64,000 nucleotides of DNA from the NCBI RefSeq assembly GCF_003544915.1, contig NZ_CP032097.1:1612001-1676000 (forward strand), read 5' to 3'. Below the pieces are notes generated by a model, which was not told where the DNA came from, ran no database searches, and saw only the letters and a program-made list of their open reading frames with translations. Position 1 is the first letter of the stretch, and every line of letters starts with the position of its first letter. Made by a program: the position numbers and the translations under genes. Below, in pieces: positions 1 through 64,000 of this stretch. Origin of the DNA: Arcobacter ellisii. Lineage in GTDB: Bacteria > Campylobacterota > Campylobacteria > Campylobacterales > Arcobacteraceae.

Positions 1-409
1 TGATAGTTCCGTAAGTTCCCTCACCCTCTTCATCTGATGTCAGAAGAATTGATAATGTTCCATCGAAATTTTTGGCATTTTTACAAGCATATAAAAAAGC
101 AGCATCTCCACTTTTCATATCTTGCGCACCTCTTGCAGTTATTACTCCATCAACTACATCAGCTGCAAATGGATCAACCGCCCAACCTTCTCCCGTTGGA
201 ACTACATCAATGTGACCTGCAAAACAAAGGTGTTGCGGGTTTTCGTTGAATTTTTTATAATAAAATCTATTTTTTACACCCTCCATATCAACTTTTATAC
301 AAGTCCACTCTGTCCCTAAATACTCTTCTATAAAATCAAATGCTCCATCATCATTTGGAGTTAGTGATTTGAATCTTAATAATTTTTGAAATAATTCTAT
401 AATAGTCAT
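1..409 (-). CDS. dapE: Succinyl-diaminopimelate desuccinylase DapE, 3' part cut by window edge
   Basis: This is the N-terminal 136 residues of a zinc M20-family hydrolase that removes succinate from N-succinyl-LL-diaminopimelate in lysine and peptidoglycan-precursor synthesis, in the cytoplasm. I translated it by hand from the reverse strand. The metal-site segment FAGHIDVVPTGEGW supplies H66 and D68, GAQDMK supplies D97, and TSDEEG supplies the catalytic Glu pair near 127-128. The start ATG at 409 follows AAAGGAT at good spacing. The gene runs out of the window at base 1, so the dimerisation and C-terminal catalytic parts are not visible. It is transcribed divergently from the DUF748 gene. 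ArgE and other M20 peptidases are alternatives, but the motif spacing fits DapE best. Confidence 0.93.
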   Translation of the reverse strand, partial: MTIIELFQKLLRFKSLTPNDDGAFDFIEEYLGTEWTCIKVDMEGVKNRFYYKKFNENPQHLCFAGHIDVVPTGEGWAVDPFAADVVDGVITARGAQDMKSGDAAFLYACKNAKNFDGTLSILLTSDEEGEGTYGTI

Positions 410-433
410 TTAATATCCTTTTAATTACGGGCA

Positions 434-439
434 ATTTTA
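434..439 (-). promoter_or_regulatory. Possible -10 box for dapE
   Basis: On the minus strand GCTAAAAT sits about 25 bases before the dapE start codon. The same GCTAAAAT core precedes the gene at 6892. No clear -35 is visible, which is common in Campylobacterota. Confidence 0.35.
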
Positions 440-460
440 GCTAACTTAACTTTATTTTGT

Positions 461-466
461 TATAAT
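461..466 (+). promoter_or_regulatory. -10 box (TATAAT) for the DUF748 gene
   Basis: A perfect TATAAT preceded by TTGT lies 54 bases before the start codon at 520, in the dapE/DUF748 divergent gap. The upstream sequence is T-rich without an obvious -35. Confidence 0.45.
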
Positions 467-519
467 AAAAAACTATAAAAAATTTTAATTTTTATTATTT
501 AATTACCAAAGGCTCTATC

Positions 520-3519
520 ATGGGAAAATTAGAAAAAACATTTTATTGGTTCTGTTTTATACTTTTAGTATATACAACAATTGGTTTTAAGCTAGTTCCA
601 AATATTGTAAAAGACCAATTAATCAAAAATTTAGATGAAAATTTAACTTTAAAAACCACTATTGAAAAAGTTGAATTTAATCCTTTTACTCTTAATATAA
701 AAATTGAAAATTTTAAACTTTTGGATGAAAACAACAATTCTGATATCTCTTTCAAAGAATTAACTATTGATTTTGCATTTATGCGTTCTATTGAAAAAAG
801 ACATATAAGTTTCCAAAATATATATTTAGATGAACTTTATCTAAATATTACAGAAGATAAAAATGGTGCTTTAAATCTTACAAAATTGGTAAAAGATACT
901 CCAAAAAAAGAAGAAAAAGAAGAAACAAGTTCTACTGATATTAAATTCCTAATTTCAAAAATTGATTTAAAAAATGCTGATATAAATTTTACAAGTGAAA
1001 AAGAGGAAAAACCTTTTTCTCTTAATTTAAAAGATATTGATTACACAATTTATGATTTAGGAACATATAATAATGCTCTATCTTCAAATAATCTTAAATT
1101 TAGAATAAATGAAGATACAAATGTATCAATTGGTGGAGCATTTAAACTTGAACCATTTAAAATGTATGGAAAAATTGACGTTTCAAATCTAAAAATAAAA
1201 GAATTTTTAGATTTCAAAAAAGATATTTTCAACTTTGATATAAACAATGATGCAAATATAAATCTTATTTTAAACTATAATATTGATACAACAAATGATT
1301 TTGATTTAAAACTAAATAGTGATTTACTAGAGTTAAATAATCTTGAATTAAAACAAAACAATAAATCAATAGCAAATCTAAAAAAACTTGATATTAAAAA
1401 ATTTGATTTTGATTTAATAGGTCAAAATATCAAACTTGATGGAGTTAAAATTGATAGTTTAAATGCAAATATGATTTCTGATAAATCAGGTATCAACTTT
1501 GCAAATCTAATAAAAACTAATTCTTCAAAAGAAGAAAATAAAAATGAACAAAAAGTTGAAACTGCACAAAATAGTGAATCTAAACCTTGGATTGTAAATT
1601 TATCAAATATTGAAGCAACAACAAATTTTAATTTTGATGATAAAACAAATAACAGTTTAATCAATGTAAAAACTACAAACTTAAATCTTAAAAATTTACA
1701 AATAATTGATTCAAAAATTGATTTGAATTCTCTAAATATAAATAACTCAAATCTAAGTTTTATTGATAATAAAAATAAATTAGATATTCAATCAAAAAAT
1801 ACAAAAATAAATCTAAATACTTTATCTTTGAATAACTCTATTTTAGATATTGATACTATAAATTTATCAAAAGAGAATCTAATTTTTAATGAAAAAAAAT
1901 CTAAATTAAATATTGATTCAAAAAATCTAAATTTAGTTTTAAATGCCCTAAAAATTGATGGCAATAAAATTTCAATTAAAAATTCATCTTTAAAAACACC
2001 AAAACTTAATTTTAAAGATAAAAATTCAAAAATAGATATTAATAGTACAAATATCGGTTTAAACCTAAATAACTTTATGTTAGATAATGACAAAATTACT
2101 GTAAATGAAATAAAACTTTCAAAACCAACAGTTAATTTCAAAGATTTAGCAAATAAAATAGATGTGAAAAGCAAAAATATAGAGATAACTCTAAATACTC
2201 TCTCAAATAAAGGAAGTGATTTAAGTATAAACTCTATAAGAGTTCTAAATCCAAATCTTGATTTTATAAATTTAGAAAATAATACAAAAATTCATGCAAA
2301 AAATTTAGATTTAAAAATTCAACAATTATCAAATAAAAAAAATATATTTAAAATAGTAAAAACTGATTTAAATAATCCTTTTATCTCTGTTGTTTTACCT
2401 AAAAATAATACACCTACACAAAAAAATGAAGAAACAATAAAAACAACAAATACCCCAACAAAAGAGAATAAAAGTTCAAATAAAACAAAACTAAATATTG
2501 GTCCAGTAAATATTAAAAATGGAACATTTGATTTTGAAGATAAAAATTTACCAATTTCATTTAAAACAAAAGTTACAAAATTAAATGGAAAAATCTCAGA
2601 AATCAGAAACACAAAATCTAGTAAAACAAATCTAGAAGTAAATGGTGTTGTTGATAAATATGGTGTTGCAAAAATCACAGGAATTGTAAATCCAAATAAT
2701 ATTAAATTTCTAACAGATATAAATATGAAATTCCAAAATATTGCTATGGAAAATTTCACACCATATACAGGGAAATTTATAGGTCGAGAGCTAAAAAGTG
2801 GAAAACTGGATTTAGACTTAAAATATAATATTGACCAATCAAATCTTGATGCTAAAAATAATATTGTTATTACAAAATTAGAGTTAGGAAATGAAGTTCA
2901 AAGTCCTGATGCTGTCTCTTTACCATTAGGAATTGCAATATCTTTACTTGAAGATAAAAATGGAGTTATTGATATAAATCTTCCTATTTCAGGAAATGTA
3001 GACGACCCACAATTTTCTATTGGTTCAATAATATGGAAAGCTTTTGTTAATCTAATCACAAAAGCAGTAACTGCTCCTTTTTCTCTTTTAGGTGCTGTAT
3101 TTAATTTTAGTGAAGATGAAATAAAAAGTGTAAAATTTGACTCTTTAGAGAGTGAAATAACTCCTATTCAAAAAGAGACACTTGATAAAATAGCTCAAAT
3201 TTTAACTGCAAAACAAGATATTGCAATAAAACTTATAGCTTCGTATGATAAAGATAAAGAGACTATTGCATTAAAAGAGAAAAAATATTTAGCTAGAAAA
3301 GATGATGATAGAAATCTAAAAAAAGAACAAATTGATGCTTTAATTGCAAAAGAAAAAGTAAAAGATATTGAACTTGAAAAAATTGCAAAAGAAAGAATTT
3401 TAAATATTAAAGAGTATTTAATCAAAGAAAAATCTATCAATAAAAAACAAATTATTTTATCTGATGAATTAATAACTTCAAACTCTTCAATAGATTTGAA
3501 AATCGAACAGCTAAAATAA
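520..3519 (+). CDS. DUF748 / AsmA-like envelope protein
   Basis: A 999-residue protein anchored by one N-terminal membrane segment (about residues 7-25), with nearly all of the rest predicted as beta strand. Residues about 375-630 are a tandem array of some six units of about 42 residues, each alternating Asn/Lys/Asp with Leu/Ile and containing a LNxNxLxLxN-type core. The DUF748 signature follows at about 757-830 (KLDLDLKY, SLPLGIAISLL, DINLPISG), then a hydrophobic stretch at about 838-862, and a Lys/Glu-rich C-terminus resembling an OmpA-like tail. AsmA-like proteins of this clan are long beta-groove proteins implicated in moving lipids between inner and outer membrane, so a periplasm-spanning role is plausible but inferred. 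The start ATG has AAAGG 8 bases upstream. No operon partner is evident. Confidence 0.82.
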   Translation: MGKLEKTFYWFCFILLVYTTIGFKLVPNIVKDQLIKNLDENLTLKTTIEKVEFNPFTLNIKIENFKLLDENNNSDISFKELTIDFAFMRSIEKRHISFQNIYLDELYLNITEDKNGALNLTKLVKDTPKKEEKEETSSTDIKFLISKIDLKNADINFTSEKEEKPFSLNLKDIDYTIYDLGTYNNALSSNNLKFRINEDTNVSIGGAFKLEPFKMYGKIDVSNLKIKEFLDFKKDIFNFDINNDANINLILNYNIDTTNDFDLKLNSDLLELNNLELKQNNKSIANLKKLDIKKFDFDLIGQNIKLDGVKIDSLNANMISDKSGINFANLIKTNSSKEENKNEQKVETAQNSESKPWIVNLSNIEATTNFNFDDKTNNSLINVKTTNLNLKNLQIIDSKIDLNSLNINNSNLSFIDNKNKLDIQSKNTKINLNTLSLNNSILDIDTINLSKENLIFNEKKSKLNIDSKNLNLVLNALKIDGNKISIKNSSLKTPKLNFKDKNSKIDINSTNIGLNLNNFMLDNDKITVNEIKLSKPTVNFKDLANKIDVKSKNIEITLNTLSNKGSDLSINSIRVLNPNLDFINLENNTKIHAKNLDLKIQQLSNKKNIFKIVKTDLNNPFISVVLPKNNTPTQKNEETIKTTNTPTKENKSSNKTKLNIGPVNIKNGTFDFEDKNLPISFKTKVTKLNGKISEIRNTKSSKTNLEVNGVVDKYGVAKITGIVNPNNIKFLTDINMKFQNIAMENFTPYTGKFIGRELKSGKLDLDLKYNIDQSNLDAKNNIVITKLELGNEVQSPDAVSLPLGIAISLLEDKNGVIDINLPISGNVDDPQFSIGSIIWKAFVNLITKAVTAPFSLLGAVFNFSEDEIKSVKFDSLESEITPIQKETLDKIAQILTAKQDIAIKLIASYDKDKETIALKEKKYLARKDDDRNLKKEQIDALIAKEKVKDIELEKIAKERILNIKEYLIKEKSINKKQIILSDELITSNSSIDLKIEQLK

Positions 3520-3542
3520 GAATTATTAAATTTACTTATAAT

Positions 3543-3572
3543 TTAAGAATAATATTGACTTATTATTCTTAA
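3543..3572 (+). terminator. Hairpin after the DUF748 gene
   Basis: A perfect stem AAGAATAATA / TATTATTCTT (12 bp with flanking T-A pairs) closes a 6-base loop 24 bases after the stop codon. The T-tract is weak (AATTTGTTATTAT). Confidence 0.5.
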
Positions 3573-3577
3573 TTTGT

Positions 3578-3609
3578 TATTATCCCTCAAATTTAAAAAA
3601 GGGATAATA
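3578..3609 (+). promoter_or_regulatory. Inverted repeat covering the RBS of the 3609 gene
   Basis: TATTATCCC at 3578-3586 is the exact reverse complement of GGGATAATA at 3601-3609. The right arm contains the GGGA ribosome binding site and reaches the first base of the start codon. The left arm could equally be a TATTAT -10 box, so it may be either an operator or an mRNA hairpin. Confidence 0.35.
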
Positions 3610-4157
3610 TGTTTAATAAAATAGCACCAATAATCTTAATATGTTTATTGATTTTTATTTTTTATGCTGTATTTACAAAAGCTTCTCAAAGTACAAAAAC
3701 TAAAAGAGTTGAATGCCAGACAAAAACTACAACTTTTGAAAAAATATTTGTAGAAGAGCCTATAAAAGAAGCTATTAAGGCTTTTAAAACTGGAAATTAT
3801 GAAATAAATTCTTCAATTGAATACTCAAAATATATGAAAAGTCATTTAAAAGATATTTTAACAAAAGAACAAAGTGATGAACTACTAAAAAATATCATAA
3901 ATAAATATTTAATTTCAATGGAACAAAAAAATCAAGATAAAAAAGTTTCTATAAATTATTATGTTTATGAAAATGATAAAGAAGATAGTGGAAAGAAAAA
4001 TAGTGAAGCAAAAAAATATGCAGGATATTTAATGTTTGATTTTAAATATGACAAAAAGTTAGTCTATAAAATTCAAATAGATTATATGGATTTAGATGCA
4101 AAAGATTTAGAAGATAGAATGGATTGTGTGATAAATTCATTTTTATCAATTGATTAA
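3609..4157 (+). CDS. Membrane-anchored protein of unknown function
   Basis: A 182-residue protein with one N-terminal membrane helix (about residues 5-22) and no Sec cleavage site that I can see, so probably a periplasmic domain tethered to the inner membrane. The rest is Lys-rich and hydrophilic, with two cysteines (one just after the anchor in VECQTKT, one in MDCVINSF) that could form a disulphide. I do not recognise a family. It is followed after 20 bases by the gene at 4178 and the two may be cotranscribed. The start ATG follows GGGAT. Codon use and composition match the neighbours. Confidence 0.6.
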   Translation: MFNKIAPIILICLLIFIFYAVFTKASQSTKTKRVECQTKTTTFEKIFVEEPIKEAIKAFKTGNYEINSSIEYSKYMKSHLKDILTKEQSDELLKNIINKYLISMEQKNQDKKVSINYYVYENDKEDSGKKNSEAKKYAGYLMFDFKYDKKLVYKIQIDYMDLDAKDLEDRMDCVINSFLSID

Positions 4158-4177
4158 AATTTTAATAAAGGAAAAAA

Positions 4178-4576
4178 ATGAAACAAAAAATTTTTAAAGA
4201 GAAATACCATATTTTTGAAATAGAATATAAAAAAAGTGAATTACCTTATAAAAGTGTAGATGAAATTATCTCTGCATTACAAGTAAAAATTGATGCCCAT
4301 CCAGTTATTGCATTTATTGCAATTTTTGACCAATATAAACATACAAGTTCCCTTGAAGGTGGAGAAATAAATCCAAAAATAAAAGCTGCAAAAAATATAG
4401 TTTTTTGTTTTGGAAAAGAGTTACCAACACCAGAAGTATTAGCAGTACGTCCTAGAAGTATTGGCGTTTGTGAAACAGACGATTCATTTATATTAAACTT
4501 TTTAGAAGCTCCAAATGAAACTGCAAATAAAACAATGGAAGAGTTTGTTAAATCACTAAAAACTTATATTTATTAA
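4178..4576 (+). CDS. Small cytoplasmic protein of unknown function
   Basis: A 132-residue protein with no signal peptide or membrane segment. It reads as one compact alpha/beta domain, with a central stretch from HPVIAFIAIFDQYKH to AAKNIVFCFGKEL, then a conserved-looking ELPTPEVLAVRPRSIGV segment and a C-terminal helix. I believe close relatives are common in Campylobacterota as uncharacterised proteins, but I cannot name the family with confidence. AAAGGAAAAAA precedes the ATG. It runs convergent to mutS2 with an 10-base gap that is part of a hairpin. Confidence 0.6.
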   Translation: MKQKIFKEKYHIFEIEYKKSELPYKSVDEIISALQVKIDAHPVIAFIAIFDQYKHTSSLEGGEINPKIKAAKNIVFCFGKELPTPEVLAVRPRSIGVCETDDSFILNFLEAPNETANKTMEEFVKSLKTYIY

Positions 4577-4585
4577 ATTTTGAAG

Positions 4586-4607
4586 GCTAAAGTTTTATAA
4601 CTTTAGC
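4586..4607. terminator. Convergent hairpin at the 4178 gene / mutS2 junction
   Basis: GCTAAAGTT / AACTTTAGC form a perfect 9-bp stem around a TTAT loop. The stem consists of the stop and last codons of mutS2, so it can act on transcripts from both sides. Confidence 0.55.
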
Positions 4608-6788
4608 TCCAAATCCACCACTACTTGGATGGGCATCTTCAAAACCTCTAACTTTTGGATGTTTTTTCAAATACTCTTTAACTGCAAATGCTAATTTTCC
4701 AGTTCCAATTCCATGATAAACTAAAACCTCTTCAAAACCTGCAAGTAGTGCATCACTTAAAAACTTATCAAGATTTTCAATAGCTTCATCAGCTCGCTGA
4801 CCATGTAAATCAAGTTTTATACTTCCAGTTTCTGGTTTTTGAATAGTTACAGTTGCTTTTTTTGTTGGAATTTTTGGAGGAGGATTTCCACTTCTACTTA
4901 AATCACTTAAATTTACTTGAACTTTCATTCCAATATCATTTTCAATAAATGCTTTTGAACCTTTGATTGAAACAATAGTTCCTTTTGTATTTCTATATTT
5001 AACTCTATCTCCAACAGCTAGTTCTACGACTTCTTGAACCTTTTCCACTTTTATCTCTTTTGCCATTTTATGGGCGATATTTAGATGTTGATGTGATTCT
5101 TGAACAAGTTTTGCTTTTATAGCTTTTTTTGCTTCATCTCTAGCTTGGTTATACTCTTTGTGAAGTTTTGATTTTTCAGAGTAGATATGCTCATCAAGTT
5201 TCTCTTTTTGCTCTTTTAGATTATTTGTAATTCTTTGCATATTTGCAATTTCTTCATCTAGTTTTGCAATTTTTTGTTTATATTCTCTCTCTAAAGAACT
5301 ACTTCTTTCAATCAACTCATTTAATTTATCTTTATCATCTCCATAAACCTCTTTTGCTCTATTTACAACACTTAATGGAATCCCATATCTTGAAGCTGTT
5401 TCAAAAGCATAAGACCTTCCAATTGTTCCTTGTAAAAACTCATAAGTTGGTTTTTGATTCTCTTCATCATAAAGTGCAGCAATTAATTCAACATTCTCAT
5501 TTGAAGCCATAAGAGCTGCAAGTCTTTTGTGGTGAGTTGTAATAATTACTTTTATATCCCTTTGGATTAAATCTTCAATTATTACTTTAAACAGACTCGC
5601 TGCTTCATCTGAATCCGTTCCAAGTTCTATTTCATCAACTCCAACAATTGCATTTTTTGAAGCAAAAAGTTTTGAAAACTCTACCATACGACCAGCAAAT
5701 GTAGAAATATCATTTTTTACACTTTGTGGGTCATCTAAAACTGCATTTATTGATTTAAAATTACTCACAACTGTATCGTGATGAGCTTTATATGGAAGTA
5801 GATATTTTGAAAGAAAAACAGCTGATAAAATAGATTTTAACATCATCGTTTTTCCCCCAGCATTTACCCCTGTTATCATTACAACTGATTTTGTAAAATC
5901 AATGCTTATTGATTTTGGATTATGTAAGGCTGGATGGCAAAAATCTACAAGTTTGTTTACTCCACTTTTTGAAGGAAGAATAAAATTTTTGTCCCCTGCT
6001 TTTGCAAAAAACAGTCTTGCTTGGTAGTGGTCAAATCTGTCAAACTCTTTGTTTAAAAACTTTAAAAATAGAAGATTTTTTTCAAATAAAGAGGAAATTT
6101 CTTTACAAATTTTATATAAAATCTCTTCTTGTTTATTTTTTAAATCACTCTGTTTTTGTTTTAATTCTGAAATACTATGAGGAACAACATAAAAAAATCC
6201 AGAGTTAGAACGGTCAATTACTGAACCACTAAGAACATGATTAAATCCACCTCGAACCAGTAAAGCCTCTTCACCATTTATATAATGAACTTGAGAATCA
6301 ACCAAATAAGTTCTAATTTTAGAAGAGTTTATGATTTTATAAAGACTTTGTTTTATCATCTCTTTATTTTTTGAAATGGCATATTTGATATTGTCAAAAT
6401 CTTCATCAACTCCATCTTTTAGATTTGATTTATCATCAAAATAATCAGAAATTTTTATTATTTCATTTGGAATTACAATTTTATCTAGCCATTCAAGCAT
6501 TTTCCCATCAAAATTAAATCTTTTTAAATATCTAAAATAGTTAATTATTTTTATAAATTCAAAAATTTCATAGATTTTTAAAATCCCTTGTTTTTGTATA
6601 TGCATCAAAGCAGAATCAAGATTTTCCACTTGTGAAGGAGCTTTAAAATCAAATTTTGATAACTCATTTATAAGTTTAAAATGAAGGTTTATATCACCTT
6701 CTAAAATAATAGATTTTTCCCTTGCCATAAGCTTTGAGAAACTCTCTATATAGTCCATTAAGTCTAATTTTTTAAGTATATTTTGCAT
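4587..6788 (-). CDS. mutS2: MutS2 ATPase/endonuclease with Smr domain
   Basis: A 733-residue MutS2, the MutS paralogue that lacks the mismatch-recognition domain. The family acts on branched or recombination intermediates (anti-recombination) and on collided ribosomes. Residues about 1-290 form the lever/clamp core. Walker A GVNAGGKT lies near 304-316 and Walker B VDEIELGT near 385, with the THHKRL switch region after it. A long coiled coil spans about 490-590. The C-terminal Smr nuclease domain (about 659-733) carries LDLHG and HGIGTGKL. The length is normal for the family. The start ATG at 6788 is the first in frame. The gene stands alone on its strand, convergent with the gene at 4178. Confidence 0.95.
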   Translation of the reverse strand: MQNILKKLDLMDYIESFSKLMAREKSIILEGDINLHFKLINELSKFDFKAPSQVENLDSALMHIQKQGILKIYEIFEFIKIINYFRYLKRFNFDGKMLEWLDKIVIPNEIIKISDYFDDKSNLKDGVDEDFDNIKYAISKNKEMIKQSLYKIINSSKIRTYLVDSQVHYINGEEALLVRGGFNHVLSGSVIDRSNSGFFYVVPHSISELKQKQSDLKNKQEEILYKICKEISSLFEKNLLFLKFLNKEFDRFDHYQARLFFAKAGDKNFILPSKSGVNKLVDFCHPALHNPKSISIDFTKSVVMITGVNAGGKTMMLKSILSAVFLSKYLLPYKAHHDTVVSNFKSINAVLDDPQSVKNDISTFAGRMVEFSKLFASKNAIVGVDEIELGTDSDEAASLFKVIIEDLIQRDIKVIITTHHKRLAALMASNENVELIAALYDEENQKPTYEFLQGTIGRSYAFETASRYGIPLSVVNRAKEVYGDDKDKLNELIERSSSLEREYKQKIAKLDEEIANMQRITNNLKEQKEKLDEHIYSEKSKLHKEYNQARDEAKKAIKAKLVQESHQHLNIAHKMAKEIKVEKVQEVVELAVGDRVKYRNTKGTIVSIKGSKAFIENDIGMKVQVNLSDLSRSGNPPPKIPTKKATVTIQKPETGSIKLDLHGQRADEAIENLDKFLSDALLAGFEEVLVYHGIGTGKLAFAVKEYLKKHPKVRGFEDAHPSSGGFGAKVIKL

Positions 6789-6808
6789 GTTGGGATTATA
6801 GCTAAAAG

Positions 6809-6848
6809 GGAATAATATTTTTATGAATAAATTTTTTCATATTATTCC
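6809..6848. promoter_or_regulatory. Inverted repeat in the mutS2 / RcnB-like divergent gap
   Basis: GGAATAATAT at 6809-6818 is the exact reverse complement of ATATTATTCC at 6839-6848. The arms are 30 bases apart centre to centre, about three helical turns. It lies just upstream of the -10 of the 6892 gene and of the mutS2 start, so it could be an operator. Confidence 0.35.
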
Positions 6849-6860
6849 ACAATTAAATGC

Positions 6861-6866
6861 TAAAAT
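6861..6866 (+). promoter_or_regulatory. Possible extended -10 for the RcnB-like gene
   Basis: TGCTAAAAT lies 26 bases before the start codon at 6892. TAAAAT with an upstream TG resembles the extended -10 seen elsewhere in the window. Confidence 0.35.
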
Positions 6867-6891
6867 GAAACAACTAAAATAAGGAGTCAAA

Positions 6892-7314
6892 ATGTTAAAA
6901 AGAAAAGTTCTTTTATCAATAGTTACTTTATGTTTGTTATCTTCTTCTGCTTATGCAAAAAAAGATGAGTATGAAAAAGAGGAAAATCAAAAACATAAAA
7001 ATTATGAAAAAACTCATAAAGAGATGTATGAAAAACAAAAAGATTATGAGAAAAATTATAAAGAAAAATATGAAAAACAAAAAGAGCTACCAAAAGGTTT
7101 AGAAAAAAAACTTGAAAGAGATGGGACTTTACCTCCTGGATGGGAAAAAAAACTTTCAAAAGGTCAAATTGTTGACCAAAGAGTTCTAAGAAGTGGAAGA
7201 TTACTTAATTCAAGAGATTATCCTTATATGAAAAATAGTGAAATTTACCAAGTAGAAGATAGAGTATTTAGAGTTGCAGAAGATACTAAAATGATTTTGG
7301 AAATTTTTAAATAA
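6892..7314 (+). CDS. RcnB-like periplasmic protein with charged repeat
   Basis: A 140-residue exported protein. A Sec signal peptide ends at about residue 22 (SSAYA-KK). It is followed by a very charged helical stretch (about 25-68) of repeated K-Y-E-K-x-x-K units, then the two-part motif LPKGLEKKLERDGTLPPGW typical of RcnB/YxeA-like periplasmic proteins, ending in a small DRVFRVAEDTKMILEIF strand pair. RcnB of E. coli takes part in Ni/Co homeostasis, but most relatives are uncharacterised and the metal link here is only by family resemblance. AAGGAG precedes the ATG. Transcription ends at the hairpin directly behind the stop. Confidence 0.72.
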   Translation: MLKRKVLLSIVTLCLLSSSAYAKKDEYEKEENQKHKNYEKTHKEMYEKQKDYEKNYKEKYEKQKELPKGLEKKLERDGTLPPGWEKKLSKGQIVDQRVLRSGRLLNSRDYPYMKNSEIYQVEDRVFRVAEDTKMILEIFK

Positions 7315-7339
7315 AAGAAGGAATAATCATTCCTTCTTT
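7314..7339. terminator. Bidirectional terminator
   Basis: AAAGAAGGAAT / ATTCCTTCTTT form a perfect 11-bp stem with an AATC loop. T-rich on the minus strand and ending in TTCTTT on the plus strand. It lies between the convergent genes ending at 7314 and 7348. Confidence 0.8.
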
Positions 7340-7347
7340 AAAAAATC

Positions 7348-8058
7348 TTAGATATTCCCTGCTTTGAGAATTTTTTCTACAATCTCTTTATTATTTATAC
7401 TATTACTTCTAAAAATCTCTTCTTTTTTTGTTCCCCATAAAAGATATTTATTTCTAAAATTATCTTTTATATTTTGGAAAATTGGAGTACTTAATTCTAT
7501 AAGAAGTTTATTATCTCTTTTTCTATCAATTAATTGATAATTTATCTCTTCAAAAAGACCAAAAAATTTCTCTTTTGATTGTATGTTTATTTTATATCTT
7601 GCAGTTCCATTTTTAATAAATTCTACTTTTATAGGATTTTCATTAAAACTAATTCTTAAGTATCTATTTCCTGTTTCTAAATCAGGAATTTTTATCTCTA
7701 AAAAATCTTTAACTCTTTTATCAAAAGAACTATTTTCTAAAAATTGCTTCATATTAAATTTATGACCATTATCTACATAAGGAACAAGCCAAAGTTCTGA
7801 ACTATAAGTCAAATCTAAACTTTCAATCTTACCATTTATATCTTTTTGTGGATAATCAAAAACTTTTGCTTCCATTTTATAAAGTTCATAATAAGTTTTT
7901 ATTGCTTTTTGAAATATAACATCACTAAAAGGTAAAAAAACTATTATTAATAAAACAGATATTTCTACTTTTCTACTTTTTACTATTAAATAAATTATTT
8001 TTGAATTAATAACTGCAAATGAAACATAAAGAAGATTTACTAATAAATGCGTTCCCAT
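7348..8058 (-). CDS. Membrane protein of unknown function
   Basis: A 236-residue protein with two N-terminal hydrophobic segments (about residues 5-25 and 32-52) and a soluble C-terminal domain of about 180 residues, rich in Lys, Asn and Ile and predicted mixed alpha/beta. No motif or family is recognisable. The C-terminal half is probably periplasmic or cytoplasmic depending on helix orientation, which I cannot decide. It lies downstream of the SLC13 gene in the same direction, but a strong hairpin separates them, so it may have its own promoter. Confidence 0.5.
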   Translation of the reverse strand: MGTHLLVNLLYVSFAVINSKIIYLIVKSRKVEISVLLIIVFLPFSDVIFQKAIKTYYELYKMEAKVFDYPQKDINGKIESLDLTYSSELWLVPYVDNGHKFNMKQFLENSSFDKRVKDFLEIKIPDLETGNRYLRISFNENPIKVEFIKNGTARYKINIQSKEKFFGLFEEINYQLIDRKRDNKLLIELSTPIFQNIKDNFRNKYLLWGTKKEEIFRSNSINNKEIVEKILKAGNI

Positions 8059-8094
8059 AATTAATTCTTTTAAATAAAATATTTAAAAGTATCT

Positions 8095-8136
8095 TATCAA
8101 ATTGGTGTCACATATAACGTCACAACCAATTTGATA
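8095..8136 (-). terminator. Hairpin downstream of the SLC13 transporter gene
   Basis: TATCAAATTGG at 8095-8105 pairs perfectly with CCAATTTGATA at 8126-8136, enclosing a 20-base loop that itself repeats GTCACA. It lies 15 bases past the stop of the minus-strand gene ending at 8151. The T-tract is weak. Confidence 0.55.
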
Positions 8137-8150
8137 TATTATTTAAAACT

Positions 8151-9485
8151 TTAGATAAAAAACTGCCAGTAAACTAATGAAATAATTGTTACAGATAAAA
8201 TTGCTAATATATTTATTACAAAACCAAATTTAGCCATTTCTTTTACTTTAACAGCACCACTACTCATTGCAATTGCATTTGGAGGAGTTGCTATTGGAAG
8301 CATAAATGCATAACTTGCACAAATTGTTGCAACCATTAAAATCAAAGTCATATCTATATTTGCAACTTGTCCTAAAGAGTAAATAATTGGTAGTGCAATT
8401 GAAATTAAAGCTGTATTAGATGTAATTTCTGTTGTAAAAGTAATAAGTGTTGCAATCATTAAAATAAGTACAATAACTGGAAGATTTGTTAAAGATAACA
8501 TATAATTTGCAATTTCACTAGCTAATCCTGTTTTTGAAAATGCTGTTGCTATTGTAAATCCTGCACCAAATAAAAAAATGATTTCATAAGGAATTTTTTT
8601 AGCATCTTCCCACTCAATAAAACCTATTTTTGGTACAAACATCAATAAACCAAAACTTAGTAATATTGCCGTTTCATTTAATCCTAAACCTGAATAATAA
8701 GGTTCTATTTTTGAGTTTACCAATAATACAACTACTAAACCTAACAAAATATATAATAATCTTTTTTGGTCTTTTTGTAAAACTTCACTATGTTCAACAC
8801 TATTATCAAGTTTTACATCACTTAAACCTACAGATAAAAGTAATGGAATAATTATCAGCATAACTAAAGCTAGCGGAGCTGTTAAAAATATCCATTGAAT
8901 AAAGGCAATTGGTTCAAGTGAGTGTTGTTGCATAAACCCTAATAATATAAGATTTGGTGGAGTTCCAATTGGAGTTATAATTCCACCAATACTACATCCA
9001 TAAGCGATTGATAAAGCAAGTCTAGCTTTAAATTTTAAATCTTCTGTTAAAAATATTGCAATTGGAATAAGTAAAAGTGCAGTTGTTGAGTTTGATAAAA
9101 CTGAACTCAAAAGTGCAGAAGTAAATGCTAAAGAGAATATCATTCCTCTTGGAGTTTTAGGGAAAATTGTCAAAAGTTTATTTGAAATATATTTATGTAA
9201 ATCTATTTTTTGAGTAGCAATTGCTATCATAAATCCACCCATAAATAAAAATATTGTTGGATTTGAATAGTTGGCTGTAGCTGTTTTTACATCAATTAAT
9301 TCAAAAGCAGGAAATAAAATAATTGGTAATAAAGATACAACACCAATAGGTAAAGCTTCATTTGTCCATAATATTACAAGTAAAGCTATCAATGCTATTA
9401 AAATTGCATGTTGCGTTACAAAAAAGAAACTTGCAATAAAAAAGAATCCAAGTGAAACTAAAATAGAAATAAATATATTTTTCAA
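8151..9485 (-). CDS. SLC13/DASS family sodium:anion symporter
   Basis: A 444-residue polytopic inner-membrane protein of the divalent anion:sodium symporter family, which imports dicarboxylates, citrate or sulfate. Two SNT-type substrate/sodium signature hairpins are visible: SNSTTALLLIPIAI in the first half and SNTALISIALPI in the second, each beside a re-entrant region, as in VcINDY. The length and duplicated topology fit the family. The substrate cannot be read from sequence, and a C4-dicarboxylate is the usual guess. The start is TTG at 9485, preceded by GGAGAG at about 5 bases; no ATG or GTG sits near. mogA ends 11 bases upstream, so it may be the last gene of that operon. Confidence 0.86.
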   Translation of the reverse strand: MKNIFISILVSLGFFFIASFFFVTQHAILIALIALLVILWTNEALPIGVVSLLPIILFPAFELIDVKTATANYSNPTIFLFMGGFMIAIATQKIDLHKYISNKLLTIFPKTPRGMIFSLAFTSALLSSVLSNSTTALLLIPIAIFLTEDLKFKARLALSIAYGCSIGGIITPIGTPPNLILLGFMQQHSLEPIAFIQWIFLTAPLALVMLIIIPLLLSVGLSDVKLDNSVEHSEVLQKDQKRLLYILLGLVVVLLVNSKIEPYYSGLGLNETAILLSFGLLMFVPKIGFIEWEDAKKIPYEIIFLFGAGFTIATAFSKTGLASEIANYMLSLTNLPVIVLILMIATLITFTTEITSNTALISIALPIIYSLGQVANIDMTLILMVATICASYAFMLPIATPPNAIAMSSGAVKVKEMAKFGFVINILAILSVTIISLVYWQFFI

Positions 9486-9496
9486 ACTCTCTCCTT

Positions 9497-10033
9497 CTAT
9501 TTTTTGGGTCTAAAAGCTTTAATAACTTCTTCATTCACTTCTAAATATGGACCTTCCATTAAATCAATACAATAAGGAATTGCAGGGAAAACTGCATCTA
9601 AACACTCTTTTATAGATTTTGGTTTTCCTGGAAGATTTACTATTAAAGAACTTCCTCTTAATCCTGCTGTTTGTCTTGATAAAATTGCTGTTGGTACAAA
9701 TTTTAAAGACTCTGCACGCATAAGTTCTCCAAAACCAGGCATCATTCTATCACATACAGCTTCAGTTGCTTCTGGTGTTACATCACGTGCTGCAGGTCCT
9801 GTTCCACCAGTTGTTACTACTAAACAACATTTTTCATTATCTACTAAATCTTTCATTGTATCTTCAATTGTTTTTTGATCATCAGCAATACATCTATAAA
9901 CTGGTTCCCAAGAAGATTTTAAATAACTATTTAATGTATCAATAATAGCTTTTCCAGATAAATCTTCATATATTCCTGCACTTGCTCTATCACTTGCTGT
10001 TATTATTCCAATTTTTGCTATTTCTTTATTCAT
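9497..10033 (-). CDS. mogA: Molybdopterin adenylyltransferase MogA
   Basis: A 178-residue cytoplasmic enzyme that adenylates molybdopterin before molybdenum insertion, giving cofactor for nitrate, formate or other molybdoenzymes. The MoCF fold signature TTGGTGPAARD is at 74-84, followed by DVTPEAT; the N-terminal SDRASAG and the LPGKPKS segment also match MogA. Typical length. The ATG at 10033 overlaps the bioV stop by 4 bases, which suggests translational coupling. Confidence 0.94.
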   Translation of the reverse strand: MNKEIAKIGIITASDRASAGIYEDLSGKAIIDTLNSYLKSSWEPVYRCIADDQKTIEDTMKDLVDNEKCCLVVTTGGTGPAARDVTPEATEAVCDRMMPGFGELMRAESLKFVPTAILSRQTAGLRGSSLIVNLPGKPKSIKECLDAVFPAIPYCIDLMEGPYLEVNEEVIKAFRPKK

Positions 10034-10548
10034 AATAAATGTCCTTTCTCTTTTATATAATATATTGTTGCAAATTTTTGAAAAAACTCTTTTACTTTTA
10101 AAGAATCAATTATCTTATCATCAGCTCCTAAATAAACTTCAACAATAGTTCCTCTATCAACTAATTTTTGAAGTTTTTCTTCATCCCAAACATAAGTTAA
10201 AAGTTCTTCTAGTTCTTCAATTGTTCCTAGTTTAAAATATTTTGAAATATCTTTATTTGATGGATAGATTACATTATCCAAAAATGTTTGAACATAAGAG
10301 TTTGCATCTTTTTTAAAATACATAAGTTGTGTTCTTTTAAATTTTTCATCAAAATTTTGAAAAAATGCAGGAGAAAAGAGTTGAAGTTTATCAACTCTAT
10401 TTTGTATGTTTAAAGCTTCTTCAAAAGCCTTTATAGCTCCATAAGAAAAACCAGAAATTGTAAAATCATTTCTTATAATATATTCATCAAAAAGTTCTGA
10501 TTCTTCATAAAAACAAAAACCAGAAAAATAATTCTTAGAGGTTTTCAA
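10030..10548 (-). CDS. bioV: Pimelyl-ACP methyl ester esterase BioV
   Basis: A 172-residue small alpha/beta hydrolase. In Helicobacter BioV hydrolyses pimelyl-ACP methyl ester to free pimelyl-ACP, the role played by BioH elsewhere, feeding biotin synthesis. The nucleophile elbow GFSYG places Ser35, D143/D144 lie in GADDKIID, and His170 is in the terminal KGHLL, so the triad order is right. There is no signal peptide. The start is TTG at 10548, supported by GAGGT 8 bases upstream; it overlaps the end of the FtsH-like gene by 14 bases, and its own end overlaps mogA. No other biotin gene is in the window. Confidence 0.85.
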   Translation of the reverse strand: MKTSKNYFSGFCFYEESELFDEYIIRNDFTISGFSYGAIKAFEEALNIQNRVDKLQLFSPAFFQNFDEKFKRTQLMYFKKDANSYVQTFLDNVIYPSNKDISKYFKLGTIEELEELLTYVWDEEKLQKLVDRGTIVEVYLGADDKIIDSLKVKEFFQKFATIYYIKEKGHLL

Positions 10549-12004
10549 GGCTAATTACCTCATTTTTAAGCATTATCTCTTTTAATCTATTTATCTCTTC
10601 GATATTAGAAGAGAGTTCTGTTCTTAAATCATTTTTGATATTAGTTAAAAGTTCATCTACTGAATTTGCCATTTTATATTTTTTTACTATCTCATTTGCA
10701 GTTTTTTCAGCAGATTCTAAATCTTCTGAATTAATAGCAAATTTCTCTTTTTTGATAACTTCAACACCTATAAATCCAGATAAATCTCTTCTTATATTTT
10801 CACATAATTCATTATATGAAGGGAAAGTTGGATTTAATTTTTGAACACTCTCATCAAATAATGCAACTTTTGTTTTTGAAATAAATGCTTTACTAGCTTG
10901 ATAAATTGCTAAAATCTCTTTTTGTTTATCATCAAGTATTTTTAACTGTTTTTTACCAAATTCAAGTTTATTTTTTGCAACTTCAATATCATCATTATCT
11001 AAAATTTTTCTATTTGACTTAATCATATTTAAAAGCGCTTCATTTATTAGAGTTGCTAGTGCAGCTGAACTAAATCCTGCTGTTTCATTTACCAATTTTT
11101 CTATATTTATTTCATGATTTTTACCACTTAAATATAGTTCTAAAATTCTTTTTCTATCTTCAATGTTTGGTAAACCAACATGAACTCGTCTATCAAATCT
11201 TCCAGCTCTAAGTAGCGCATCATCTAAAACTTCTATTTTGTTTGTTGCAGCTATTACTATAACACCACTATCTCCATCAAATCCATCCATTTGAGTTAAA
11301 AGTTCATTTAATGTTGATTCTCTTTCGTCATTTGATTTTCCACTTCTCATCTTTCCAACAGCATCAATTTCATCTATAAATATGATTGCAGGAGCACTTT
11401 GTTTTGCTTTAGCAAAAAGTTCACGAACTTTTTTTGCACCCATTCCAACATAAATATGCACAAAACTAGCACCACTTTGATAAAAAAATGGGACATCAGC
11501 TTCTCCGGCAACTGCCCTTGCAATCAAAGTTTTTCCAACTCCTGGAGGTCCAACTAAAAGAACACCTTTTGGTAATTTAACACCATATTTAAGATATTTT
11601 TTTGGGTCATTTAAAAAATCAACTATCTCTTCAAGTTCTTCTTTTATCTCTTTAATTCCAGCAATATCTTTAAAAGTTACATTTGAAGTAACAGCTTGAA
11701 TATTTGAGTTTAAATCATCCGTAGAAATTTTAGCTTTACTTTTTGAAAGTTCATTTTCAAAAACACTATTTTCTTTTTTATTTCTATTTAAAAAAGCTTT
11801 TATTTTATCTTGTTTAAATTTCAAAAATAGTGCTAAAAAAAGAAGTACAAATAAAAAAATAATTCCTATATAATAAGAACTTCCTTGAATTATTGAACTA
11901 CTTTTATATAAAGTATAAACAAATAATATCAGCAAAACAACTGCTGATATCGCCATTAATTTTAGATTTTTATCTATATTTTTATCATTTGAATCTTGCA
12001 ACAT
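10535..12004 (-). CDS. FtsH-like membrane AAA ATPase lacking the protease motif
   Basis: A 489-residue protein with FtsH layout: two membrane helices (about 17-34 and 45-61), an AAA domain with Walker A GPPGVGKT near 150, Walker [10 protein letters not shown] near 210 and the SRH segment [19 protein letters not shown]. The C-terminal part still aligns with the FtsH M41 domain, but where FtsH has HEAGH this protein reads IYQASKAF (about 365-372), so both zinc histidines and the catalytic Glu are gone. It is predicted to be an ATP-driven unfoldase or chaperone without proteolysis, or a partner of true FtsH. I chose the ATG at 12004 because GGAG lies 10 bases upstream; an ATG at 12031 is inside mtaB with no binding site. 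It overlaps mtaB by 20 bases. Confidence 0.85.
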
Positions 12005-13253
12005 TTTTTTCAAGCTCCACTTTATAATCATCTAAGAAGACCCAATCTCCAACTAAATCAACTGGTGAATCAATTTCAATTTGATTAAAAAATTGGTCTA
12101 AACCAATATATTTACCATTTTTTACTGACTCAACTAAAACCTCTAAAGTTTTATTGTTTTCTCTTCTAAAATCATAATTTTTTTGCTCAATTATGCTAGT
12201 TAGTTCATTATATCTGATTTTTGCAATATCACCTTTTATTTCAGGCTTCATTGTTGCACTTGGTGTTCCATCTCTTTTTGAATAAGTAAAAGCATGAACA
12301 TGAGTTAAAGGAAATTTATGTAAATTTTCCATAGCCTCTTTCCAGATTTTTTCAGTTTCACCTGGATGTCCAACGATAAAGTCAGTTCCTAAAGCATAAC
12401 CATTATCCCTTAAAAACTCAAAGAGTTCTAAATCAGATAAAACTTTATTTCTTCTATTCATAATTTGTAACATCTCTTTTGAAGTGTGTTGAAGTGCAAT
12501 ATGAAGATGTTTTGCCATAAATGGCTCATTTATCAACTCTTTAAACTCATCATCAATTTGAATAGGTTCAATACTTCCCATTCTAATTCTTCTAACACCT
12601 TTAATCAAAGCCATTTTTTTAAGAAGTTTTGCAAGGCTTGTATGTTGTTTTTTTCCATAACTTCCAACATTTGTTCCCGTTAAAATAAATTCACCAAAAC
12701 CATTTGCTGCTAAAGTTGTAACTTGCTCTAAAATTTTATCTTCACTATAACTTCTTGCATCTCCCCTTACATAAGGAATAATACAATATGAACATCTAAA
12801 ATCACATCCTTCTTGGATTTTGATAAATGCCCTACTTTTACCAACAAACTCTTCAACTATTGTTTCATCAATATGAGTTAAATCACCTGCTTGAAAAAAT
12901 CTCTCTTCTTGAAGTAATAATTCATTGATTTTTTCTTTTTCAGAATGCCCAAATAAAGAGTCAACTTTATCCTCTTTAAAAAGTGTTTCACCCTTTGTCC
13001 AAACTCCACATCCTGTAAAAACAACTCTTGGAGTTTTTGGAAGTTTTTTTAAAGAGTTTATATAACCACGTGCTGTACTATCAGCACTATTTGTAACTGT
13101 ACAAGAGTTTATTACAACTACATCAGCATCTTTTTCTTCTTGTGTTACTTCAAAATCTTTTAAGTTACTCATCATAACTTGTGTATCAAATACATTTGTT
13201 CTACAACCAAAAGTTTTAAAATATACTTTTGGTTTATTTTGTGAAAAATTCAT
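11985..13253 (-). CDS. mtaB: tRNA t6A37 methylthiotransferase MtaB
   Basis: A 422-residue radical SAM enzyme that adds the methylthio group to t6A at tRNA position 37 (ms2t6A), stabilising decoding of ANN codons. The N-terminal methylthiotransferase domain has the auxiliary cluster cysteines C17, C51 and C82. The radical SAM motif CDFRCSYC supplies C150, C154 and C157, and a C-terminal TRAM-like region follows. The FGCRTN start and overall size favour MtaB over MiaB or RimO. The ATG at 13253 follows AGGAAAA at slightly long spacing. It sits between the MscS-like gene and the FtsH-like gene, an order I recall as conserved in H. pylori. Confidence 0.9.
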   Translation of the reverse strand: MNFSQNKPKVYFKTFGCRTNVFDTQVMMSNLKDFEVTQEEKDADVVVINSCTVTNSADSTARGYINSLKKLPKTPRVVFTGCGVWTKGETLFKEDKVDSLFGHSEKEKINELLLQEERFFQAGDLTHIDETIVEEFVGKSRAFIKIQEGCDFRCSYCIIPYVRGDARSYSEDKILEQVTTLAANGFGEFILTGTNVGSYGKKQHTSLAKLLKKMALIKGVRRIRMGSIEPIQIDDEFKELINEPFMAKHLHIALQHTSKEMLQIMNRRNKVLSDLELFEFLRDNGYALGTDFIVGHPGETEKIWKEAMENLHKFPLTHVHAFTYSKRDGTPSATMKPEIKGDIAKIRYNELTSIIEQKNYDFRRENNKTLEVLVESVKNGKYIGLDQFFNQIEIDSPVDLVGDWVFLDDYKVELEKNVARFK

Positions 13254-13269
13254 AAATATTTTTTCCTAA

Positions 13270-15015
13270 TTATCTTCTTATTATTTCATCTTCCAAATCT
13301 TTTGGAATTTTTTTGTTTTTCATTGCTGGACCATAAGCATTATCAGTTCTATTAATATTGATTTGTTGTGTTGGGTATGCAATATGAATATCATCTTCTT
13401 TCATAAATGCATCAAGTATCTCTGGACTTATCGTACTTCTTAAAACTAAAGCAGCATAAGAATTTGTCAAATACCAAGAAGAGATAACAATTCCTTGAGG
13501 TTCAACAAAAGTAAATACTCTAGGTTCAACTCCAGTTGCACGTAATTGATATTTATTTCGCATTTTAGAGAGTTGTTTTCTTGTGATATCTGTATAACCT
13601 TTTGAATAGTGTTTTAAAATATCCCTTGCAATTTTTTGAGCTTTTTTATGATTTGAATCAAAAGTAATTGTAATATCAATTCCATCCCAAACTGTTCTTA
13701 AACCTGAGTGTGTATAGTTTGAAATAAGCTCTGAAAAAATATAGTTATTTGGGATAAAGAAAATTCTTCCACTTCTTCTATTTACCATATAAGAAGTCAA
13801 AGTAATATCTTCTCTTATTGTTATTTTAAATAATGAGATATCTAAAACATCTCCAACCGTTTCAACTCCACCTTTAGTTACTTTTATTCTATCTCCTACT
13901 TGAATAGAACCTGATGTAACAATAACCATCCATCCAAAAATCGACATAAACCAATCTTTTAGAGCAATAGCAATACCAGCAGATGCAAATCCAAGGATTG
14001 TTACAAGATAAGAAACATTATCTATATAAGAAAATAAAACTACCATTACAATCAAAAATACTAAAGTAAAATTGATTATTTTATTTATCATATAATAGTT
14101 TTCATTTTGTGAAAAATATTTTTTAAGGGCAAGTTTTACCAAAAATGCAATAATTGATAAAATAATTATAATAGTAAATATAATAAATAATTTTTGAACT
14201 TGTTGTGAAACTTGGTTTTCTATTTCTAAAATTACTTGTTCAATTTTTCTTGTATAAACCTCTTCAGTAGTTGAAACAATATCTAAGACCATTGAAAAAT
14301 CTTTTTTCTGCTTATCTAAAAAAGTAATTTTATCTTTATATTCAGGTTTTGAATCAAGATTAAATAACTCTAAATAAATTACAAGCTCTTCTTCAAGTTT
14401 TGTTGTTAATAAATCAATTTCAGAATCTAAATTTTTAAACTGTTTTTTATTGTTTTCAAGTTTTTTGATTTGAGATAAAGCATTAATTATTCCAAATGGA
14501 TTTGTAATATTTTCATATTTTTCAATTTCAGGTGGATTTATTAAAGCTCCAATTGGAGAACCTTTATATTCAGCAATTAACTCTAATTCATTCTCTTTTA
14601 CACGAATTTTATTGTGTAACTGATAAACTTGTTCATCAGTAGTATTTGATTTCTTTTTTAAACTATCTTTTAGACTCTCAAGTTCAGTAGAAATCTTGCT
14701 ATATGATAAATAGTTAGAATATCTTTTTAATAAAATATTGTCTTTTAATTCAGCCTCAATTCTTGCAATTTTATCAAGCAAAATATTTATTTGAGCCATA
14801 TTTTGCATATTTAGCTCTTTTTGTTTTTGTTCTTGAATCTCTTGAATTCTTTTTTCTTCTTCAAGTTTTTGAGCTTCTATTGCTTTTTCTTTAATAATAT
14901 TTTGTTCAATTTTTTTAACTTCAGCTTTATCTTTTTTATCTATTACATTATCTGCTTCTTCAGCAAATGCAACAAAGCATAAACACAATAATAAAATTCC
15001 TAATTTTTTAATCAA
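13270..15015 (-). CDS. MscS-family mechanosensitive channel with long periplasmic coiled coil
   Basis: A 581-residue channel. A signal peptide (about residues 1-18, ending CFVAFA) is followed by a long Lys/Glu-rich coiled-coil region to about 270, three or so membrane helices, and the MscS pore/beta domain: the pore-lining glycine/alanine-rich helix GFASAGIAIALKDWF, then VGDRIKVTKGGVETVGDV in the beta domain and an alpha/beta C-terminus. Such MscS-like (MscK/YnaI-type) channels release solutes at hypo-osmotic shock. The start is TTG at 15015 with AAAGG 8 bases upstream. The stop of aroB is 1 base away, so the two are in one operon. Confidence 0.9.
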   Translation of the reverse strand: MIKKLGILLLCLCFVAFAEEADNVIDKKDKAEVKKIEQNIIKEKAIEAQKLEEEKRIQEIQEQKQKELNMQNMAQINILLDKIARIEAELKDNILLKRYSNYLSYSKISTELESLKDSLKKKSNTTDEQVYQLHNKIRVKENELELIAEYKGSPIGALINPPEIEKYENITNPFGIINALSQIKKLENNKKQFKNLDSEIDLLTTKLEEELVIYLELFNLDSKPEYKDKITFLDKQKKDFSMVLDIVSTTEEVYTRKIEQVILEIENQVSQQVQKLFIIFTIIIILSIIAFLVKLALKKYFSQNENYYMINKIINFTLVFLIVMVVLFSYIDNVSYLVTILGFASAGIAIALKDWFMSIFGWMVIVTSGSIQVGDRIKVTKGGVETVGDVLDISLFKITIREDITLTSYMVNRRSGRIFFIPNNYIFSELISNYTHSGLRTVWDGIDITITFDSNHKKAQKIARDILKHYSKGYTDITRKQLSKMRNKYQLRATGVEPRVFTFVEPQGIVISSWYLTNSYAALVLRSTISPEILDAFMKEDDIHIAYPTQQININRTDNAYGPAMKNKKIPKDLEDEIIRR

Positions 15016-15016
15016 T

Positions 15017-16051
15017 TTAAAAACCTTTTAATATTTCAATTACATCATTTTTCGTAACTTCATTAGTGATTTTACAACCACCAATACCAACAGGTAAAAT
15101 AAACTTGATTTTATTGTCCAACGACTTTTTATCTAAGAAAAAATGTTCATAAAATTCTTCTACATCTTTGATTTTATAAGTTGTTGGAATATCATATCTT
15201 TCAAGTAAATTTTTAACTCTTATCTCTTCATCTTTGCTCATAAAACCTAATTTTACAGCTAAAGCATTTGCCATACACATTCCAATTCCTACAGCTTCAC
15301 CATGTAAATAAGTTTTATAATTTGTCTCATTTTCAATAACATGACCGAAAGTGTGACCATAATTAAGTGCAGCCCTAATTCCTAACTCTTTTTCATCTTT
15401 TGAAACAACATCAGCTTTTGTTTCAACTGATTTTTTTATAGCTATTTGGATATTTTTATCATCTCTTAAATCATTAGTTTCAAGCCATTCAAAAAAATCT
15501 TTATTGAAAGTTACTGCCATTTTTACTATTTCTGCAACTCCGGCTCCAAACTCTCTTTTTGGTAAAGTTTTTAGCATACTTGGGTCTATATAAACAGCAA
15601 TTGGTTGATGAAAAGTTCCAACTAAATTTTTTCCAAATTTGTTGTTTATTCCAGTTTTTCCACCAACACTTGCATCTACTTGAGAAAGTAAAGTTGTTGG
15701 AATTTGTACAAAATCTATTCCTCTTTGATAAATTGAAGAAGCAAATCCAGTCATATCTCCAATTACTCCACCACCAAAGGCAACAAGTAAAGATTTTCTA
15801 TCTAATCTATGTGTAAAACAGTGAGCCAAAATTGCTTCAATTGTTTCCATTGTTTTATACTCTTCACCATCAGGAATTGTACAAACACTTAATTCACGAG
15901 CATTTAATTTTGATTTTAAATACTCTAAATGAAATCCACTAACTGTTGGATTTGTAACAATCACAACTTTTCTATCAAAATAGAGCTCTTTTAACTCTTC
16001 TATAAAAATATCGTATGAAGTATCGTGGGGTAAAGTTATATTAACAGTCAT
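15017..16051 (-). CDS. aroB: 3-dehydroquinate synthase AroB
   Basis: A 344-residue NAD- and zinc-dependent cytoplasmic enzyme that cyclises DAHP to 3-dehydroquinate, step two of the shikimate pathway. The nucleotide-binding segment GGGVIGDMTGF, the signature PTTLLSQVDASVGGKTGIN and the metal-site motifs (E in GAGVAEIVK, H in NYGHTFGH and YLHGEAV) are intact. I start it at the ATG at 16051, which has GGAT 6 bases upstream, rather than the TTG four codons earlier, which itself overlaps that binding site. It is first in a minus-strand operon that continues to mogA. Confidence 0.95.
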   Translation of the reverse strand: MTVNITLPHDTSYDIFIEELKELYFDRKVVIVTNPTVSGFHLEYLKSKLNARELSVCTIPDGEEYKTMETIEAILAHCFTHRLDRKSLLVAFGGGVIGDMTGFASSIYQRGIDFVQIPTTLLSQVDASVGGKTGINNKFGKNLVGTFHQPIAVYIDPSMLKTLPKREFGAGVAEIVKMAVTFNKDFFEWLETNDLRDDKNIQIAIKKSVETKADVVSKDEKELGIRAALNYGHTFGHVIENETNYKTYLHGEAVGIGMCMANALAVKLGFMSKDEEIRVKNLLERYDIPTTYKIKDVEEFYEHFFLDKKSLDNKIKFILPVGIGGCKITNEVTKNDVIEILKGF

Positions 16052-16142
16052 TTTTTTATCCAAATTATTTATTTAATAAGTATTTTATATTAGCTAAATA
16101 GAAGTTAAAGAAGCCTAAATTTGAAACTAATCTACTTTTAGA

Positions 16143-16148
16143 TATAAT
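16143..16148 (+). promoter_or_regulatory. -10 box (TATAAT) for the DEAD-box helicase gene
   Basis: A perfect TATAAT 29 bases before the proposed ATT start codon, leaving a short leader that contains the AAAAGGA ribosome binding site. This supports the frame's beginning near 16178. Confidence 0.5.
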
Positions 16149-16177
16149 CTAATAAAATTAAGATAAAAGGACTTCTT

Positions 16178-17485
16178 ATTAAAACTTTTACATCATTAAA
16201 CTTAGATGAAAAAATTATAAAAGCTTTACAAGATTTAGAGTACAAAGAAGCTACGGAAATACAAAAAAAAGCTATTCCAATTGCTCTTAAAAAAAGAGAT
16301 ATTTTAGCAGCTGCTCAAAGTGGTACTGGAAAAACAGCAGCATTTTTATTGCCTATTTTAGAAGATTTGATAGAGCAAAAACAAAAAAATGAATTACCAA
16401 TTTTAAGAGCTTTGATATTAGTTCCAACACGTGAACTAGCAACTCAAATAGCAAAGGCTGTTGATGATTTTGCAAAATATTTAAGTATCGAAAAACTTGC
16501 TGTTTTTGGTGGAGTTTCTTCAAAAGAGCAAGAAAGAAAAATAGCAAAGGGTATTGATATTTTAGTTGCAACATCAGGAAGATTGATGGAGCATATAAAA
16601 AACAAAAGTGTTGATTTATCAAGTGTTAATACAGTTGTAATTGATGAAGTTGATACTATGCTTGATATGGGATTTTTAGAAGATATTGAAAAAATCTTAC
16701 CAAATGTTGGACCACATAGACAAATTATGATGTTTTCAGCAACTATGAATCAAAATGTAAAAAAACTTGCAAAAGAGTTTTTAACAGACCCTGTTGTAAT
16801 TGAAGTAGCAAGTCAACGTTCAACTGTGAAAATCATTGAACAACAAATAGTTTTAGTAGATGAAGCAAAAAAAGCTGAACTATTATCATATTTAATTGGT
16901 TCAAAAAACTATTCACAAGTTTTAGTTTTTGTAAATATGAAAAAAGAGGCTGATGAATTAGTAGCTCATCTAAATCTTGATGGATTACCAGCAGAATGTA
17001 TTCACGGAGATGTAAGACAAACTGCAAGGGCTAAGGCTTTAAGAAAATTCAAATCTGGAGATATTAGAGTTTTGGTTGCAACTGATATTGCTGCAAGGGG
17101 AATTGATATAGAACTTTTACCTGTTGTTGTAAATTTTGCGTTACCTGAAACAATAGCTGATTATACTCATAGAATCGGAAGAACTGGACGAGCTGGAAAT
17201 GCTGGAACTGCAATTACACTTTTAAGTGTAAAAGATTATAAATTTATGATTGAAATTGAAAAAGAGTTAATTATAAATATTCCAAGAATTGAAATGGAAG
17301 GGTTTGAAACAACTGAAAAAAAACCAAGACTATTTAAAGCAAGACCAAAACAACTTAGCGTAAAAAAAGCTGAAGCGAAAAAAGTAGCTCAAAAAAGTGG
17401 GTTTTCAAAAACAAATGTAGCAAAAAAACCAGCTAAAAAGAAAAAAACAACAAAAAGAGATGATAATAGAAGTTTTAGAAAATAA
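16178..17485 (+). CDS. DEAD-box RNA helicase (RhlE-like), apparent ATT start
   Basis: A 435-residue ATP-dependent RNA helicase, likely in ribosome assembly or mRNA turnover. The Q motif with its upstream Phe (FTSLNL, then ATEIQKKAIP), motif I AQSGTGKT near 46-53, motif II as DEVD at 156-159 instead of DEAD, SAT, and motif VI HRIGRTGRAG are all present, ending in a Lys-rich tail. No ATG, GTG or TTG exists in frame before 16349, which would remove the Q motif and motif I. The frame opens behind AAAAGGACTTCTT with ATT at 16178-16180, 6 bases after the binding site, so I take ATT as the start codon. The 3' end abuts hemH with no gap. Confidence 0.86.
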   Translation: MKTFTSLNLDEKIIKALQDLEYKEATEIQKKAIPIALKKRDILAAAQSGTGKTAAFLLPILEDLIEQKQKNELPILRALILVPTRELATQIAKAVDDFAKYLSIEKLAVFGGVSSKEQERKIAKGIDILVATSGRLMEHIKNKSVDLSSVNTVVIDEVDTMLDMGFLEDIEKILPNVGPHRQIMMFSATMNQNVKKLAKEFLTDPVVIEVASQRSTVKIIEQQIVLVDEAKKAELLSYLIGSKNYSQVLVFVNMKKEADELVAHLNLDGLPAECIHGDVRQTARAKALRKFKSGDIRVLVATDIAARGIDIELLPVVVNFALPETIADYTHRIGRTGRAGNAGTAITLLSVKDYKFMIEIEKELIINIPRIEMEGFETTEKKPRLFKARPKQLSVKKAEAKKVAQKSGFSKTNVAKKPAKKKKTTKRDDNRSFRK

Positions 17486-17496
17486 CTAAAACTTCT
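17468..17496. terminator. Hairpin spanning the helicase / hemH stop codons
   Basis: AGAAGTTTTAG / CTAAAACTTCT form a perfect 11-bp stem. The 7-base loop holds the helicase stop, and the stem holds the hemH stop and final codons. It is the only sequence available between these zero-gap convergent genes. Confidence 0.6.
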
Positions 17497-18421
17497 TCAT
17501 CTCTTCATAAATCTCTTTTAAATTTAATAAAAAATAAGGATGATGATTAGGAGCCTTTGCAACTCTATAATCTTTTATTCCAAGTTCATGGGCAAGTTCC
17601 CCATACTCAAGAACTAACTCTCCTAAAGTTTCAGAATTATCAACCGTAAAAGATATTGGATAAACTATAACTTTTGATTTAATCTCTTTTAATTTATCTT
17701 CCATATAAGGTCGTAGCCACTCCATTGGTCCTAGTCTTGATTGATAAGCAACATGGATTTTTTTAAAATTTATATTTTGTTTTTGAAGCTCTTTTTTGGC
17801 ACACTCAACGTTTGCTAAGATATGTTTTTGATATAAATCACCTTTATTTATAGTTCTTTGAGTTAGGCCATGGGCTGAAAAAATAAGTTCAAAATCTTCA
17901 CTATTTTCACCTTTTAAAGCCTCTTTTATTCGCTCTACTATTGCTTTATTGTAAAGGTCACTATCATAATAACTATCAATTGTTTTTATTTTATTTTCTA
18001 TTCCAAAACTTTTGGCAACTTTCTTTAAATCTTCAATTGATGATTTTGTAGTTGTACTTGAATAGTGTGGATACATGGGAATTGCGTAGATTTCATCATA
18101 ATTTTTAACTTTTTCTAAAATATCTTTTGCAAAAGGATATGTATATCTCATCTCGTAAAATACATCAGCATCAACCATATTAGAGAATCTTCTAACTAAT
18201 CTTTTTGTATGCCCAACAATAGGAGAAATTCCACCTAATTTTTTATAATTCTCTTTTGCAATCTCTAATCTTTTAGAAACAATAATTGCACCTATCATTG
18301 CCCTTATTGGTTGTGGTGCACCTATTATATACTTATCATTAAACATATTTTTTAGAAAAACTTTTACTTCATCTAAATTATTTGGTCCACCCATATTCAT
18401 CAAAACTATTGTTCTTTTCAA
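17486..18421 (-). CDS. hemH: Ferrochelatase HemH
   Basis: A 311-residue enzyme that inserts ferrous iron into protoporphyrin IX, the last step of protohaem synthesis. The N-terminal LMNMGGPNNLDEV, the metal-site SAHGLTQRT with His184, and DNSETLGELVLEY with the catalytic Glu (about 257) match the family. Typical length for a bacterial enzyme without the Cys-rich C-terminus. The start is TTG at 18421, one base past the SRPBCC stop, with AGGA 6 bases upstream. It is the last gene of the photolyase operon, which fits removal of a photosensitising porphyrin. Confidence 0.94.
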   Translation of the reverse strand: MKRTIVLMNMGGPNNLDEVKVFLKNMFNDKYIIGAPQPIRAMIGAIIVSKRLEIAKENYKKLGGISPIVGHTKRLVRRFSNMVDADVFYEMRYTYPFAKDILEKVKNYDEIYAIPMYPHYSSTTTKSSIEDLKKVAKSFGIENKIKTIDSYYDSDLYNKAIVERIKEALKGENSEDFELIFSAHGLTQRTINKGDLYQKHILANVECAKKELQKQNINFKKIHVAYQSRLGPMEWLRPYMEDKLKEIKSKVIVYPISFTVDNSETLGELVLEYGELAHELGIKDYRVAKAPNHHPYFLLNLKEIYEEMKKF

Positions 18422-18422
18422 A

Positions 18423-18872
18423 TTATTTCCTATTCTCTAAAATTTCTTTTGTAGCTTTATGTCTATAATCAAACATTTTTTGTAAATCTTTTTTCACAAA
18501 CCCCTCTAGCAATTTTCCAAAAATCCCAAAAGGCATTTTAAAAGTAATTACATCTTTCATTTCACTCATATTTCCATGTTTTATAAAAATATGTTTATGT
18601 TCCCAATAAGAAAACGGGGATTTTAATGCGAAATCAACCAATAAATTTGGCTCATCAATTTTTTCTATTTTCACTTCCCAATTCATTGGTATAAAATATT
18701 TAGTACTTTTGATTTTTAATATTTGTCCAAGTTGTGGTTTGAAATCTTTAGTTAAGAGTTCCACTTTAGTATCTTTGGGAGTGATAAATGTTAGATTATT
18801 TGTGTCTAAATGAAAATCAAATAAAGATTTAATATCACAATTTATATATGAACTTTTAATAAATGTTTGCAT
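18423..18872 (-). CDS. SRPBCC-fold ligand-binding protein
   Basis: A 149-residue cytoplasmic protein of the START/polyketide-cyclase-like (SRPBCC) fold. It begins with the characteristic strand-helix unit (MQTFIKSSYINCDIKSLFDFHLD), has LGQILKI and the antiparallel sheet around YWEHKHIF, and ends in a long helix with KMFDYRHKATKEIL. The family binds small hydrophobic ligands in a deep cavity; no ligand can be read here. I use the ATG at 18872, with AAGGAT 6 bases upstream, not the TTG at 18890. The binding site lies inside an inverted repeat. Similar SRPBCC genes sit in photolyase clusters of other bacteria. Confidence 0.8.
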   Translation of the reverse strand: MQTFIKSSYINCDIKSLFDFHLDTNNLTFITPKDTKVELLTKDFKPQLGQILKIKSTKYFIPMNWEVKIEKIDEPNLLVDFALKSPFSYWEHKHIFIKHGNMSEMKDVITFKMPFGIFGKLLEGFVKKDLQKMFDYRHKATKEILENRK

Positions 18873-18877
18873 TTTTG

Positions 18878-18908
18878 TATCCTTGTACAAATATTTTATA
18901 CAAGGATA
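18878..18908 (-). promoter_or_regulatory. Inverted repeat masking the SRPBCC ribosome binding site
   Basis: TATCCTTGTA at 18878-18887 and TACAAGGATA at 18899-18908 are exact reverse complements with an 11-base loop. In the minus-strand mRNA the distal arm contains AAGGAT, the binding site of the ATG at 18872, so the hairpin could restrict translation. It could also be a DNA operator. Confidence 0.5.
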
Positions 18909-18963
18909 ATTTACAAAAATAAAGGCTTGTTTAGTAGGTTGTTTTTGTCAGTTTATAAATTTG

Positions 18964-19674
18964 TTATAAACTTCTTCTTTCAATATACTCTCTAAAATCT
19001 TTAGCTCCCTCTTTTGAGCTTGTAATAATTTCAGCAATACCATCAAAAGAGATTTCAAGTTTTGATTGTTCTACACTTCTCATAGATTTTATTTTATCCA
19101 CATTTACGATATAAGACCTGTGAATTCTAAAGAAATTTTTTCCATTTAAAAGTGTTTCTAAATCCCCAATTTTTCTTCTAACATAAGCATCAGCTTCTTT
19201 TATTTTAATAATAACTTCATCTAAATCAGCTTTGATGTAATAAATATCATTTATGTCTATTAAATATAACTTATCGCCTCTTTTTCCTAAAATCTTTTTT
19301 GATTCATCCAAAGTTGAGCTTTTAAATAATCTTATTTTTTCTAAAATCTCTTTTACATCATTTGATTCAATTGGTTTTACTAAATATCCTATTCCACCCT
19401 TTTTAAAAGCTTCAAGAGCAAACTCAGAATATGCTGTTTGAAAGATTATAAAAGTTTTAGGCTCAATTTGCATAATAGTATCTGCAAGTTCAAGTCCTGT
19501 GATATTTGGCATAGAAATATCTAAAAAAACAGCATCAAATTTTGTTTTTGTTATCTCTTTTAGTGCATCAATTGGATTATCAAAAGCCGTTATATCTTCA
19601 ATTCCATTTTCATTTAATAATCTTTTTAATCTGCTTAAAGCAAGACTTTCATCATCAACTATCATTACTTTCAA
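18964..19674 (-). CDS. LytTR-family response regulator
   Basis: A 236-residue cytoplasmic regulator. The receiver domain (1-120) has acidic residues D7-D8, phospho-acceptor D52 in VFLDISMP, and K100 in YLVKP. The LytTR DNA-binding domain (about 130-236) has KGD-type strands, FFRIHRSYIVN and the NVDKI segment. It pairs with the LytS-type kinase 4 bases upstream. The start is TTG at 19674 with AAGGAT 5-6 bases before it; an ATG three codons in is too far from that site. The system lies within the photolyase operon, so it may respond to light-related or membrane stress, by context only. Confidence 0.9.
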   Translation of the reverse strand: MKVMIVDDESLALSRLKRLLNENGIEDITAFDNPIDALKEITKTKFDAVFLDISMPNITGLELADTIMQIEPKTFIIFQTAYSEFALEAFKKGGIGYLVKPIESNDVKEILEKIRLFKSSTLDESKKILGKRGDKLYLIDINDIYYIKADLDEVIIKIKEADAYVRRKIGDLETLLNGKNFFRIHRSYIVNVDKIKSMRSVEQSKLEISFDGIAEIITSSKEGAKDFREYIERRSL

Positions 19675-19677
19675 TTT

Positions 19678-20667
19678 TTATCCTTTTAACTCTATTATAA
19701 ATACCATCTTTTCATCTAAAATTTGATGACTCAAATTTCCCACTTTTTGTAGTTCCAATCTTTTTTGAAGATTTGACAAACCTGTTCCAAATTTCACTAT
19801 GTTAGTTATTTTACCATTGTTTTGCACCATTATTCTATTTTTAGAAAAAGATATATCAATATTTAGAGGTTTTCCTAAAAAACCATGTTTTATTGCATTT
19901 TCTACTAATAGTTGAATAGAAAATTTTGGTATTTTTACATTTTTAAATTCACTAAAATTTTGAATATTTAAAACTATTTTTTCATCAAATCTCACATTTT
20001 CTATATTTACATAAGTTTTTACCATAGAAAGTTCAGTTTCTAAAGTAATTAAACTCTCTTTATTTATGGCATTTCGTAAAAATTTTGAGATTTCAATAAC
20101 TGCATTTTCAGCCTTTTTTTGGTCTTGATAAATAAGTTCAGAAACTGAATTTAAAGCATTAAATAAAAAATGAGGATTAAGCTCATTTTCCAAAGCTTTT
20201 AGTTTTGTTTCTAAAACTTGAGTTTTTATCTCTTCATTTTTATATTTCATAGAGATAAATTGATGCAAAATAAGTCCAACCAAAAAAGTCAAAAAACCAA
20301 TAGTAATAGAGATATAAATCCAAAATGGCGAAATAATATGTAAAATCTTAAAATCACCAAAAGAAAAAAGCAAAAATGAAAAAGTAAATCCCAAAAATCC
20401 TGATAAAAAAGAGAACACAAAACTAATCAAATACCAAAATTTTTTATTTACTTTTGGAAGAATAAATTTATTTGAAATTGTTATTAAAAAAAATGCAAAT
20501 AAAGAGATTAAAATAGCTGTACTTGTACTAAAAACAATTGTTGAAATATTTTGTAAATCATAACTTACAAAATAGAAACACAAAGAGATAAAAAAACCAA
20601 AAAAAGCTCCAATGATAATAATATAAAGCCAATCTTTTGGTGCTATTTTTAGTTCAACTTTTTGCAT
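19678..20667 (-). CDS. LytS/YehU-type sensor histidine kinase
   Basis: A 329-residue inner-membrane kinase. Four membrane helices (about 14-34, 44-64, 77-101, 112-135) with no large extracellular loop are followed by a short coiled coil and the His_kinase domain with NPHFLFNALNS (His166). The ATPase part has LLVENAIKHGF as N box and a short G box FGTGLSNLQKRL. Lacking a periplasmic domain, it probably senses an intramembrane signal. It overlaps the CrtI-like gene by 14 bases and its stop lies 3 bases from the regulator's start. AAGGAATTAA precedes the ATG. Confidence 0.9.
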   Translation of the reverse strand: MQKVELKIAPKDWLYIIIIGAFFGFFISLCFYFVSYDLQNISTIVFSTSTAILISLFAFFLITISNKFILPKVNKKFWYLISFVFSFLSGFLGFTFSFLLFSFGDFKILHIISPFWIYISITIGFLTFLVGLILHQFISMKYKNEEIKTQVLETKLKALENELNPHFLFNALNSVSELIYQDQKKAENAVIEISKFLRNAINKESLITLETELSMVKTYVNIENVRFDEKIVLNIQNFSEFKNVKIPKFSIQLLVENAIKHGFLGKPLNIDISFSKNRIMVQNNGKITNIVKFGTGLSNLQKRLELQKVGNLSHQILDEKMVFIIELKG

Positions 20668-22075
20668 TTAATTCCTTATTTAAAACATTTACCCCAATAG
20701 CAACTCCTGGCCAACCTTGACCTGCAAAAATTGTATCTCCAACATTATACAAACCATCAAAAGGTGTGTTACAACTTGGAAGTTGAAATATTGTTTTTGC
20801 AGTTATTGGTTTTCCGCCACAATTACTTCTATTTATATATCTGTAAAAAGTTTTTGATGTGGCACTAAAAAGGGTTTTTATATTCTCTTTTTTTATATTA
20901 TCAAAATTATTTAAAAACTCTGTTATTATAAAATTTTGTGTGAACTCTTTTTTGGCCTCATATTCATTTTTTGTTAAACCTTCCCAAAATATCGCTTTTG
21001 AGTGGGTTGAAATTGTTATACTATAACCATCACGTGATAATTTTTCATCATTTATATCAGAAACAGAAACAAAAAATGAGTTTGAAATACAATTTGGAAT
21101 ATCCTCTTTTAAAATTATTTGATAGTGATGTAAAAGTTTCTCTTTTGAATCCAACTTTAAATAAACCACAAAAGCACTTTGGTCACTAAATGAAAATTTA
21201 TCATAATACTTTTTTATATTTTCATCTAAAAATAGTTTTGAACTTTCAAAAATTGCAGAATTCAATATAACTTTTGAAGCCAAATATTCATCTTTTGTGG
21301 AGATTAATCTATATCTATTTTGCTCTTTTTTTATAGAAATTACTTCCTCTTTATTTTGAATATTTACATCTTTTAATAAATCTTCAATTATTTGTCCCAT
21401 TCCACCAATTGGATAAAAAACCTTATGAAATGGATAAGCTAAACCCAAACTCATAGCTAAAAGTGATAAATCTTTAGAAGTTGTTTGAAGAGTTATTAAA
21501 AGTTGTGAATTTATAAAAGCTTTATACTCTTTTGAAATATTTGGCAAAACTTCATTTATATATCCCTCAGCTGTTTTAAAAAGCATAAAACCAAACTCTT
21601 TAAAAAGTTCTACTACAAACAGAGCTGTTTTAGCATAAGCTTGAAAGCCGTATTTTGCAAAATATACTTTTTTTAAAGTCCAAAATCTCTCATCAATTTC
21701 TTTGATTGTTTTCCAAAAAACTCTATTATTTTTGTGATAATAAACACTATTTAGATTTGTTAAAAACTCCTCAAAATTAGCAACTCTATCAACTATTTTT
21801 CTGTTTTGTATTGTTCTAATTGCAATTTTACTCTCAAGAATATTTGGAACAACTCCTACTTCATCAAAGATATTTTTGATTGGATGATTATTTTCATATC
21901 CAACAAAAGTCGTAGCTCCTGCGTTAAAATAAGTTCCCAATCTTTTAAAAGTTGAAGCACAACCTCCAAGATTTTTATCCTTTTCAAAAAGGATTAAATC
22001 TTTGTTCTTATTTAAAGCTGAAATTAGACTTCCACCTATTCCACTTCCAATAACTGCAATATCAATATTTTTCAT
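20654..22075 (-). CDS. CrtI/phytoene desaturase-like FAD oxidoreductase
   Basis: A 473-residue flavoprotein. The N-terminal Rossmann motif VIGSGIGGS is followed by an acidic FEKD and GGCASTF, the layout of carotenoid desaturases/isomerases of the CrtI-CrtISO-RetSat group. The C-terminal FAD segment reads GLYNVGDTIFAGQGWPGVA. The substrate is unknown: no phytoene synthase or other carotenoid gene is in view, so a lipid or polyene substrate is possible. I chose the ATG at 22075 (AGAG upstream) because the longer frame only extends back into the photolyase gene. It overlaps photolyase by 14 bases. Confidence 0.83.
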   Translation of the reverse strand: MKNIDIAVIGSGIGGSLISALNKNKDLILFEKDKNLGGCASTFKRLGTYFNAGATTFVGYENNHPIKNIFDEVGVVPNILESKIAIRTIQNRKIVDRVANFEEFLTNLNSVYYHKNNRVFWKTIKEIDERFWTLKKVYFAKYGFQAYAKTALFVVELFKEFGFMLFKTAEGYINEVLPNISKEYKAFINSQLLITLQTTSKDLSLLAMSLGLAYPFHKVFYPIGGMGQIIEDLLKDVNIQNKEEVISIKKEQNRYRLISTKDEYLASKVILNSAIFESSKLFLDENIKKYYDKFSFSDQSAFVVYLKLDSKEKLLHHYQIILKEDIPNCISNSFFVSVSDINDEKLSRDGYSITISTHSKAIFWEGLTKNEYEAKKEFTQNFIITEFLNNFDNIKKENIKTLFSATSKTFYRYINRSNCGGKPITAKTIFQLPSCNTPFDGLYNVGDTIFAGQGWPGVAIGVNVLNKELNAKS

Positions 22076-23414
22076 TATTTGCTCTTTTGAACTCTTCAAT
22101 AGCCCTATTTCTTGAGTATTCAATAGAAACTAATTGTTTTGGATAATCTAAAAACATATTTGATTGAACACCATTTTCACTATGAATGAGTTTTGCATTT
22201 ACATCTTTTAGTTCAGGAATTACAGACTTTATAAAAATAGCATCTTTATCAAATTTTGCTGATTGTAAATAGGGATTAAAAACTCTAAAATATGGCACTG
22301 CATCAGCACCCGTACTAGCTGCCCATTGCCAAGAACCGATATTTGAACTTGCTTCATAATCAAGAAGTTTTGAAGCAAAATATCTTTCGCCTTTTTTCCA
22401 ATCTATAAGCAAATTTTTTGTTAAATACGAAGAAACTATCATTCTTAGACGATTATGCATAGTTCCAGTTAAATTAAAATATCTCATAGCCGCATCAATC
22501 AAAGGAACGCCAGTATTTCCTTCACACCATTTTTGAAAAACTGTTTCATCTTCATTCCAATTTACTTTTATTTCATTTAGATTTTCAAACTCACTTTTTG
22601 GAAAATGAAACAAAATATAGTTATAAAACTCTCTCCAAAAAAGCTCTCTTATATAAAAATCTTTTGAACTTTGTATTGCTCTCATTTTTTTAATTTTATT
22701 AAAAAGCTCCCTTGGACTTATAAGACCAAATCTTAAATGAACAGCTAAATTTGAAGTTGCATTTTTATAAAAAAAATCTCGACCTTCTTGATAATCTGAA
22801 ATTTTTAAAGAAAACTCATTTATAAGTTCATCTGCACTTTTTTCCAAAAATTCTGGTAATTTTTGCTTCTTAAATCCCATCTCTTGTAAAGTTGGAACAA
22901 AATCATAATCAAACTCTATTTTTTTTAGATTTTTATTTCTTTCAAATAAAACTAAACTCTCACTTTCCCAAATAAACTCTAAAGATTTATAGTATGGAGT
23001 AAAAACTTTATAAGGTGTATTATCTTTTTTTAGACAATTATTTGGATGAGTAATAAATGAATCGGTAAAAGTCTCCATAGGAATGATTTTAGCTATCTCT
23101 TCATCTCTTTTTTTTGCATAATTATCAAAATCAACTGAACATAAAACAGAATCAAAACCTTGATTTTTTAGAGTTTCAAAAATCTCCTTAGGAGTTCCAT
23201 AAAACAGGCACAAATCAAGCCCAATACTTTTTAATTCTTCTTTTAGTTTTAAAACACTTTTATAGATAAATGTAACTCTTTTATCATCTTTATTTAATTT
23301 ATCTAAGATATTTTTATCAAAAATAAAAATAGGCAATACTTCATCTTTTGCATTTGCTAATATCGCACTATCGTTTATTCTTAAATCTCTTCTAAACCAT
23401 AAGATTTGTTTCAT
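22062..23414 (-). CDS. phrB: Deoxyribodipyrimidine photolyase
   Basis: A 450-residue class I CPD photolyase that uses FADH- and near-UV/blue light to split cyclobutane pyrimidine dimers. The N-terminal antenna domain begins LWFRRDLRINDSAIL. The FAD-binding helical domain has GNTGVPLIDAAMR, the MHNRLRMIV segment and GSWQWAASTGADAVPYFRVFNP. The Trp electron-transfer region is present. It shares the TAATG stop/start with the upstream TudS-DUF1722 gene. The neighbour pair ybgA-phrB in E. coli is comparable. Confidence 0.93.
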   Translation of the reverse strand: MKQILWFRRDLRINDSAILANAKDEVLPIFIFDKNILDKLNKDDKRVTFIYKSVLKLKEELKSIGLDLCLFYGTPKEIFETLKNQGFDSVLCSVDFDNYAKKRDEEIAKIIPMETFTDSFITHPNNCLKKDNTPYKVFTPYYKSLEFIWESESLVLFERNKNLKKIEFDYDFVPTLQEMGFKKQKLPEFLEKSADELINEFSLKISDYQEGRDFFYKNATSNLAVHLRFGLISPRELFNKIKKMRAIQSSKDFYIRELFWREFYNYILFHFPKSEFENLNEIKVNWNEDETVFQKWCEGNTGVPLIDAAMRYFNLTGTMHNRLRMIVSSYLTKNLLIDWKKGERYFASKLLDYEASSNIGSWQWAASTGADAVPYFRVFNPYLQSAKFDKDAIFIKSVIPELKDVNAKLIHSENGVQSNMFLDYPKQLVSIEYSRNRAIEEFKRANNEKY

Positions 23415-24370
23415 TATTTATAAGCCTTAATATCGCTTCTTAAAGCTAATTCACTAGGATATGGATTTAAAAATTTTTGCACTTTTAAATATTGAACATC
23501 AAATCTTTTTACATATAAATTTATTATTTTCATAACAGCAATTAAAGGAATAATTTTTTCTTTATACTCAGCTAAAGCTTGTAAAATCTCCTCTTTTTCC
23601 TCTTTTGTTATAAGTTTTTTAAAATATCCAAAAATATGAAGTAAAACATTATAAGTTTTATTTACACTTCCTTTTAAACTAATTGCTTTTAAAAACTCCT
23701 CTTTATACTCTTCTAAAACTTCATTTAGTTGATTTTTTTCTTTATTTGCGACAATTCGTCCTAAAGTTGTATATGATTTTTGAGCTTTTGAATAAATAAG
23801 ATATTTATATGAAGTATGAAAAATCACTAAATCATTAAAAGTTGGATTTGATTTTAAAAACTCATGTAGATGTTGATAAGCAAAAATTTGCATCAAAAAA
23901 TTTTCCCTAAGCCAAGGGTCAATCAATCTTCCCTCTTCTTCAACTGGCAAATATGGATATTTTTCTTTTATTTTTCTTGCAAATACTCCAACTCCTTGTT
24001 TTACACTTGGAGCATTAAAAGGTTTATAAATTTTTACTCTTTCAAGTCCACAAGTTGGAGATGCTGATTTTAAAATAAAACCACATAAATCATCATTTTT
24101 AATTTCATCTGAACACTCTTCTGAAATATCATCTAGCTCTTTTGTCACATCTTTTGGATTTTTTGTAGAAGTTAGGATTTTTAGTTCACCATTTTCATCA
24201 TGAACTTGTCTTATGGCTTCTCTAGGGCTTCCCCAAATTATAGTTTCAGGACAATAAGAAACTGTTTGAAAATATTTTTGCAAAATATCAACTATAAATT
24301 TATCAGTTGCACCAACTCCATCATAACGACATTTTGTTCCAATCAAACAAGCTGAAACTCCTAATTTCAT
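23414..24370 (-). CDS. TudS (DUF523)-DUF1722 fusion, RudS/YbgA-like
   Basis: A 318-residue cytoplasmic two-domain protein. Residues 1-150 are a DUF523/TudS desulfidase domain: SACLIGTKCRYDG with C8 and C14, YCPE with C40, and SPTCG with C107, cysteines of the iron-sulfur site. Residues about 165-318 are the helical DUF1722 (YbgA) domain. TudS removes sulfur from thiouracil. TudS-DUF1722 fusions (RudS) have been reported to desulfurise 4-thiouridine in tRNA; that assignment is by family. ATG at 24370 has AGGAT 6 bases upstream. It opens the photolyase operon, and 4-thiouridine is a near-UV chromophore, so the context makes sense. Confidence 0.87.
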   Translation of the reverse strand: MKLGVSACLIGTKCRYDGVGATDKFIVDILQKYFQTVSYCPETIIWGSPREAIRQVHDENGELKILTSTKNPKDVTKELDDISEECSDEIKNDDLCGFILKSASPTCGLERVKIYKPFNAPSVKQGVGVFARKIKEKYPYLPVEEEGRLIDPWLRENFLMQIFAYQHLHEFLKSNPTFNDLVIFHTSYKYLIYSKAQKSYTTLGRIVANKEKNQLNEVLEEYKEEFLKAISLKGSVNKTYNVLLHIFGYFKKLITKEEKEEILQALAEYKEKIIPLIAVMKIINLYVKRFDVQYLKVQKFLNPYPSELALRSDIKAYK

Positions 24371-24399
24371 AAAAAATCCTTTTTTTAAATTTAATTTAT

Positions 24400-24405
24400 T
24401 TTATA
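24400..24405 (-). promoter_or_regulatory. Possible -10 box for the photolyase operon
   Basis: TTGTTATAAAAT on the minus strand puts TATAAA 30 bases before the start codon at 24370. It is the only promoter-like sequence in the 64-base gap. Confidence 0.35.
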
Positions 24406-24434
24406 ACAAAAAGGAGTTTTTTGGTAGGGAAAAT

Positions 24435-24950
24435 TTATAGGTTTATCTTCATTCTTTTTAAAATTTCATAGGTTTTTGTTACATCATAGGTTGCACTATG
24501 ATATTTGTCACCATTAAATTCAATACCATAATATAAACATGTTTCATCAAGTTTTGGATTTTTTACTCTTCCATTTTTTCCAAATACATTTACAATCTTT
24601 TTATTTTCATTCATTGTACAAATGTGATTTTTAAATTTAACTCTATTATTTATATGTCTTAATTCAAACTTTATATTATGAGCAATCAAAGTCTCACTTT
24701 TATAACAAAACTTTTCAAAATCTTCATCTTCACTGAAATATGAACTATAAGATTTATCTTTTCTATAATCAAGTATTAACTCAGGTGTTAATCTGTGAAC
24801 TGCATAAGAGTAAAAATTAACTGGAAATCTTGAAAGATAATATCTATGAAATTTATCCAAAATCTTAAAATCTCTATCTATTTTAACAGCAGCTATCTCT
24901 ATTACATCACCAATATTTGAAGTATTTGTTTCAAAGTCTAAAATTATCAT
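24435..24950 (-). CDS. DnaQ-family 3'-5' exonuclease
   Basis: A 171-residue stand-alone DEDD exonuclease. Exo I DFETN gives D5 and E7, Exo II is LIAHNIKFELRHI with the usual Asp replaced by Glu, and Exo III HSATYDVTKTY gives the DEDDh His and Asp. There are no polymerase or helicase domains, so it is of the small RNase T / DnaQ-like type acting on DNA or RNA ends. The Asp-to-Glu change in Exo II could alter metal binding. The ATG at 24950 is the first in frame; a binding site is not obvious. Confidence 0.83.
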   Translation of the reverse strand: MIILDFETNTSNIGDVIEIAAVKIDRDFKILDKFHRYYLSRFPVNFYSYAVHRLTPELILDYRKDKSYSSYFSEDEDFEKFCYKSETLIAHNIKFELRHINNRVKFKNHICTMNENKKIVNVFGKNGRVKNPKLDETCLYYGIEFNGDKYHSATYDVTKTYEILKRMKINL

Positions 24951-25080
24951 ATAAAATTATTTTCTCTTTTCATTAATATAAAATTCCTATTTATATATAT
25001 TATATCAAAAACTTAATAATTATTTAAACTTACAAATACTAGAATAAGTATGTAAAATAAAAAATTAAAAGGAGTTGAAA

Positions 25081-25908
25081 ATGCAAATAAATTCAAACTC
25101 TGTCTTAAATCAAAATGTTTATTTGAATGCAAATCAATCATTAAATAGAATTGCAACTGGAATAGAACTAAATCAATCTAGTGATAATGCATCTAGTTTA
25201 TCTATTTCAAATAGTTTGTTAGCCCAATCAAATGGTTATGGACAAGCATTAGAAAATGCGAATTCTGCAATCGCTGCAACTCAAATTGCAAGTGGTGCAA
25301 CAACTGAACAATCAAATATTTTAAATAATGTAAAAGAAAAACTTCTACAAGCTTCAACTGATACAACGAGCCAAGAAGGTAGAGATGCAATCTTAAAAGA
25401 TATTCAAAAACAACTAGAACAATTTGATAAAATTGCAAGTGGTACAAATTATAATGGACAAACTCTACTTCAAAAAAGTTCAACTGATAACTCAGCTTCT
25501 GATGTTCAACAATTTCAATCTGGATTAAAAGGTGAACAATTAATTGAGACTTCAAGTGTTCAATCAAATACTGAAGGTCTAGGTTTAACTGATTTAGTAA
25601 ATCAAGATGCCACAACTTTTAGTTCAAGTGATGCTAAAAATTTTTTAGAAACAGTTGATAAAGCAATAAATAAATTAAATGATGTAAGAGGTGAATTTGG
25701 CTCTGTTCAAAATCAACTAGAGAGTTCAAGTAGAAATCTTCTTGCTCAACAAACAAGCACTTTAAGTGCAGCAGCCCTATTTGATACAGATTATGCAAAA
25801 GAGTCATCGAATTTTTCTAAACAAAATATTTTAGCTCAAATTGGAGCATTTGGACAAGTTCAATCAAATAATATAAATCAACAAACTGTTTTAAGACTTC
25901 TTTCATAA
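25081..25908 (+). CDS. Flagellin (short form)
   Basis: A 275-residue flagellin, the filament subunit exported by the flagellar type III machinery. The N-terminal D0/D1 helix is recognisable (MQINSNSVLNQN, then LNRIATGIELNQSSDNAS) and the C-terminal D1/D0 ends in NILAQIGAFGQVQSNN and QQTVLRLLS. The middle is very short, so the surface domains D2/D3 are essentially missing, as in other Arcobacter flagellins. I use the ATG at 25081, with GGAG 6 bases upstream, over the TTG two codons earlier. No other flagellar gene is in the window. I see no clear sigma-28 or sigma-54 promoter. Confidence 0.92.
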   Translation: MQINSNSVLNQNVYLNANQSLNRIATGIELNQSSDNASSLSISNSLLAQSNGYGQALENANSAIAATQIASGATTEQSNILNNVKEKLLQASTDTTSQEGRDAILKDIQKQLEQFDKIASGTNYNGQTLLQKSSTDNSASDVQQFQSGLKGEQLIETSSVQSNTEGLGLTDLVNQDATTFSSSDAKNFLETVDKAINKLNDVRGEFGSVQNQLESSSRNLLAQQTSTLSAAALFDTDYAKESSNFSKQNILAQIGAFGQVQSNNINQQTVLRLLS

Positions 25909-25910
25909 AA

Positions 25911-25938
25911 AAAAGCTCAAGTTTAAACTTGAGCTTTT
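25911..25938. terminator. Strong bidirectional terminator after flagellin
   Basis: AAAAGCTCAAG / CTTGAGCTTTT form a perfect 11-bp stem around TTTAAA, flanked by A-tract and T-tract. It directly follows the flagellin stop and touches the stop of the minus-strand gene at 25937. Confidence 0.9.
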
Positions 25939-26365
25939 ATCTTCTGTAATATTTATGACCATGATGGTGGTGATGTTTATGATGTTTATAATGTCCTGGA
26001 GGATAAAATCCAGGGTAATAAGGTCTTGGAGCATTATCATAAATAACAACTACTTGTGGTGGTCTTCTATCATAGTCATCATAATAGTAATCATTTCTCA
26101 CATAAGTTGTACTTCTCTCGTAACCATTATTATATGAATTATTGTCATAATTTGAATAGTTTCTAGAATCTCTTGTATTATTCGCAATTGTAGCTCCTAA
26201 AATTCCACCTGCTACTCTTGCAACATCTTTTCCATTTCCTTTTCCAATTTGATTACCAATAGCAACTCCTAATGTTGCTCCTACAACAGTATCTAAACCA
26301 ATTGTATTATTATCAGCAAAAACTAAAGAACTTGAAATCAAAAGCATTGATAAAAACTTTTTCAT
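25937..26365 (-). CDS. Exported glycine-zipper protein with His-rich tail
   Basis: A 142-residue protein with a signal peptide (about 1-17, ending LVFA). A glycine-zipper 2TM segment (about 25-65; VVGATLGVAIGNQIGKG and AGGILGATIAN) is followed by an Asn/Tyr/Asp-rich linker and a terminal region of Pro/Tyr and about a dozen histidines in the last 22 residues. Glycine-zipper proteins of this kind sit in the outer membrane or span a membrane as oligomers. The His tail suggests metal binding or pH response, by inference. Two TATTGTGAA copies 11 bases apart lie about 50 bases upstream. Confidence 0.78.
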   Translation of the reverse strand: MKKFLSMLLISSSLVFADNNTIGLDTVVGATLGVAIGNQIGKGNGKDVARVAGGILGATIANNTRDSRNYSNYDNNSYNNGYERSTTYVRNDYYYDDYDRRPPQVVVIYDNAPRPYYPGFYPPGHYKHHKHHHHHGHKYYRR

Positions 26366-26409
26366 ATTTTATCCTTATAATCCATTTTATTTTTATAAGT
26401 ATAAATCTT

Positions 26410-26429
26410 TATTGTGAAGATATTGTGAA
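26410..26429 (-). promoter_or_regulatory. 11-bp-spaced direct repeat upstream of the glycine-zipper gene
   Basis: TATTGTGAA at 26410-26418 is repeated exactly at 26421-26429, start to start 11 bases. On the minus strand it lies just upstream of a TATACT-like -10, in the -35 region of the gene starting at 26365. This is the arrangement of OmpR/PhoB-type regulator sites, and an OmpR-type system is encoded immediately upstream. Confidence 0.5.
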
Positions 26430-26438
26430 AATAAAAAA

Positions 26439-26777
26439 CTACTCTAGTTTTCCAAAAACTTTATATTTTTCCCAATAAATATCCAACGCTTCTTTTAATT
26501 TTTTATCAGAGAGTTTTGTTTTTTTCTTTACACCAAATCTATTAATAAATGATTCAGACATTAAAGAATCTTCTTTTTTAGGATTTTTTAGAAAATTGAA
26601 CATTGCTTTTTTTACCTCTTTTTCACTACTATATTTTAGTAAATATCGATAAAAATATTTATCAATTGTAACAGGTATTCTATTATGACACTTTACACAA
26701 TCTGTTTCGTAAATATCATTTTTGGCTGCAAATAAAGATATAGATATCAAACTTATAAAAAAAATTATTCTTACCAT
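26439..26777 (-). CDS. Small periplasmic c-type haem protein
   Basis: A 112-residue exported protein. The signal peptide (about 1-17, ending SLFA) is followed by one covalent haem site CVKCH (about 27-31) and a helical remainder with a Met in DSLMSES that could be the distal ligand. There are no membrane segments after the signal. It is the last gene of the two-component operon, overlapping the kinase stop by 7 bases, so it may report or transmit a redox signal; that is inference. The ATG at 26777 is the first start available. Confidence 0.8.
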   Translation of the reverse strand: MVRIIFFISLISISLFAAKNDIYETDCVKCHNRIPVTIDKYFYRYLLKYSSEKEVKKAMFNFLKNPKKEDSLMSESFINRFGVKKKTKLSDKKLKEALDIYWEKYKVFGKLE

Positions 26778-27958
26778 CTTATTTTTACCTTTGTTCCAAC
26801 ATCTATTTGGGAACTTACTTCAATTTTAAAATCATACTCTTTTGCAATTAGAGAAACAATATTTAAACCTATTCCAAAACCACCAACACTTTTATCAAAT
26901 CTAGTATATCTATCAAATAAATTATCAAGGTTTTCTTGACTTATACCTTTTCCTGTATCTTCGATACTCAAACTATTTTTTGTTAAAACTACTTTTATAG
27001 TTCCACCAATTTTATTATATTTGATTGCATTTGATAATAAATTATCTATTAATTTAGAGATTTTTTTTGTATCACAAAAAATAAAAATATCATCTTTTAT
27101 ATATGTTTCAAACTCTATTTTTTTCATAGTTGCAATACTGTTAAAAAAATCTACTCTTTGTTTTAAAATATTTGATAAATTAATCTCTTCATTATTTGAA
27201 AGTATTTGATTATTTAAAGTTATGAAAGTTAAATCTTCATAAATATTTGAAATTGTTTTTGCACCAATTTCAATTCTGTTTATTTTTTTCGCAAGTTTTT
27301 CATCTAATAAATCTTTATCTATCATCTCAATATTTGTGATAATCGCAGTTACAGGAGTATTTAATTCATGGGTTGTATCTTTAATAAATCTATCAAGTAA
27401 ATGTAAAGCATCTCTCATTGGTCTCAAAAAAAGTTTTGAAATAAAATATCCAATAACAATCATAAATAAAAAGGCTAATAAAAAACCTAAAATCATCTTA
27501 TATTTTATATTTTCAAACCAAATATTATCATCAGGAATTTCTATAATCACATATTTTGAACCAAGATAATAAGATTCTGGTTCTTTTATAAAATGAATTT
27601 GATTTCCACTTAAATATATAACATCATCTAAACTTACATTTTGAGATTTTAAAGTTGAAAAAATCTTTTTTTTATCACTATCAAAAATAGCTGATTGAAA
27701 CTTTTCATCTCTTGGATAAATATTTGTTTTATCAAAATTGACATGTAAATCTTTTAATCTAAAAATTAAATCATTTGAATAATTTTGTAATATTTGTCTC
27801 TTTTCTTGAAGCATTAAATCTTTTTGGAATTGATAATATAAAAATGTAACAACACTTAAAATTACCAATACAAGAAAAGAGTATAATAAAGAGAAAGCTA
27901 GAAGAGTTCTAGTTTCACTCTTGGTTAAATCTATACCCGAGTTTTTTAAGACTAACAA
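26771..27958 (-). CDS. Sensor histidine kinase (HisKA type)
   Basis: A 395-residue inner-membrane kinase. Membrane helices at about 22-42 and 153-177 flank a periplasmic sensor of about 110 residues without a recognisable domain. The HisKA domain carries DTTHELNTP (His197), then the N box LIDNLLSNAIKYNK, G1 IEDTGKGI and G2 GGFGIGLNIV. The start is TTG at 27958, the only start that keeps the first membrane helix; AGGA lies about 10 bases before it. It overlaps the regulator gene by 44 bases, an unusually long overlap. HAMP is absent. Confidence 0.88.
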   Translation of the reverse strand: MLVLKNSGIDLTKSETRTLLAFSLLYSFLVLVILSVVTFLYYQFQKDLMLQEKRQILQNYSNDLIFRLKDLHVNFDKTNIYPRDEKFQSAIFDSDKKKIFSTLKSQNVSLDDVIYLSGNQIHFIKEPESYYLGSKYVIIEIPDDNIWFENIKYKMILGFLLAFLFMIVIGYFISKLFLRPMRDALHLLDRFIKDTTHELNTPVTAIITNIEMIDKDLLDEKLAKKINRIEIGAKTISNIYEDLTFITLNNQILSNNEEINLSNILKQRVDFFNSIATMKKIEFETYIKDDIFIFCDTKKISKLIDNLLSNAIKYNKIGGTIKVVLTKNSLSIEDTGKGISQENLDNLFDRYTRFDKSVGGFGIGLNIVSLIAKEYDFKIEVSSQIDVGTKVKIRW

Positions 27959-28586
27959 TTTTATCTTTTCCTAAAATTTTTCTAAGATTTTTTATATAAG
28001 TTCTTAAAGAGTTATCACTATACTCTTCATCATAATCCCAAACATAATCATAAATTCTATCGTGAACTAAAAGTTCATTTGGATGTTGTAAAAAGAATTT
28101 TAAAAGTTTTAACTCTTTTAAATTTAGTTTCACTTCAACACCATTTTCTCTTAACTCATTTGAGATAGAGTTAAAAGTAACTTCAGGTGTAATATTTATC
28201 AATTCATTTTTATTATTTGCAAACTCTCTTTTTAAAATAGTTTGAACTCTTAAAAGTAGTTCTTTTAACTCAAAAGGTTTTCTAATATAATCATCACAAC
28301 CACTTTCAAAACCTTTTTCTAAAGAATCCATAGAGTTTAATGAGGTTATAAAAATTGCAGGAACTTTTTTATTTTGAGCTCTAATCTCTTTTAAAACTTC
28401 AAAACCATTTTTATTTGGAACATTTACATCAAGTAACAATAAATCAAAATTGTGTTCATATATTGAAGAAATTGCCTCTTCACCATCATAAACACAAATT
28501 ACATCAAAACCTTGTTCTTCAAAATAATCTGAAACTGTTTCACTAAGATTCAAATCATCTTCTAATAATAATATTTTACTTTTCAT
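27915..28586 (-). CDS. OmpR-family response regulator
   Basis: A 223-residue regulator. The receiver has D10-D11, phospho-acceptor D53 in LLLDVNVP, T81 and K103 in IRKPF, all intact. The winged-helix DNA-binding domain (about 130-223) has LNLKELKLLKFFL, VWDYDEEYSDNSLRTYIKNLRKIL and the terminal GYRF. It partners with the overlapping kinase. It likely controls its own operon and the glycine-zipper gene, because an 11-bp-spaced repeat precedes the latter. ATG at 28586 overlaps the DUF1104-like gene end by 11 bases. Confidence 0.92.
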   Translation of the reverse strand: MKSKILLLEDDLNLSETVSDYFEEQGFDVICVYDGEEAISSIYEHNFDLLLLDVNVPNKNGFEVLKEIRAQNKKVPAIFITSLNSMDSLEKGFESGCDDYIRKPFELKELLLRVQTILKREFANNKNELINITPEVTFNSISNELRENGVEVKLNLKELKLLKFFLQHPNELLVHDRIYDYVWDYDEEYSDNSLRTYIKNLRKILGKDKIVSLKKLGYRFNQE

Positions 28587-28821
28587 CTTCTATTTGCTCT
28601 TCTTGTGTTATATCACCACTTAATCTTTTTTCATATTGAGCTTTTTCATATTCACTCATTTTCGGAATTCTAGAATTTAATTCCTTTAGAAAAGATTGTT
28701 GGTTTTCTTCCTTAACATAACCGATTATTTCAATTAGTTCTTGTGTACTCATTTCAGAATAATTTTCTTCTGCAAAAACAAAACTGAATAATAAAAAAAT
28801 TATTAATGCAATTTTTTCCAT
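28576..28821 (-). CDS. Small periplasmic DUF1104-like protein
   Basis: An 81-residue exported protein. The signal peptide (about 1-17, ending FVFA) is followed by a short all-helical domain: MSTQELIEIIGYV, then a QQSFLKELNSR and MSEYEKAQYEKRL helix pair, which resembles DUF1104 proteins of Campylobacterota. Its position as first gene of the operon, ahead of the regulator and kinase, suggests a periplasmic accessory of the sensor, a little like CpxP in enterics, by analogy only. I use the ATG at 28821, 8 bases after GAG; the TTG at 28827 is too close to the binding site. Confidence 0.7.
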   Translation of the reverse strand: MEKIALIIFLLFSFVFAEENYSEMSTQELIEIIGYVKEENQQSFLKELNSRIPKMSEYEKAQYEKRLSGDITQEEQIEDEK

Positions 28822-28888
28822 TTTCAAAACTCTTTTTTATTTCATTGTAACATATTAACTGTATAATAATTGTTGAAAATAGAAGAAG

Positions 28889-28921
28889 TTTATCCCATTT
28901 TATAGATATTTATCTCATTTT
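28889..28921. promoter_or_regulatory. Imperfect direct repeat in the 28821 / 29005 divergent gap
   Basis: TTTATCCCATTT and TTTATCTCATTT start 20 bases apart, about two helical turns, upstream of the probable -10 of the two-component operon. A regulator site is possible, but the sequence is AT-rich enough for chance. Confidence 0.3.
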
Positions 28922-29004
28922 TAAAAGAAAAATAATTATCAATTAATAAAATTTAGGGGTTTATAAAAGAATTTTCACTAAAATCAAACTAAAAAGAGAG
29001 TTTA

Positions 29005-29304
29005 ATGTTTAAAAATCTATTGTTATCAAGTTGTGTAATATTTTTATTTTCAGGTTGTTTTGGGGCAAAAAAAGAGGAAAAATGGACTGCTTTTATCTAT
29101 CCAAATAAAGAAGATACAAAAAATAAAATAAAAAGTCCAATGACTTTTAATTCACTTGAAGAGTGTAAAAAAGTATCAGAAATTGAAATTAAAAATCAAA
29201 ATTTAGAAAATATTGCTATTTTTAAATGTGGGCTTAACTGTACTTATAATGAAGGTATGAAGTTAGAAATTTGCGAACAGATGTTAAGTTCAAAAGAGAA
29301 TTGA
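29005..29304 (+). CDS. Small lipoprotein of unknown function
   Basis: A 99-residue predicted lipoprotein. The signal peptide ends in the lipobox LFSGC (Cys18). The mature part has four more cysteines (ECKKV, FKCGLNC and ICEQM), probably in disulphides, within an otherwise charged helix-strand domain. No family is recognised. It is transcribed divergently from the two-component operon and lies 17 bases before the degenerate regulator gene. AGAGAG precedes the ATG. Confidence 0.65.
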   Translation: MFKNLLLSSCVIFLFSGCFGAKKEEKWTAFIYPNKEDTKNKIKSPMTFNSLEECKKVSEIEIKNQNLENIAIFKCGLNCTYNEGMKLEICEQMLSSKEN

Positions 29305-29321
29305 TTTTATAAAAAAAGAAA

Positions 29322-29969
29322 ATGAAAGAGTTAAAATATTTTAATGTTTGTTATCACGGTGATATTGTAAATAATAAATTTAGCGATTATCTTTCATCAT
29401 ATTCTAATAACTCTTTTGATTATAATGAACATGATGAATTAATCGATTTAATAAATACAAAAGATATTCATGTGGTTATTACTAAATATAATTTTGAACT
29501 ATTAAAACAAATAAGAGTTTTAAATAAAGAGATTCAAATTATTGCTATTTTAGACCAATTAAATGATACTCATTTGATTGAAAGTTTAGAATTAACTCAA
29601 ATCAAATTTATTCAAAACTTAGATTCTATAAATGAATTTATTGATACTTTAAAAGAATTTATAAAAAATATTGATTCAAAAAACTCAAATATATATAGTT
29701 TAAAAAATGATTTTGTATATGATTCATATAACAAAACTCTTTTTAAAAAAAATATGCTAATTCCATTAACAAAAAAAGAGACTCTTTTTTTATCTTATCT
29801 TTTTACAAATAATAACAAAGCTGTAAGTTATGAAGAGATAAATGAAAAAATCTGGGAAGGTGCTATGACACAAGATGCTCTTAGGTCACTTATAAAAGAA
29901 ATAAGAAAAAAAACATACAAAGAACTTATAAAAAATGTTTCAGGTATTGGTTATAGAATAGATTTGTAA
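29322..29969 (+). CDS. OmpR-type regulator with degenerate receiver
   Basis: A 215-residue protein. The C-terminal winged helix is normal (PLTKKETLFLSYLF, then EEINEKIWEGAMTQDALRSLIKEIRKK and GIGYRIDL). The N-terminal 110 residues have receiver-like alternation of strands and helices but lack the acidic pair, the phospho-acceptor Asp (the strand reads VVITKYNF) and the conserved Lys. It should therefore act without phosphorylation, like the orphan regulators HsrA/CosR of this phylum, although its sequence is different. No kinase is next to it; the ABC exporter gene follows after 4 bases. The ATG at 29322 is the first in frame. Confidence 0.8.
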   Translation: MKELKYFNVCYHGDIVNNKFSDYLSSYSNNSFDYNEHDELIDLINTKDIHVVITKYNFELLKQIRVLNKEIQIIAILDQLNDTHLIESLELTQIKFIQNLDSINEFIDTLKEFIKNIDSKNSNIYSLKNDFVYDSYNKTLFKKNMLIPLTKKETLFLSYLFTNNNKAVSYEEINEKIWEGAMTQDALRSLIKEIRKKTYKELIKNVSGIGYRIDL

Positions 29970-29973
29970 ATCA

Positions 29974-31746
29974 ATGAACGAAAAAATCTCACTAAAATAT
30001 ATATTTAAACTTTTACTAAAAAATAAAAAATCTCTTATTATTGGGCAAATAATAACTATTATTGCAATAATTATAAGTGTTCCTATTCCTTTATTATTAC
30101 CCCTTTTAGTTGATGAAATTTTACTTAATAAACCTGATTTTTTTGTAAATAATATAGATAAATTTTTAGGAAATGGAAGTGCATTTTATTATATTGCTAT
30201 CGTAACTTTTGTAGTTTTATTTTTAAGATTGATATATTTTATATTTAGTGTTGTTATTACAAAAATATTTACTAAAATTTCAAAATTTGTAACTTTTAAG
30301 ATTAGAGAAAAACTACTAAATCATTTAAAACTTGTGAATATGAATGAATATGAAAGTCTTGGAAGTGGAAGTATTAGTGCTAATTTAATAACTGATGTAA
30401 ATACTTTAGATAATTTTATTGTTTCTGTTTCAAGTAAGTTAATAGCTTCAACCCTTACTTTAATTGCTGTTGCTATTGTGATTTTAAAAATAGATTTAAC
30501 TTTAGGTTTAATGATTTTATTAATTCAACCTATTATTATTTTACTTTCAAAAAAAATAGCTGATAAAACAGGTTTATTAAAAAAAGAGGAAAATAAAACA
30601 GTTGAAGTTTTTCAAAACAATATAAATGAAACCTTAGATTTATTTGGACAAATAAAAGCAAGTAACAAAGAAAAATATTTTTTTGATGATTCAATAAATA
30701 AAGCAAAAGATATACAAAAAGCTTCAAATGAATTTAATTATAAAAGTGTAGCTTATGAAAGATTTTCATTTACAATTTTTTTAATTGCTTTTGAAATATT
30801 TAGAGCTACTGGCTTAGTTTTAGTTGCATATAGTGATTTAAGTATTGGTTTAATGTTTGCAATGTTTGGATATATCTGGTTTATTATGACTCCTATTCAA
30901 GACATTTTAACTATTCAATATTCCCTTGCTAGTGCAAAAGCTGCCATAAATAGAATTAATAAAATTTTAGATTTAGAAGTTGAAAAAAATGGAACATTAG
31001 TGCTTGAAGCAAATAATAAAAAAGTTGATATTTCTATAAAAAATCTTTCATTTTCATATAAAGAAGATAAATTAACTTTAAAAGATATCTCTTTTGATAT
31101 AAAATCAGGAGAAAAAATTGCTATTATTGGAGCAAGTGGGAGTGGAAAAACAACAATTGCTCATATTATTGCTGGCTTTTATTCTAAAACTTCTGGAGAT
31201 ATTTTATATAACAATATAAGTATAAATGACTTAGATAGACAAAGTTTAAGAGAAAACATCTTTTTAGTTTTACAAATGCCTATTTTATTTAATAATAGTT
31301 TACGATTTAACATTACAATGGGTAACAAAAATATAAGTGATGAAGAAATTTTTAAAGCTCTTAAAATTGCACAACTTTATGATAATGTTGAAAGTATGCC
31401 AAACAAACTTGATACTCTTGTTGGAAAACATGGAATAAGACTTAGTGGAGGCCAAAGACAAAGATTATCAATAGCAAGAATGATAATAGCAAATCCTGCT
31501 GTTGTAATCTTTGATGAATCAACATCTGCTCTTGATGTTCATACAGAAACAAAACTTTTTAGCGAACTTGAAGAGTTTTTAAAAGATAAAACTGTAATTA
31601 CAATCGCTCATAGATTAAGCACTGTTAAAAATGCTGATATGATTTATGTAATTGATGATGGAATTTTAGTTCAAAGTGGAAATCATAAAGAGTTAGAAGA
31701 AAAAGAAGGACATTATTTAGAATTTGTAAAACAACAGTTAATTTGA
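29974..31746 (+). CDS. ABC exporter, fused permease and ATPase
   Basis: A 590-residue MsbA-like half-transporter that dimerises in the inner membrane. Six membrane helices span about 20-310. The nucleotide-binding domain (about 345-590) has Walker A GASGSGKTT, Q-loop LQMPILF, signature LSGGQRQR, Walker B VVIFDESTSALD and the H-loop AHRLST. There is no N-terminal peptidase C39 domain, so it is not a leader-cleaving peptide exporter. The substrate is unknown; lipid, drug or peptide are possible. It is 4 bases downstream of the degenerate regulator, which may control it. Confidence 0.88.
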   Translation: MNEKISLKYIFKLLLKNKKSLIIGQIITIIAIIISVPIPLLLPLLVDEILLNKPDFFVNNIDKFLGNGSAFYYIAIVTFVVLFLRLIYFIFSVVITKIFTKISKFVTFKIREKLLNHLKLVNMNEYESLGSGSISANLITDVNTLDNFIVSVSSKLIASTLTLIAVAIVILKIDLTLGLMILLIQPIIILLSKKIADKTGLLKKEENKTVEVFQNNINETLDLFGQIKASNKEKYFFDDSINKAKDIQKASNEFNYKSVAYERFSFTIFLIAFEIFRATGLVLVAYSDLSIGLMFAMFGYIWFIMTPIQDILTIQYSLASAKAAINRINKILDLEVEKNGTLVLEANNKKVDISIKNLSFSYKEDKLTLKDISFDIKSGEKIAIIGASGSGKTTIAHIIAGFYSKTSGDILYNNISINDLDRQSLRENIFLVLQMPILFNNSLRFNITMGNKNISDEEIFKALKIAQLYDNVESMPNKLDTLVGKHGIRLSGGQRQRLSIARMIIANPAVVIFDESTSALDVHTETKLFSELEEFLKDKTVITIAHRLSTVKNADMIYVIDDGILVQSGNHKELEEKEGHYLEFVKQQLI

Positions 31747-31782
31747 CTATAATTAATAACTTAAAAAGTTAAAAGGTAATAA

Positions 31783-32823
31783 ATGGATGCAATCAATCTG
31801 AAGAACTATTTTTTTTATGTTGCAAGTTTTGTGGTAATACTAGCTGGTGTAAAAATGTCAAGCGAAATAGTTGTAATACTATTTTTAGCAATTTTTATCT
31901 CATCAATTTTTTCATCACTTCTTAAACTTCTTCAAAAACAAAATATCCCAAAAGTTTTATCATATTTTTTTATTTTAGTAATAGTTATTTTTATAGGTTT
32001 TATGTTGGCTTATGTAATAAATATTTCATTAAAAGATTTTCTTACAAATCTTCCTATTTATGAAGAAAAATTGAAAAATCTAATTTTAAATTCTATTCAT
32101 TTAGTGCAAGGTTATGGTGTAGAAATAGATAAAACAAAAATTATGGAAAGCCTAAATTTTAGTTCATTTTTTGGAGTAACAACAAATATTATTGGAAGTA
32201 TTAGTACTTTTTTATCTAAATTTTTATTAGTTGTAATTGGTGTTGCATTTATATTAGCAGAGTCAAAATCTTTTCAAACAAAATTAAAAGTTATTTTTAG
32301 AAACAATGCAAAAAAATTAGAACACTTCAACCTCTTTTCTTTTAACATTCAAAAATATTTTGTTGTAAAATCATTTACAAGTTTTTTAACAGGTTTTATA
32401 ATTACTATAATGTTATCGTTTTTTGGTGTTGATTACCCTATTTTATGGGGTGTTATTGCAATGTTATTTAATTTTGTTCCTGTTGTTGGTTCAATTATTG
32501 CATCTTTTCCTGCAATTTTATTAGCCTTAATGAATTTGGATGTAAATGCAACCATTTGGGTTTCAATTTTTTATATAATTATAAATATTTCAATAAGTAA
32601 TATTCTTGAACCAAAACTTATGGGAAAAGAGTTAGGACTTTCACCTTTGATTATTTTCTTTTCTCTTATTTTTTGGGGTTATATTTTAGGAATTGTAGGA
32701 ATGTTTTTAGCCGTTCCAATTACAATGACTCTAAAAATAGCCTTTGATTCAAATACAAGTACGCATTGGCTTGGTATTTTAATGTCTGATTTATCTAGAA
32801 AAAAAATTAGGAATAAGGAATAA
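31783..32823 (+). CDS. AI-2E family (PerM/YdiK-like) membrane permease
   Basis: A 346-residue polytopic protein with the UPF0118/AI-2E arrangement: three or so N-terminal helices, an amphipathic soluble loop (about 85-135), then the conserved half with NFVPVVGSIIASFPA and NILEPKLMGKELGLSPLIIFFSL, ending in GMFLAVPI. Family members have been linked to autoinducer-2 export or sodium/proton antiport, so the substrate is open. AAAAGG precedes the ATG. It is followed after 2 bases by the NrtA-like lipoprotein gene. Confidence 0.88.
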   Translation: MDAINLKNYFFYVASFVVILAGVKMSSEIVVILFLAIFISSIFSSLLKLLQKQNIPKVLSYFFILVIVIFIGFMLAYVINISLKDFLTNLPIYEEKLKNLILNSIHLVQGYGVEIDKTKIMESLNFSSFFGVTTNIIGSISTFLSKFLLVVIGVAFILAESKSFQTKLKVIFRNNAKKLEHFNLFSFNIQKYFVVKSFTSFLTGFIITIMLSFFGVDYPILWGVIAMLFNFVPVVGSIIASFPAILLALMNLDVNATIWVSIFYIIINISISNILEPKLMGKELGLSPLIIFFSLIFWGYILGIVGMFLAVPITMTLKIAFDSNTSTHWLGILMSDLSRKKIRNKE

Positions 32824-32825
32824 AA

Positions 32826-33704
32826 ATGTTCAAAAAGCTACTTTTCTCTTTTGTTATAGTGCTTCTATTTACTTCTTGTAGTTTAGAAAATAAAGAAAAA
32901 CTTAGAATTTCAGCTACAACTTGGATAGGATATACACCACTATTTTATGCTAAAGAAAAAGGTTGGCTAGAACCTTTAAATATAAAACTTTTAAATGTTG
33001 TATCTTTAAGTGAAAATATGTATTTATACAAAGCTGGAAATGCTGATGCATATGTTGGAACTCAATATGAATATAATTTTTTAGCAAATACAACGAACTC
33101 TTTAATTCCTGTAATATTATTTGATAAGTCAAATGGTGGAGATGTAGTTATGGGAAATTTGGACATAGAAGAGTTTCAAAATAAGAATACTCCTATTGAT
33201 GTATATTTAGAAATGGACTCTATTAATTCAATTTTATTTGAAGAATTTATAAAAAAATATAATCTTCAAAATAAACAATTTAATTACATCAACAAAGACC
33301 AAGCTTTCATATCAAGATTATCAAATCTTGAAAATCCAACGATTATAATAACTTATGTACCTTATAATATATCTTTAGAAAAACATGGTTTTAAAGAGTT
33401 AGCCTCTACAAAAAATAATCCTGATTTGTTGATTGTTGATGCTTTATTTATGCAAAAAGATAAATTTCTTCAAAATAGAGAGACTTTTATAGAATTAAAA
33501 AAATTGATTGATAAATCAATAACAAACTTAGAAAACGACCCAAAAGAGTTTTACCAAACGATAAACTCTTATTTACCAAATACAAATTATGAAGAGTTTA
33601 TGAAATCTTTAGATGATATTATATGGTTAAATAAAGATATTCCAGAAAAAACTATTGAAAAATTAAGTAATCATAATCTACCAACAAGAGACATCATAAA
33701 ATGA
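32826..33704 (+). CDS. NrtA/NMT1-like solute-binding lipoprotein
   Basis: A 292-residue periplasmic binding protein. The signal peptide ends in the lipobox LFTSC (Cys18). The first lobe opens with the motif ISATTWIGYTPLFYAKEKGWL of nitrate/sulfonate/thiamine-precursor binding proteins, then KAGNADAYVGTQYEY. No ABC permease or ATPase of that import class is nearby. Its stop overlaps the start of the GGDEF-EAL gene (ATGA), so it most likely presents ligand to that membrane protein as a sensor. The ligand is unknown. Confidence 0.82.
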   Translation: MFKKLLFSFVIVLLFTSCSLENKEKLRISATTWIGYTPLFYAKEKGWLEPLNIKLLNVVSLSENMYLYKAGNADAYVGTQYEYNFLANTTNSLIPVILFDKSNGGDVVMGNLDIEEFQNKNTPIDVYLEMDSINSILFEEFIKKYNLQNKQFNYINKDQAFISRLSNLENPTIIITYVPYNISLEKHGFKELASTKNNPDLLIVDALFMQKDKFLQNRETFIELKKLIDKSITNLENDPKEFYQTINSYLPNTNYEEFMKSLDDIIWLNKDIPEKTIEKLSNHNLPTRDIIK

Positions 33705-35680
33705 TATACAATATTCAAAAATTTATTCTATTTTTTCTTTTTTCTTTATTAGTTTTATTTTATATCATTTTTAGTTACTACTTTTTCAAACAAGAAGAAG
33801 AAGTTGCAAATGTTATATTAAAATCACTAAAAAATAATATTACTGAAACCAGTTATACCCTATCAAAAAATATAGAAAAAAAAGAAGATGTTTTTTCATA
33901 TAGGGCATTACTTGATAGAATAACTTCAAATGAAGATTTTATAAAAGCCATATTGGTTTATGATAATGAAAAACTACTTCTTACAACAGAACCAAGTATT
34001 AGAACTTTGGATAAAAATATTGAAAATATCAATTTAGATAGTTCATATAAAAAACTTATTCATCAAAAATATATTGAAGAAAATATCAGATTTTATGAAG
34101 GGAAAAACCAAAAAACTCTTCTTTTAGTTTACATTTTAGAAGAGGAAGAGATACACTCTCATTTTATAAAAAATAAATTAGATTTCATTTTATATTTTGG
34201 ATTATCACCTATTGTTGCACTTGCTTTTTTAATTATATTATTAAGAATTTATGTGACAAGACCTCTTGAACTTTTAAGACAATTTGCTTATTACAATACT
34301 AAAGTTCCAAAAGCTTTTAAACTAAAAGAACTTGAAGCTATTCGTCGTTCTATGGTTGACTCATTTTCAAGATTAGAAAATGAAAAAAAAGAACTTTATT
34401 TGATGGCAAGAACTGATTCTTTAAGTGGATTAGCAAATAGAAACTCTTTAAATGAGTTTGTAGAAAGACTGATTCCAACAGCTAAAAGAAATGGACAAGA
34501 GTTTGCTTTTTTATTTTTAGATATTGACCATTTTAAAACTGTAAATGATTCATTAGGACATAATATAGGAGATGAGTTATTACAAAATATAGCCTCTATT
34601 ATCAAAAAAACTCTAAGACCAAATGATTTTGTTGCAAGAATTGGAGGAGATGAGTTTGCAATAATTATTCAAGATTATAAATCTTATTTAGAGTTATCAC
34701 AAATAATAAAAAGAATACAAAAACAATTAGGACACCAATGGATTATCCAAACTCATCCTATAAATATAGCTTGTAGTATTGGAGTTGCATTTTATCCAAA
34801 AGATGGAAATGATATCTTTTCACTTATGAAAAATGCAGATATAGCAATGTATCAAGCAAAAAAATTAGGAAGAAATCAATATCACTTTTTTACTGAAGAG
34901 TTAAATCAAATAGTTCAAAATACTATAAATTTAGATAAAGATATGAGACAAGCTTTAATAGACAATGAGTATTGTCTATTTTATCAACCAAAAGTTGATT
35001 TGCTTACTTCAAAAATAGTTGGAGTTGAAGCGTTAATTAGATGGATTAGTCCAACAAAAGGTTTTATTGCACCTAATGTTTTTATTCCTTTGGCTGAAGA
35101 GAATGGTTTTATAAAAGAGTTAGGAAATTGGATTGTTGAAGAAGCTTTAAATCAACACTTAAAATGGAAAGAAATGGGAATTGATATAAATATATCTATA
35201 AATATTTCAGCAAAACAGCTTTTAGATAAAAGTTTTGTACCAAAATTTATAAATACATTAGAAAATAAAAATATCAATCCATCAAAAATTGATTTAGAAA
35301 TCACAGAATATATGTTTATGGAAGAATCAAAAGAGACAAAAAACAATCTAAACAAACTACACGATTTTGGAGTTACAATCTCTTTAGATGATTTTGGAAC
35401 AGGTTACTCTTCTTTATCTTATCTAAAAAAATTTCCTATTGATTATTTAAAAGTTGATAAAGCATTTTTAGATGATTTTAATAGTGTTGATGGCTCAATA
35501 TTCCTAGAAACTATTGTAAAAATGGGACAAATGCTTAAAATGAAAGTAATTGCTGAAGGTGTAGAAACACAAGAACAAATAGATTATTTAAAATCTATCT
35601 CTTGTGACCAGTATCAAGGATACTATTTTTCAAAACCACTCTCTAGTAAAGATTTTGAAAAATTCTATTTTAAGAATTGA
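33701..35680 (+). CDS. Membrane GGDEF-EAL cyclic-di-GMP protein
   Basis: A 659-residue inner-membrane protein. Helices at about 8-28 and 165-187 flank a periplasmic domain of about 135 residues. A GGDEF domain follows, with intact GGDEF at 315-319 and an RPND inhibitory site five residues before it, then an EAL domain with EAL at 443-445, NISAKQL, DLEITE, DDFGTGYSS and AEGVET all intact. Both synthesis and breakdown of c-di-GMP are therefore possible. It is translationally coupled to the NrtA-like lipoprotein, its probable periplasmic signal input. Confidence 0.9.
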   Translation: MIYNIQKFILFFLFSLLVLFYIIFSYYFFKQEEEVANVILKSLKNNITETSYTLSKNIEKKEDVFSYRALLDRITSNEDFIKAILVYDNEKLLLTTEPSIRTLDKNIENINLDSSYKKLIHQKYIEENIRFYEGKNQKTLLLVYILEEEEIHSHFIKNKLDFILYFGLSPIVALAFLIILLRIYVTRPLELLRQFAYYNTKVPKAFKLKELEAIRRSMVDSFSRLENEKKELYLMARTDSLSGLANRNSLNEFVERLIPTAKRNGQEFAFLFLDIDHFKTVNDSLGHNIGDELLQNIASIIKKTLRPNDFVARIGGDEFAIIIQDYKSYLELSQIIKRIQKQLGHQWIIQTHPINIACSIGVAFYPKDGNDIFSLMKNADIAMYQAKKLGRNQYHFFTEELNQIVQNTINLDKDMRQALIDNEYCLFYQPKVDLLTSKIVGVEALIRWISPTKGFIAPNVFIPLAEENGFIKELGNWIVEEALNQHLKWKEMGIDINISINISAKQLLDKSFVPKFINTLENKNINPSKIDLEITEYMFMEESKETKNNLNKLHDFGVTISLDDFGTGYSSLSYLKKFPIDYLKVDKAFLDDFNSVDGSIFLETIVKMGQMLKMKVIAEGVETQEQIDYLKSISCDQYQGYYFSKPLSSKDFEKFYFKN

Positions 35681-35711
35681 TATTTATTTAGCTAATAAAC
35701 TATCAATTCTT
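35672..35711. terminator. Long hairpin at the GGDEF-EAL / NagZ-like junction
   Basis: AAGAATTGATA at 35672-35682 pairs with TATCAATTCTT at 35701-35711, and inside it TTTATT pairs with AATAAA around TAGCT, giving about 17 bp with one bulged C. It includes both stop codons. Confidence 0.75.
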
Positions 35712-36781
35712 TTATTTGCTTTTATAATTGTTTCAAGAGAGATTTGTTCACTTAAAACTTGAGCATAAACTACATCAACAATCTGTTTTAAAGTTATTGG
35801 TTTTGCTAATTGATTTGCAAATAAAAGCATATCAACACCTGAATTTATAGCTAAAGTCAGAGTCTGTTTTAAATCATAATGTTTTGAAATTGCATACATT
35901 TGTAAATCATCACTAACTAAAACTCCATCAAAACCTAATTTATTTCTTAACAAATTTGTATTTATGTTATAAGATAATGTTGCAGGATAATTTTTATCTA
36001 ACTTCTCATTAAAAACGTGAGCTGTCATAATCATATTTGCTTTTTTGTTATTGATTAAATATTTATATGGCTCTAACTCTTTTTCACTCCAAGTTTTTGT
36101 AATATCAACAAATCCTAAATGAGAATCAGCCAAAGATGAACCATGTCCTGGGAAATGTTTTAAAACAGAAATAACTTGTTCTTTTTTTAACTCATCAATA
36201 AAAATAGAAGAGTATTTTATAACCTCAGATGAACTTTCACCAAAAGAACGACCTCTTGTTACAATTACTTTATTGTTTTTATTGATTGCTAAATCCACAA
36301 CAGGTGCAAAATCAAGATTTATTCCTGATTCACTTAAATCAACTGCTAGATTTTTATAGGTTTGTTTTGCAAAAGTTTCACCTTTTAAAGCAACTTCACT
36401 CGCTTTTGGAGTATTTACAAAACCATCACTACTTTTTAATCTTTGAACTATTCCACCCTCTTGGTCAATTCCAATAAGTAATTTTTGATTTGAAATAGCT
36501 TGAAGTTGTGATGTTAAAGTTTTTAGTTGTTCTTTGTTTCTTACATTTTTAACTTTATTTTTATCATTTGGGTCTTTATCAAATAAAATAACTCCCCCAA
36601 GCCCTGCTTTTATATTTTTATATATTTCATCTTTTGAACTTACATTTTCACCATTAAATCCCAAAATGACCATTTTTGAAATCATTTTTTCTATATCTTT
36701 TTTTGAATAACTCTCATTTGCAAATAGATTGCTAAAAATTGAACAAATCAAAACTACTAAAACTAAAAAACTCTTTTGCAT
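35684..36781 (-). CDS. Exported NagZ-like beta-N-acetylhexosaminidase (GH3)
   Basis: A 365-residue glycoside hydrolase family 3 enzyme. The NagZ signatures are present: LIGIDQEGGIVQRL, KHFPGHGSSLADSH with the catalytic His of the mobile loop, and the nucleophile Asp in VLVSDDLQM. NagZ removes GlcNAc from anhydro-muropeptides in peptidoglycan recycling. Unlike the cytosolic E. coli enzyme, this one has a clear signal peptide (about 1-21, ending NLFA), so it acts in the periplasm or outside. The ATG at 36781 is the first start. Confidence 0.88.
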   Translation of the reverse strand: MQKSFLVLVVLICSIFSNLFANESYSKKDIEKMISKMVILGFNGENVSSKDEIYKNIKAGLGGVILFDKDPNDKNKVKNVRNKEQLKTLTSQLQAISNQKLLIGIDQEGGIVQRLKSSDGFVNTPKASEVALKGETFAKQTYKNLAVDLSESGINLDFAPVVDLAINKNNKVIVTRGRSFGESSSEVIKYSSIFIDELKKEQVISVLKHFPGHGSSLADSHLGFVDITKTWSEKELEPYKYLINNKKANMIMTAHVFNEKLDKNYPATLSYNINTNLLRNKLGFDGVLVSDDLQMYAISKHYDLKQTLTLAINSGVDMLLFANQLAKPITLKQIVDVVYAQVLSEQISLETIIKANKRIDSLLAK

Positions 36782-36800
36782 ATACTAACCTAACTTAAAA

Positions 36801-37217
36801 TTAATCTTCCATTTTATCTTTTAGAAGATGTTTTTGTGATGTTATAATTGATAAATATCTGATTATCATTAAAAATAAAATCACACCTGATAATATTAAA
36901 AGATTAAAATTTATTGAACTTGAAAAAATTGCTTCAAAAGTTGATAACTCTTCTTTATTTACTTTTACTACATTTACAATAAACTCTCTTAGAGCCAAAA
37001 TTATAAAAGCATCAACTAAAAGTGTCATAGAAACTCTTTGTTCCCGGACATAATTTACAACAGCTCTTACTATTTCTAAAAATATCACAAAATAGAGCAT
37101 ATAAATAATAAAATCCATTAATTTATCTAAAGCTAATGCAATAACAAATAACACAGCTGTAATTGATAACTCAATATATAATTTATCAGAAAAAAAGTTT
37201 ACTAATGTTTTTCTCAT
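36801..37217 (-). CDS. PsiE-family membrane protein
   Basis: A 138-residue inner-membrane protein with four helices (about 14-32, 36-58, 65-85, 103-123) and the family signature VREQRVSMTLLVDAFIILALREFIV split across the second and third helices. PsiE is phosphate-starvation inducible in E. coli, but its activity is unknown. AAAGGAG precedes the ATG. It lies 11 bases after the J-domain gene and 19 bases before the NagZ-like gene, likely in one operon. Confidence 0.85.
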   Translation of the reverse strand: MRKTLVNFFSDKLYIELSITAVLFVIALALDKLMDFIIYMLYFVIFLEIVRAVVNYVREQRVSMTLLVDAFIILALREFIVNVVKVNKEELSTFEAIFSSSINFNLLILSGVILFLMIIRYLSIITSQKHLLKDKMED

Positions 37218-37228
37218 ATACTCTCCTT

Positions 37229-37495
37229 TTATTTAACCCAATTTTTATAGTTTGTAAATGCTGGAAACTGATGTCTAAACTCATCTTTATCAAATGAATA
37301 ACAATATGAATCCATATAAGCACAAAGTATCTCATAGTTTTTTTTCAACTCAATAAACTTTTCATCACTACCTTCTGGCATATCAGGATGATATTTTTTT
37401 GACAACTTTAAATACTTTTTTTTCAAATCTTTTCTTGAAACTCTTGTTAATATTCCAAACATATCAACAGCTTTTTCAAATTCACTATAATCCAT
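37229..37495 (-). CDS. Short J-domain protein
   Basis: An 88-residue protein that is almost entirely a J domain: DLKKKYLKLSKKYHPDMPEG has the helix II positive patch and HPD, then KFIELKKNYEIL as helix III. It should stimulate a DnaK-type ATPase. No glycine/phenylalanine or zinc domain follows, only a short aromatic tail. I use the ATG at 37495, with AAAGGA 5-6 bases upstream, because the longer frame lacks a binding site. Confidence 0.85.
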   Translation of the reverse strand: MDYSEFEKAVDMFGILTRVSRKDLKKKYLKLSKKYHPDMPEGSDEKFIELKKNYEILCAYMDSYCYSFDKDEFRHQFPAFTNYKNWVK

Positions 37496-37594
37496 ATAAA
37501 TCCTTTTAAATTCATACATATTGTACTCAAAAAGTTTTAATATCAATTTAGGTAATCTAAATAAAAATATTAATTAATTTTTAGAAAGGTCTTT

Positions 37595-38218
37595 ATGATT
37601 TATACTCTTTATTATGTACATGACCCAATGTGTTCGTGGTGTTATGCTTTTAAAGCAACTTTAGATGAATTAAAAAAACATTTATCATCAAATATAAAAA
37701 TAGTTTATGTAGTTGGAGGTTTAGCAAAACATTCAGATGAACCAATGCCAATGGAAATGAGAGAAAAAATAGAAAATATTTGGTATGAGATAGAAGAAGT
37801 AACAGGAACAAAATTTAACCACGATTTTTGGAAAAATTGTATTCCAAGACGTTCAACTTATCTTGCTTGTCAAGCAACTATGCTTGCACGTTATGAAGAT
37901 AAAGAAGATGAGATGATAAATGCCATTCAAGAAGCATATTATCAAAAAGCTTTAAATCCAAGTGATGCTTCAACTCTTATAAATTTAGCAAAACAAATAG
38001 GAATGGATGAAAAAAAATTTGAAGAGGATTTAAAATCACAAAAAATAGAAGATGATTTACAAGAAGAATTAAACTTTAGACGACAACTTTATGTAAAAGT
38101 TTTTCCTTCATTGATTTTAAAATATAAAAAAGAACTCTATCCAATAAATATAAAATATAATGATTATGAAAGTATGTTAAATCAAATAAATGATTTAGTA
38201 GAAAATAGTTATTTTTAA
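37595..38218 (+). CDS. Cytoplasmic DsbA-family thioredoxin-fold protein
   Basis: A 207-residue protein with the active-site motif DPMCSWCYAF near the N-terminus and a helical insertion, as in the FrnE/DsbA-like group of COG3531. It has no signal peptide, so it acts in the cytoplasm, probably as a thiol oxidoreductase or isomerase. The cis-Pro loop reads KVFPSLIL. AAGG precedes the ATG by 5 bases. It ends at a strong bidirectional terminator. Confidence 0.85.
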   Translation: MIYTLYYVHDPMCSWCYAFKATLDELKKHLSSNIKIVYVVGGLAKHSDEPMPMEMREKIENIWYEIEEVTGTKFNHDFWKNCIPRRSTYLACQATMLARYEDKEDEMINAIQEAYYQKALNPSDASTLINLAKQIGMDEKKFEEDLKSQKIEDDLQEELNFRRQLYVKVFPSLILKYKKELYPINIKYNDYESMLNQINDLVENSYF

Positions 38219-38246
38219 AAAGAAGAAGTAAAAACTTCTTCTTTTT
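38217..38246. terminator. Strong bidirectional terminator
   Basis: AAAAAGAAGAAGT / ACTTCTTCTTTTT form a perfect 13-bp stem with an AAAA loop, with A-tract before and T-tract after. It separates the DsbA-family gene from the lactate permease gene. Confidence 0.9.
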
Positions 38247-39938
38247 TTATTTCATAAGTGGATCTGTTAATCCTAAATAATACATTCCAATAAGACCAAT
38301 AATTCCAACAACTAAACAATAATAAATTGTAGGTATTACAGTTTTTCTTAAAGTTTCACCCTCTTGGTCAAGTAATCCAACAGTTGCACTAGCAGCTACC
38401 ACATTATGAATTGCTATCATATTTCCAGCTGCTGCTCCAACTGCTTGAAGAGCAACCATAAATGCTGTAGAAATTCCTAAAGCATCAGCAACACCAAATT
38501 GGAATTGACTTAACATCATATTTGAAACTGTATTACTTCCAGCAATAAATGCTCCTAATGCTCCAACAACTGGTGCAAATAAAGGATAAATATCTCCAAC
38601 TGAATGAGCAACAAAATTTGCCATTGCAATTGGCATAGAATCAAATCCTGATTCATTAACACCTGAATTAATTAAAACTCTTACAAGTGGAATAGTAAAC
38701 ACAAGAACAAATCCAGCACCTATCATTACTTTTGAAGATTCACCAACAGCAGCTTTTAACTCTTTAAATTCCATTTTATGTAAGAAATAAGTGATAATTA
38801 CTACAAATACTAAAATTCCTCCAGGTAAATATAAAGGATTCATAGTAAAGTTTAGACCTTCTCCTAAAATATTTTTGTATGAGAATGCTAAAGACATAAC
38901 AAAAGCTTTTACATCGGCACTTACTCTTGTTAATACTAAAATTAAAGCAACTAATACATAAGGAATCCAAGCTTTTGTTAAAGACATTGGTGCTTTTGCA
39001 GTCATAGCATCAAATTTCATCTCAAATTTAGAAACCCATGAAACTGGCCATTTTTCTCTTGGAGCAAAATCCCAAGCTTTTTTAGGAACTAAGAAACCTT
39101 TTTTAGCAGCTAATACAACTATTGGAAGACCAACTAATGCACCAATTAATGATGGGAATTCTGCACCTAAGAAAACTCCTGTTAAAGCATAAGGAAGTGT
39201 AAACGCTAGACCTGCAAAAATTGCAAATGGTAAAATAGCTAATCCTTCAGTCCAAGATTTTTTTTCTCCAAAGAATCTAGTTAACATTACACACATTAAT
39301 AAAGGAATTAAAGTTCCAGTAATTGCATGAGTAATAGCTACTTCTGAAGTAATGATTTGAAGATAAGTATCCCAAGATGAACCAAGATTTGTTAAAGTTG
39401 CACCAATTCCAGCTGAATCTAAACCTTTATTTACTCCAATTAAAATAGGAGTTCCAACAGCTCCAAAAGAAACAGGTGTACTTTGAACCATCATTCCAAG
39501 CATAACAGCAGCCATTGCAGGGAATCCAATAGCAACAAGTAATGGTGCAGCAATAGCAGCAGGTGTTCCAAATCCAGAAGCACCTTCAATAAAACAACCA
39601 AATAACCAAGCTACGATAATTGCTTGAATTCTTCTATCTGGACTAATATTGTTAAATCCTTGTCTAATTACAATAATTGCACCTGAATGTTTTAGTGTAT
39701 TCAAAAGTAAAATAGCACCAAAAATAATCCATAAAACAGAAACTGTAATTAACATACCTTCAATTGTAGAAGCTAAAACTCTTTCAAAAGAAACTTCCCA
39801 AATCATAAAAGCTACTGCGATTGTAGCTACATAAACTAAAGGCATTGCTTTTTTTGCAGAAACTCTAAGTCCTACAAGTAAGATACCAGCAAATATGATT
39901 GGTAACGCAGCAAAAAATGCTTGAAAACCTAAACTCAT
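38247..39938 (-). CDS. lctP: L-lactate permease LctP
   Basis: A 563-residue polytopic inner-membrane proton:lactate/glycolate symporter with about 14 helices. The family's [16 protein letters not shown] and the repeat-like [13 protein letters not shown] near the end match LctP/LldP. No lactate dehydrogenase gene is in the window. The start ATG has a perfect AGGAGGA 6 bases upstream, unusual in strength for this window, indicating high expression. Two AATAGCAAT copies 11 bases apart lie 70-90 bases upstream. Confidence 0.93.
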
Positions 39939-40007
39939 AAACTTTCCTCCTAATAAAAATTAGACTAAGAATAGTTTTGAGATATGATATTTTTATGATA
40001 AAAAAAC

Positions 40008-40027
40008 AATAGCAATCAAATAGCAAT
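40008..40027 (-). promoter_or_regulatory. 11-bp-spaced direct repeat upstream of lctP
   Basis: AATAGCAAT at 40008-40016 recurs exactly at 40019-40027, start to start 11 bases. It lies upstream of lctP at a distance suited to an activator of the OmpR/PhoB type. No such regulator gene is adjacent. Confidence 0.45.
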
Positions 40028-40062
40028 AATTTATTTAAAAAAATGATAATTTTGGTAACAAA

Positions 40063-42474
40063 TTAGTTACATTTTTTTATAATTATTTTAAATTCTGCTC
40101 CTGTATACTCTTTATTTTTATATGTAAATATTCTGTTTGAAACAAATATTTGTCCATTTAGTTGTTTTGTGATTATCTCTTCACTCATATATAAACCAAT
40201 TCCTGTACCTACTGATTTATGTTTTGTTGTAAAATATGGCTCAAAAATATGATTTATAACATCCTCTTTTATTCCACCAGCATTATCGTAAATCTTTATT
40301 ACTTTTTTATCATCTTTTTGATAAATGTCTATAAATATTGTTTTATTTTCAATCTCTTTATCAAAAAATGCATCTTTTGCATTTATTAATATATTCATCA
40401 TTACTTGTAAAAATTGATTTCTAATCCCTTTTATATCAAAACTACAATCTTCATCAATAAAAACAATCTCTATATTTTGTTTTACAAGTTCTGTTTTTAT
40501 TAGATTTAAACTATTATTAATTGCTGCTTTAACATCAAAATCACTTTTTTCAGAATCTTCTTTATAAAAATTTCTAAAATCATCAATTGTATTTGACAAA
40601 TATTTTGTTGAGTTTAAAATAACTTCAACAAAATCTTTTATCTCCTCTTTTGAATAAAAATCCTCTTCATGGTGAAGTTTTATTGCACTTGTTGAAGAAC
40701 TAATTACACTTAAAGGTTGTCTCCATTGATGGGCAATATTTCCAATCATTTCTCCCATTGCTGAAAGTTTTGATTGTTGGAAAAGAAGTTTTTCTTTCTC
40801 TTGTAAAAGTTTTTCTTGCTCTTTTTGTAAAGTAATATCTGAAAATACTGCTATATAATTTGTTAGTTTTTTCTCTTCATTATAAACAGCATTTATTTTT
40901 ATTCTTTCTATATAAAACTCACCCTCTTTATTTTTATTTGTAAGTTCACCTTCCCAATAACCTGTTTCAATCAACTGTTGCCACATATTTTTATAAAAAT
41001 CTTCTTCTTGAAATCCAGATTTTAAAATATTTGGATTTTTTCCAATAACTTCATCAAAGTTATATCCTGTATTTGTTTCAAATGCTTTATTTACATTTAC
41101 AATATTTACATTCTCATCAGTTACAACTATTCCATCATGGGCATTTTCAAAAACAATATGAGCATTTTTTAGCTCTTTTTCTCTTTGTTTTTTTAAGGTA
41201 ATATCTAAAGCAATTAATACATATTCCAGATGTCCATCTATTTCAAAAGATGAAATCACAACCTCTAATACCTTTTGATTTCCATCTAATCCTATGATAT
41301 TTAATTCTCTTTGTATTTTTTCATCTTGAGGAAAAGTTTTTATAATCTTTTCTAACCATATTTTTTCATTTTCCAACCAACAAGAATAATCCCAAATATT
41401 TTTATCAAGCTCTTTTTCACTAAAAAATGTTGATAAAAAGCTATTATTTATCTCAACTATTTTTCCATTAAAGTTTATAATCATTGCATAAAAACTACTT
41501 TGTTCAAATAAAATTTTGAATTTATTATTCAAAGAAACTTCTTTATTTATTTTTTTATTATATGTATATAACCAAAAAATAATCAATACGATTGATAAAA
41601 TTAATAAAGCAAAAATTGTTATTAAAAAAGTTTGGCTTTTTTCTTCCCAAGTTTGTAAAGTTTTATTAAAATCTAATCGAACCATCACAACAAAAGGATA
41701 ATTTATTGTTGAATTAAAAGATAAAATAGTTTTTTGTTTATCAAAATTAACTACACCAGAATATGAGTTTTTCTCTTTTATCAAAGATAATAACTCTTTA
41801 TTCATACTGAAATTTTCTCTAAAATCATTTGAAGATAATAAAGTTCCATCAACTTTTAAAATATCTATATAACAGTGTTCAATATTTAAAAAACTGTTAT
41901 ATCTATTTAATAAAAAATCTCCATTTACAGCTATTAGAACTTTTATTTTTTTAGTTCCTAAATCTATTTCTCTTAAAATTGGAAAAAAGTTTATATCTAA
42001 ACTGTTTTTTAAATATGTTATATTTTTCCCATTATAAAAATCTCTACCCTCTTTTGTATTCCCTACTCTTAAAATATTTTTTTCATATATTGGAAGTGGA
42101 TAAAAAGTTTCTAAATTTATCAATAGATTTTTATTTAATTCATTAGAACTATAAATAACTCTATTTTTTTCATCTAAAATGTTTATTGACCTAATTTCTA
42201 AATTATCTTTTAATAACTCATATAATCTACTATTTATAAACTCTTCATTTTGTTCATTTTTTAGAAGAACAACTAAATTGTCTGTCAATAAATCCATACC
42301 ATTTACAGTTTTTGTTAAATTATCAACAAAAATACTTGAATATAATTGAATCAATTTAAGATGGGTTTTTATTGTTTCATCTTTTAAAATCGAGATAGAA
42401 AAAAATACACCTGAAATTACTAGAAAAATAATAAATAAACTAACAATTATTATCCTTGTAACTGTAAACTTCAT
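40063..42474 (-). CDS. PAS-containing membrane histidine kinase
   Basis: An 803-residue kinase. A helix at about 8-28, a periplasmic sensor of about 240 residues (Cache-like, two-lobed by secondary structure) and a second helix at about 280-300 are followed by two PAS domains (about 320-430 and 440-560; GKNPNILKSGFQ in the second), a coiled coil, and the HisKA domain with GNIAHQWRQPLS (His near 580). The ATPase domain has NILINAKDAFF, YDNAGGI and GTGIGLYMSEEI. No response regulator is adjacent. It lies 13 bases after a solute-binding protein gene, its probable ligand-presenting partner. Confidence 0.9.
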   Translation of the reverse strand: MKFTVTRIIIVSLFIIFLVISGVFFSISILKDETIKTHLKLIQLYSSIFVDNLTKTVNGMDLLTDNLVVLLKNEQNEEFINSRLYELLKDNLEIRSINILDEKNRVIYSSNELNKNLLINLETFYPLPIYEKNILRVGNTKEGRDFYNGKNITYLKNSLDINFFPILREIDLGTKKIKVLIAVNGDFLLNRYNSFLNIEHCYIDILKVDGTLLSSNDFRENFSMNKELLSLIKEKNSYSGVVNFDKQKTILSFNSTINYPFVVMVRLDFNKTLQTWEEKSQTFLITIFALLILSIVLIIFWLYTYNKKINKEVSLNNKFKILFEQSSFYAMIINFNGKIVEINNSFLSTFFSEKELDKNIWDYSCWLENEKIWLEKIIKTFPQDEKIQRELNIIGLDGNQKVLEVVISSFEIDGHLEYVLIALDITLKKQREKELKNAHIVFENAHDGIVVTDENVNIVNVNKAFETNTGYNFDEVIGKNPNILKSGFQEEDFYKNMWQQLIETGYWEGELTNKNKEGEFYIERIKINAVYNEEKKLTNYIAVFSDITLQKEQEKLLQEKEKLLFQQSKLSAMGEMIGNIAHQWRQPLSVISSSTSAIKLHHEEDFYSKEEIKDFVEVILNSTKYLSNTIDDFRNFYKEDSEKSDFDVKAAINNSLNLIKTELVKQNIEIVFIDEDCSFDIKGIRNQFLQVMMNILINAKDAFFDKEIENKTIFIDIYQKDDKKVIKIYDNAGGIKEDVINHIFEPYFTTKHKSVGTGIGLYMSEEIITKQLNGQIFVSNRIFTYKNKEYTGAEFKIIIKKCN

Positions 42475-42487
42475 CTTTATTTTCTAC

Positions 42488-43273
42488 TTATTTTAATTTT
42501 ACTATTGGTTCTAAACCATTTTTTTTAGCAAGATTTAAAAGCCTTCCATCGTTTTTTATATCTTGAATAAATTGTTCAACTCTATTATAAAATTTATCTT
42601 CACCATATTTCATAGCCCAAGCATAATCAGTTTTATGATAAGTAGTTTTTGGTTCTATTAATTTTGCCCAATCTGTTTTTGCTAACATTCTTTTAGCAAA
42701 TGGATAATCACTCATAAAAGCATCAGCTCTTCCTGCTTGAACTTCTAGTTCTCTTTGATGTATTTTGTCTAAAACTAAAAGTTCTGCATTTTGTAACTTC
42801 TCTTTCATAATTGTTTCATGATAAGTTCCCTTTGCAACAGCAATGATATTTCCTTTTTTATCAATATCATCCCAATTATCTATTCTTCTATTATTTTTTG
42901 TTGTAATTGCATAAACATCACTTGATAAATGTGCTGTTGTAAATCTAATTTTTTCTCTTCTTTGTGTTGTATTTCCTATTGCAAACATTGCAATATGGCA
43001 AACATTATTGTTTATATCATCTATTAAAGTTACAAATGAACTTGGAACAAATTCTAAATCAACTTTTAAATCTTTAGCTAATTCTTGGGCTAAATCACTA
43101 TCAATTCCCGAAAATTGCTGAGTTCTTTGGTCTAAAAAAGATATTCCATAATATTCAGGCCAAACACAAACTTTTAATTTATTGTTTGCTTTTATTTCAT
43201 CAAAAATAGTTTCATTTGCACAAAGACTTAAAGATAAAAATAATATAAAAAATAATTTTTTAAAAAACAACAT
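42488..43273 (-). CDS. Periplasmic solute-binding protein, SBP_bac_3 family
   Basis: A 261-residue exported binding protein. The signal peptide ends at about residue 18 (LSLCA). The amino-acid-binding fold shows NNKLKVCVWPEYYGISF, then SGIDSDLAQELAKDL, and the hinge DIAMFAIGNTTQRREKIRFT-type segment (here with HIAMFA). No ABC import genes are nearby. Instead the PAS kinase follows after 13 bases, so it probably acts as an extracellular sensor subunit. GGAG precedes the ATG. Confidence 0.87.
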   Translation of the reverse strand: MLFFKKLFFILFLSLSLCANETIFDEIKANNKLKVCVWPEYYGISFLDQRTQQFSGIDSDLAQELAKDLKVDLEFVPSSFVTLIDDINNNVCHIAMFAIGNTTQRREKIRFTTAHLSSDVYAITTKNNRRIDNWDDIDKKGNIIAVAKGTYHETIMKEKLQNAELLVLDKIHQRELEVQAGRADAFMSDYPFAKRMLAKTDWAKLIEPKTTYHKTDYAWAMKYGEDKFYNRVEQFIQDIKNDGRLLNLAKKNGLEPIVKLK

Positions 43274-43314
43274 TTAGACTCCATTTTTATACGAACTTAC
43301 ATAAAATAGTGTTG

Positions 43315-43320
43315 ATTATA
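43315..43320 (-). promoter_or_regulatory. -10 box for the binding protein / kinase operon
   Basis: TGTATAAT on the minus strand 41 bases before the start codon at 43273, in the divergent gap with the J-domain gene. Confidence 0.45.
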
Positions 43321-43415
43321 CAAAATGTTGTTATAAATTATATTAAATATAAGTATAAATAAATAAAATAATTTTTTATTTTTTCTGATTAATTTATTTA
43401 TAGTATAAAGAATTA

Positions 43416-43421
43416 TATAAT
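43416..43421 (+). promoter_or_regulatory. -10 box (TATAAT) for the membrane J-domain gene
   Basis: A perfect TATAAT 24 bases before the start codon at 43446. AAAGGT follows as the ribosome binding site. Confidence 0.5.
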
Positions 43422-43445
43422 ACGCAACAATTTTAAAGGTTTTTA

Positions 43446-43916
43446 ATGTACAACAACACAATTATTTATATTTTTAATAGATTAGTAAGACTTGCAATAT
43501 TATTTTTTATACTATATTTGATTTTCACAAATTTTGGTACTTTTATGATAATTGTAGGTATTTTCTTCTTAATCATTGGATTTATCGTTTATAATTTTAA
43601 GAAAAAAATGAGAGCAAATAACTTTTCATTTAGATTTGATAGTTCACAATTTCAAAATGGACAAAATTTTGATTTCAAAGATTTTAGAAACTTCAATAAC
43701 TCAGGTTTCCAAGGTTTTGCAAATGCTCCTAGATTTGATGAAGTACAAAAAGCAAAAGATTTTTTTGGTTTTACTTCAAGTCCAACAAAAGAAGAGATTA
43801 AAAAAAGATATAAAGAGTTAGCAAAAAAATATCATCCTGATATAAATAATGGCGATGATGAAAAAATGAAAGAGTTAAATCATTATAGAGATATTTTGAT
43901 GAAAACTGTGGAGTGA
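43446..43916 (+). CDS. Membrane-anchored J-domain protein
   Basis: A 156-residue protein with two closely spaced helices (about 10-30 and 32-50) and a C-terminal cytoplasmic J domain (about 100-156) with the HPD motif in YKELAKKYHPDINNGDDEK. The linker is rich in Phe, Asn and Gln, with repeats of FxNxxNF type, like the G/F linker of DnaJ. It should recruit DnaK to the membrane. It stands alone, convergent with the export operon. Confidence 0.87.
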   Translation: MYNNTIIYIFNRLVRLAILFFILYLIFTNFGTFMIIVGIFFLIIGFIVYNFKKKMRANNFSFRFDSSQFQNGQNFDFKDFRNFNNSGFQGFANAPRFDEVQKAKDFFGFTSSPTKEEIKKRYKELAKKYHPDINNGDDEKMKELNHYRDILMKTVE

Positions 43917-43931
43917 ATTTAAAATTCACTC
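43911..43931. terminator. Hairpin at the J-domain / M50 junction
   Basis: GAGTGAAT pairs with ATTCACTC around a 5-base loop, including both stop codons. The T-tract is weak. Confidence 0.55.
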
Positions 43932-46039
43932 TCTCTTATTAGAACAGCAATAGTTTTTCTATAAATCTTTGAAATTAAACTTTCTGTTTCTCCTTTTGCA
44001 ACTAAAGTACCAGTTTTTCTACTTTTTAAATCCAATTCACTTTTTTCTAAATCAACTAAAACTTTATAATAAGCTTGTTCTGTTTTAATTCTTTTATTTC
44101 CATCTTGTCTTGTAGCTATTTCACCACCAAAATCAGATGATAATTCAGGAAACTCTAAATATGGAATTGAAACTTGTGAAATATTAGATATGTTTGAATA
44201 AATATCTTTTATATCTCCTGAACTAAATATAAATTTTGTTTGACTATTTTCTTTTAATAATTTAAAATCATTTTCATTACAAAACCCAACTATTTTGTAG
44301 TTTAAATTATCATATAAAACAAAAATAGGCTCTTTTTTACTTATCCATTGATTCTCTTTAAAAGCATTATAAAAATAAATCTTCCCATCAAAATCTGCTT
44401 TTATTTCAAATTTTTTAGTTATCTTTTCTAAACCTTCTAACTCATTTTGTTTTTTTTGTAAAGATTCTTCTAAAATAAATCTTTTGTTTAGATTCTCTTT
44501 AAATCCTGCTTGTTTACTTATTTCAAGATTTATTTGTTTTATCTCTTTTTCTATTTGAGAGATTTTAAACTCTATTTGAGGAGATTTTATTTTCATTAGT
44601 ATTTGGTCTTTTTTTACATTTTCTCCACTTGTAAAAAATATTTTTTCAATATATCCATCTTCACTTGGGTAAAACTCAAAATAATTCTTTGATTCTATTA
44701 TTGCTGGCATTTTTATGCTACTATTCCATGGAACAAACATCAATAAAAAAAATAAAACTAAAAGAGCTAAAGATATTTTATTTCTATTATTTAATTTTAC
44801 ATTTTCTCTTTTACTCCACCAAATTTTCAACTCTTTGTAAACAGGTAAAAAAATAAACCAAATAATTTCAACTAAAAATAGAATAATTCCAAGAACTTTA
44901 AAAGCAAAATAATAGACTAAAAAAGCTATTCCTAAAAATAAAAAGAATCTATATATCCAAGTTAAAATTGCATAAGTAATAAAAAAATTCTCTTTTTGTT
45001 TAGAAAGAATTTCAGGTTTTATCTCATCTAAACCCAAAATATTTTTTCTTATAAACCACTTTGCCATGGCAAATGACCGTGGTTGTAGATTTTTACTATC
45101 AGTAATATCTGATAAAGCATAATATCCATCAAATCGTAAAAATGGACTAATATTTATTAAAAGTGAACTAATCCAACTTGTAGTTGCAATAATAAATAAA
45201 ATACTTTTTAAAATCCCATCTGGTGCAAAAGACCATAAAAAAGTAGCAATTAATGCTAAATATAACTCAACTTTCATTCCAGCAAGAACTATTTGTAATC
45301 TTTGATATTTAGATTTTAATCTCCAAGAATCGGTTGTATCTGTATATAAAACGGGAAATAAAACTAAAAAAGCAACTCCCATAGTAGAGACTTTACAACC
45401 CAATCTTTTTGTGGTAAAAGCGTGACCTAATTCATGAAAACTTTTTACAAAAACCAAAGATAAAAAGTAATAAAAGAATCCCTCTTTTGAAAATAGATAC
45501 ATAAAAGTAGAGATAAAGTTTTCCCAATCCCTTAATACAAAAATAATTCCAAGAAATCCTAAAAATAAGACAATGTTTTGCCAAAGATTAGAATAGAAAA
45601 AATCAACTCTATTTTTGTTTTTTTCCAACCAAACATCTGGTTTTAACAAAGGAACTCTTATAAACAAATAATTATGAATTAACCATTTAAAGATATTTTG
45701 TTTTGATTGTTTATAACTATTTATCATTCTATTTGTATATTTTGAATCTTCACATAAAATCAAATTGTTATTAACTAAAAAATCTATAAAAGGCTGTAAA
45801 GAGTCTTTGTCAATATGATAATTTTTTGATTCTAGAATTTTTATAAATTCATCAATTTCTATATCACTTTGCCAATTTGAAATTAAGTCAAAGGCATCAA
45901 GTCCAATATTAAAATATTTATTTTGAATTGGGTCAAATAAAAGCCATCTTTTAGAGCCATCTTCAGCAACTGAAGTCTCTATTAGTTTTAAATCATTTCT
46001 GATTTTTGGTAAAATTACTTCTTGCTGTTGTTGAAACAT
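43919..46039 (-). CDS. PqqD-like / M50 site-2 protease / HlyD fusion
   Basis: A 706-residue inner-membrane protein. Residues about 8-90 resemble the PqqD winged-helix peptide-binding fold (YFNIGLDAFDLI, then IDEFIKIL). A polytopic M50 core follows, with zinc motif SFHELGHAF near residue 202 and the second S2P motif FLRFDGYYALSD near 303, both intact. After further helices to about 445, the C-terminus is a HlyD-type periplasmic adaptor (barrel-sandwich halves split by a coiled coil, about 450-690). I start it at the ATG at 46039, coupled to the upstream stop as TAATG with AGG 6 bases before, rather than the ATG 15 bases earlier. It is the last gene of the adhesin operon and probably processes or exports the adhesin. 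Confidence 0.87.
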   Translation of the reverse strand: MFQQQQEVILPKIRNDLKLIETSVAEDGSKRWLLFDPIQNKYFNIGLDAFDLISNWQSDIEIDEFIKILESKNYHIDKDSLQPFIDFLVNNNLILCEDSKYTNRMINSYKQSKQNIFKWLIHNYLFIRVPLLKPDVWLEKNKNRVDFFYSNLWQNIVLFLGFLGIIFVLRDWENFISTFMYLFSKEGFFYYFLSLVFVKSFHELGHAFTTKRLGCKVSTMGVAFLVLFPVLYTDTTDSWRLKSKYQRLQIVLAGMKVELYLALIATFLWSFAPDGILKSILFIIATTSWISSLLINISPFLRFDGYYALSDITDSKNLQPRSFAMAKWFIRKNILGLDEIKPEILSKQKENFFITYAILTWIYRFFLFLGIAFLVYYFAFKVLGIILFLVEIIWFIFLPVYKELKIWWSKRENVKLNNRNKISLALLVLFFLLMFVPWNSSIKMPAIIESKNYFEFYPSEDGYIEKIFFTSGENVKKDQILMKIKSPQIEFKISQIEKEIKQINLEISKQAGFKENLNKRFILEESLQKKQNELEGLEKITKKFEIKADFDGKIYFYNAFKENQWISKKEPIFVLYDNLNYKIVGFCNENDFKLLKENSQTKFIFSSGDIKDIYSNISNISQVSIPYLEFPELSSDFGGEIATRQDGNKRIKTEQAYYKVLVDLEKSELDLKSRKTGTLVAKGETESLISKIYRKTIAVLIRESEF

Positions 46040-47385
46040 TACCAACCTATCCATTGACGAACAGAAGTGATTGGTTTTCTAAATAGATAAAAAAACAAAG
46101 TTACTTTTTTTGAATAAATTTTAGCTGTTCCTCTAAGTCCAATAGAAGGAATATAACCATTCTCTTTTATATCATCAAAATCGGCAATAATTCTATAAGA
46201 TAAAATATTTTGTTCTGTAAGTTCAGGTTTATAAGAGATATATTTTACTTTTGCTTTCCAAGAATTTGTTGGGTCATTATCAAAAAAAGCTTTTACAATA
46301 TTATTCTCTTCTAAAAAAATAGCATCTGTAACAGGAAGCATAATTTTTAATTCTATTTTATTTGAATCGGCAATTAAAAAGATTCTTTCTCCTGTAGTTA
46401 CAGGTTTTCCTTTCCAATCATTTGGATTATTAATGATTGCAATTCCTTCTTCTTTTGCATAAATTTTTGTTTTATCAAGTTGCTCTTTTGCATAAGCTAA
46501 TTCTGCCTCTTTTAATTTTACTTGATTTTCAAGTTGTGAGATTTGGCTTTTTTGTTTTGGGTCTAAAAAACTACTTTGAGAAGCTGAAAATAACTCTGCA
46601 TTTGCCACATCTAATGTTCTTTTTGCAACCAAATAATTATTATTAAAATCTACATCATCAAATTTTACAATCAATTGTTCTTTTGAGATTTTATCATTTG
46701 GGAAAACTTTAACCTCTTCTATAACTGCATTTAAAGGAGAAGTTACCACATATGGATTTTTTGCATCAACTTCAAGTGGAGCTAAAACAGAGAGTCTAAC
46801 TGGTAAAAACATCAACAAAATCAAAAAAACAACTGCTATTTTAAAATATTTGTTTCTAAATGATATTTTTTTTAGAGTTTGAAAAATACCACAACTTCTC
46901 ATGGCAAATAAAAAATAAGCCAAAGAAGAAGAGAGATGTTTTAACATCAAAACATCATTTTCAAGCCATTTTTCTTCTTTAAATAAAAGAAAAATATAAC
47001 TTATTTCAGCATTTCCTTTGGCACTTTTTAATGGTACATATAAAATATTTGAAGGTGCAAATTCATTTATAGATTTATAATTTATCTCTTTTAAATCATT
47101 TTTAGCTTCAACAATAAAAATATCTTTTGATTTTTCGTTATTGTTAAAATCAATAACTATCTCTTCAATCCATTGAACATAAGGAGAAGTAGAATCAACC
47201 ACAGAAATATCTGAAATAGCAACAACTTTATATTTACCAGTTAAATCAGTAGTTAGAAGAACACCTTGTGAATAATTCACAAGATTTCTTGTTTCATTTA
47301 CTATTTGAAAATATAACTCTTTTATACTTTCACAATTTCTACAGTTATGCTCTAACTGTAGAAGTTTTGAGATGTTTGATTCCAA
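46039..47385 (-). CDS. GAF-like / HlyD membrane-fusion protein
   Basis: A 448-residue protein. Residues about 1-175 form a cytoplasmic GAF-like domain, beginning with a CxxC (HNCRNC), and include NYSQGVLLTTDLTGKYKV. A helix at about 181-202 leads to a HlyD-type periplasmic part: VVTSPLNAVIEEVKV as the first lipoyl half, a coiled coil near 265-310, then beta-barrel strands. A fusion of a cytosolic sensor domain to an export adaptor is unusual. The start is TTG at 47385; AGGA lies about 11 bases before it, and no better start exists. The stop overlaps the M50 gene by one base. Confidence 0.82.
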   Translation of the reverse strand: MESNISKLLQLEHNCRNCESIKELYFQIVNETRNLVNYSQGVLLTTDLTGKYKVVAISDISVVDSTSPYVQWIEEIVIDFNNNEKSKDIFIVEAKNDLKEINYKSINEFAPSNILYVPLKSAKGNAEISYIFLLFKEEKWLENDVLMLKHLSSSLAYFLFAMRSCGIFQTLKKISFRNKYFKIAVVFLILLMFLPVRLSVLAPLEVDAKNPYVVTSPLNAVIEEVKVFPNDKISKEQLIVKFDDVDFNNNYLVAKRTLDVANAELFSASQSSFLDPKQKSQISQLENQVKLKEAELAYAKEQLDKTKIYAKEEGIAIINNPNDWKGKPVTTGERIFLIADSNKIELKIMLPVTDAIFLEENNIVKAFFDNDPTNSWKAKVKYISYKPELTEQNILSYRIIADFDDIKENGYIPSIGLRGTAKIYSKKVTLFFYLFRKPITSVRQWIGW

Positions 47386-47407
47386 TCTTTATTTTATCCT
47401 TTATTTT

Positions 47408-50400
47408 TTAAGCAAATAATCTTGTAAGATATGAACCATAACCATCAAGTTTTTGGTTTTCCATTGCTATTTGCTCTTTTAATCCCATATATTTTTCATC
47501 TGCATCAGCTTGATTTGCTTGATTTTTATTTTTTAGTTCTTTTAAATCAAGTTTTAGATTTAACACTCTTGTTGTTCCATCTTGATTAATCGCTTTGATA
47601 CTGATATCTATTTTTTCTAAATCTTCAGGAATTGTTCCTGTAATATTACCTGTTTTTGGATCAAAAAATAATCCAGCAGGTAAAGGAGTTCCATCTGTTT
47701 GCGTAACAATGAAGTTTTGAGAAAGATTTGTATCAACAACTTTTATTTCAATAAAGTTATTTTCAACTTTAATATCTTCAATCGTAATTCCAACTATAGA
47801 GAAAGAATCTTGATTTCCTTCATTAAATACAACTTGCCCATTTGTTAATACATTTAAGTCTACACTTGCTTGTAAAACTCCCTTAGAATCATTTGGATTT
47901 GACGTATTTGTTGTAGGAGTATTGTCATTTGTTCCATCTGTTGGATTATTTTGAGGAACTTCTGTACCTAAGAATCCAATTCCAGTATCAACTGATAAAC
48001 CATCATTTGAATTAAAATTTAAAACACCTAAATTACTAGAATTATTATCTGTAAAATTATTTAGCCCATCTGTTGAATTGTTTGTATTTGTATCACCATT
48101 AGTTGGAACTGTAGGAGTAGTAGGATTTGTTGGTTCTGCAATTTGTGCTGGTGCAATAACTAACATATTATATGTTCTTGTTACACTTGCTCCTTGAGAA
48201 TCTATTCCTTTTATTACAATTACAAAATTTCCAGACTGTGCAACTCTTCCTGAAATAATTCCAGTATTTGGATTAATAGTTAAACCCAAAGGTAAATTTG
48301 TTGCTTCAAATCTAAAATTATCTGTTAAATCTTTGTCACTAAATAAAGATGAAATATCTTTATTATAAACTTCTCCAAAAGGTATTTTAGAATCAATATT
48401 CTCAAAAGATACTGTTGGAACATCATTTGTACCTGTGATTGTTATAGAAAAAGTTGCAGTTGTAACTAAACCTTCAGCATCTCTTACATTTATAGGGATA
48501 ATAATAGTATCTGTTTCACCTTCACCAATATAATCATAACTTGAACTATCAAAACTATATGAACCATCATTATTTAATATAAATCCAGTTGGTGCTGTGC
48601 CATTTATACTAAAAGAGATTGAAGCACTATCAACATCACTTGCAGGTAATACCCCACTTACTGTATTTCCTTCAACTGTATTTTCAGATTGATTTGTAAA
48701 TACAGGTGCATCATTTACAGCATTTATTGTAATATTTATAGTTTTTTCATCTTCTAAAATATTACCCTCACCTACATTTGATTTATCATTTAACTTAATA
48801 GTTAAACTATCACTTCCATTATAATCTTGATTTGGCGTATATTTTAGATTATTGATAGCTGTTTGAAGGTCTGTCAAAGTTCCTTGAACTTTTATAATTG
48901 ATGTATTATTTGCCCCTTCTAAAACTGTTAATCCACTTAGTTGTGATAATTCTAATTTTCCTTCATTAACTCTTAAAGTTAAATCTAAAATTTGAGTTGA
49001 ATCAATAGCATCAATATCAGCTAAATTAATTGCATTTGTATTATTAAATACAAAAGAGTTATCTTCATTTATTGTAATAGAACTATTTCCTATTGAAATA
49101 ACTGGCGCGTCATTTACCGGAGTAACAAATATTGCAATTTGAGCTATATTACTTGTTTTTTGATCCGAAGAGAATTTGTATAAGAAAGTTTCTACTCCTG
49201 ACCAATTTTCATTTGGAATAAATGTAAATTGAGCAAAATCTCTATCATCAACTAAATTTCTATCATTATTAAAAATAAGTTTTCCATTTGTTAATTCAAA
49301 TCCAATAACTTTTGAAGTATCAGTTGAATCTATATTTCCATCACCATTGATATCATAATCTGCATAGATATATTTACTACTATCAAAAGCTGTTATAGTT
49401 CCAGCTGTTATTACTGTTCCATTTATATCTGTAATATCAGGTGTTCCTGTTCCAAATATATAGTTTATATTTGTATCATTTACATCTAAAATTAAAGAAT
49501 CAATATCTATTAAAATATCATTATCTTCTTTTCCAATAATATTGTCACTTTGAGCATTTGGAATTGCAGGTAAAACCATAACTAATTTTTGAGAAGTACT
49601 AACTCCTCCTAAATCATCAGTTGCAGTTACTTTTAAATAATCAGCACCAGGAGTTATAAAGTCATTTCCAAAACCAGCTGTGTAACTAATACCATTTGAA
49701 GCATTTAAAGTAGTATTTATTTGCTCTATCGTTCCTGTTAACGTAACAACTCTTGAGTTATTTCCACTAATTGAAGAGGCATTTACTCCATTTAAAATTG
49801 AATCATTTATATTAATTGAACCATAATTTGTTGTTTCAATTCTTACAGTTAAAATATCTCCATCTAAATCAGCAAAATTTATCATTGAACCTAAAGGCAA
49901 CATACCGTTTGGATTTGAAACTATTGATTTTTCAACTATTAAACTCTCATTTCCTAAACTAATTTGTGGTAAATCATTTATTGTTTGAATATTTACAACA
50001 GCCTCTTTTGTACTATATCTAGCAGTTGTTTCACCACCATTTCCACCATCACTTACTTTTATCTCAATTGTTCTTGCATTAGAGCTTAAATCATCTGTTG
50101 GATTTGAAAATGCAATCGCTCTTGCTAAAGCTTGAACTTGTGATGAATAGGCATTTGAGTTTAGATTAACCCTTAACTCTTTTCCATTTTGTCCATTATA
50201 AGTTGAATCAACAACTCCTATTATAACTCCACCATAAGTTACATTATTTCCACTTAAACTAATTCCACCAACATTTAAAATTGATAATTTATCTTCTACT
50301 TGTGCATTTTGTGAAATTTTAAAAGCAACATATCCACTATCATAACTTGTACCTTCTAAATCAGTAATTGTTATAGTTTTATCAATTAAAGTAGCAGCTC

Positions 50401-53400
50401 CATTTTCTGTAAAAGTAGGAGATGAAACAACTCCTCCTAAAAGTGGGGCATCATTTACTGATTCAATATTTATAGTTAAAACTTTTGAATCACTTGAACC
50501 ACTTCCATCACTTACATTAAAAGTAAATGTTTCTGTTACATTTGAAGATAAAGCATTAATAGCATTTGAATTTGGAACAAAAGTGTATTCGCCTGTTGAA
50601 CTATTAATAATTAAAGTTCCATAAGTTCCCCCTTTTGAAACTGTTCCATCACCATTTGAAGTAGCTCCATTTATTCCATATGTAAATGTAGTTCCACTAT
50701 CAATATCAGTTGCCGTTAATTTTCCTGTTGTATTAGAAAAATTATCAACTCCATCTGTATCTGTATAATAAATATTTGATACGCTTGATACTAAAGTTAC
50801 ACTATCATTTACCTCTTGAATATTCAGTGCTTTTGTTGAACTATGAACTACTGGTGTAGAATCTCCTGAAGAAGTTGTAATAGTTACAGTTTTATTTAAA
50901 ACTCCATTTATAGCACTTAAATCTGAACTATTTTGATAAGTCACTTTTTGTGCAATTTTTTCTAAAACATCTGAAGTCAATCCAGCAGTTGGATTAGCTT
51001 GAGTAACTTTTACATCATCTATGTAAAGTTGAGCTCCTAAGGCTTTTCCACCTGTTGCATCCCAAGAACCTGAAACAAACACAAATTTATAATCTCCATC
51101 TGTTGATACAGTTATAGATTCTGTTGCCCAGTTTGTCATAGCACTTGCATTTGCACCTGTTCGATTTAATATTATTTGATAATTAGATGGATTGTTTACA
51201 TCAACTATATAACCAAATACATCATAAGCATCTCCACCACCTTGCGCTTTCCAATCAAATTGAACAGTATCTCCAACTTTTAAAGATACAGCTGAATCAG
51301 AATAAATATATGGTCCTCTAACTATCGCATATCCACTTGTTGATGTTAAACTTGAATTCATTTTTATAGAATTATCATTTCCACCATCATTATTTATGTA
51401 TGTATAATATGTTTCTCTTCTTAGAGTATCTCCATCTTTATCAGTTGCTGCTATTACTCTTGATGGATTTGTTGTATCTTCTGGTGTTGCAAGTCCTGCT
51501 ATTGTATCAACTCCTAAATTTACCCTACCATTTACAATAGTCCAACCATCAATATTTACTATAGCATTTGTTGTAGAACTTAAAAGTCCAACTGAACTAT
51601 TTGCTGAATTAAAGTTTCCATTGGCAAAATCAACTGAAAAATTTATTTTTAATTTTTGTCCATTTTCACCATTATAAACAGCATCTATTTGTCCAATAAC
51701 ACTTGCACTTGTTCCATTTCCTAAATAAACAGAATTTCCAACAATACTTACAGTATCAGCTGTAATATCTGGTGTCATTACTTTTTGAATTCCTAAAGTT
51801 TCACTTGAAGTTGAACTATTTAGGTTAAATTCTATAAATCCTCCACCATAAAAATGTTCAGTATTTATAGTTGTATCAGTTAAAATAAGTGTTGAATCTG
51901 CTTGTTCTACATATGTAGAAGCTGTTTCAGCTCCTGCTGTTATATTTATTGTTAAAGTAGTTGTATCACTTAACTCTCCATCACTTACATTTAATGTAAA
52001 AGTCTCTGTTGTATTTGAATCTAAAGCTGTAATTGCTGTTTGATTTGGAATAAATTGATAATCTCCAGTTAAACTATTTATAACTAATGTTCCATAAGTT
52101 CCAACCATAGTTTCAACTAAAATGCCTGTTCCTGAATCTATTTTATAAGTTAAATTTACATTATCAACATCATTAGCTACTAATGAAGTATTTATAGTTC
52201 CATTTATTGAAGCACCAGAAGAATCAACTATTTGTATAGTTGAAGGAGATGTAATAACTGGTGCATCATTTACAGCATCTACTGTAAAAGTAGCTGTTTT
52301 AATAGTAGTTGATAAGCCCTCTTTATCTAAAGCGTGCCAAGTAAAACTATCTGTTCCAAAATAGTTTAAGTCTGGTTGATAAACTAATTTTTCTAAATTA
52401 GCAATTGCAATAGTATAGTTTGTGCTCTCTATTTTAATTCCATCTAAATATAAATCACCATTTGTCGGTAAAGTATCAATTATAAATGATTGGGGAAAAT
52501 AGTTTGCCTCAACTAAAGTCTCTATAGCTGTTATTTTTGCTGCTTGTTTATCTGTATCAGATGGATTCATCATAGCATCTTGAATTATTGCCATTTGAGC
52601 ATTATAATCAACAGCACTTACATTTGCATTATTATTTACATCATTTGCATCATGATAAATATCAGCTGGATTTATAGTTGCAAAACTAAAAGATGTATCT
52701 TCATTTATAGTTCTTGTAAAATTATCTACAATTGCTTGTTCATTTACAGATGTTACATTTAGTGTAAAACTTTGTGTTGTAGTTTTATCTCCATCACTTG
52801 CACCAAGTGTAATAACCGTAGAACCATACATATTAGCTTTAGGTGTAAAAGTAAAAGTTACTGTATCTCCTGGTGAATTAGTAGTGCTTCTAATCATAGA
52901 AATACCGCTCATATCAAGTAAATTTGTATTACTAGAGCTTACTATTCCTTCTATATACTCTTCAGGTGTAACATCATCACTAAAAATAAGTTTAATAGAG
53001 TTTGCACTTGAATCTTCAGTTATTGTGATACTTCCATTATTTAATAAATCATTTCCATTGTAAATATTTACAACAGGAGCATTATTTGAACTACTATCTA
53101 AAATAGTAACTACTCCCGTTGCTGTATTTGACCATCCAGTTGAATCATTTGTATCACCAGTTGTCATTACACGCCAGTTAACATTTGTACTTTGTCCTGA
53201 ATTATTACCTGCATCAAAACGATAATTATTCAAATCAGCCATTGAAATAACCAATCTGCCATCTTGTAATGTATATCCTGAAACTTGTGTTAAAGTTGAA
53301 ATATCTGAAATATCAATCCAGTTAGAATCATCTGCTTTATCACCACTTCCATCATATACTTGAAATTTACCAACTGTTGGTAAAGAGATAATTTCTAATT

Positions 53401-56400
53401 GATAAGCTTCTGTCATTACATTGTTATCAACATCTGTAAAATTAGGTTGGAATTGGTCAAAAGATTGTTTTGAATTTGGACCAACTGTAGCAGCCATAGC
53501 ATTTGCAACAGGTTTATCATCAACTGGAGTTATATCTATAGTAATACTATCTGTATCTGTTGATACTCCATCATTTGTAGTAATAGTTAATATTGTATAA
53601 GCTGTTCCATTTGCATTTAAAGTTGGAGAATAAGTCAATCCTTCTAAACTTGCATTTATTTGAGATACTGTTCCTGTTATTTGAACTGTTGTTGAACCAT
53701 TATTTGTAATAGTAGCTCCACTTCCTTCTGTTAGTGTTAAAGTTCCTTTTCCACTTCCAATTGATAAAGTTGTTGTTAAAATAACTGATGGGTCATTTAA
53801 AGCATCATTATCACGAATACTTATTGCATTATTATTTGCAGTTGAAAAAACAATTGCCGTATCTTCTGTTGTTGTTTTTGAAGAAGGAACGTTATTATTA
53901 ACTGGTAAGTCATTTACACTTAACACTCTAACTGTAAGATTCGCAGCAGTTAAAGTTCCACCATATCCACCATATTCAACTATGTATCCTGCTATTGCAC
54001 TATTATTTGTTGCTGCAAAATCATTCCATTTTCCAGCATTTACTCCATTATAATAAAAGTGTGCAACATCTTCTCCACCTCTTGAAGAATCAGCATTATT
54101 TGGCTCTGAACTTGCCCAATTTGAATACTGCCCATTATATGATGATCCATAATTTGATGTAGAATTTGTTCCTGCGTTTGTATCACCCGTCCAAAATTGA
54201 GTTCCAGATTCAGGTCCAGTTACCCATTTCCAAATACCTTCACTATCTGCATCACTTGCACCAATCCAACCATTTCCCCCAGCCATAGAAGTAATAAGAG
54301 TATTTTCACTATCTGAAGTAATTGTAACAAGATAACCATTTAAGCCATAAAGAGTTCTAGATTCTGCATCAGTTTTAGCTTGATCCCAAGTAATTCCAGA
54401 AGAACTTACAAACTCATAATAGTGTCCATTATCAGGGTTGAAAAATTTTCCAGTTTGATTTATTCTATATGGTTGTTCACCACTTCCTTGACCATCATTT
54501 ATAGTGATTGTCAAAGGATCATCACCAAACCAATTTGCATCACCTTGATATCTAAGTGTTGCAAGTGCATTATTTAGATTTGTTACAGTTCCAGTTATTT
54601 GAAAAGTTTTATTTACAGCATCCCAAGAAGTAGTTACTCCAGTCGAATTTCCTAAACTTAAAGTTCCATGAGATGCATCTATTGTAACTGTTAAATTACC
54701 ACTTCCAATATCTTTATCCCCAACAGTTAAACCAGAGATTGTAATAGAAGTATCTTCATTGACAGTTACTGTTTCTTTTCCTGAAATATATGGTAAGTCA
54801 TTTACTCCTATAATTTCAATAGATCTACTCAATGAAACATCAGTAACTCCACCTGAAGTAATACCATTTATACTTATATTTTTTGTTTCTCCTAATGTAT
54901 TTAAAGTTTCTGAACTATTATAATAAGTTAAATTTCTAGTAATATATTGTAAAACACTTCCACTAATCGCTGGTGGCATAACAGCTTGCGTTACAACTAT
55001 ATTGTCTATATATAAACTTGCACCTGCTGCTCTTCCAAAAGTTTCATCAAATGTTCCAGAAACAAATACAAACTTATAAGTTCCTGCTGTATTTATATTT
55101 GTATTTTTTGTTGTCCAAGATGTTTCACTTGTTCCAATACCTGTTTGATTCAATAACTCAACTGTAGCACCTGTATTTACATTTAATAAATAAGCATAAA
55201 TATCATAAGCATCATCTCCACCTTTTGCTTTCCAATCAAAAGATACAGAATCTCCACTTGATAAAGTAACTGTGCTATCAGAAACTACATAAGGTCCATG
55301 AACAATATCTCCACCTGCTGCTGTTGTCATACCTGATGAATAAAGTCTTAATGCTCCATCTTCAAAAGCATAAGAATATACAGCACCTGAAGGTGTATAA
55401 TCATCTCCTCTACTTACTTGACTTGGATTATTTGGATTTGATGGTGTTGGTGTTGAATCAATAGGTGTTGCCCATCCATCAATAGTAGAAGTTCCAGCAA
55501 CTCCATTTTGTCCTAACATTAATTGTTGAAGATAAACAGTCCATCCACTAATATCAACAACCGTACCTGTTTGAGTAGCTGTAGTATCAGTAAAGTTTCC
55601 ATTTATAAAAGTATTACTAAAATTAATTCTTAATTTTTGTCCATTTTCACCATTGTATGTATTATCAATAGAACCAACTAAAACAGCAACTGAACCATTT
55701 CCTATATAAACTCCGTTTCCAACTATACTAATTTGTCCATTTACAATACTTGCAGTTGAAGCTTTTACTAAAGATAGAGTCTCTGTACTTGTACTTCCTG
55801 ATAAACTAAACTCAACATATCCCCCTGAAAAATTAGTTCCAGAACTAATAGTTACATTGTTAGCTACTAATGTAGCAGAATCATTTTCAGTATATGTTAC
55901 ATCTGCAAGTCTTGAAGAATAATTTTCAACCACTATAGTAGAAGTTTCAATACTTCCTGTTTCGATTTCTAAATCCCAATCACCATTTACATTAGAATTT
56001 CCAGTTACATCATTTGAAGCAGCAACATCAGCTTGAGTTTCACTTGATAATAAATCAATAAACTCTTGTCCAGTTCCATCACTTGCAACATTACAACCAT
56101 AAAGTAAAATATCCCCATTTTCATTTAAAGAAGATTTCATACTTTGTAATACTTCATCAAAATTACTTAATGTATTTTGATTTAATACATCATTTCCAAC
56201 ACTTATTTCACCAGTATTTCCATGAGATAAAATATGTATTGCATCTATGTTCATTTCATTTTTTAATATAGAATTTATATCATCCATTGAACTTACAAGA
56301 TATACTTCAACACCCTCTCCCACACCATCAACTAATGTTTGATAATCACTAACTGTAATATCTACAAAGGCAACTTCTCTTCTAGGTTTTTCAAATCCTT

Positions 56401-56596
56401 GAACAGCTTGTGCCTCATGTACAGAATTTTCAGCACTATTATTTGTTACATCATTTGTTGTAACTGAATCATTTGAAGTTGTTGCAAAACTACTATCATC
56501 AAGTACATCAACAGCTGTTGCAACAGCTGCTCCATCAAAAAGAACTCTTTGCTCTAAAGCACTAATTATTGGTTTTTTTAAATTTCTTTTTTTCAT
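47408..56596 (-). CDS. Giant LEPR-motif, DUF4347, cadherin-like adhesin
   Basis: A 3062-residue surface protein without a Sec signal peptide. The leader contains LEQRVLFDGA (14-23), an LEPR-XLL-type motif of very large exported proteins. DUF4347 spans about 75-225 with H125 (LSHG) and C168 (YGC). Then come a repeated module with an inserted jelly-roll-like domain (about 233-600), a cadherin-like domain, a C-type lectin domain (about 719-880; EPNN near 829, WND near 856), more cadherin-like and VCBS repeats, a second copy of the module (about 1556-1930), a third copy without insert (about 2047-2209), a dockerin-like calcium loop near 2412 and two putative-Ig domains near 2725-2810 and 2935-3018. 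No RTX nonapeptides, LPxTG or autotransporter barrel are seen. Start ATG follows AAGGA. It lies within its export operon and likely mediates attachment. Confidence 0.9.
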   Translation of the reverse strand: MKKRNLKKPIISALEQRVLFDGAAVATAVDVLDDSSFATTSNDSVTTNDVTNNSAENSVHEAQAVQGFEKPRREVAFVDITVSDYQTLVDGVGEGVEVYLVSSMDDINSILKNEMNIDAIHILSHGNTGEISVGNDVLNQNTLSNFDEVLQSMKSSLNENGDILLYGCNVASDGTGQEFIDLLSSETQADVAASNDVTGNSNVNGDWDLEIETGSIETSTIVVENYSSRLADVTYTENDSATLVANNVTISSGTNFSGGYVEFSLSGSTSTETLSLVKASTASIVNGQISIVGNGVYIGNGSVAVLVGSIDNTYNGENGQKLRINFSNTFINGNFTDTTATQTGTVVDISGWTVYLQQLMLGQNGVAGTSTIDGWATPIDSTPTPSNPNNPSQVSRGDDYTPSGAVYSYAFEDGALRLYSSGMTTAAGGDIVHGPYVVSDSTVTLSSGDSVSFDWKAKGGDDAYDIYAYLLNVNTGATVELLNQTGIGTSETSWTTKNTNINTAGTYKFVFVSGTFDETFGRAAGASLYIDNIVVTQAVMPPAISGSVLQYITRNLTYYNSSETLNTLGETKNISINGITSGGVTDVSLSRSIEIIGVNDLPYISGKETVTVNEDTSITISGLTVGDKDIGSGNLTVTIDASHGTLSLGNSTGVTTSWDAVNKTFQITGTVTNLNNALATLRYQGDANWFGDDPLTITINDGQGSGEQPYRINQTGKFFNPDNGHYYEFVSSSGITWDQAKTDAESRTLYGLNGYLVTITSDSENTLITSMAGGNGWIGASDADSEGIWKWVTGPESGTQFWTGDTNAGTNSTSNYGSSYNGQYSNWASSEPNNADSSRGGEDVAHFYYNGVNAGKWNDFAATNNSAIAGYIVEYGGYGGTLTAANLTVRVLSVNDLPVNNNVPSSKTTTEDTAIVFSTANNNAISIRDNDALNDPSVILTTTLSIGSGKGTLTLTEGSGATITNNGSTTVQITGTVSQINASLEGLTYSPTLNANGTAYTILTITTNDGVSTDTDSITIDITPVDDKPVANAMAATVGPNSKQSFDQFQPNFTDVDNNVMTEAYQLEIISLPTVGKFQVYDGSGDKADDSNWIDISDISTLTQVSGYTLQDGRLVISMADLNNYRFDAGNNSGQSTNVNWRVMTTGDTNDSTGWSNTATGVVTILDSSSNNAPVVNIYNGNDLLNNGSITITEDSSANSIKLIFSDDVTPEEYIEGIVSSSNTNLLDMSGISMIRSTTNSPGDTVTFTFTPKANMYGSTVITLGASDGDKTTTQSFTLNVTSVNEQAIVDNFTRTINEDTSFSFATINPADIYHDANDVNNNANVSAVDYNAQMAIIQDAMMNPSDTDKQAAKITAIETLVEANYFPQSFIIDTLPTNGDLYLDGIKIESTNYTIAIANLEKLVYQPDLNYFGTDSFTWHALDKEGLSTTIKTATFTVDAVNDAPVITSPSTIQIVDSSGASINGTINTSLVANDVDNVNLTYKIDSGTGILVETMVGTYGTLVINSLTGDYQFIPNQTAITALDSNTTETFTLNVSDGELSDTTTLTINITAGAETASTYVEQADSTLILTDTTINTEHFYGGGFIEFNLNSSTSSETLGIQKVMTPDITADTVSIVGNSVYLGNGTSASVIGQIDAVYNGENGQKLKINFSVDFANGNFNSANSSVGLLSSTTNAIVNIDGWTIVNGRVNLGVDTIAGLATPEDTTNPSRVIAATDKDGDTLRRETYYTYINNDGGNDNSIKMNSSLTSTSGYAIVRGPYIYSDSAVSLKVGDTVQFDWKAQGGGDAYDVFGYIVDVNNPSNYQIILNRTGANASAMTNWATESITVSTDGDYKFVFVSGSWDATGGKALGAQLYIDDVKVTQANPTAGLTSDVLEKIAQKVTYQNSSDLSAINGVLNKTVTITTSSGDSTPVVHSSTKALNIQEVNDSVTLVSSVSNIYYTDTDGVDNFSNTTGKLTATDIDSGTTFTYGINGATSNGDGTVSKGGTYGTLIINSSTGEYTFVPNSNAINALSSNVTETFTFNVSDGSGSSDSKVLTINIESVNDAPLLGGVVSSPTFTENGAATLIDKTITITDLEGTSYDSGYVAFKISQNAQVEDKLSILNVGGISLSGNNVTYGGVIIGVVDSTYNGQNGKELRVNLNSNAYSSQVQALARAIAFSNPTDDLSSNARTIEIKVSDGGNGGETTARYSTKEAVVNIQTINDLPQISLGNESLIVEKSIVSNPNGMLPLGSMINFADLDGDILTVRIETTNYGSININDSILNGVNASSISGNNSRVVTLTGTIEQINTTLNASNGISYTAGFGNDFITPGADYLKVTATDDLGGVSTSQKLVMVLPAIPNAQSDNIIGKEDNDILIDIDSLILDVNDTNINYIFGTGTPDITDINGTVITAGTITAFDSSKYIYADYDINGDGNIDSTDTSKVIGFELTNGKLIFNNDRNLVDDRDFAQFTFIPNENWSGVETFLYKFSSDQKTSNIAQIAIFVTPVNDAPVISIGNSSITINEDNSFVFNNTNAINLADIDAIDSTQILDLTLRVNEGKLELSQLSGLTVLEGANNTSIIKVQGTLTDLQTAINNLKYTPNQDYNGSDSLTIKLNDKSNVGEGNILEDEKTINITINAVNDAPVFTNQSENTVEGNTVSGVLPASDVDSASISFSINGTAPTGFILNNDGSYSFDSSSYDYIGEGETDTIIIPINVRDAEGLVTTATFSITITGTNDVPTVSFENIDSKIPFGEVYNKDISSLFSDKDLTDNFRFEATNLPLGLTINPNTGIISGRVAQSGNFVIVIKGIDSQGASVTRTYNMLVIAPAQIAEPTNPTTPTVPTNGDTNTNNSTDGLNNFTDNNSSNLGVLNFNSNDGLSVDTGIGFLGTEVPQNNPTDGTNDNTPTTNTSNPNDSKGVLQASVDLNVLTNGQVVFNEGNQDSFSIVGITIEDIKVENNFIEIKVVDTNLSQNFIVTQTDGTPLPAGLFFDPKTGNITGTIPEDLEKIDISIKAINQDGTTRVLNLKLDLKELKNKNQANQADADEKYMGLKEQIAMENQKLDGYGSYLTRLFA
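49970..50455 (-). repeat. Module C of the adhesin (no insert)
   Basis: Encodes residues about 2047-2209. It matches the ends of modules A and B (TENGAATL start, YNGQNGKELRVNL core, a QALARAIAF segment where the others have NLTYYNSS or KVTYQNSS) but lacks the inserted jelly-roll-like domain, so it shows the basal unit. Confidence 0.65.
50805..51930 (-). repeat. Module B of the adhesin
   Basis: Encodes residues about 1556-1930. Parallel to module A in order and motifs: TYVEQADSTL, VYLGNGTSASV, YNGENGQKLKINF, then the insert with FDWKAQGGGDAYDVFGY and LYIDDVKVTQAN, then KVTYQNSSDL and IQEVND. Confidence 0.75.
54795..55900 (-). repeat. Module A of the adhesin
   Basis: Encodes residues about 233-600. 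It carries TYTENDSATL, VYIGNGSVAVL, YNGENGQKLRINF, the insert with FDWKAKGGDDAYDIYAY and LYIDNIVVTQAV, then LTYYNSSETL and GVND. Similarity to module B is clear at protein level. Confidence 0.75.
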
Positions 56597-56613
56597 AGTT
56601 CATGTCCTTGATA

Positions 56614-57333
56614 CTAATTATTTTGTTGGTAAAAGTTTGCTGTTGCACTCATACCTGGTATTATATTTTCAAATGGTTTTAATAATTTTGCTCTTAAAGT
56701 AATAGATTGACTTGTTGGGTCAACAACTGAATCAATTTGTACAACTTGAGCTTTTACTGTAGTTTTTGTTTCATCAATACTTAAATCAAATTCAATTCCT
56801 TTTTTTAGCCAAACAAGCCAAGAAGAAGGAACTACAACCCTTGCTTCAAGATTATCTAATCCAACTATTTCTAAAAGTTCATCTTGTGGTTTTATACTTT
56901 GATGTTTTGATACTTTTTTTGAAGCTATTCTTCCATCAAAAGGTGCTTGGATATCACATCTTGATACATTTATAGATGCAATATCTCCTTCTGCTTTTTG
57001 CTTATTATAATTCTCTTGTGAAATTTGTATTTCAAAAGTACCAATAGAACCATAAGTATCTAACTTCTTATTTTTTTCAAGTTGAAGTCTTGCTATCTCT
57101 TTTTCAACTTCAATTTTTCTTTTTTGAGCTTTATATACAGAACAATCTATTTTTATTAAAGATTCTCCCTTTTTAAAAGAGTCTCCTTCAAATTTTGAAA
57201 GTTCAACTATCTCTCCTGCAATTTCACTTGAAAGAACTGTTCTATCAAGTGAAACAATAACTGCTCTTGAAGTCAAATCACTATTTGCATACAAAGAAGA
57301 AGCCAACAAAACAAAACTTAGAAATTTTTTCAT
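56614..57333 (-). CDS. Periplasmic adaptor (membrane-fusion) protein, RND/HlyD type
   Basis: A 239-residue exported adaptor. The signal peptide (about 1-16, ending SLYA) has no lipobox. The lipoyl halves are SSEIAGEIVELSKFEGDSFKKG and CDIQAPFDGRIASKKV, separated by a short coiled coil (about 68-115), followed by a beta-barrel domain to GMSATANFY. At this size the membrane-proximal domain is missing or minimal, short for the family. It has two cysteines (C64 and C130 regions), unusual in such adaptors. It lies between the tolC-like gene and the adhesin gene, 11 and 17 bases away, so it is a part of that system. No RND pump gene is present. Confidence 0.87.
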   Translation of the reverse strand: MKKFLSFVLLASSLYANSDLTSRAVIVSLDRTVLSSEIAGEIVELSKFEGDSFKKGESLIKIDCSVYKAQKRKIEVEKEIARLQLEKNKKLDTYGSIGTFEIQISQENYNKQKAEGDIASINVSRCDIQAPFDGRIASKKVSKHQSIKPQDELLEIVGLDNLEARVVVPSSWLVWLKKGIEFDLSIDETKTTVKAQVVQIDSVVDPTSQSITLRAKLLKPFENIIPGMSATANFYQQNN

Positions 57334-57344
57334 TAAATTACCTT

Positions 57345-59138
57345 TTATTGAAATTGAACTCTATTTTTTTCTACTAACCAAAAATTTTCAATAACAATTG
57401 ATTTTAAAGATACACCATTATCTTTTGCGATTTTTGATACATCATCAGATTTTTTTACCACATATTCATTTCCATTTATGCTAAGAATTTCCCCCTCATA
57501 AATAGTTATTTTTGAATTATAAAAATTTCTATTATAAAATTCATCATCTACTTTGAACTCTTTTTTTGGACTATTTTCTTCATTTTCATTACTATTTTTT
57601 ATCTCTGTTTCAGTATCGATTTTATCTGTTGTTGATAGAGTTATAACTTGATTGTTTTCTTCATTTTTAGTTTCTACTGAAATATTAGGTTTTGAAATTT
57701 CAGAATCTTTTTTATCATCTATTCCCATAGAAGCGAAAATTCTTCCATAACTATTTTGAACATTTGCATATGATGATGAGTATCTAAGAGTTGCTAAAAT
57801 ATGATTTAGTTTTTCTTTAATTAAAATAAGTCTACTATTAATATTTAAGTCATTTTCTACTTGTGTTAAAGTGTAAATATCATCTGCAACATTTAGATAA
57901 TCTTTTGCTAATAAATACTCTTTTTTAGCTTGATTAAATTTCACTATTGATAAATGAACTTGAGATAAAACAGCCATTGATAAAGCTAATTTTTGCTCTT
58001 TTGCAATTTCAACTTGTGTTTTAGCTAATTTATTCATCTCACTACCTTTAAACACATTTAAAAGATTCCAAGAAACATTTGCTCCATATGAATACCAATC
58101 ATTATTTAATAAATAATCACTATTTTCATATGATAATGAAGTATTTAGATTAATTCCTGGAAGCATTTTCAATTTTGCTGCTGTAATTTCTTTTTCAGAA
58201 ATTCTCTCTTGATATCTACTTTCTGTAACTTCAGGTCTATTTTCTAAAGCTAAAAGTTCCATTTGTTCAAGGTTCATATTAAATTCAGGAATTTGATAAT
58301 TTTTTTCAACTTTGTCTGCAAGTTCAAACTCAATTCCAGGTTTTAATCCCATTAATTCTGCTAATTCAACTTTTGCAGAGATTAAACTGCTTTCTAAAGT
58401 ATGAAGAGATCTTAAAATATCAAGTAATTCCCTTTGATAAGATAATGATTCCATAGGAGTTTTACCAACTCTTTGATTTTGAACTTTTTTAGAATCACTT
58501 AAAGCTTGATTTACTTCAACCATCATAGGTTGAATTCTTTTTAATAAATCTTGAGCAGAAACAGCTTGATAATATGCTCTTCTTATCTCTTGAGTTAAAT
58601 TATGTTCAACTTTTTTCTCTTTCTCTTTTGCTATTAAAAACTTATCAGCTTGTTGTTGAGCTCTTACATAAGATAATCCAAAATCTAAAATATTCCAGCT
58701 AAATCCAATATCTGAAGTTACTCTTTCTTTATCTTGAGAAATTGAATATGAAGGATTAGCCCCTAATGGTTGTGGTTCACCATTTACAAAAGATGTACTT
58801 GCACTTGCTGCATAATTGTTTCTTTCAGAATATCCAGCACTTGCAGTTAAACTAGGTAACATATCATAATATACTAAATCTAATTGTTGTTGAGAAAGAG
58901 CAGTTTCTAGAACTTTTACTCTTTTTTGTAAATTATGATTAAGTCCTCTTTGAATAGCTTCGTCTAAAGAAATTGGTTTTGTTACAGGTAAAACAACTTC
59001 ACTTAAAACTGATAAATCTTTTTTAACCTGTTCTTTCACTTCCTCTTTTAGCATTGGTTCTGGTTTTATAGCACAACCAGTTATCAAAAAAGAAGTTACA
59101 ACCGATAGAACCACTACTTTAGAAACTTTTCTTATCAT
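57345..59138 (-). CDS. TolC-like outer-membrane lipoprotein with LysM-like C-terminus
   Basis: A 597-residue outer-membrane efflux protein. The lipobox LITGC puts the lipidated Cys at 22. Residues about 55-470 are the duplicated TolC fold (ISLDEAIQRGLNHN, WNILDFGLSYVRAQQQ, then ENRPEVTESRYQERISEKEITAAK and WNLLNVFKG). A low-complexity acidic linker (about 475-545) leads to a C-terminal domain of about 49 residues, EYVVKKSDDVSKIAKDNGV and so on, which resembles LysM. TolC homologues do not normally end this way, and it may fix the channel to peptidoglycan. AAAGG precedes the ATG. It is the first gene of the adhesin operon. Confidence 0.88.
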   Translation of the reverse strand: MIRKVSKVVVLSVVTSFLITGCAIKPEPMLKEEVKEQVKKDLSVLSEVVLPVTKPISLDEAIQRGLNHNLQKRVKVLETALSQQQLDLVYYDMLPSLTASAGYSERNNYAASASTSFVNGEPQPLGANPSYSISQDKERVTSDIGFSWNILDFGLSYVRAQQQADKFLIAKEKEKKVEHNLTQEIRRAYYQAVSAQDLLKRIQPMMVEVNQALSDSKKVQNQRVGKTPMESLSYQRELLDILRSLHTLESSLISAKVELAELMGLKPGIEFELADKVEKNYQIPEFNMNLEQMELLALENRPEVTESRYQERISEKEITAAKLKMLPGINLNTSLSYENSDYLLNNDWYSYGANVSWNLLNVFKGSEMNKLAKTQVEIAKEQKLALSMAVLSQVHLSIVKFNQAKKEYLLAKDYLNVADDIYTLTQVENDLNINSRLILIKEKLNHILATLRYSSSYANVQNSYGRIFASMGIDDKKDSEISKPNISVETKNEENNQVITLSTTDKIDTETEIKNSNENEENSPKKEFKVDDEFYNRNFYNSKITIYEGEILSINGNEYVVKKSDDVSKIAKDNGVSLKSIVIENFWLVEKNRVQFQ

Positions 59139-59171
59139 TTTTATACCTTTTTAATTTTCTATTTTTTATTA

Positions 59172-59180
59172 ATAATAGCA
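59172..59180 (-). promoter_or_regulatory. Extended -10 for the tolC-adhesin operon
   Basis: TGCTATTAT on the minus strand, 34 bases before the start codon at 59138, directly behind the operator half-site at 59188-59193. Confidence 0.45.
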
Positions 59181-59187
59181 TTTAAGA

Positions 59188-59246
59188 ATCTCATATAAAT
59201 CTCAAATCTAAGATAAATTTATCTACTTTTGAGATGTATTTGAGAT
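59188..59246. promoter_or_regulatory. Operator: two opposed pairs of 11-bp-spaced TGAGAT half-sites
   Basis: ATCTCA at 59188 and 59199, and TGAGAT at 59230 and 59241. Within each pair the start-to-start spacing is exactly 11 bases, and the two pairs are reverse complements facing outward, one toward the tolC operon and one toward the regulator gene. The 11-base flanked core AAATCTCAAAT at 59197-59207 is the exact reverse complement of ATTTGAGATTT at 59238-59248. This is the classic layout for tandem OmpR/PhoB-family binding. Confidence 0.75.
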
Positions 59247-59251
59247 TTGGA

Positions 59252-59257
59252 TATAAT
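59252..59257 (+). promoter_or_regulatory. -10 box (TATAAT) for the regulator-kinase operon
   Basis: A perfect TATAAT 5 bases behind the last TGAGAT half-site and 35 bases before the start codon at 59292. The half-site at 59230 occupies the -35 position. Confidence 0.6.
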
Positions 59258-59291
59258 AAAATCTATTATAAATATAATTAGAAGGTTTTTT

Positions 59292-59966
59292 ATGGAATTT
59301 TTGAGTGATAAACATCTTTTACTATTAGAAGATAGTGATGAATTTATCGAAAATGCAATCTCTTTATTTAATATGTTTGTAAAAAAAACATTTGTAGCAA
59401 AAGATATAAAAGAGGCTTTTAAGCTTTTAGAAAATGAAAAAATTGATTTGATAATTTCTGATATTCATCTAAAAAATGAATGTGGTTTAGATTTTATAGA
59501 AAAATTTAGACAAACTAACAATCAAACCCCAATTCTTATCCTTTCAGGTTATAAAGATGAAGATTTATTATTTAAAGCTATGACTTTAAACTTAAGTGGA
59601 TATTTAATAAAACCTATAAATTTTAAAGCTTTAATTGAAGCTTTTGAAAAATGTGAAGCTAAACTTAAATTAAATAATCAAAAAATTATTGATTTAAAAG
59701 AAGGCTTTAAATACGATAAAGAACTAAAAAAAGTTATTAAAGAGAATGAAGTTTTTGAATTAAATAAAAAAGAGATTCTATTTTTTGAAATGTTATGCGA
59801 AAATCAAAAAAGAGTTATAACAAAAGATATGTTTATAAAATTTGTATATGAATATGAACCGATGAGTGATAGTGCATTAAATAATTTTGTTTTAAGAATA
59901 AGAAAAAGATTTGGCAAAAACTTTTTACACACTATTCCTGATGTTGGATACAAGATGATAATATGA
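59292..59966 (+). CDS. OmpR-family response regulator of the adhesin locus
   Basis: A 224-residue regulator. The receiver (about 8-115) has ED in LLLLEDSDE, phospho-acceptor Asp in LIISDIHLKN, and Lys in YLIKPI. The winged helix (about 135-224) has LNKKEILFFEML, EPMSDSALNNFVLRIRKRF and VGYKM. Both domains look functional. I use the ATG at 59292 with AGAAGG 6 bases upstream; the longer frame extends through the promoter. It overlaps the kinase by 4 bases and probably binds the TGAGAT operator just upstream, controlling itself and the tolC-adhesin operon. Confidence 0.9.
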   Translation: MEFLSDKHLLLLEDSDEFIENAISLFNMFVKKTFVAKDIKEAFKLLENEKIDLIISDIHLKNECGLDFIEKFRQTNNQTPILILSGYKDEDLLFKAMTLNLSGYLIKPINFKALIEAFEKCEAKLKLNNQKIIDLKEGFKYDKELKKVIKENEVFELNKKEILFFEMLCENQKRVITKDMFIKFVYEYEPMSDSALNNFVLRIRKRFGKNFLHTIPDVGYKMII

Positions 59967-62900
59967 AAAATCAAAATAAATTGATAATAAGAATTTTTTT
60001 ATTAAGTTTTATTCTAAGCCAAACTCTATTTGCAAATTTAGAAAAAGTTAGTTTACAGCTAGAATGGAAACATCAATTTGAGTTTGCAGGTTTTTATACA
60101 GCAATCGAAAAAGGTTATTACAATGATGTTGGTTTGGAAGTTGAAATAAAAGAGTTTGAAGATGGTATAAATATAACTGAAGATGTAATAAATGGTAAAT
60201 CTACTTTTGGTATTTCCTCTTCTGCTTTGATTTTAGAAAGACTAAAAGGGAAACCTGTTGTTTTAGTTGCTTCATATTTCAAACAAAATGCTTTAGCCTT
60301 AGTTACAAAACCAGAAATCAAAACTCCTGCTGATTTAAAAAATAAAAAGATAATGGCCTTAAAATCAGAGATGGAACAGACAAGTTTAGGAGTTATGTTA
60401 AAAGATTATGGAATAGATGAAAACAGTTATACTTTAATAAACCATGATTTTAAAACAGATAAATTTATAAATGGTGAAATTGATGCTATGAGTATTTTTA
60501 TAACTTCGCAACTCTTTGAATTGGATAAATTAGGTATAAAATATAACGTACTAAATCCAGCAAATTTTGGGATTTATTCTTATGATGTAGAACTTTTTAC
60601 AAGTGAAGAGATGATAAATAAATATCCAAAAAAAGTTAGAGACTTTGTAAATGCAACAAATAAAGGTTGGGAATATGCCTTTAAAAATAAACAAGAAATT
60701 ATTGATTTAATTTATGAAAAATATTCAAAAAGAAAATCTAAAGAGGCTTTATTATTTGAAGCCAACCAAACAGAACAACTATTTAAAACTAATATCTTTA
60801 GAATTGGAGCAATTACTCCTGAATTAATAAAACTTAATGCTGAAATATTCTCAAAGTTAGGATTAGTAGATAGAAATTTTGATATAAATAAAATATCTGA
60901 AGAGTATTACTTTGACCCAAATACTAAAATAAAAAATTTATTAACAATTGAAGAAAAAAACTATTTAGAAAATAAACACATAATAAAAGTACACAATGAA
61001 GCAAATTGGGCTCCAATTAATTACAATATAAACAATACTCCAAAAGGTTTTTCAATAGATTATATGAATTTAATAGCTTCAAAAATAGGAATAAGTGTTG
61101 AATATATTTCAGGTTTTACGTGGAAAGAGTATTTAGAAAAACTTAAAAATAATGAAATTGATGTAATGCTAAACATTGCAAAAACAAATGAAAGAGAAAA
61201 TCATTTTATTTTCACATCTCCTTATATTCACTCAGTTGATATAGTTTATGTAAGAGAAGGCACAAATAATTTTAAAAAATTAAGTGATTTTAATGGCAAA
61301 AAAATGGCTGTAATAAGAGGTTTTTACGAAGAAGAATTATTAAAACAGAAATATCCAAATATAAAACTATTAAGTGTTGAAAATTCATTGGCTGGACTGA
61401 AAAAAGTTGCATTTGGTGAAGCTGATAGTTTTATAGATGATTTTGCTGTTGCTAACTATTTTATTACAAATAATTTAATTTCAAATCTAAAACCTGCTTT
61501 TGAAGTTAAAGATGAAGAGTTTAATTTAGATTTAGCTATGGCAACAAATAAAGAAAATGAAATCTTAAGAAATATTTTAGAAAAAGGTAAAGATTTAATC
61601 ACAGAAGAAGAGTTATTAAATTTGAAAAAAAAATGGATTAAATCAAATCAAAATAAAGCAGCTTCAAATATACCTTTTACAAAAGAAGAAGAAAGATATT
61701 TAAAAAATAAAAAAGTTATTACAATGTGTGTAGATCCCGATTGGGAACCTTTTGAAAGACTAGATAACAATAATAAACATATTGGAATTGCAGCTGATTT
61801 AATTAAATTAATATCTTCTAAATTAGGAGTAGAAATAGAAGTAATTCCTACAAAAAATTGGGATGAAAGTATAATCTTTTCAAAAGAAAAAAAGTGTGAT
61901 ATTCTAAGTTTTTTAAATGAAACACCAAAAAGAAAAGAGTGGTTAAATTTCACAAAACCAATATTTGAAGACCCAAATGTAATAGTAACAAGAAATGAGT
62001 TTGAAACTCCAAAAGATTTATCATTTTTAGAAAACAGAACTATTGCCATTCCTTCAAATACAGCTATGTATGAATTATTTGAAAAAGATTTTCCAAATCT
62101 TAAAATCGTTCCAGTTGAAACAGAAGCAGAAGCTTTTTCTTTAGTAGAAAATAAAAAAGTTGATATGACTGTTAGGTCTTTAATAATTGCAGCTTACACT
62201 ATAAAAAAAGAGAATTTATTTAATCTCAAAATTGTAGCTCAACCTTTAAAATACAAAAATGTTTTAAGAATTGGTGTTTTAAAAGAGGATATTATTTTAA
62301 AAGATATTTTAAATAAAGCTATAAATGAAATATCTAAAAAAGAACAAGAACAAATAATAAATAATCATGTATCAATAAAACTTCCTGATAATTCAGAATA
62401 TCTCTCTTTAATTATTTATGTTTTAATATTCATTAGTTTGATAATTATAATAATTTTATTATGGAATTATCAACTAAGAAAAAAAATTGCAATTGAAATT
62501 GAGAAAAATTCAATACAACAAGATTTAATGTTTCAACAAAACAAAAAAGCTGAACTTGGAAATTTAATAGGAAATATATCCCATCAATGGAGAGATTCAC
62601 TCACAAAAATTGGTTATATAAATCTAAATCTAAGAGCAATGCTTTTACAAAACAAAGATGTACCTAGAGATTTTTTAGATAAAAGCACACTTGAAATTGA
62701 AAAAAGTTTGGATTTTATGTCAGAAACGATGCAAAACTTTTTAGATTATTATAAACCTTCTATAAATGTTTTAGAGTTTGAAGTTTATGATTCAATAAAA
62801 AGTGCTTTAAGTATTATTGATACAAAAATAAAAAATAATAATTTGCATATAGAATTTAAAGGAGATTTTGATATAAAAATCAAAGGTATTAGAAATGAAT

Positions 62901-63181
62901 GGATGCAAGTTTGGATAAATCTAATAATAAATTCAATAAATATTTCTATAAAAAGAGGGATTCAAAATCCTATAATAGAAATCAAACTGAGTAAAGATAG
63001 TATTATTTTTGAAGATAATTGTGGAAAAATAGATGAAGCACTTTTTAAAGAGATTAATCAAGAAAAATATAAAGGTCTTGGAATTAAAATGTCAAAAGAG
63101 ATTGCTAAGAAAAATAATAAAAATATGATTATAACAAATGGAGAAAAGGGAGCAATTTTTAAATTTATAGAAAATAAATAG
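59963..63181 (+). CDS. Hybrid sensor kinase with NMT1 and two SBP_bac_3 sensor domains
   Basis: A 1072-residue kinase. A signal/anchor (about 6-24) precedes an NMT1/THI5-like binding domain (about 27-250; LEWKHQFEFAGFYTA), then two amino-acid-type binding domains (about 340-560 and 590-800; each with a KGFSIDYMNLI- or IGIAADLIKLI-type lobe). A helix at about 812-834 leads to the kinase core: GNISHQWRDSLTKI with His874, N box INLIINSINIS, G1 EDNCGKI and G2 KGLGIKMSKEI. Compared with the usual HQWRQPL, the Pro after the phospho-His region is lost, and the ATPase domain is short. It pairs with the regulator upstream (ATGA overlap). Stop is TAG. Confidence 0.89.
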   Translation: MKNQNKLIIRIFLLSFILSQTLFANLEKVSLQLEWKHQFEFAGFYTAIEKGYYNDVGLEVEIKEFEDGINITEDVINGKSTFGISSSALILERLKGKPVVLVASYFKQNALALVTKPEIKTPADLKNKKIMALKSEMEQTSLGVMLKDYGIDENSYTLINHDFKTDKFINGEIDAMSIFITSQLFELDKLGIKYNVLNPANFGIYSYDVELFTSEEMINKYPKKVRDFVNATNKGWEYAFKNKQEIIDLIYEKYSKRKSKEALLFEANQTEQLFKTNIFRIGAITPELIKLNAEIFSKLGLVDRNFDINKISEEYYFDPNTKIKNLLTIEEKNYLENKHIIKVHNEANWAPINYNINNTPKGFSIDYMNLIASKIGISVEYISGFTWKEYLEKLKNNEIDVMLNIAKTNERENHFIFTSPYIHSVDIVYVREGTNNFKKLSDFNGKKMAVIRGFYEEELLKQKYPNIKLLSVENSLAGLKKVAFGEADSFIDDFAVANYFITNNLISNLKPAFEVKDEEFNLDLAMATNKENEILRNILEKGKDLITEEELLNLKKKWIKSNQNKAASNIPFTKEEERYLKNKKVITMCVDPDWEPFERLDNNNKHIGIAADLIKLISSKLGVEIEVIPTKNWDESIIFSKEKKCDILSFLNETPKRKEWLNFTKPIFEDPNVIVTRNEFETPKDLSFLENRTIAIPSNTAMYELFEKDFPNLKIVPVETEAEAFSLVENKKVDMTVRSLIIAAYTIKKENLFNLKIVAQPLKYKNVLRIGVLKEDIILKDILNKAINEISKKEQEQIINNHVSIKLPDNSEYLSLIIYVLIFISLIIIIILLWNYQLRKKIAIEIEKNSIQQDLMFQQNKKAELGNLIGNISHQWRDSLTKIGYINLNLRAMLLQNKDVPRDFLDKSTLEIEKSLDFMSETMQNFLDYYKPSINVLEFEVYDSIKSALSIIDTKIKNNNLHIEFKGDFDIKIKGIRNEWMQVWINLIINSINISIKRGIQNPIIEIKLSKDSIIFEDNCGKIDEALFKEINQEKYKGLGIKMSKEIAKKNNKNMIITNGEKGAIFKFIENK

Positions 63182-63240
63182 TAATATAGATAATTTATTT
63201 TTTATATTATATACTTCGCAAAGCTAAAAAAAGGAATTAT

Positions 63241-63735
63241 GTGAATATAAATATGACAAAAGTAGCAAATGTAATCTTATATATGCTACACAAACAAGTA
63301 AAACATCTAAATGATAAGAAAGTATCTATACTACTTTTTTTGATGGATTACAGCCATCAAAAACATTGTGGAAAAAAGATTTTTGATGAAGAGTATATCA
63401 AAGGTTCAAGACATCCTGAACCTGTTGTCCTTAGTGAGCTTTTTGATATTATTGCAAATGAAGAAGATTTAGAAGAAGATGATGAAAGAATCTATTTAAT
63501 GCAAGAATTATTAGATTATTTAGATATTGGAAGTATTGAAAAAGAGAATTTTATAGAATTAAGTTTTATTAAAATGGAAGAGGATTTTGATGAAACTTTA
63601 TTTTCAAAAGATGAAATGAAAACTATACATAAAATAGTTAGTCAATATTTAGATACAACTCCACGAAATATTGCAAATGAATGCTTTAAAATAGATGTTG
63701 TAAGAGCAACAGCAAAAAATGAAATTATTATATAA
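63241..63735 (+). CDS. Panacea/DUF4065-like protein
   Basis: A 164-residue cytoplasmic, mostly helical, acidic protein. The N-terminal half follows the Panacea (SocA-like, DUF4065) pattern: KVSILLFLMDYSHQKHCGKKIFDEEYIKG, matching the usual KLLKLLYFADREHL...G.PIxGDxYxA. Panacea domains neutralise diverse toxins or link substrates to proteases. No toxin gene is adjacent, so that role is not supported here; the next gene is slyD, 8 bases on. The start is GTG at 63241, with AAGGA 5 bases upstream; the internal ATG at 63253 is too far. Confidence 0.6.
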   Translation: MNINMTKVANVILYMLHKQVKHLNDKKVSILLFLMDYSHQKHCGKKIFDEEYIKGSRHPEPVVLSELFDIIANEEDLEEDDERIYLMQELLDYLDIGSIEKENFIELSFIKMEEDFDETLFSKDEMKTIHKIVSQYLDTTPRNIANECFKIDVVRATAKNEIII

Positions 63736-63743
63736 GGAAAAAA

Positions 63744-64000
63744 ATGGCAATTAAAAATAATCAAGTTGTATCAATGCAATATGAACTAAAAGTAAATGGA
63801 AATTTAATTGAATCAAATCTTCAAGCAGATCCTATTGAATTTGTTTTTGGAAGTGGAGATATAGTTCCAGGACTTGAAACAAGAATTGCAAATATGATTG
63901 AAGGTGAAACAAAAGAGATAACAGTTCCAGCTGTTGAAGCTTATGGAAATTATGATGAAACTTTATGTGAAATCGTACCTATTTCAGAATTTGAAGGAAT
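63744..64000 (+). CDS. slyD: FKBP-type prolyl isomerase SlyD, 3' part cut by window edge
   Basis: The first 85 residues of a cytoplasmic peptidyl-prolyl isomerase/chaperone, translated by hand because the window ends inside it. It starts MAIKNNQVVSMQYELKV, with FVFGSGDIVPGLE of the FKBP half, then EGETKEITVPAVEAYGNYDE, where the IF (insert-in-flap) domain of SlyD begins. The metal-binding His/Cys tail of E. coli SlyD cannot be checked. AAGGAAAAAA precedes the ATG. Confidence 0.9.
   Translation, partial: MAIKNNQVVSMQYELKVNGNLIESNLQADPIEFVFGSGDIVPGLETRIANMIEGETKEITVPAVEAYGNYDETLCEIVPISEFEG

Follow-up and report, generated by a model that had tools for sequence, protein, structure and literature searches.

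RRE domains of RiPP pathways (PqqD, the lasso B1 proteins, LynD, CteB) serve short peptide precursors and their modifying enzymes. M50 proteases also take part in RiPP maturation, e.g. MpaP, YydH/EpeP and the RRE-M50 protein of a thiocillin-type cluster on an Anoxybacillus plasmid, with short peptides as substrates. The M50 protein EpeP is thought to carry out both cleavage and export of its epipeptide (review PMC10885120). The NCBIfam domain LEPR-XLL (NF012209) describes an N-terminal LEPR motif on very large repetitive proteins. A five-gene operon of Arcobacter ellisii can be compared with each of these and is read here, with moderate confidence, as encoding a tripartite system, guided by an RRE, that secretes giant proteins, in which an RRE-M50-HlyD fusion protein is the inner-membrane, substrate-reading part.

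The window, i.e. the whole 64,000-nt stretch of DNA that was analysed (contig NZ_CP032097.1, positions 1,612,001 to 1,676,000), carries the operon on its minus strand, to which all window coordinates refer unless a plus sign is given. The genes lie in the order TolC, small adaptor, adhesin, GAF-like/HlyD and, last of the five, RRE-M50-HlyD, 11-22 nt apart except where two of them overlap by 16 nt. They encode a TolC-family outer-membrane channel of 597 aa with a lipobox-like N-terminus, assigned from its sequence and relatives (57345..59138), a small periplasmic adaptor of 239 aa with a Sec-type signal peptide (56614..57333), a giant adhesin of 3062 aa with tandem-95 and VCBS repeats, the predicted substrate (47408..56596), a second adaptor of 448 aa comprised of an N-terminal GAF-like region, a TM helix and a HlyD domain (46039..47385), and the RRE-M50-HlyD fusion protein of 711 aa (43919..46054). 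The 16-nt overlap is between the last two genes. The second adaptor is termed GAF-like because Pfam confirms GAF only in one of 19 relatives and in sister-clade proteins. An earlier note had placed the fusion protein at 43919-46039. The protein is indeed there, read on the minus strand (the plus strand over 43919-46054 is full of stops), but 46039 is its second in-frame ATG, and the start codon at 46054 is favoured since the 'MDRLVM' start is conserved in close relatives. No cognate ABC transporter is present among the operon ORFs or recurs in the cassettes of relatives; ABC genes near some relatives, encountered in a search for conserved extras, were set aside as ordinary flanking genes. The operon ORFs do not make up a RiPP cluster, the predicted substrate having 3062 aa and no modifying-enzyme ORF being among them. 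Divergent from the TolC gene lie a response regulator and a sensor kinase with solute-binding-protein-like domains (59247-63181, +), possible regulators of the operon, and convergent with the operon end lies a gene for a small membrane protein that ends in a DnaJ domain (43446-43916, +).

The RRE/PqqD-like domain (residues 11-103, 45746..46024) is assigned from its AlphaFold2 fold and structural matches. Pfam matched M50 and HlyD in the window protein with PqqD not detected; among 45 relatives it gave weak PqqD matches in three (best E 0.0097). Nor did PqqD emerge when a profile of the N-terminus was searched against PDB sequences; a sister-cassette protein of identical layout does pass the Pfam PqqD cut-off (24.1 bits vs 23.4). 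Structure prediction against PqqD, proposed in the earlier note as a check, was run on residues 1-109 using the sequences of the 45 relatives (pLDDT 83). The model has the b-b-b-a-a-a topology of PqqD, with strands at 23-27, 36-41 and 46-50 and helices at 52-59, 67-76 and 83-95, and superposes on known RREs, i.e. a three-stranded sheet followed by three helices. The best solved match is a lasso B1 protein with bound leader (6jx3, Z 8.2), with a lasso B1-leader complex (5v1u, Z 8.0) and PqqD itself (5sxy, Z 7.9) as further matches; the LynD and TruD heterocyclases, CteB, MccB and McbB are also among the leading ones. The shared fold and topology with RiPP RREs (PqqD, lasso B1 proteins such as TbiB1, LynD, CteB) extends over 70-87 residues at Z 6.1 to 8.2, and as middling Z scores are common for small domains, the weight rests on nearly all leading matches being RREs. 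Invariant positions of the domain include R19, G33, D41 and L98, with P16, W37, W61 and F92 nearly so.

The M50/S2P domain with its seven TM-length helices (residues 156-440, 44735..45589) is identified by Pfam (E 2e-8), by the full-length model (pLDDT 87) and by structural matches to an RseP orthologue (Z 10.6) and SpoIVFB (Z 9.8). The fold is that of an S2P, with HExxH and a downstream D ligand within TM helices. The zinc/catalytic motif HELGH occupies residues 207-211 (45422..45436) and the FDGY motif residues 308-311 (45122..45133), D309 being the likely third zinc ligand. Both motifs had been described as intact; H207, E208, H211, D239, R307, D309 and G310 are invariant in 86/86 proteins from Campylobacterota, Pseudomonadota, Nitrospirota and others, of which invariance only that of HExxH is free of scan bias, since the scan that fetched most of the proteins used FDGY and YTD patterns, with HExxH not among them. 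The closest NCBIfam models are those of RiPP M50 proteases, namely daptide MpaP (51/51 members) and epipeptide YydH/LiaK (33/51), with scores under the curated cut-offs; the window protein reaches 131.8 bits against MpaP, far under the 300-bit cut-off. Alignments by hhalign run through RRE and M50 into MpaP (E 2e-23) and into the RRE-M50 protein of the thiocillin-type cluster (E 3e-14), so that the RRE-like N-terminus and M50 domain of each align end to end with the family.

The C-terminal HlyD/MacA-type periplasmic adaptor domain (residues 443-691, 43982..44728), supported by Pfam, model and structural matches, displays a barrel-sandwich, an alpha-hairpin, which is short (residues 492-547), and a beta-barrel. 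It matches MacA at Z 15.2 over residues 444-689, and MexA also. The seven TM-length helices of the full-length model lie between RRE and adaptor, which are therefore on opposite sides of the membrane, the RRE being cytoplasmic if the adaptor is periplasmic. The domain order claimed from the sequence, a PqqD-like domain, M50 and a HlyD-type adaptor in one chain, is thus borne out by PqqD topology, S2P fold and MacA-like C-terminus. Handover to the exit channel, also suggested in the earlier note, gains plausibility from the TolC and adaptor genes, though it would involve three adaptor proteins rather than one chain.

The leader of the window adhesin is ALEQRVLFDGAA, with the motif ALEQRVLFDGAAV at adhesin residues 13-25 (56522..56560), and reads 'ALEPRxxFDGAA' in relatives. 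Counted as [LM]E-x-R-x-x-[FLY]-D-[GA]-[AS] inside the first ~100 residues, the motif opens the giant ORF in 32 of the 33 cassettes with the start in view, the window included. The lone cassette without it is on Magnetospirillum plasmid pMSR-1, where the giant ORF was taken as annotated and may be incomplete. The leader differs from a typical Sec signal in that no hydrophobic core runs through it without a break, its most hydrophobic 12-residue stretches including or adjoining charged E, R or D. The motif is kept while the remainder of the adhesins diverges; the C-terminus is conserved too, within a subgroup. The leader resembles LEPR-XLL while being, unlike the classic form, an FDGAA variant: the window adhesin does not reach the NF012209 cut-off (11.1 vs 17 bits), which is passed by relatives in the genomes of loci L042 and L044.

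Beyond the window, the cassette machinery recurs in Campylobacterota, Pseudomonadota (including SAR11 and E. coli plasmids) and Nitrospirota. Relatives in other phyla are likewise accompanied by TolC, small adaptor and GAF-like/HlyD genes, and the position of the adhesin gene varies. Among complete E. coli genomes 24 of 5426 carry the cassette, mostly on plasmids, as do plasmids of Citrobacter, Kosakonia and Hafnia. Many SAR11 (Pelagibacteraceae) genomes carry it as well, with the adhesin gene adjoining the small adaptor (loci L052, L054, L057, L060-L063, L069 and L071-L076). Within the window's own order a full-length RRE-M50-HlyD protein was found in just one other of 200 sampled genomes (68 percent identity); adaptor-only matches in that search were dismissed as ordinary HlyD proteins. 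Against this one genome within the order, a Colwellia MAG encodes a protein with 58 percent identity to that of the window, a pattern that makes the cassette patchy and probably horizontally spread. The open-access literature, searched for LEPR-XLL, RRE fusions and SAR11 giant proteins, yielded no description of the cassette or of a partner machinery for such leaders; the arrangement is real and widespread, and apparently undescribed there.

Co-occurrence of leader and fusion protein was determined by searching a 22-row leader profile and a 51-row RRE-M50-HlyD profile over the same 299 Pseudomonadota genomes. The cassette is common among them, a full-score RRE-M50-HlyD protein (500 bits or more) being encoded by 73. 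The leader is present in 70 of the 73, vs 2 of the 226 others (Fisher 6e-62, computed ignoring relatedness and thus overstating independence, since the sampled genomes are related). Three genomes have the protein with no leader detected and two show the reverse. In Nitrospirota the leader genomes and the RRE-M50-HlyD genomes are the same 16 of 118. For at least 58 of the 96 tested leader matches, the same contig has a listed RRE-M50-HlyD gene no more than 30 kb away, and some leader proteins are encoded in trans, i.e. from other contigs (G619 C1, G558 C2 and C10, G357 C1). Since in two phyla the fusion protein occurs almost only in genomes encoding leader-tagged giant proteins, it probably recognises the leader in order to process and export these proteins. 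Leader recognition had been proposed in the earlier note from the domain order. It gains strong comparative support from the near-perfect and specific tie of LEPRxxFDGAA to RRE-M50-HlyD and from the closest curated M50 families being RiPP leader proteases.

A lower-scoring sister clade of RRE-M50-HlyD follows the other leader variant. In none of the 12 genomes with that clade only was the FDGAA leader found, and 11 of the 12 have the LEPR-XLL leader in its classic form, on ORFs most of which are very long; 20 control genomes with neither clade gave 2 weak LEPR-XLL matches. The sister cassette of a Pontibrevibacter plasmid has in a row the genes for a LEPR-XLL protein, DUF3467, GAF-HlyD, RRE-M50-HlyD, a SecA paralog (PF07517, E 1e-96) and an adaptor. 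SecA paralogs adjoin the sister-clade proteins at L151, L152 and L157; in the sister cassettes L151, L152, L157 and L166 a dedicated SecA paralog stands beside RRE-M50-HlyD and GAF-HlyD; some of these cassettes have a SapC protein, and giant proteins of the RTX or LEPR-XLL kind are encoded nearby. The SecA paralog in the inspected sister cassettes suggests a Sec-type route or motor, which the earlier note does not consider. At L155 (G401) the sister-clade adhesin starts LEPRLLFSA, intermediate between the two leader variants.

In the order of steps that we infer for RRE-guided export, the leader at the adhesin N-terminus (ALEQRVLFDGAA) would be bound by the cytoplasmic RRE, probably as an additional beta-strand, the way RiPP enzymes take up theirs. 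Cleavage would follow within or close to the conserved GAA segment, at an M50/S2P site that, like that of SpoIVFB, is open to the cytoplasmic face. The covalently attached adaptor, together with the GAF-like/HlyD protein and small adaptors, would link the complex with the TolC-family channel. The inner-membrane step would probably be powered by SecA/SecYEG, with the housekeeping SecA acting here and a dedicated paralog in the sister cassettes, or alternatively by the M50 protein, a role also proposed for EpeP. EpeP is the nearest published precedent for such a mechanism. No SecA paralog is found at the LEPR-FDGAA cassette loci, and the window's genome encodes one SecA.

Several observations weigh against RRE-guided export. 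Linked genes co-occur anyway, leader and protein are mismatched in the three plus two genomes above, the pMSR-1 giant ORF is without the motif as annotated, and the RRE of a sister-clade protein aligns poorly to that of the window protein (hhalign, RRE alignment against a single sister-clade RRE). The LEPR-FDGAA cassette has no motor, and two LssB-type T1SS ABC exporters pass the curated cut-off elsewhere in the window's genome (G000 C1:287227-289302 and 1151509-1153629). The adhesin could leave via such a general exporter, with the M50 protein unused on it and serving as scaffold or regulator; this is considered very unlikely, given that the cassette supplies its own TolC and adaptors, that the M50 catalytic residues are invariant in all 86 proteins, that the leader co-occurs with RRE-M50-HlyD, and that no LssB exporter passes the cut-off in the searched SAR11 cassette genomes, which are drafts and may encode PrtD-type exporters. 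The RRE-like domain could also be a relic of its fold or bind another partner, e.g. the GAF-like protein, with co-occurrence arising only from the shared operon. A shared fold shows no function, the winged helix of RREs being found in DNA-binding regulators too (PMC7470986), and the domain is less conserved than the M50 part in the relatives. Eight of its columns are nevertheless at least 95 percent conserved, leader proteins occur in trans as well, the leader variant tracks the RRE-M50-HlyD clade and the motif outlasts the divergence of the rest of the adhesins, all of which makes this alternative improbable.

A further point against RRE-guided export is that the adhesin C-terminus, conserved in a subgroup, could itself carry the export signal. 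In LapA-type export the N-terminus is the end that stays behind, and LapA is released through cleavage by LapG. By analogy the adhesin could be exported C-terminus first and stay anchored to RRE-M50-HlyD through its LEPR leader until the M50 site cuts it free, perhaps under the control of the GAF-like partner. The N-terminal location of the leader, the conserved C-terminus and the adjacent GAF-like/HlyD gene, with GAF detected in the sister proteins, are in keeping with such a switch. It leaves the missing ABC motor unexplained, though, and requires the leader to stay in or near the cytoplasm while the adhesin body is outside; it is regarded as unlikely, if less so than the other two alternatives.

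If RRE-guided export is correct, leader recognition of the RiPP type also serves to export proteins that rank among the largest in bacteria, the LEPR-XLL domain obtains a partner and a function, and it is explained how giant adhesins can be exported when the cassette has no ABC exporter of its own. With the leader motif, binding and cleavage become directly testable. More tentatively, the cassettes could represent a separate secretion class in which RRE-M50-HlyD reads LEPR leaders in RiPP style and SecA, whether the housekeeping one or a dedicated paralog, drives their proteins into an ABC-free adaptor-TolC conduit. The LEPR-XLL domain would then gain a function across phyla, including SAR11, and SecA-driven, ABC-free export of LEPR proteins, if demonstrated, would constitute a new class. 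The parts are already known, i.e. RRE, M50, adaptor and TolC, plus an M50 precedent for cleavage and export. Unlike in the known RiPP RREs, the RRE is here fused to a protease and an adaptor, and the candidate leader is that of a 3062-aa adhesin instead of a short precursor. The thiocillin-cluster RRE-M50 protein is without the HlyD adaptor, and neither it nor MpaP adjoins a TolC gene. With type 1 secretion and tripartite efflux (HlyBD-TolC, MacAB-TolC) the cassette has in common an adaptor, a TolC-family channel and a giant adhesin as cargo; unlike these systems, it has an RRE-M50 protein as its inner-membrane component in place of an ABC, RND or MFS pump.
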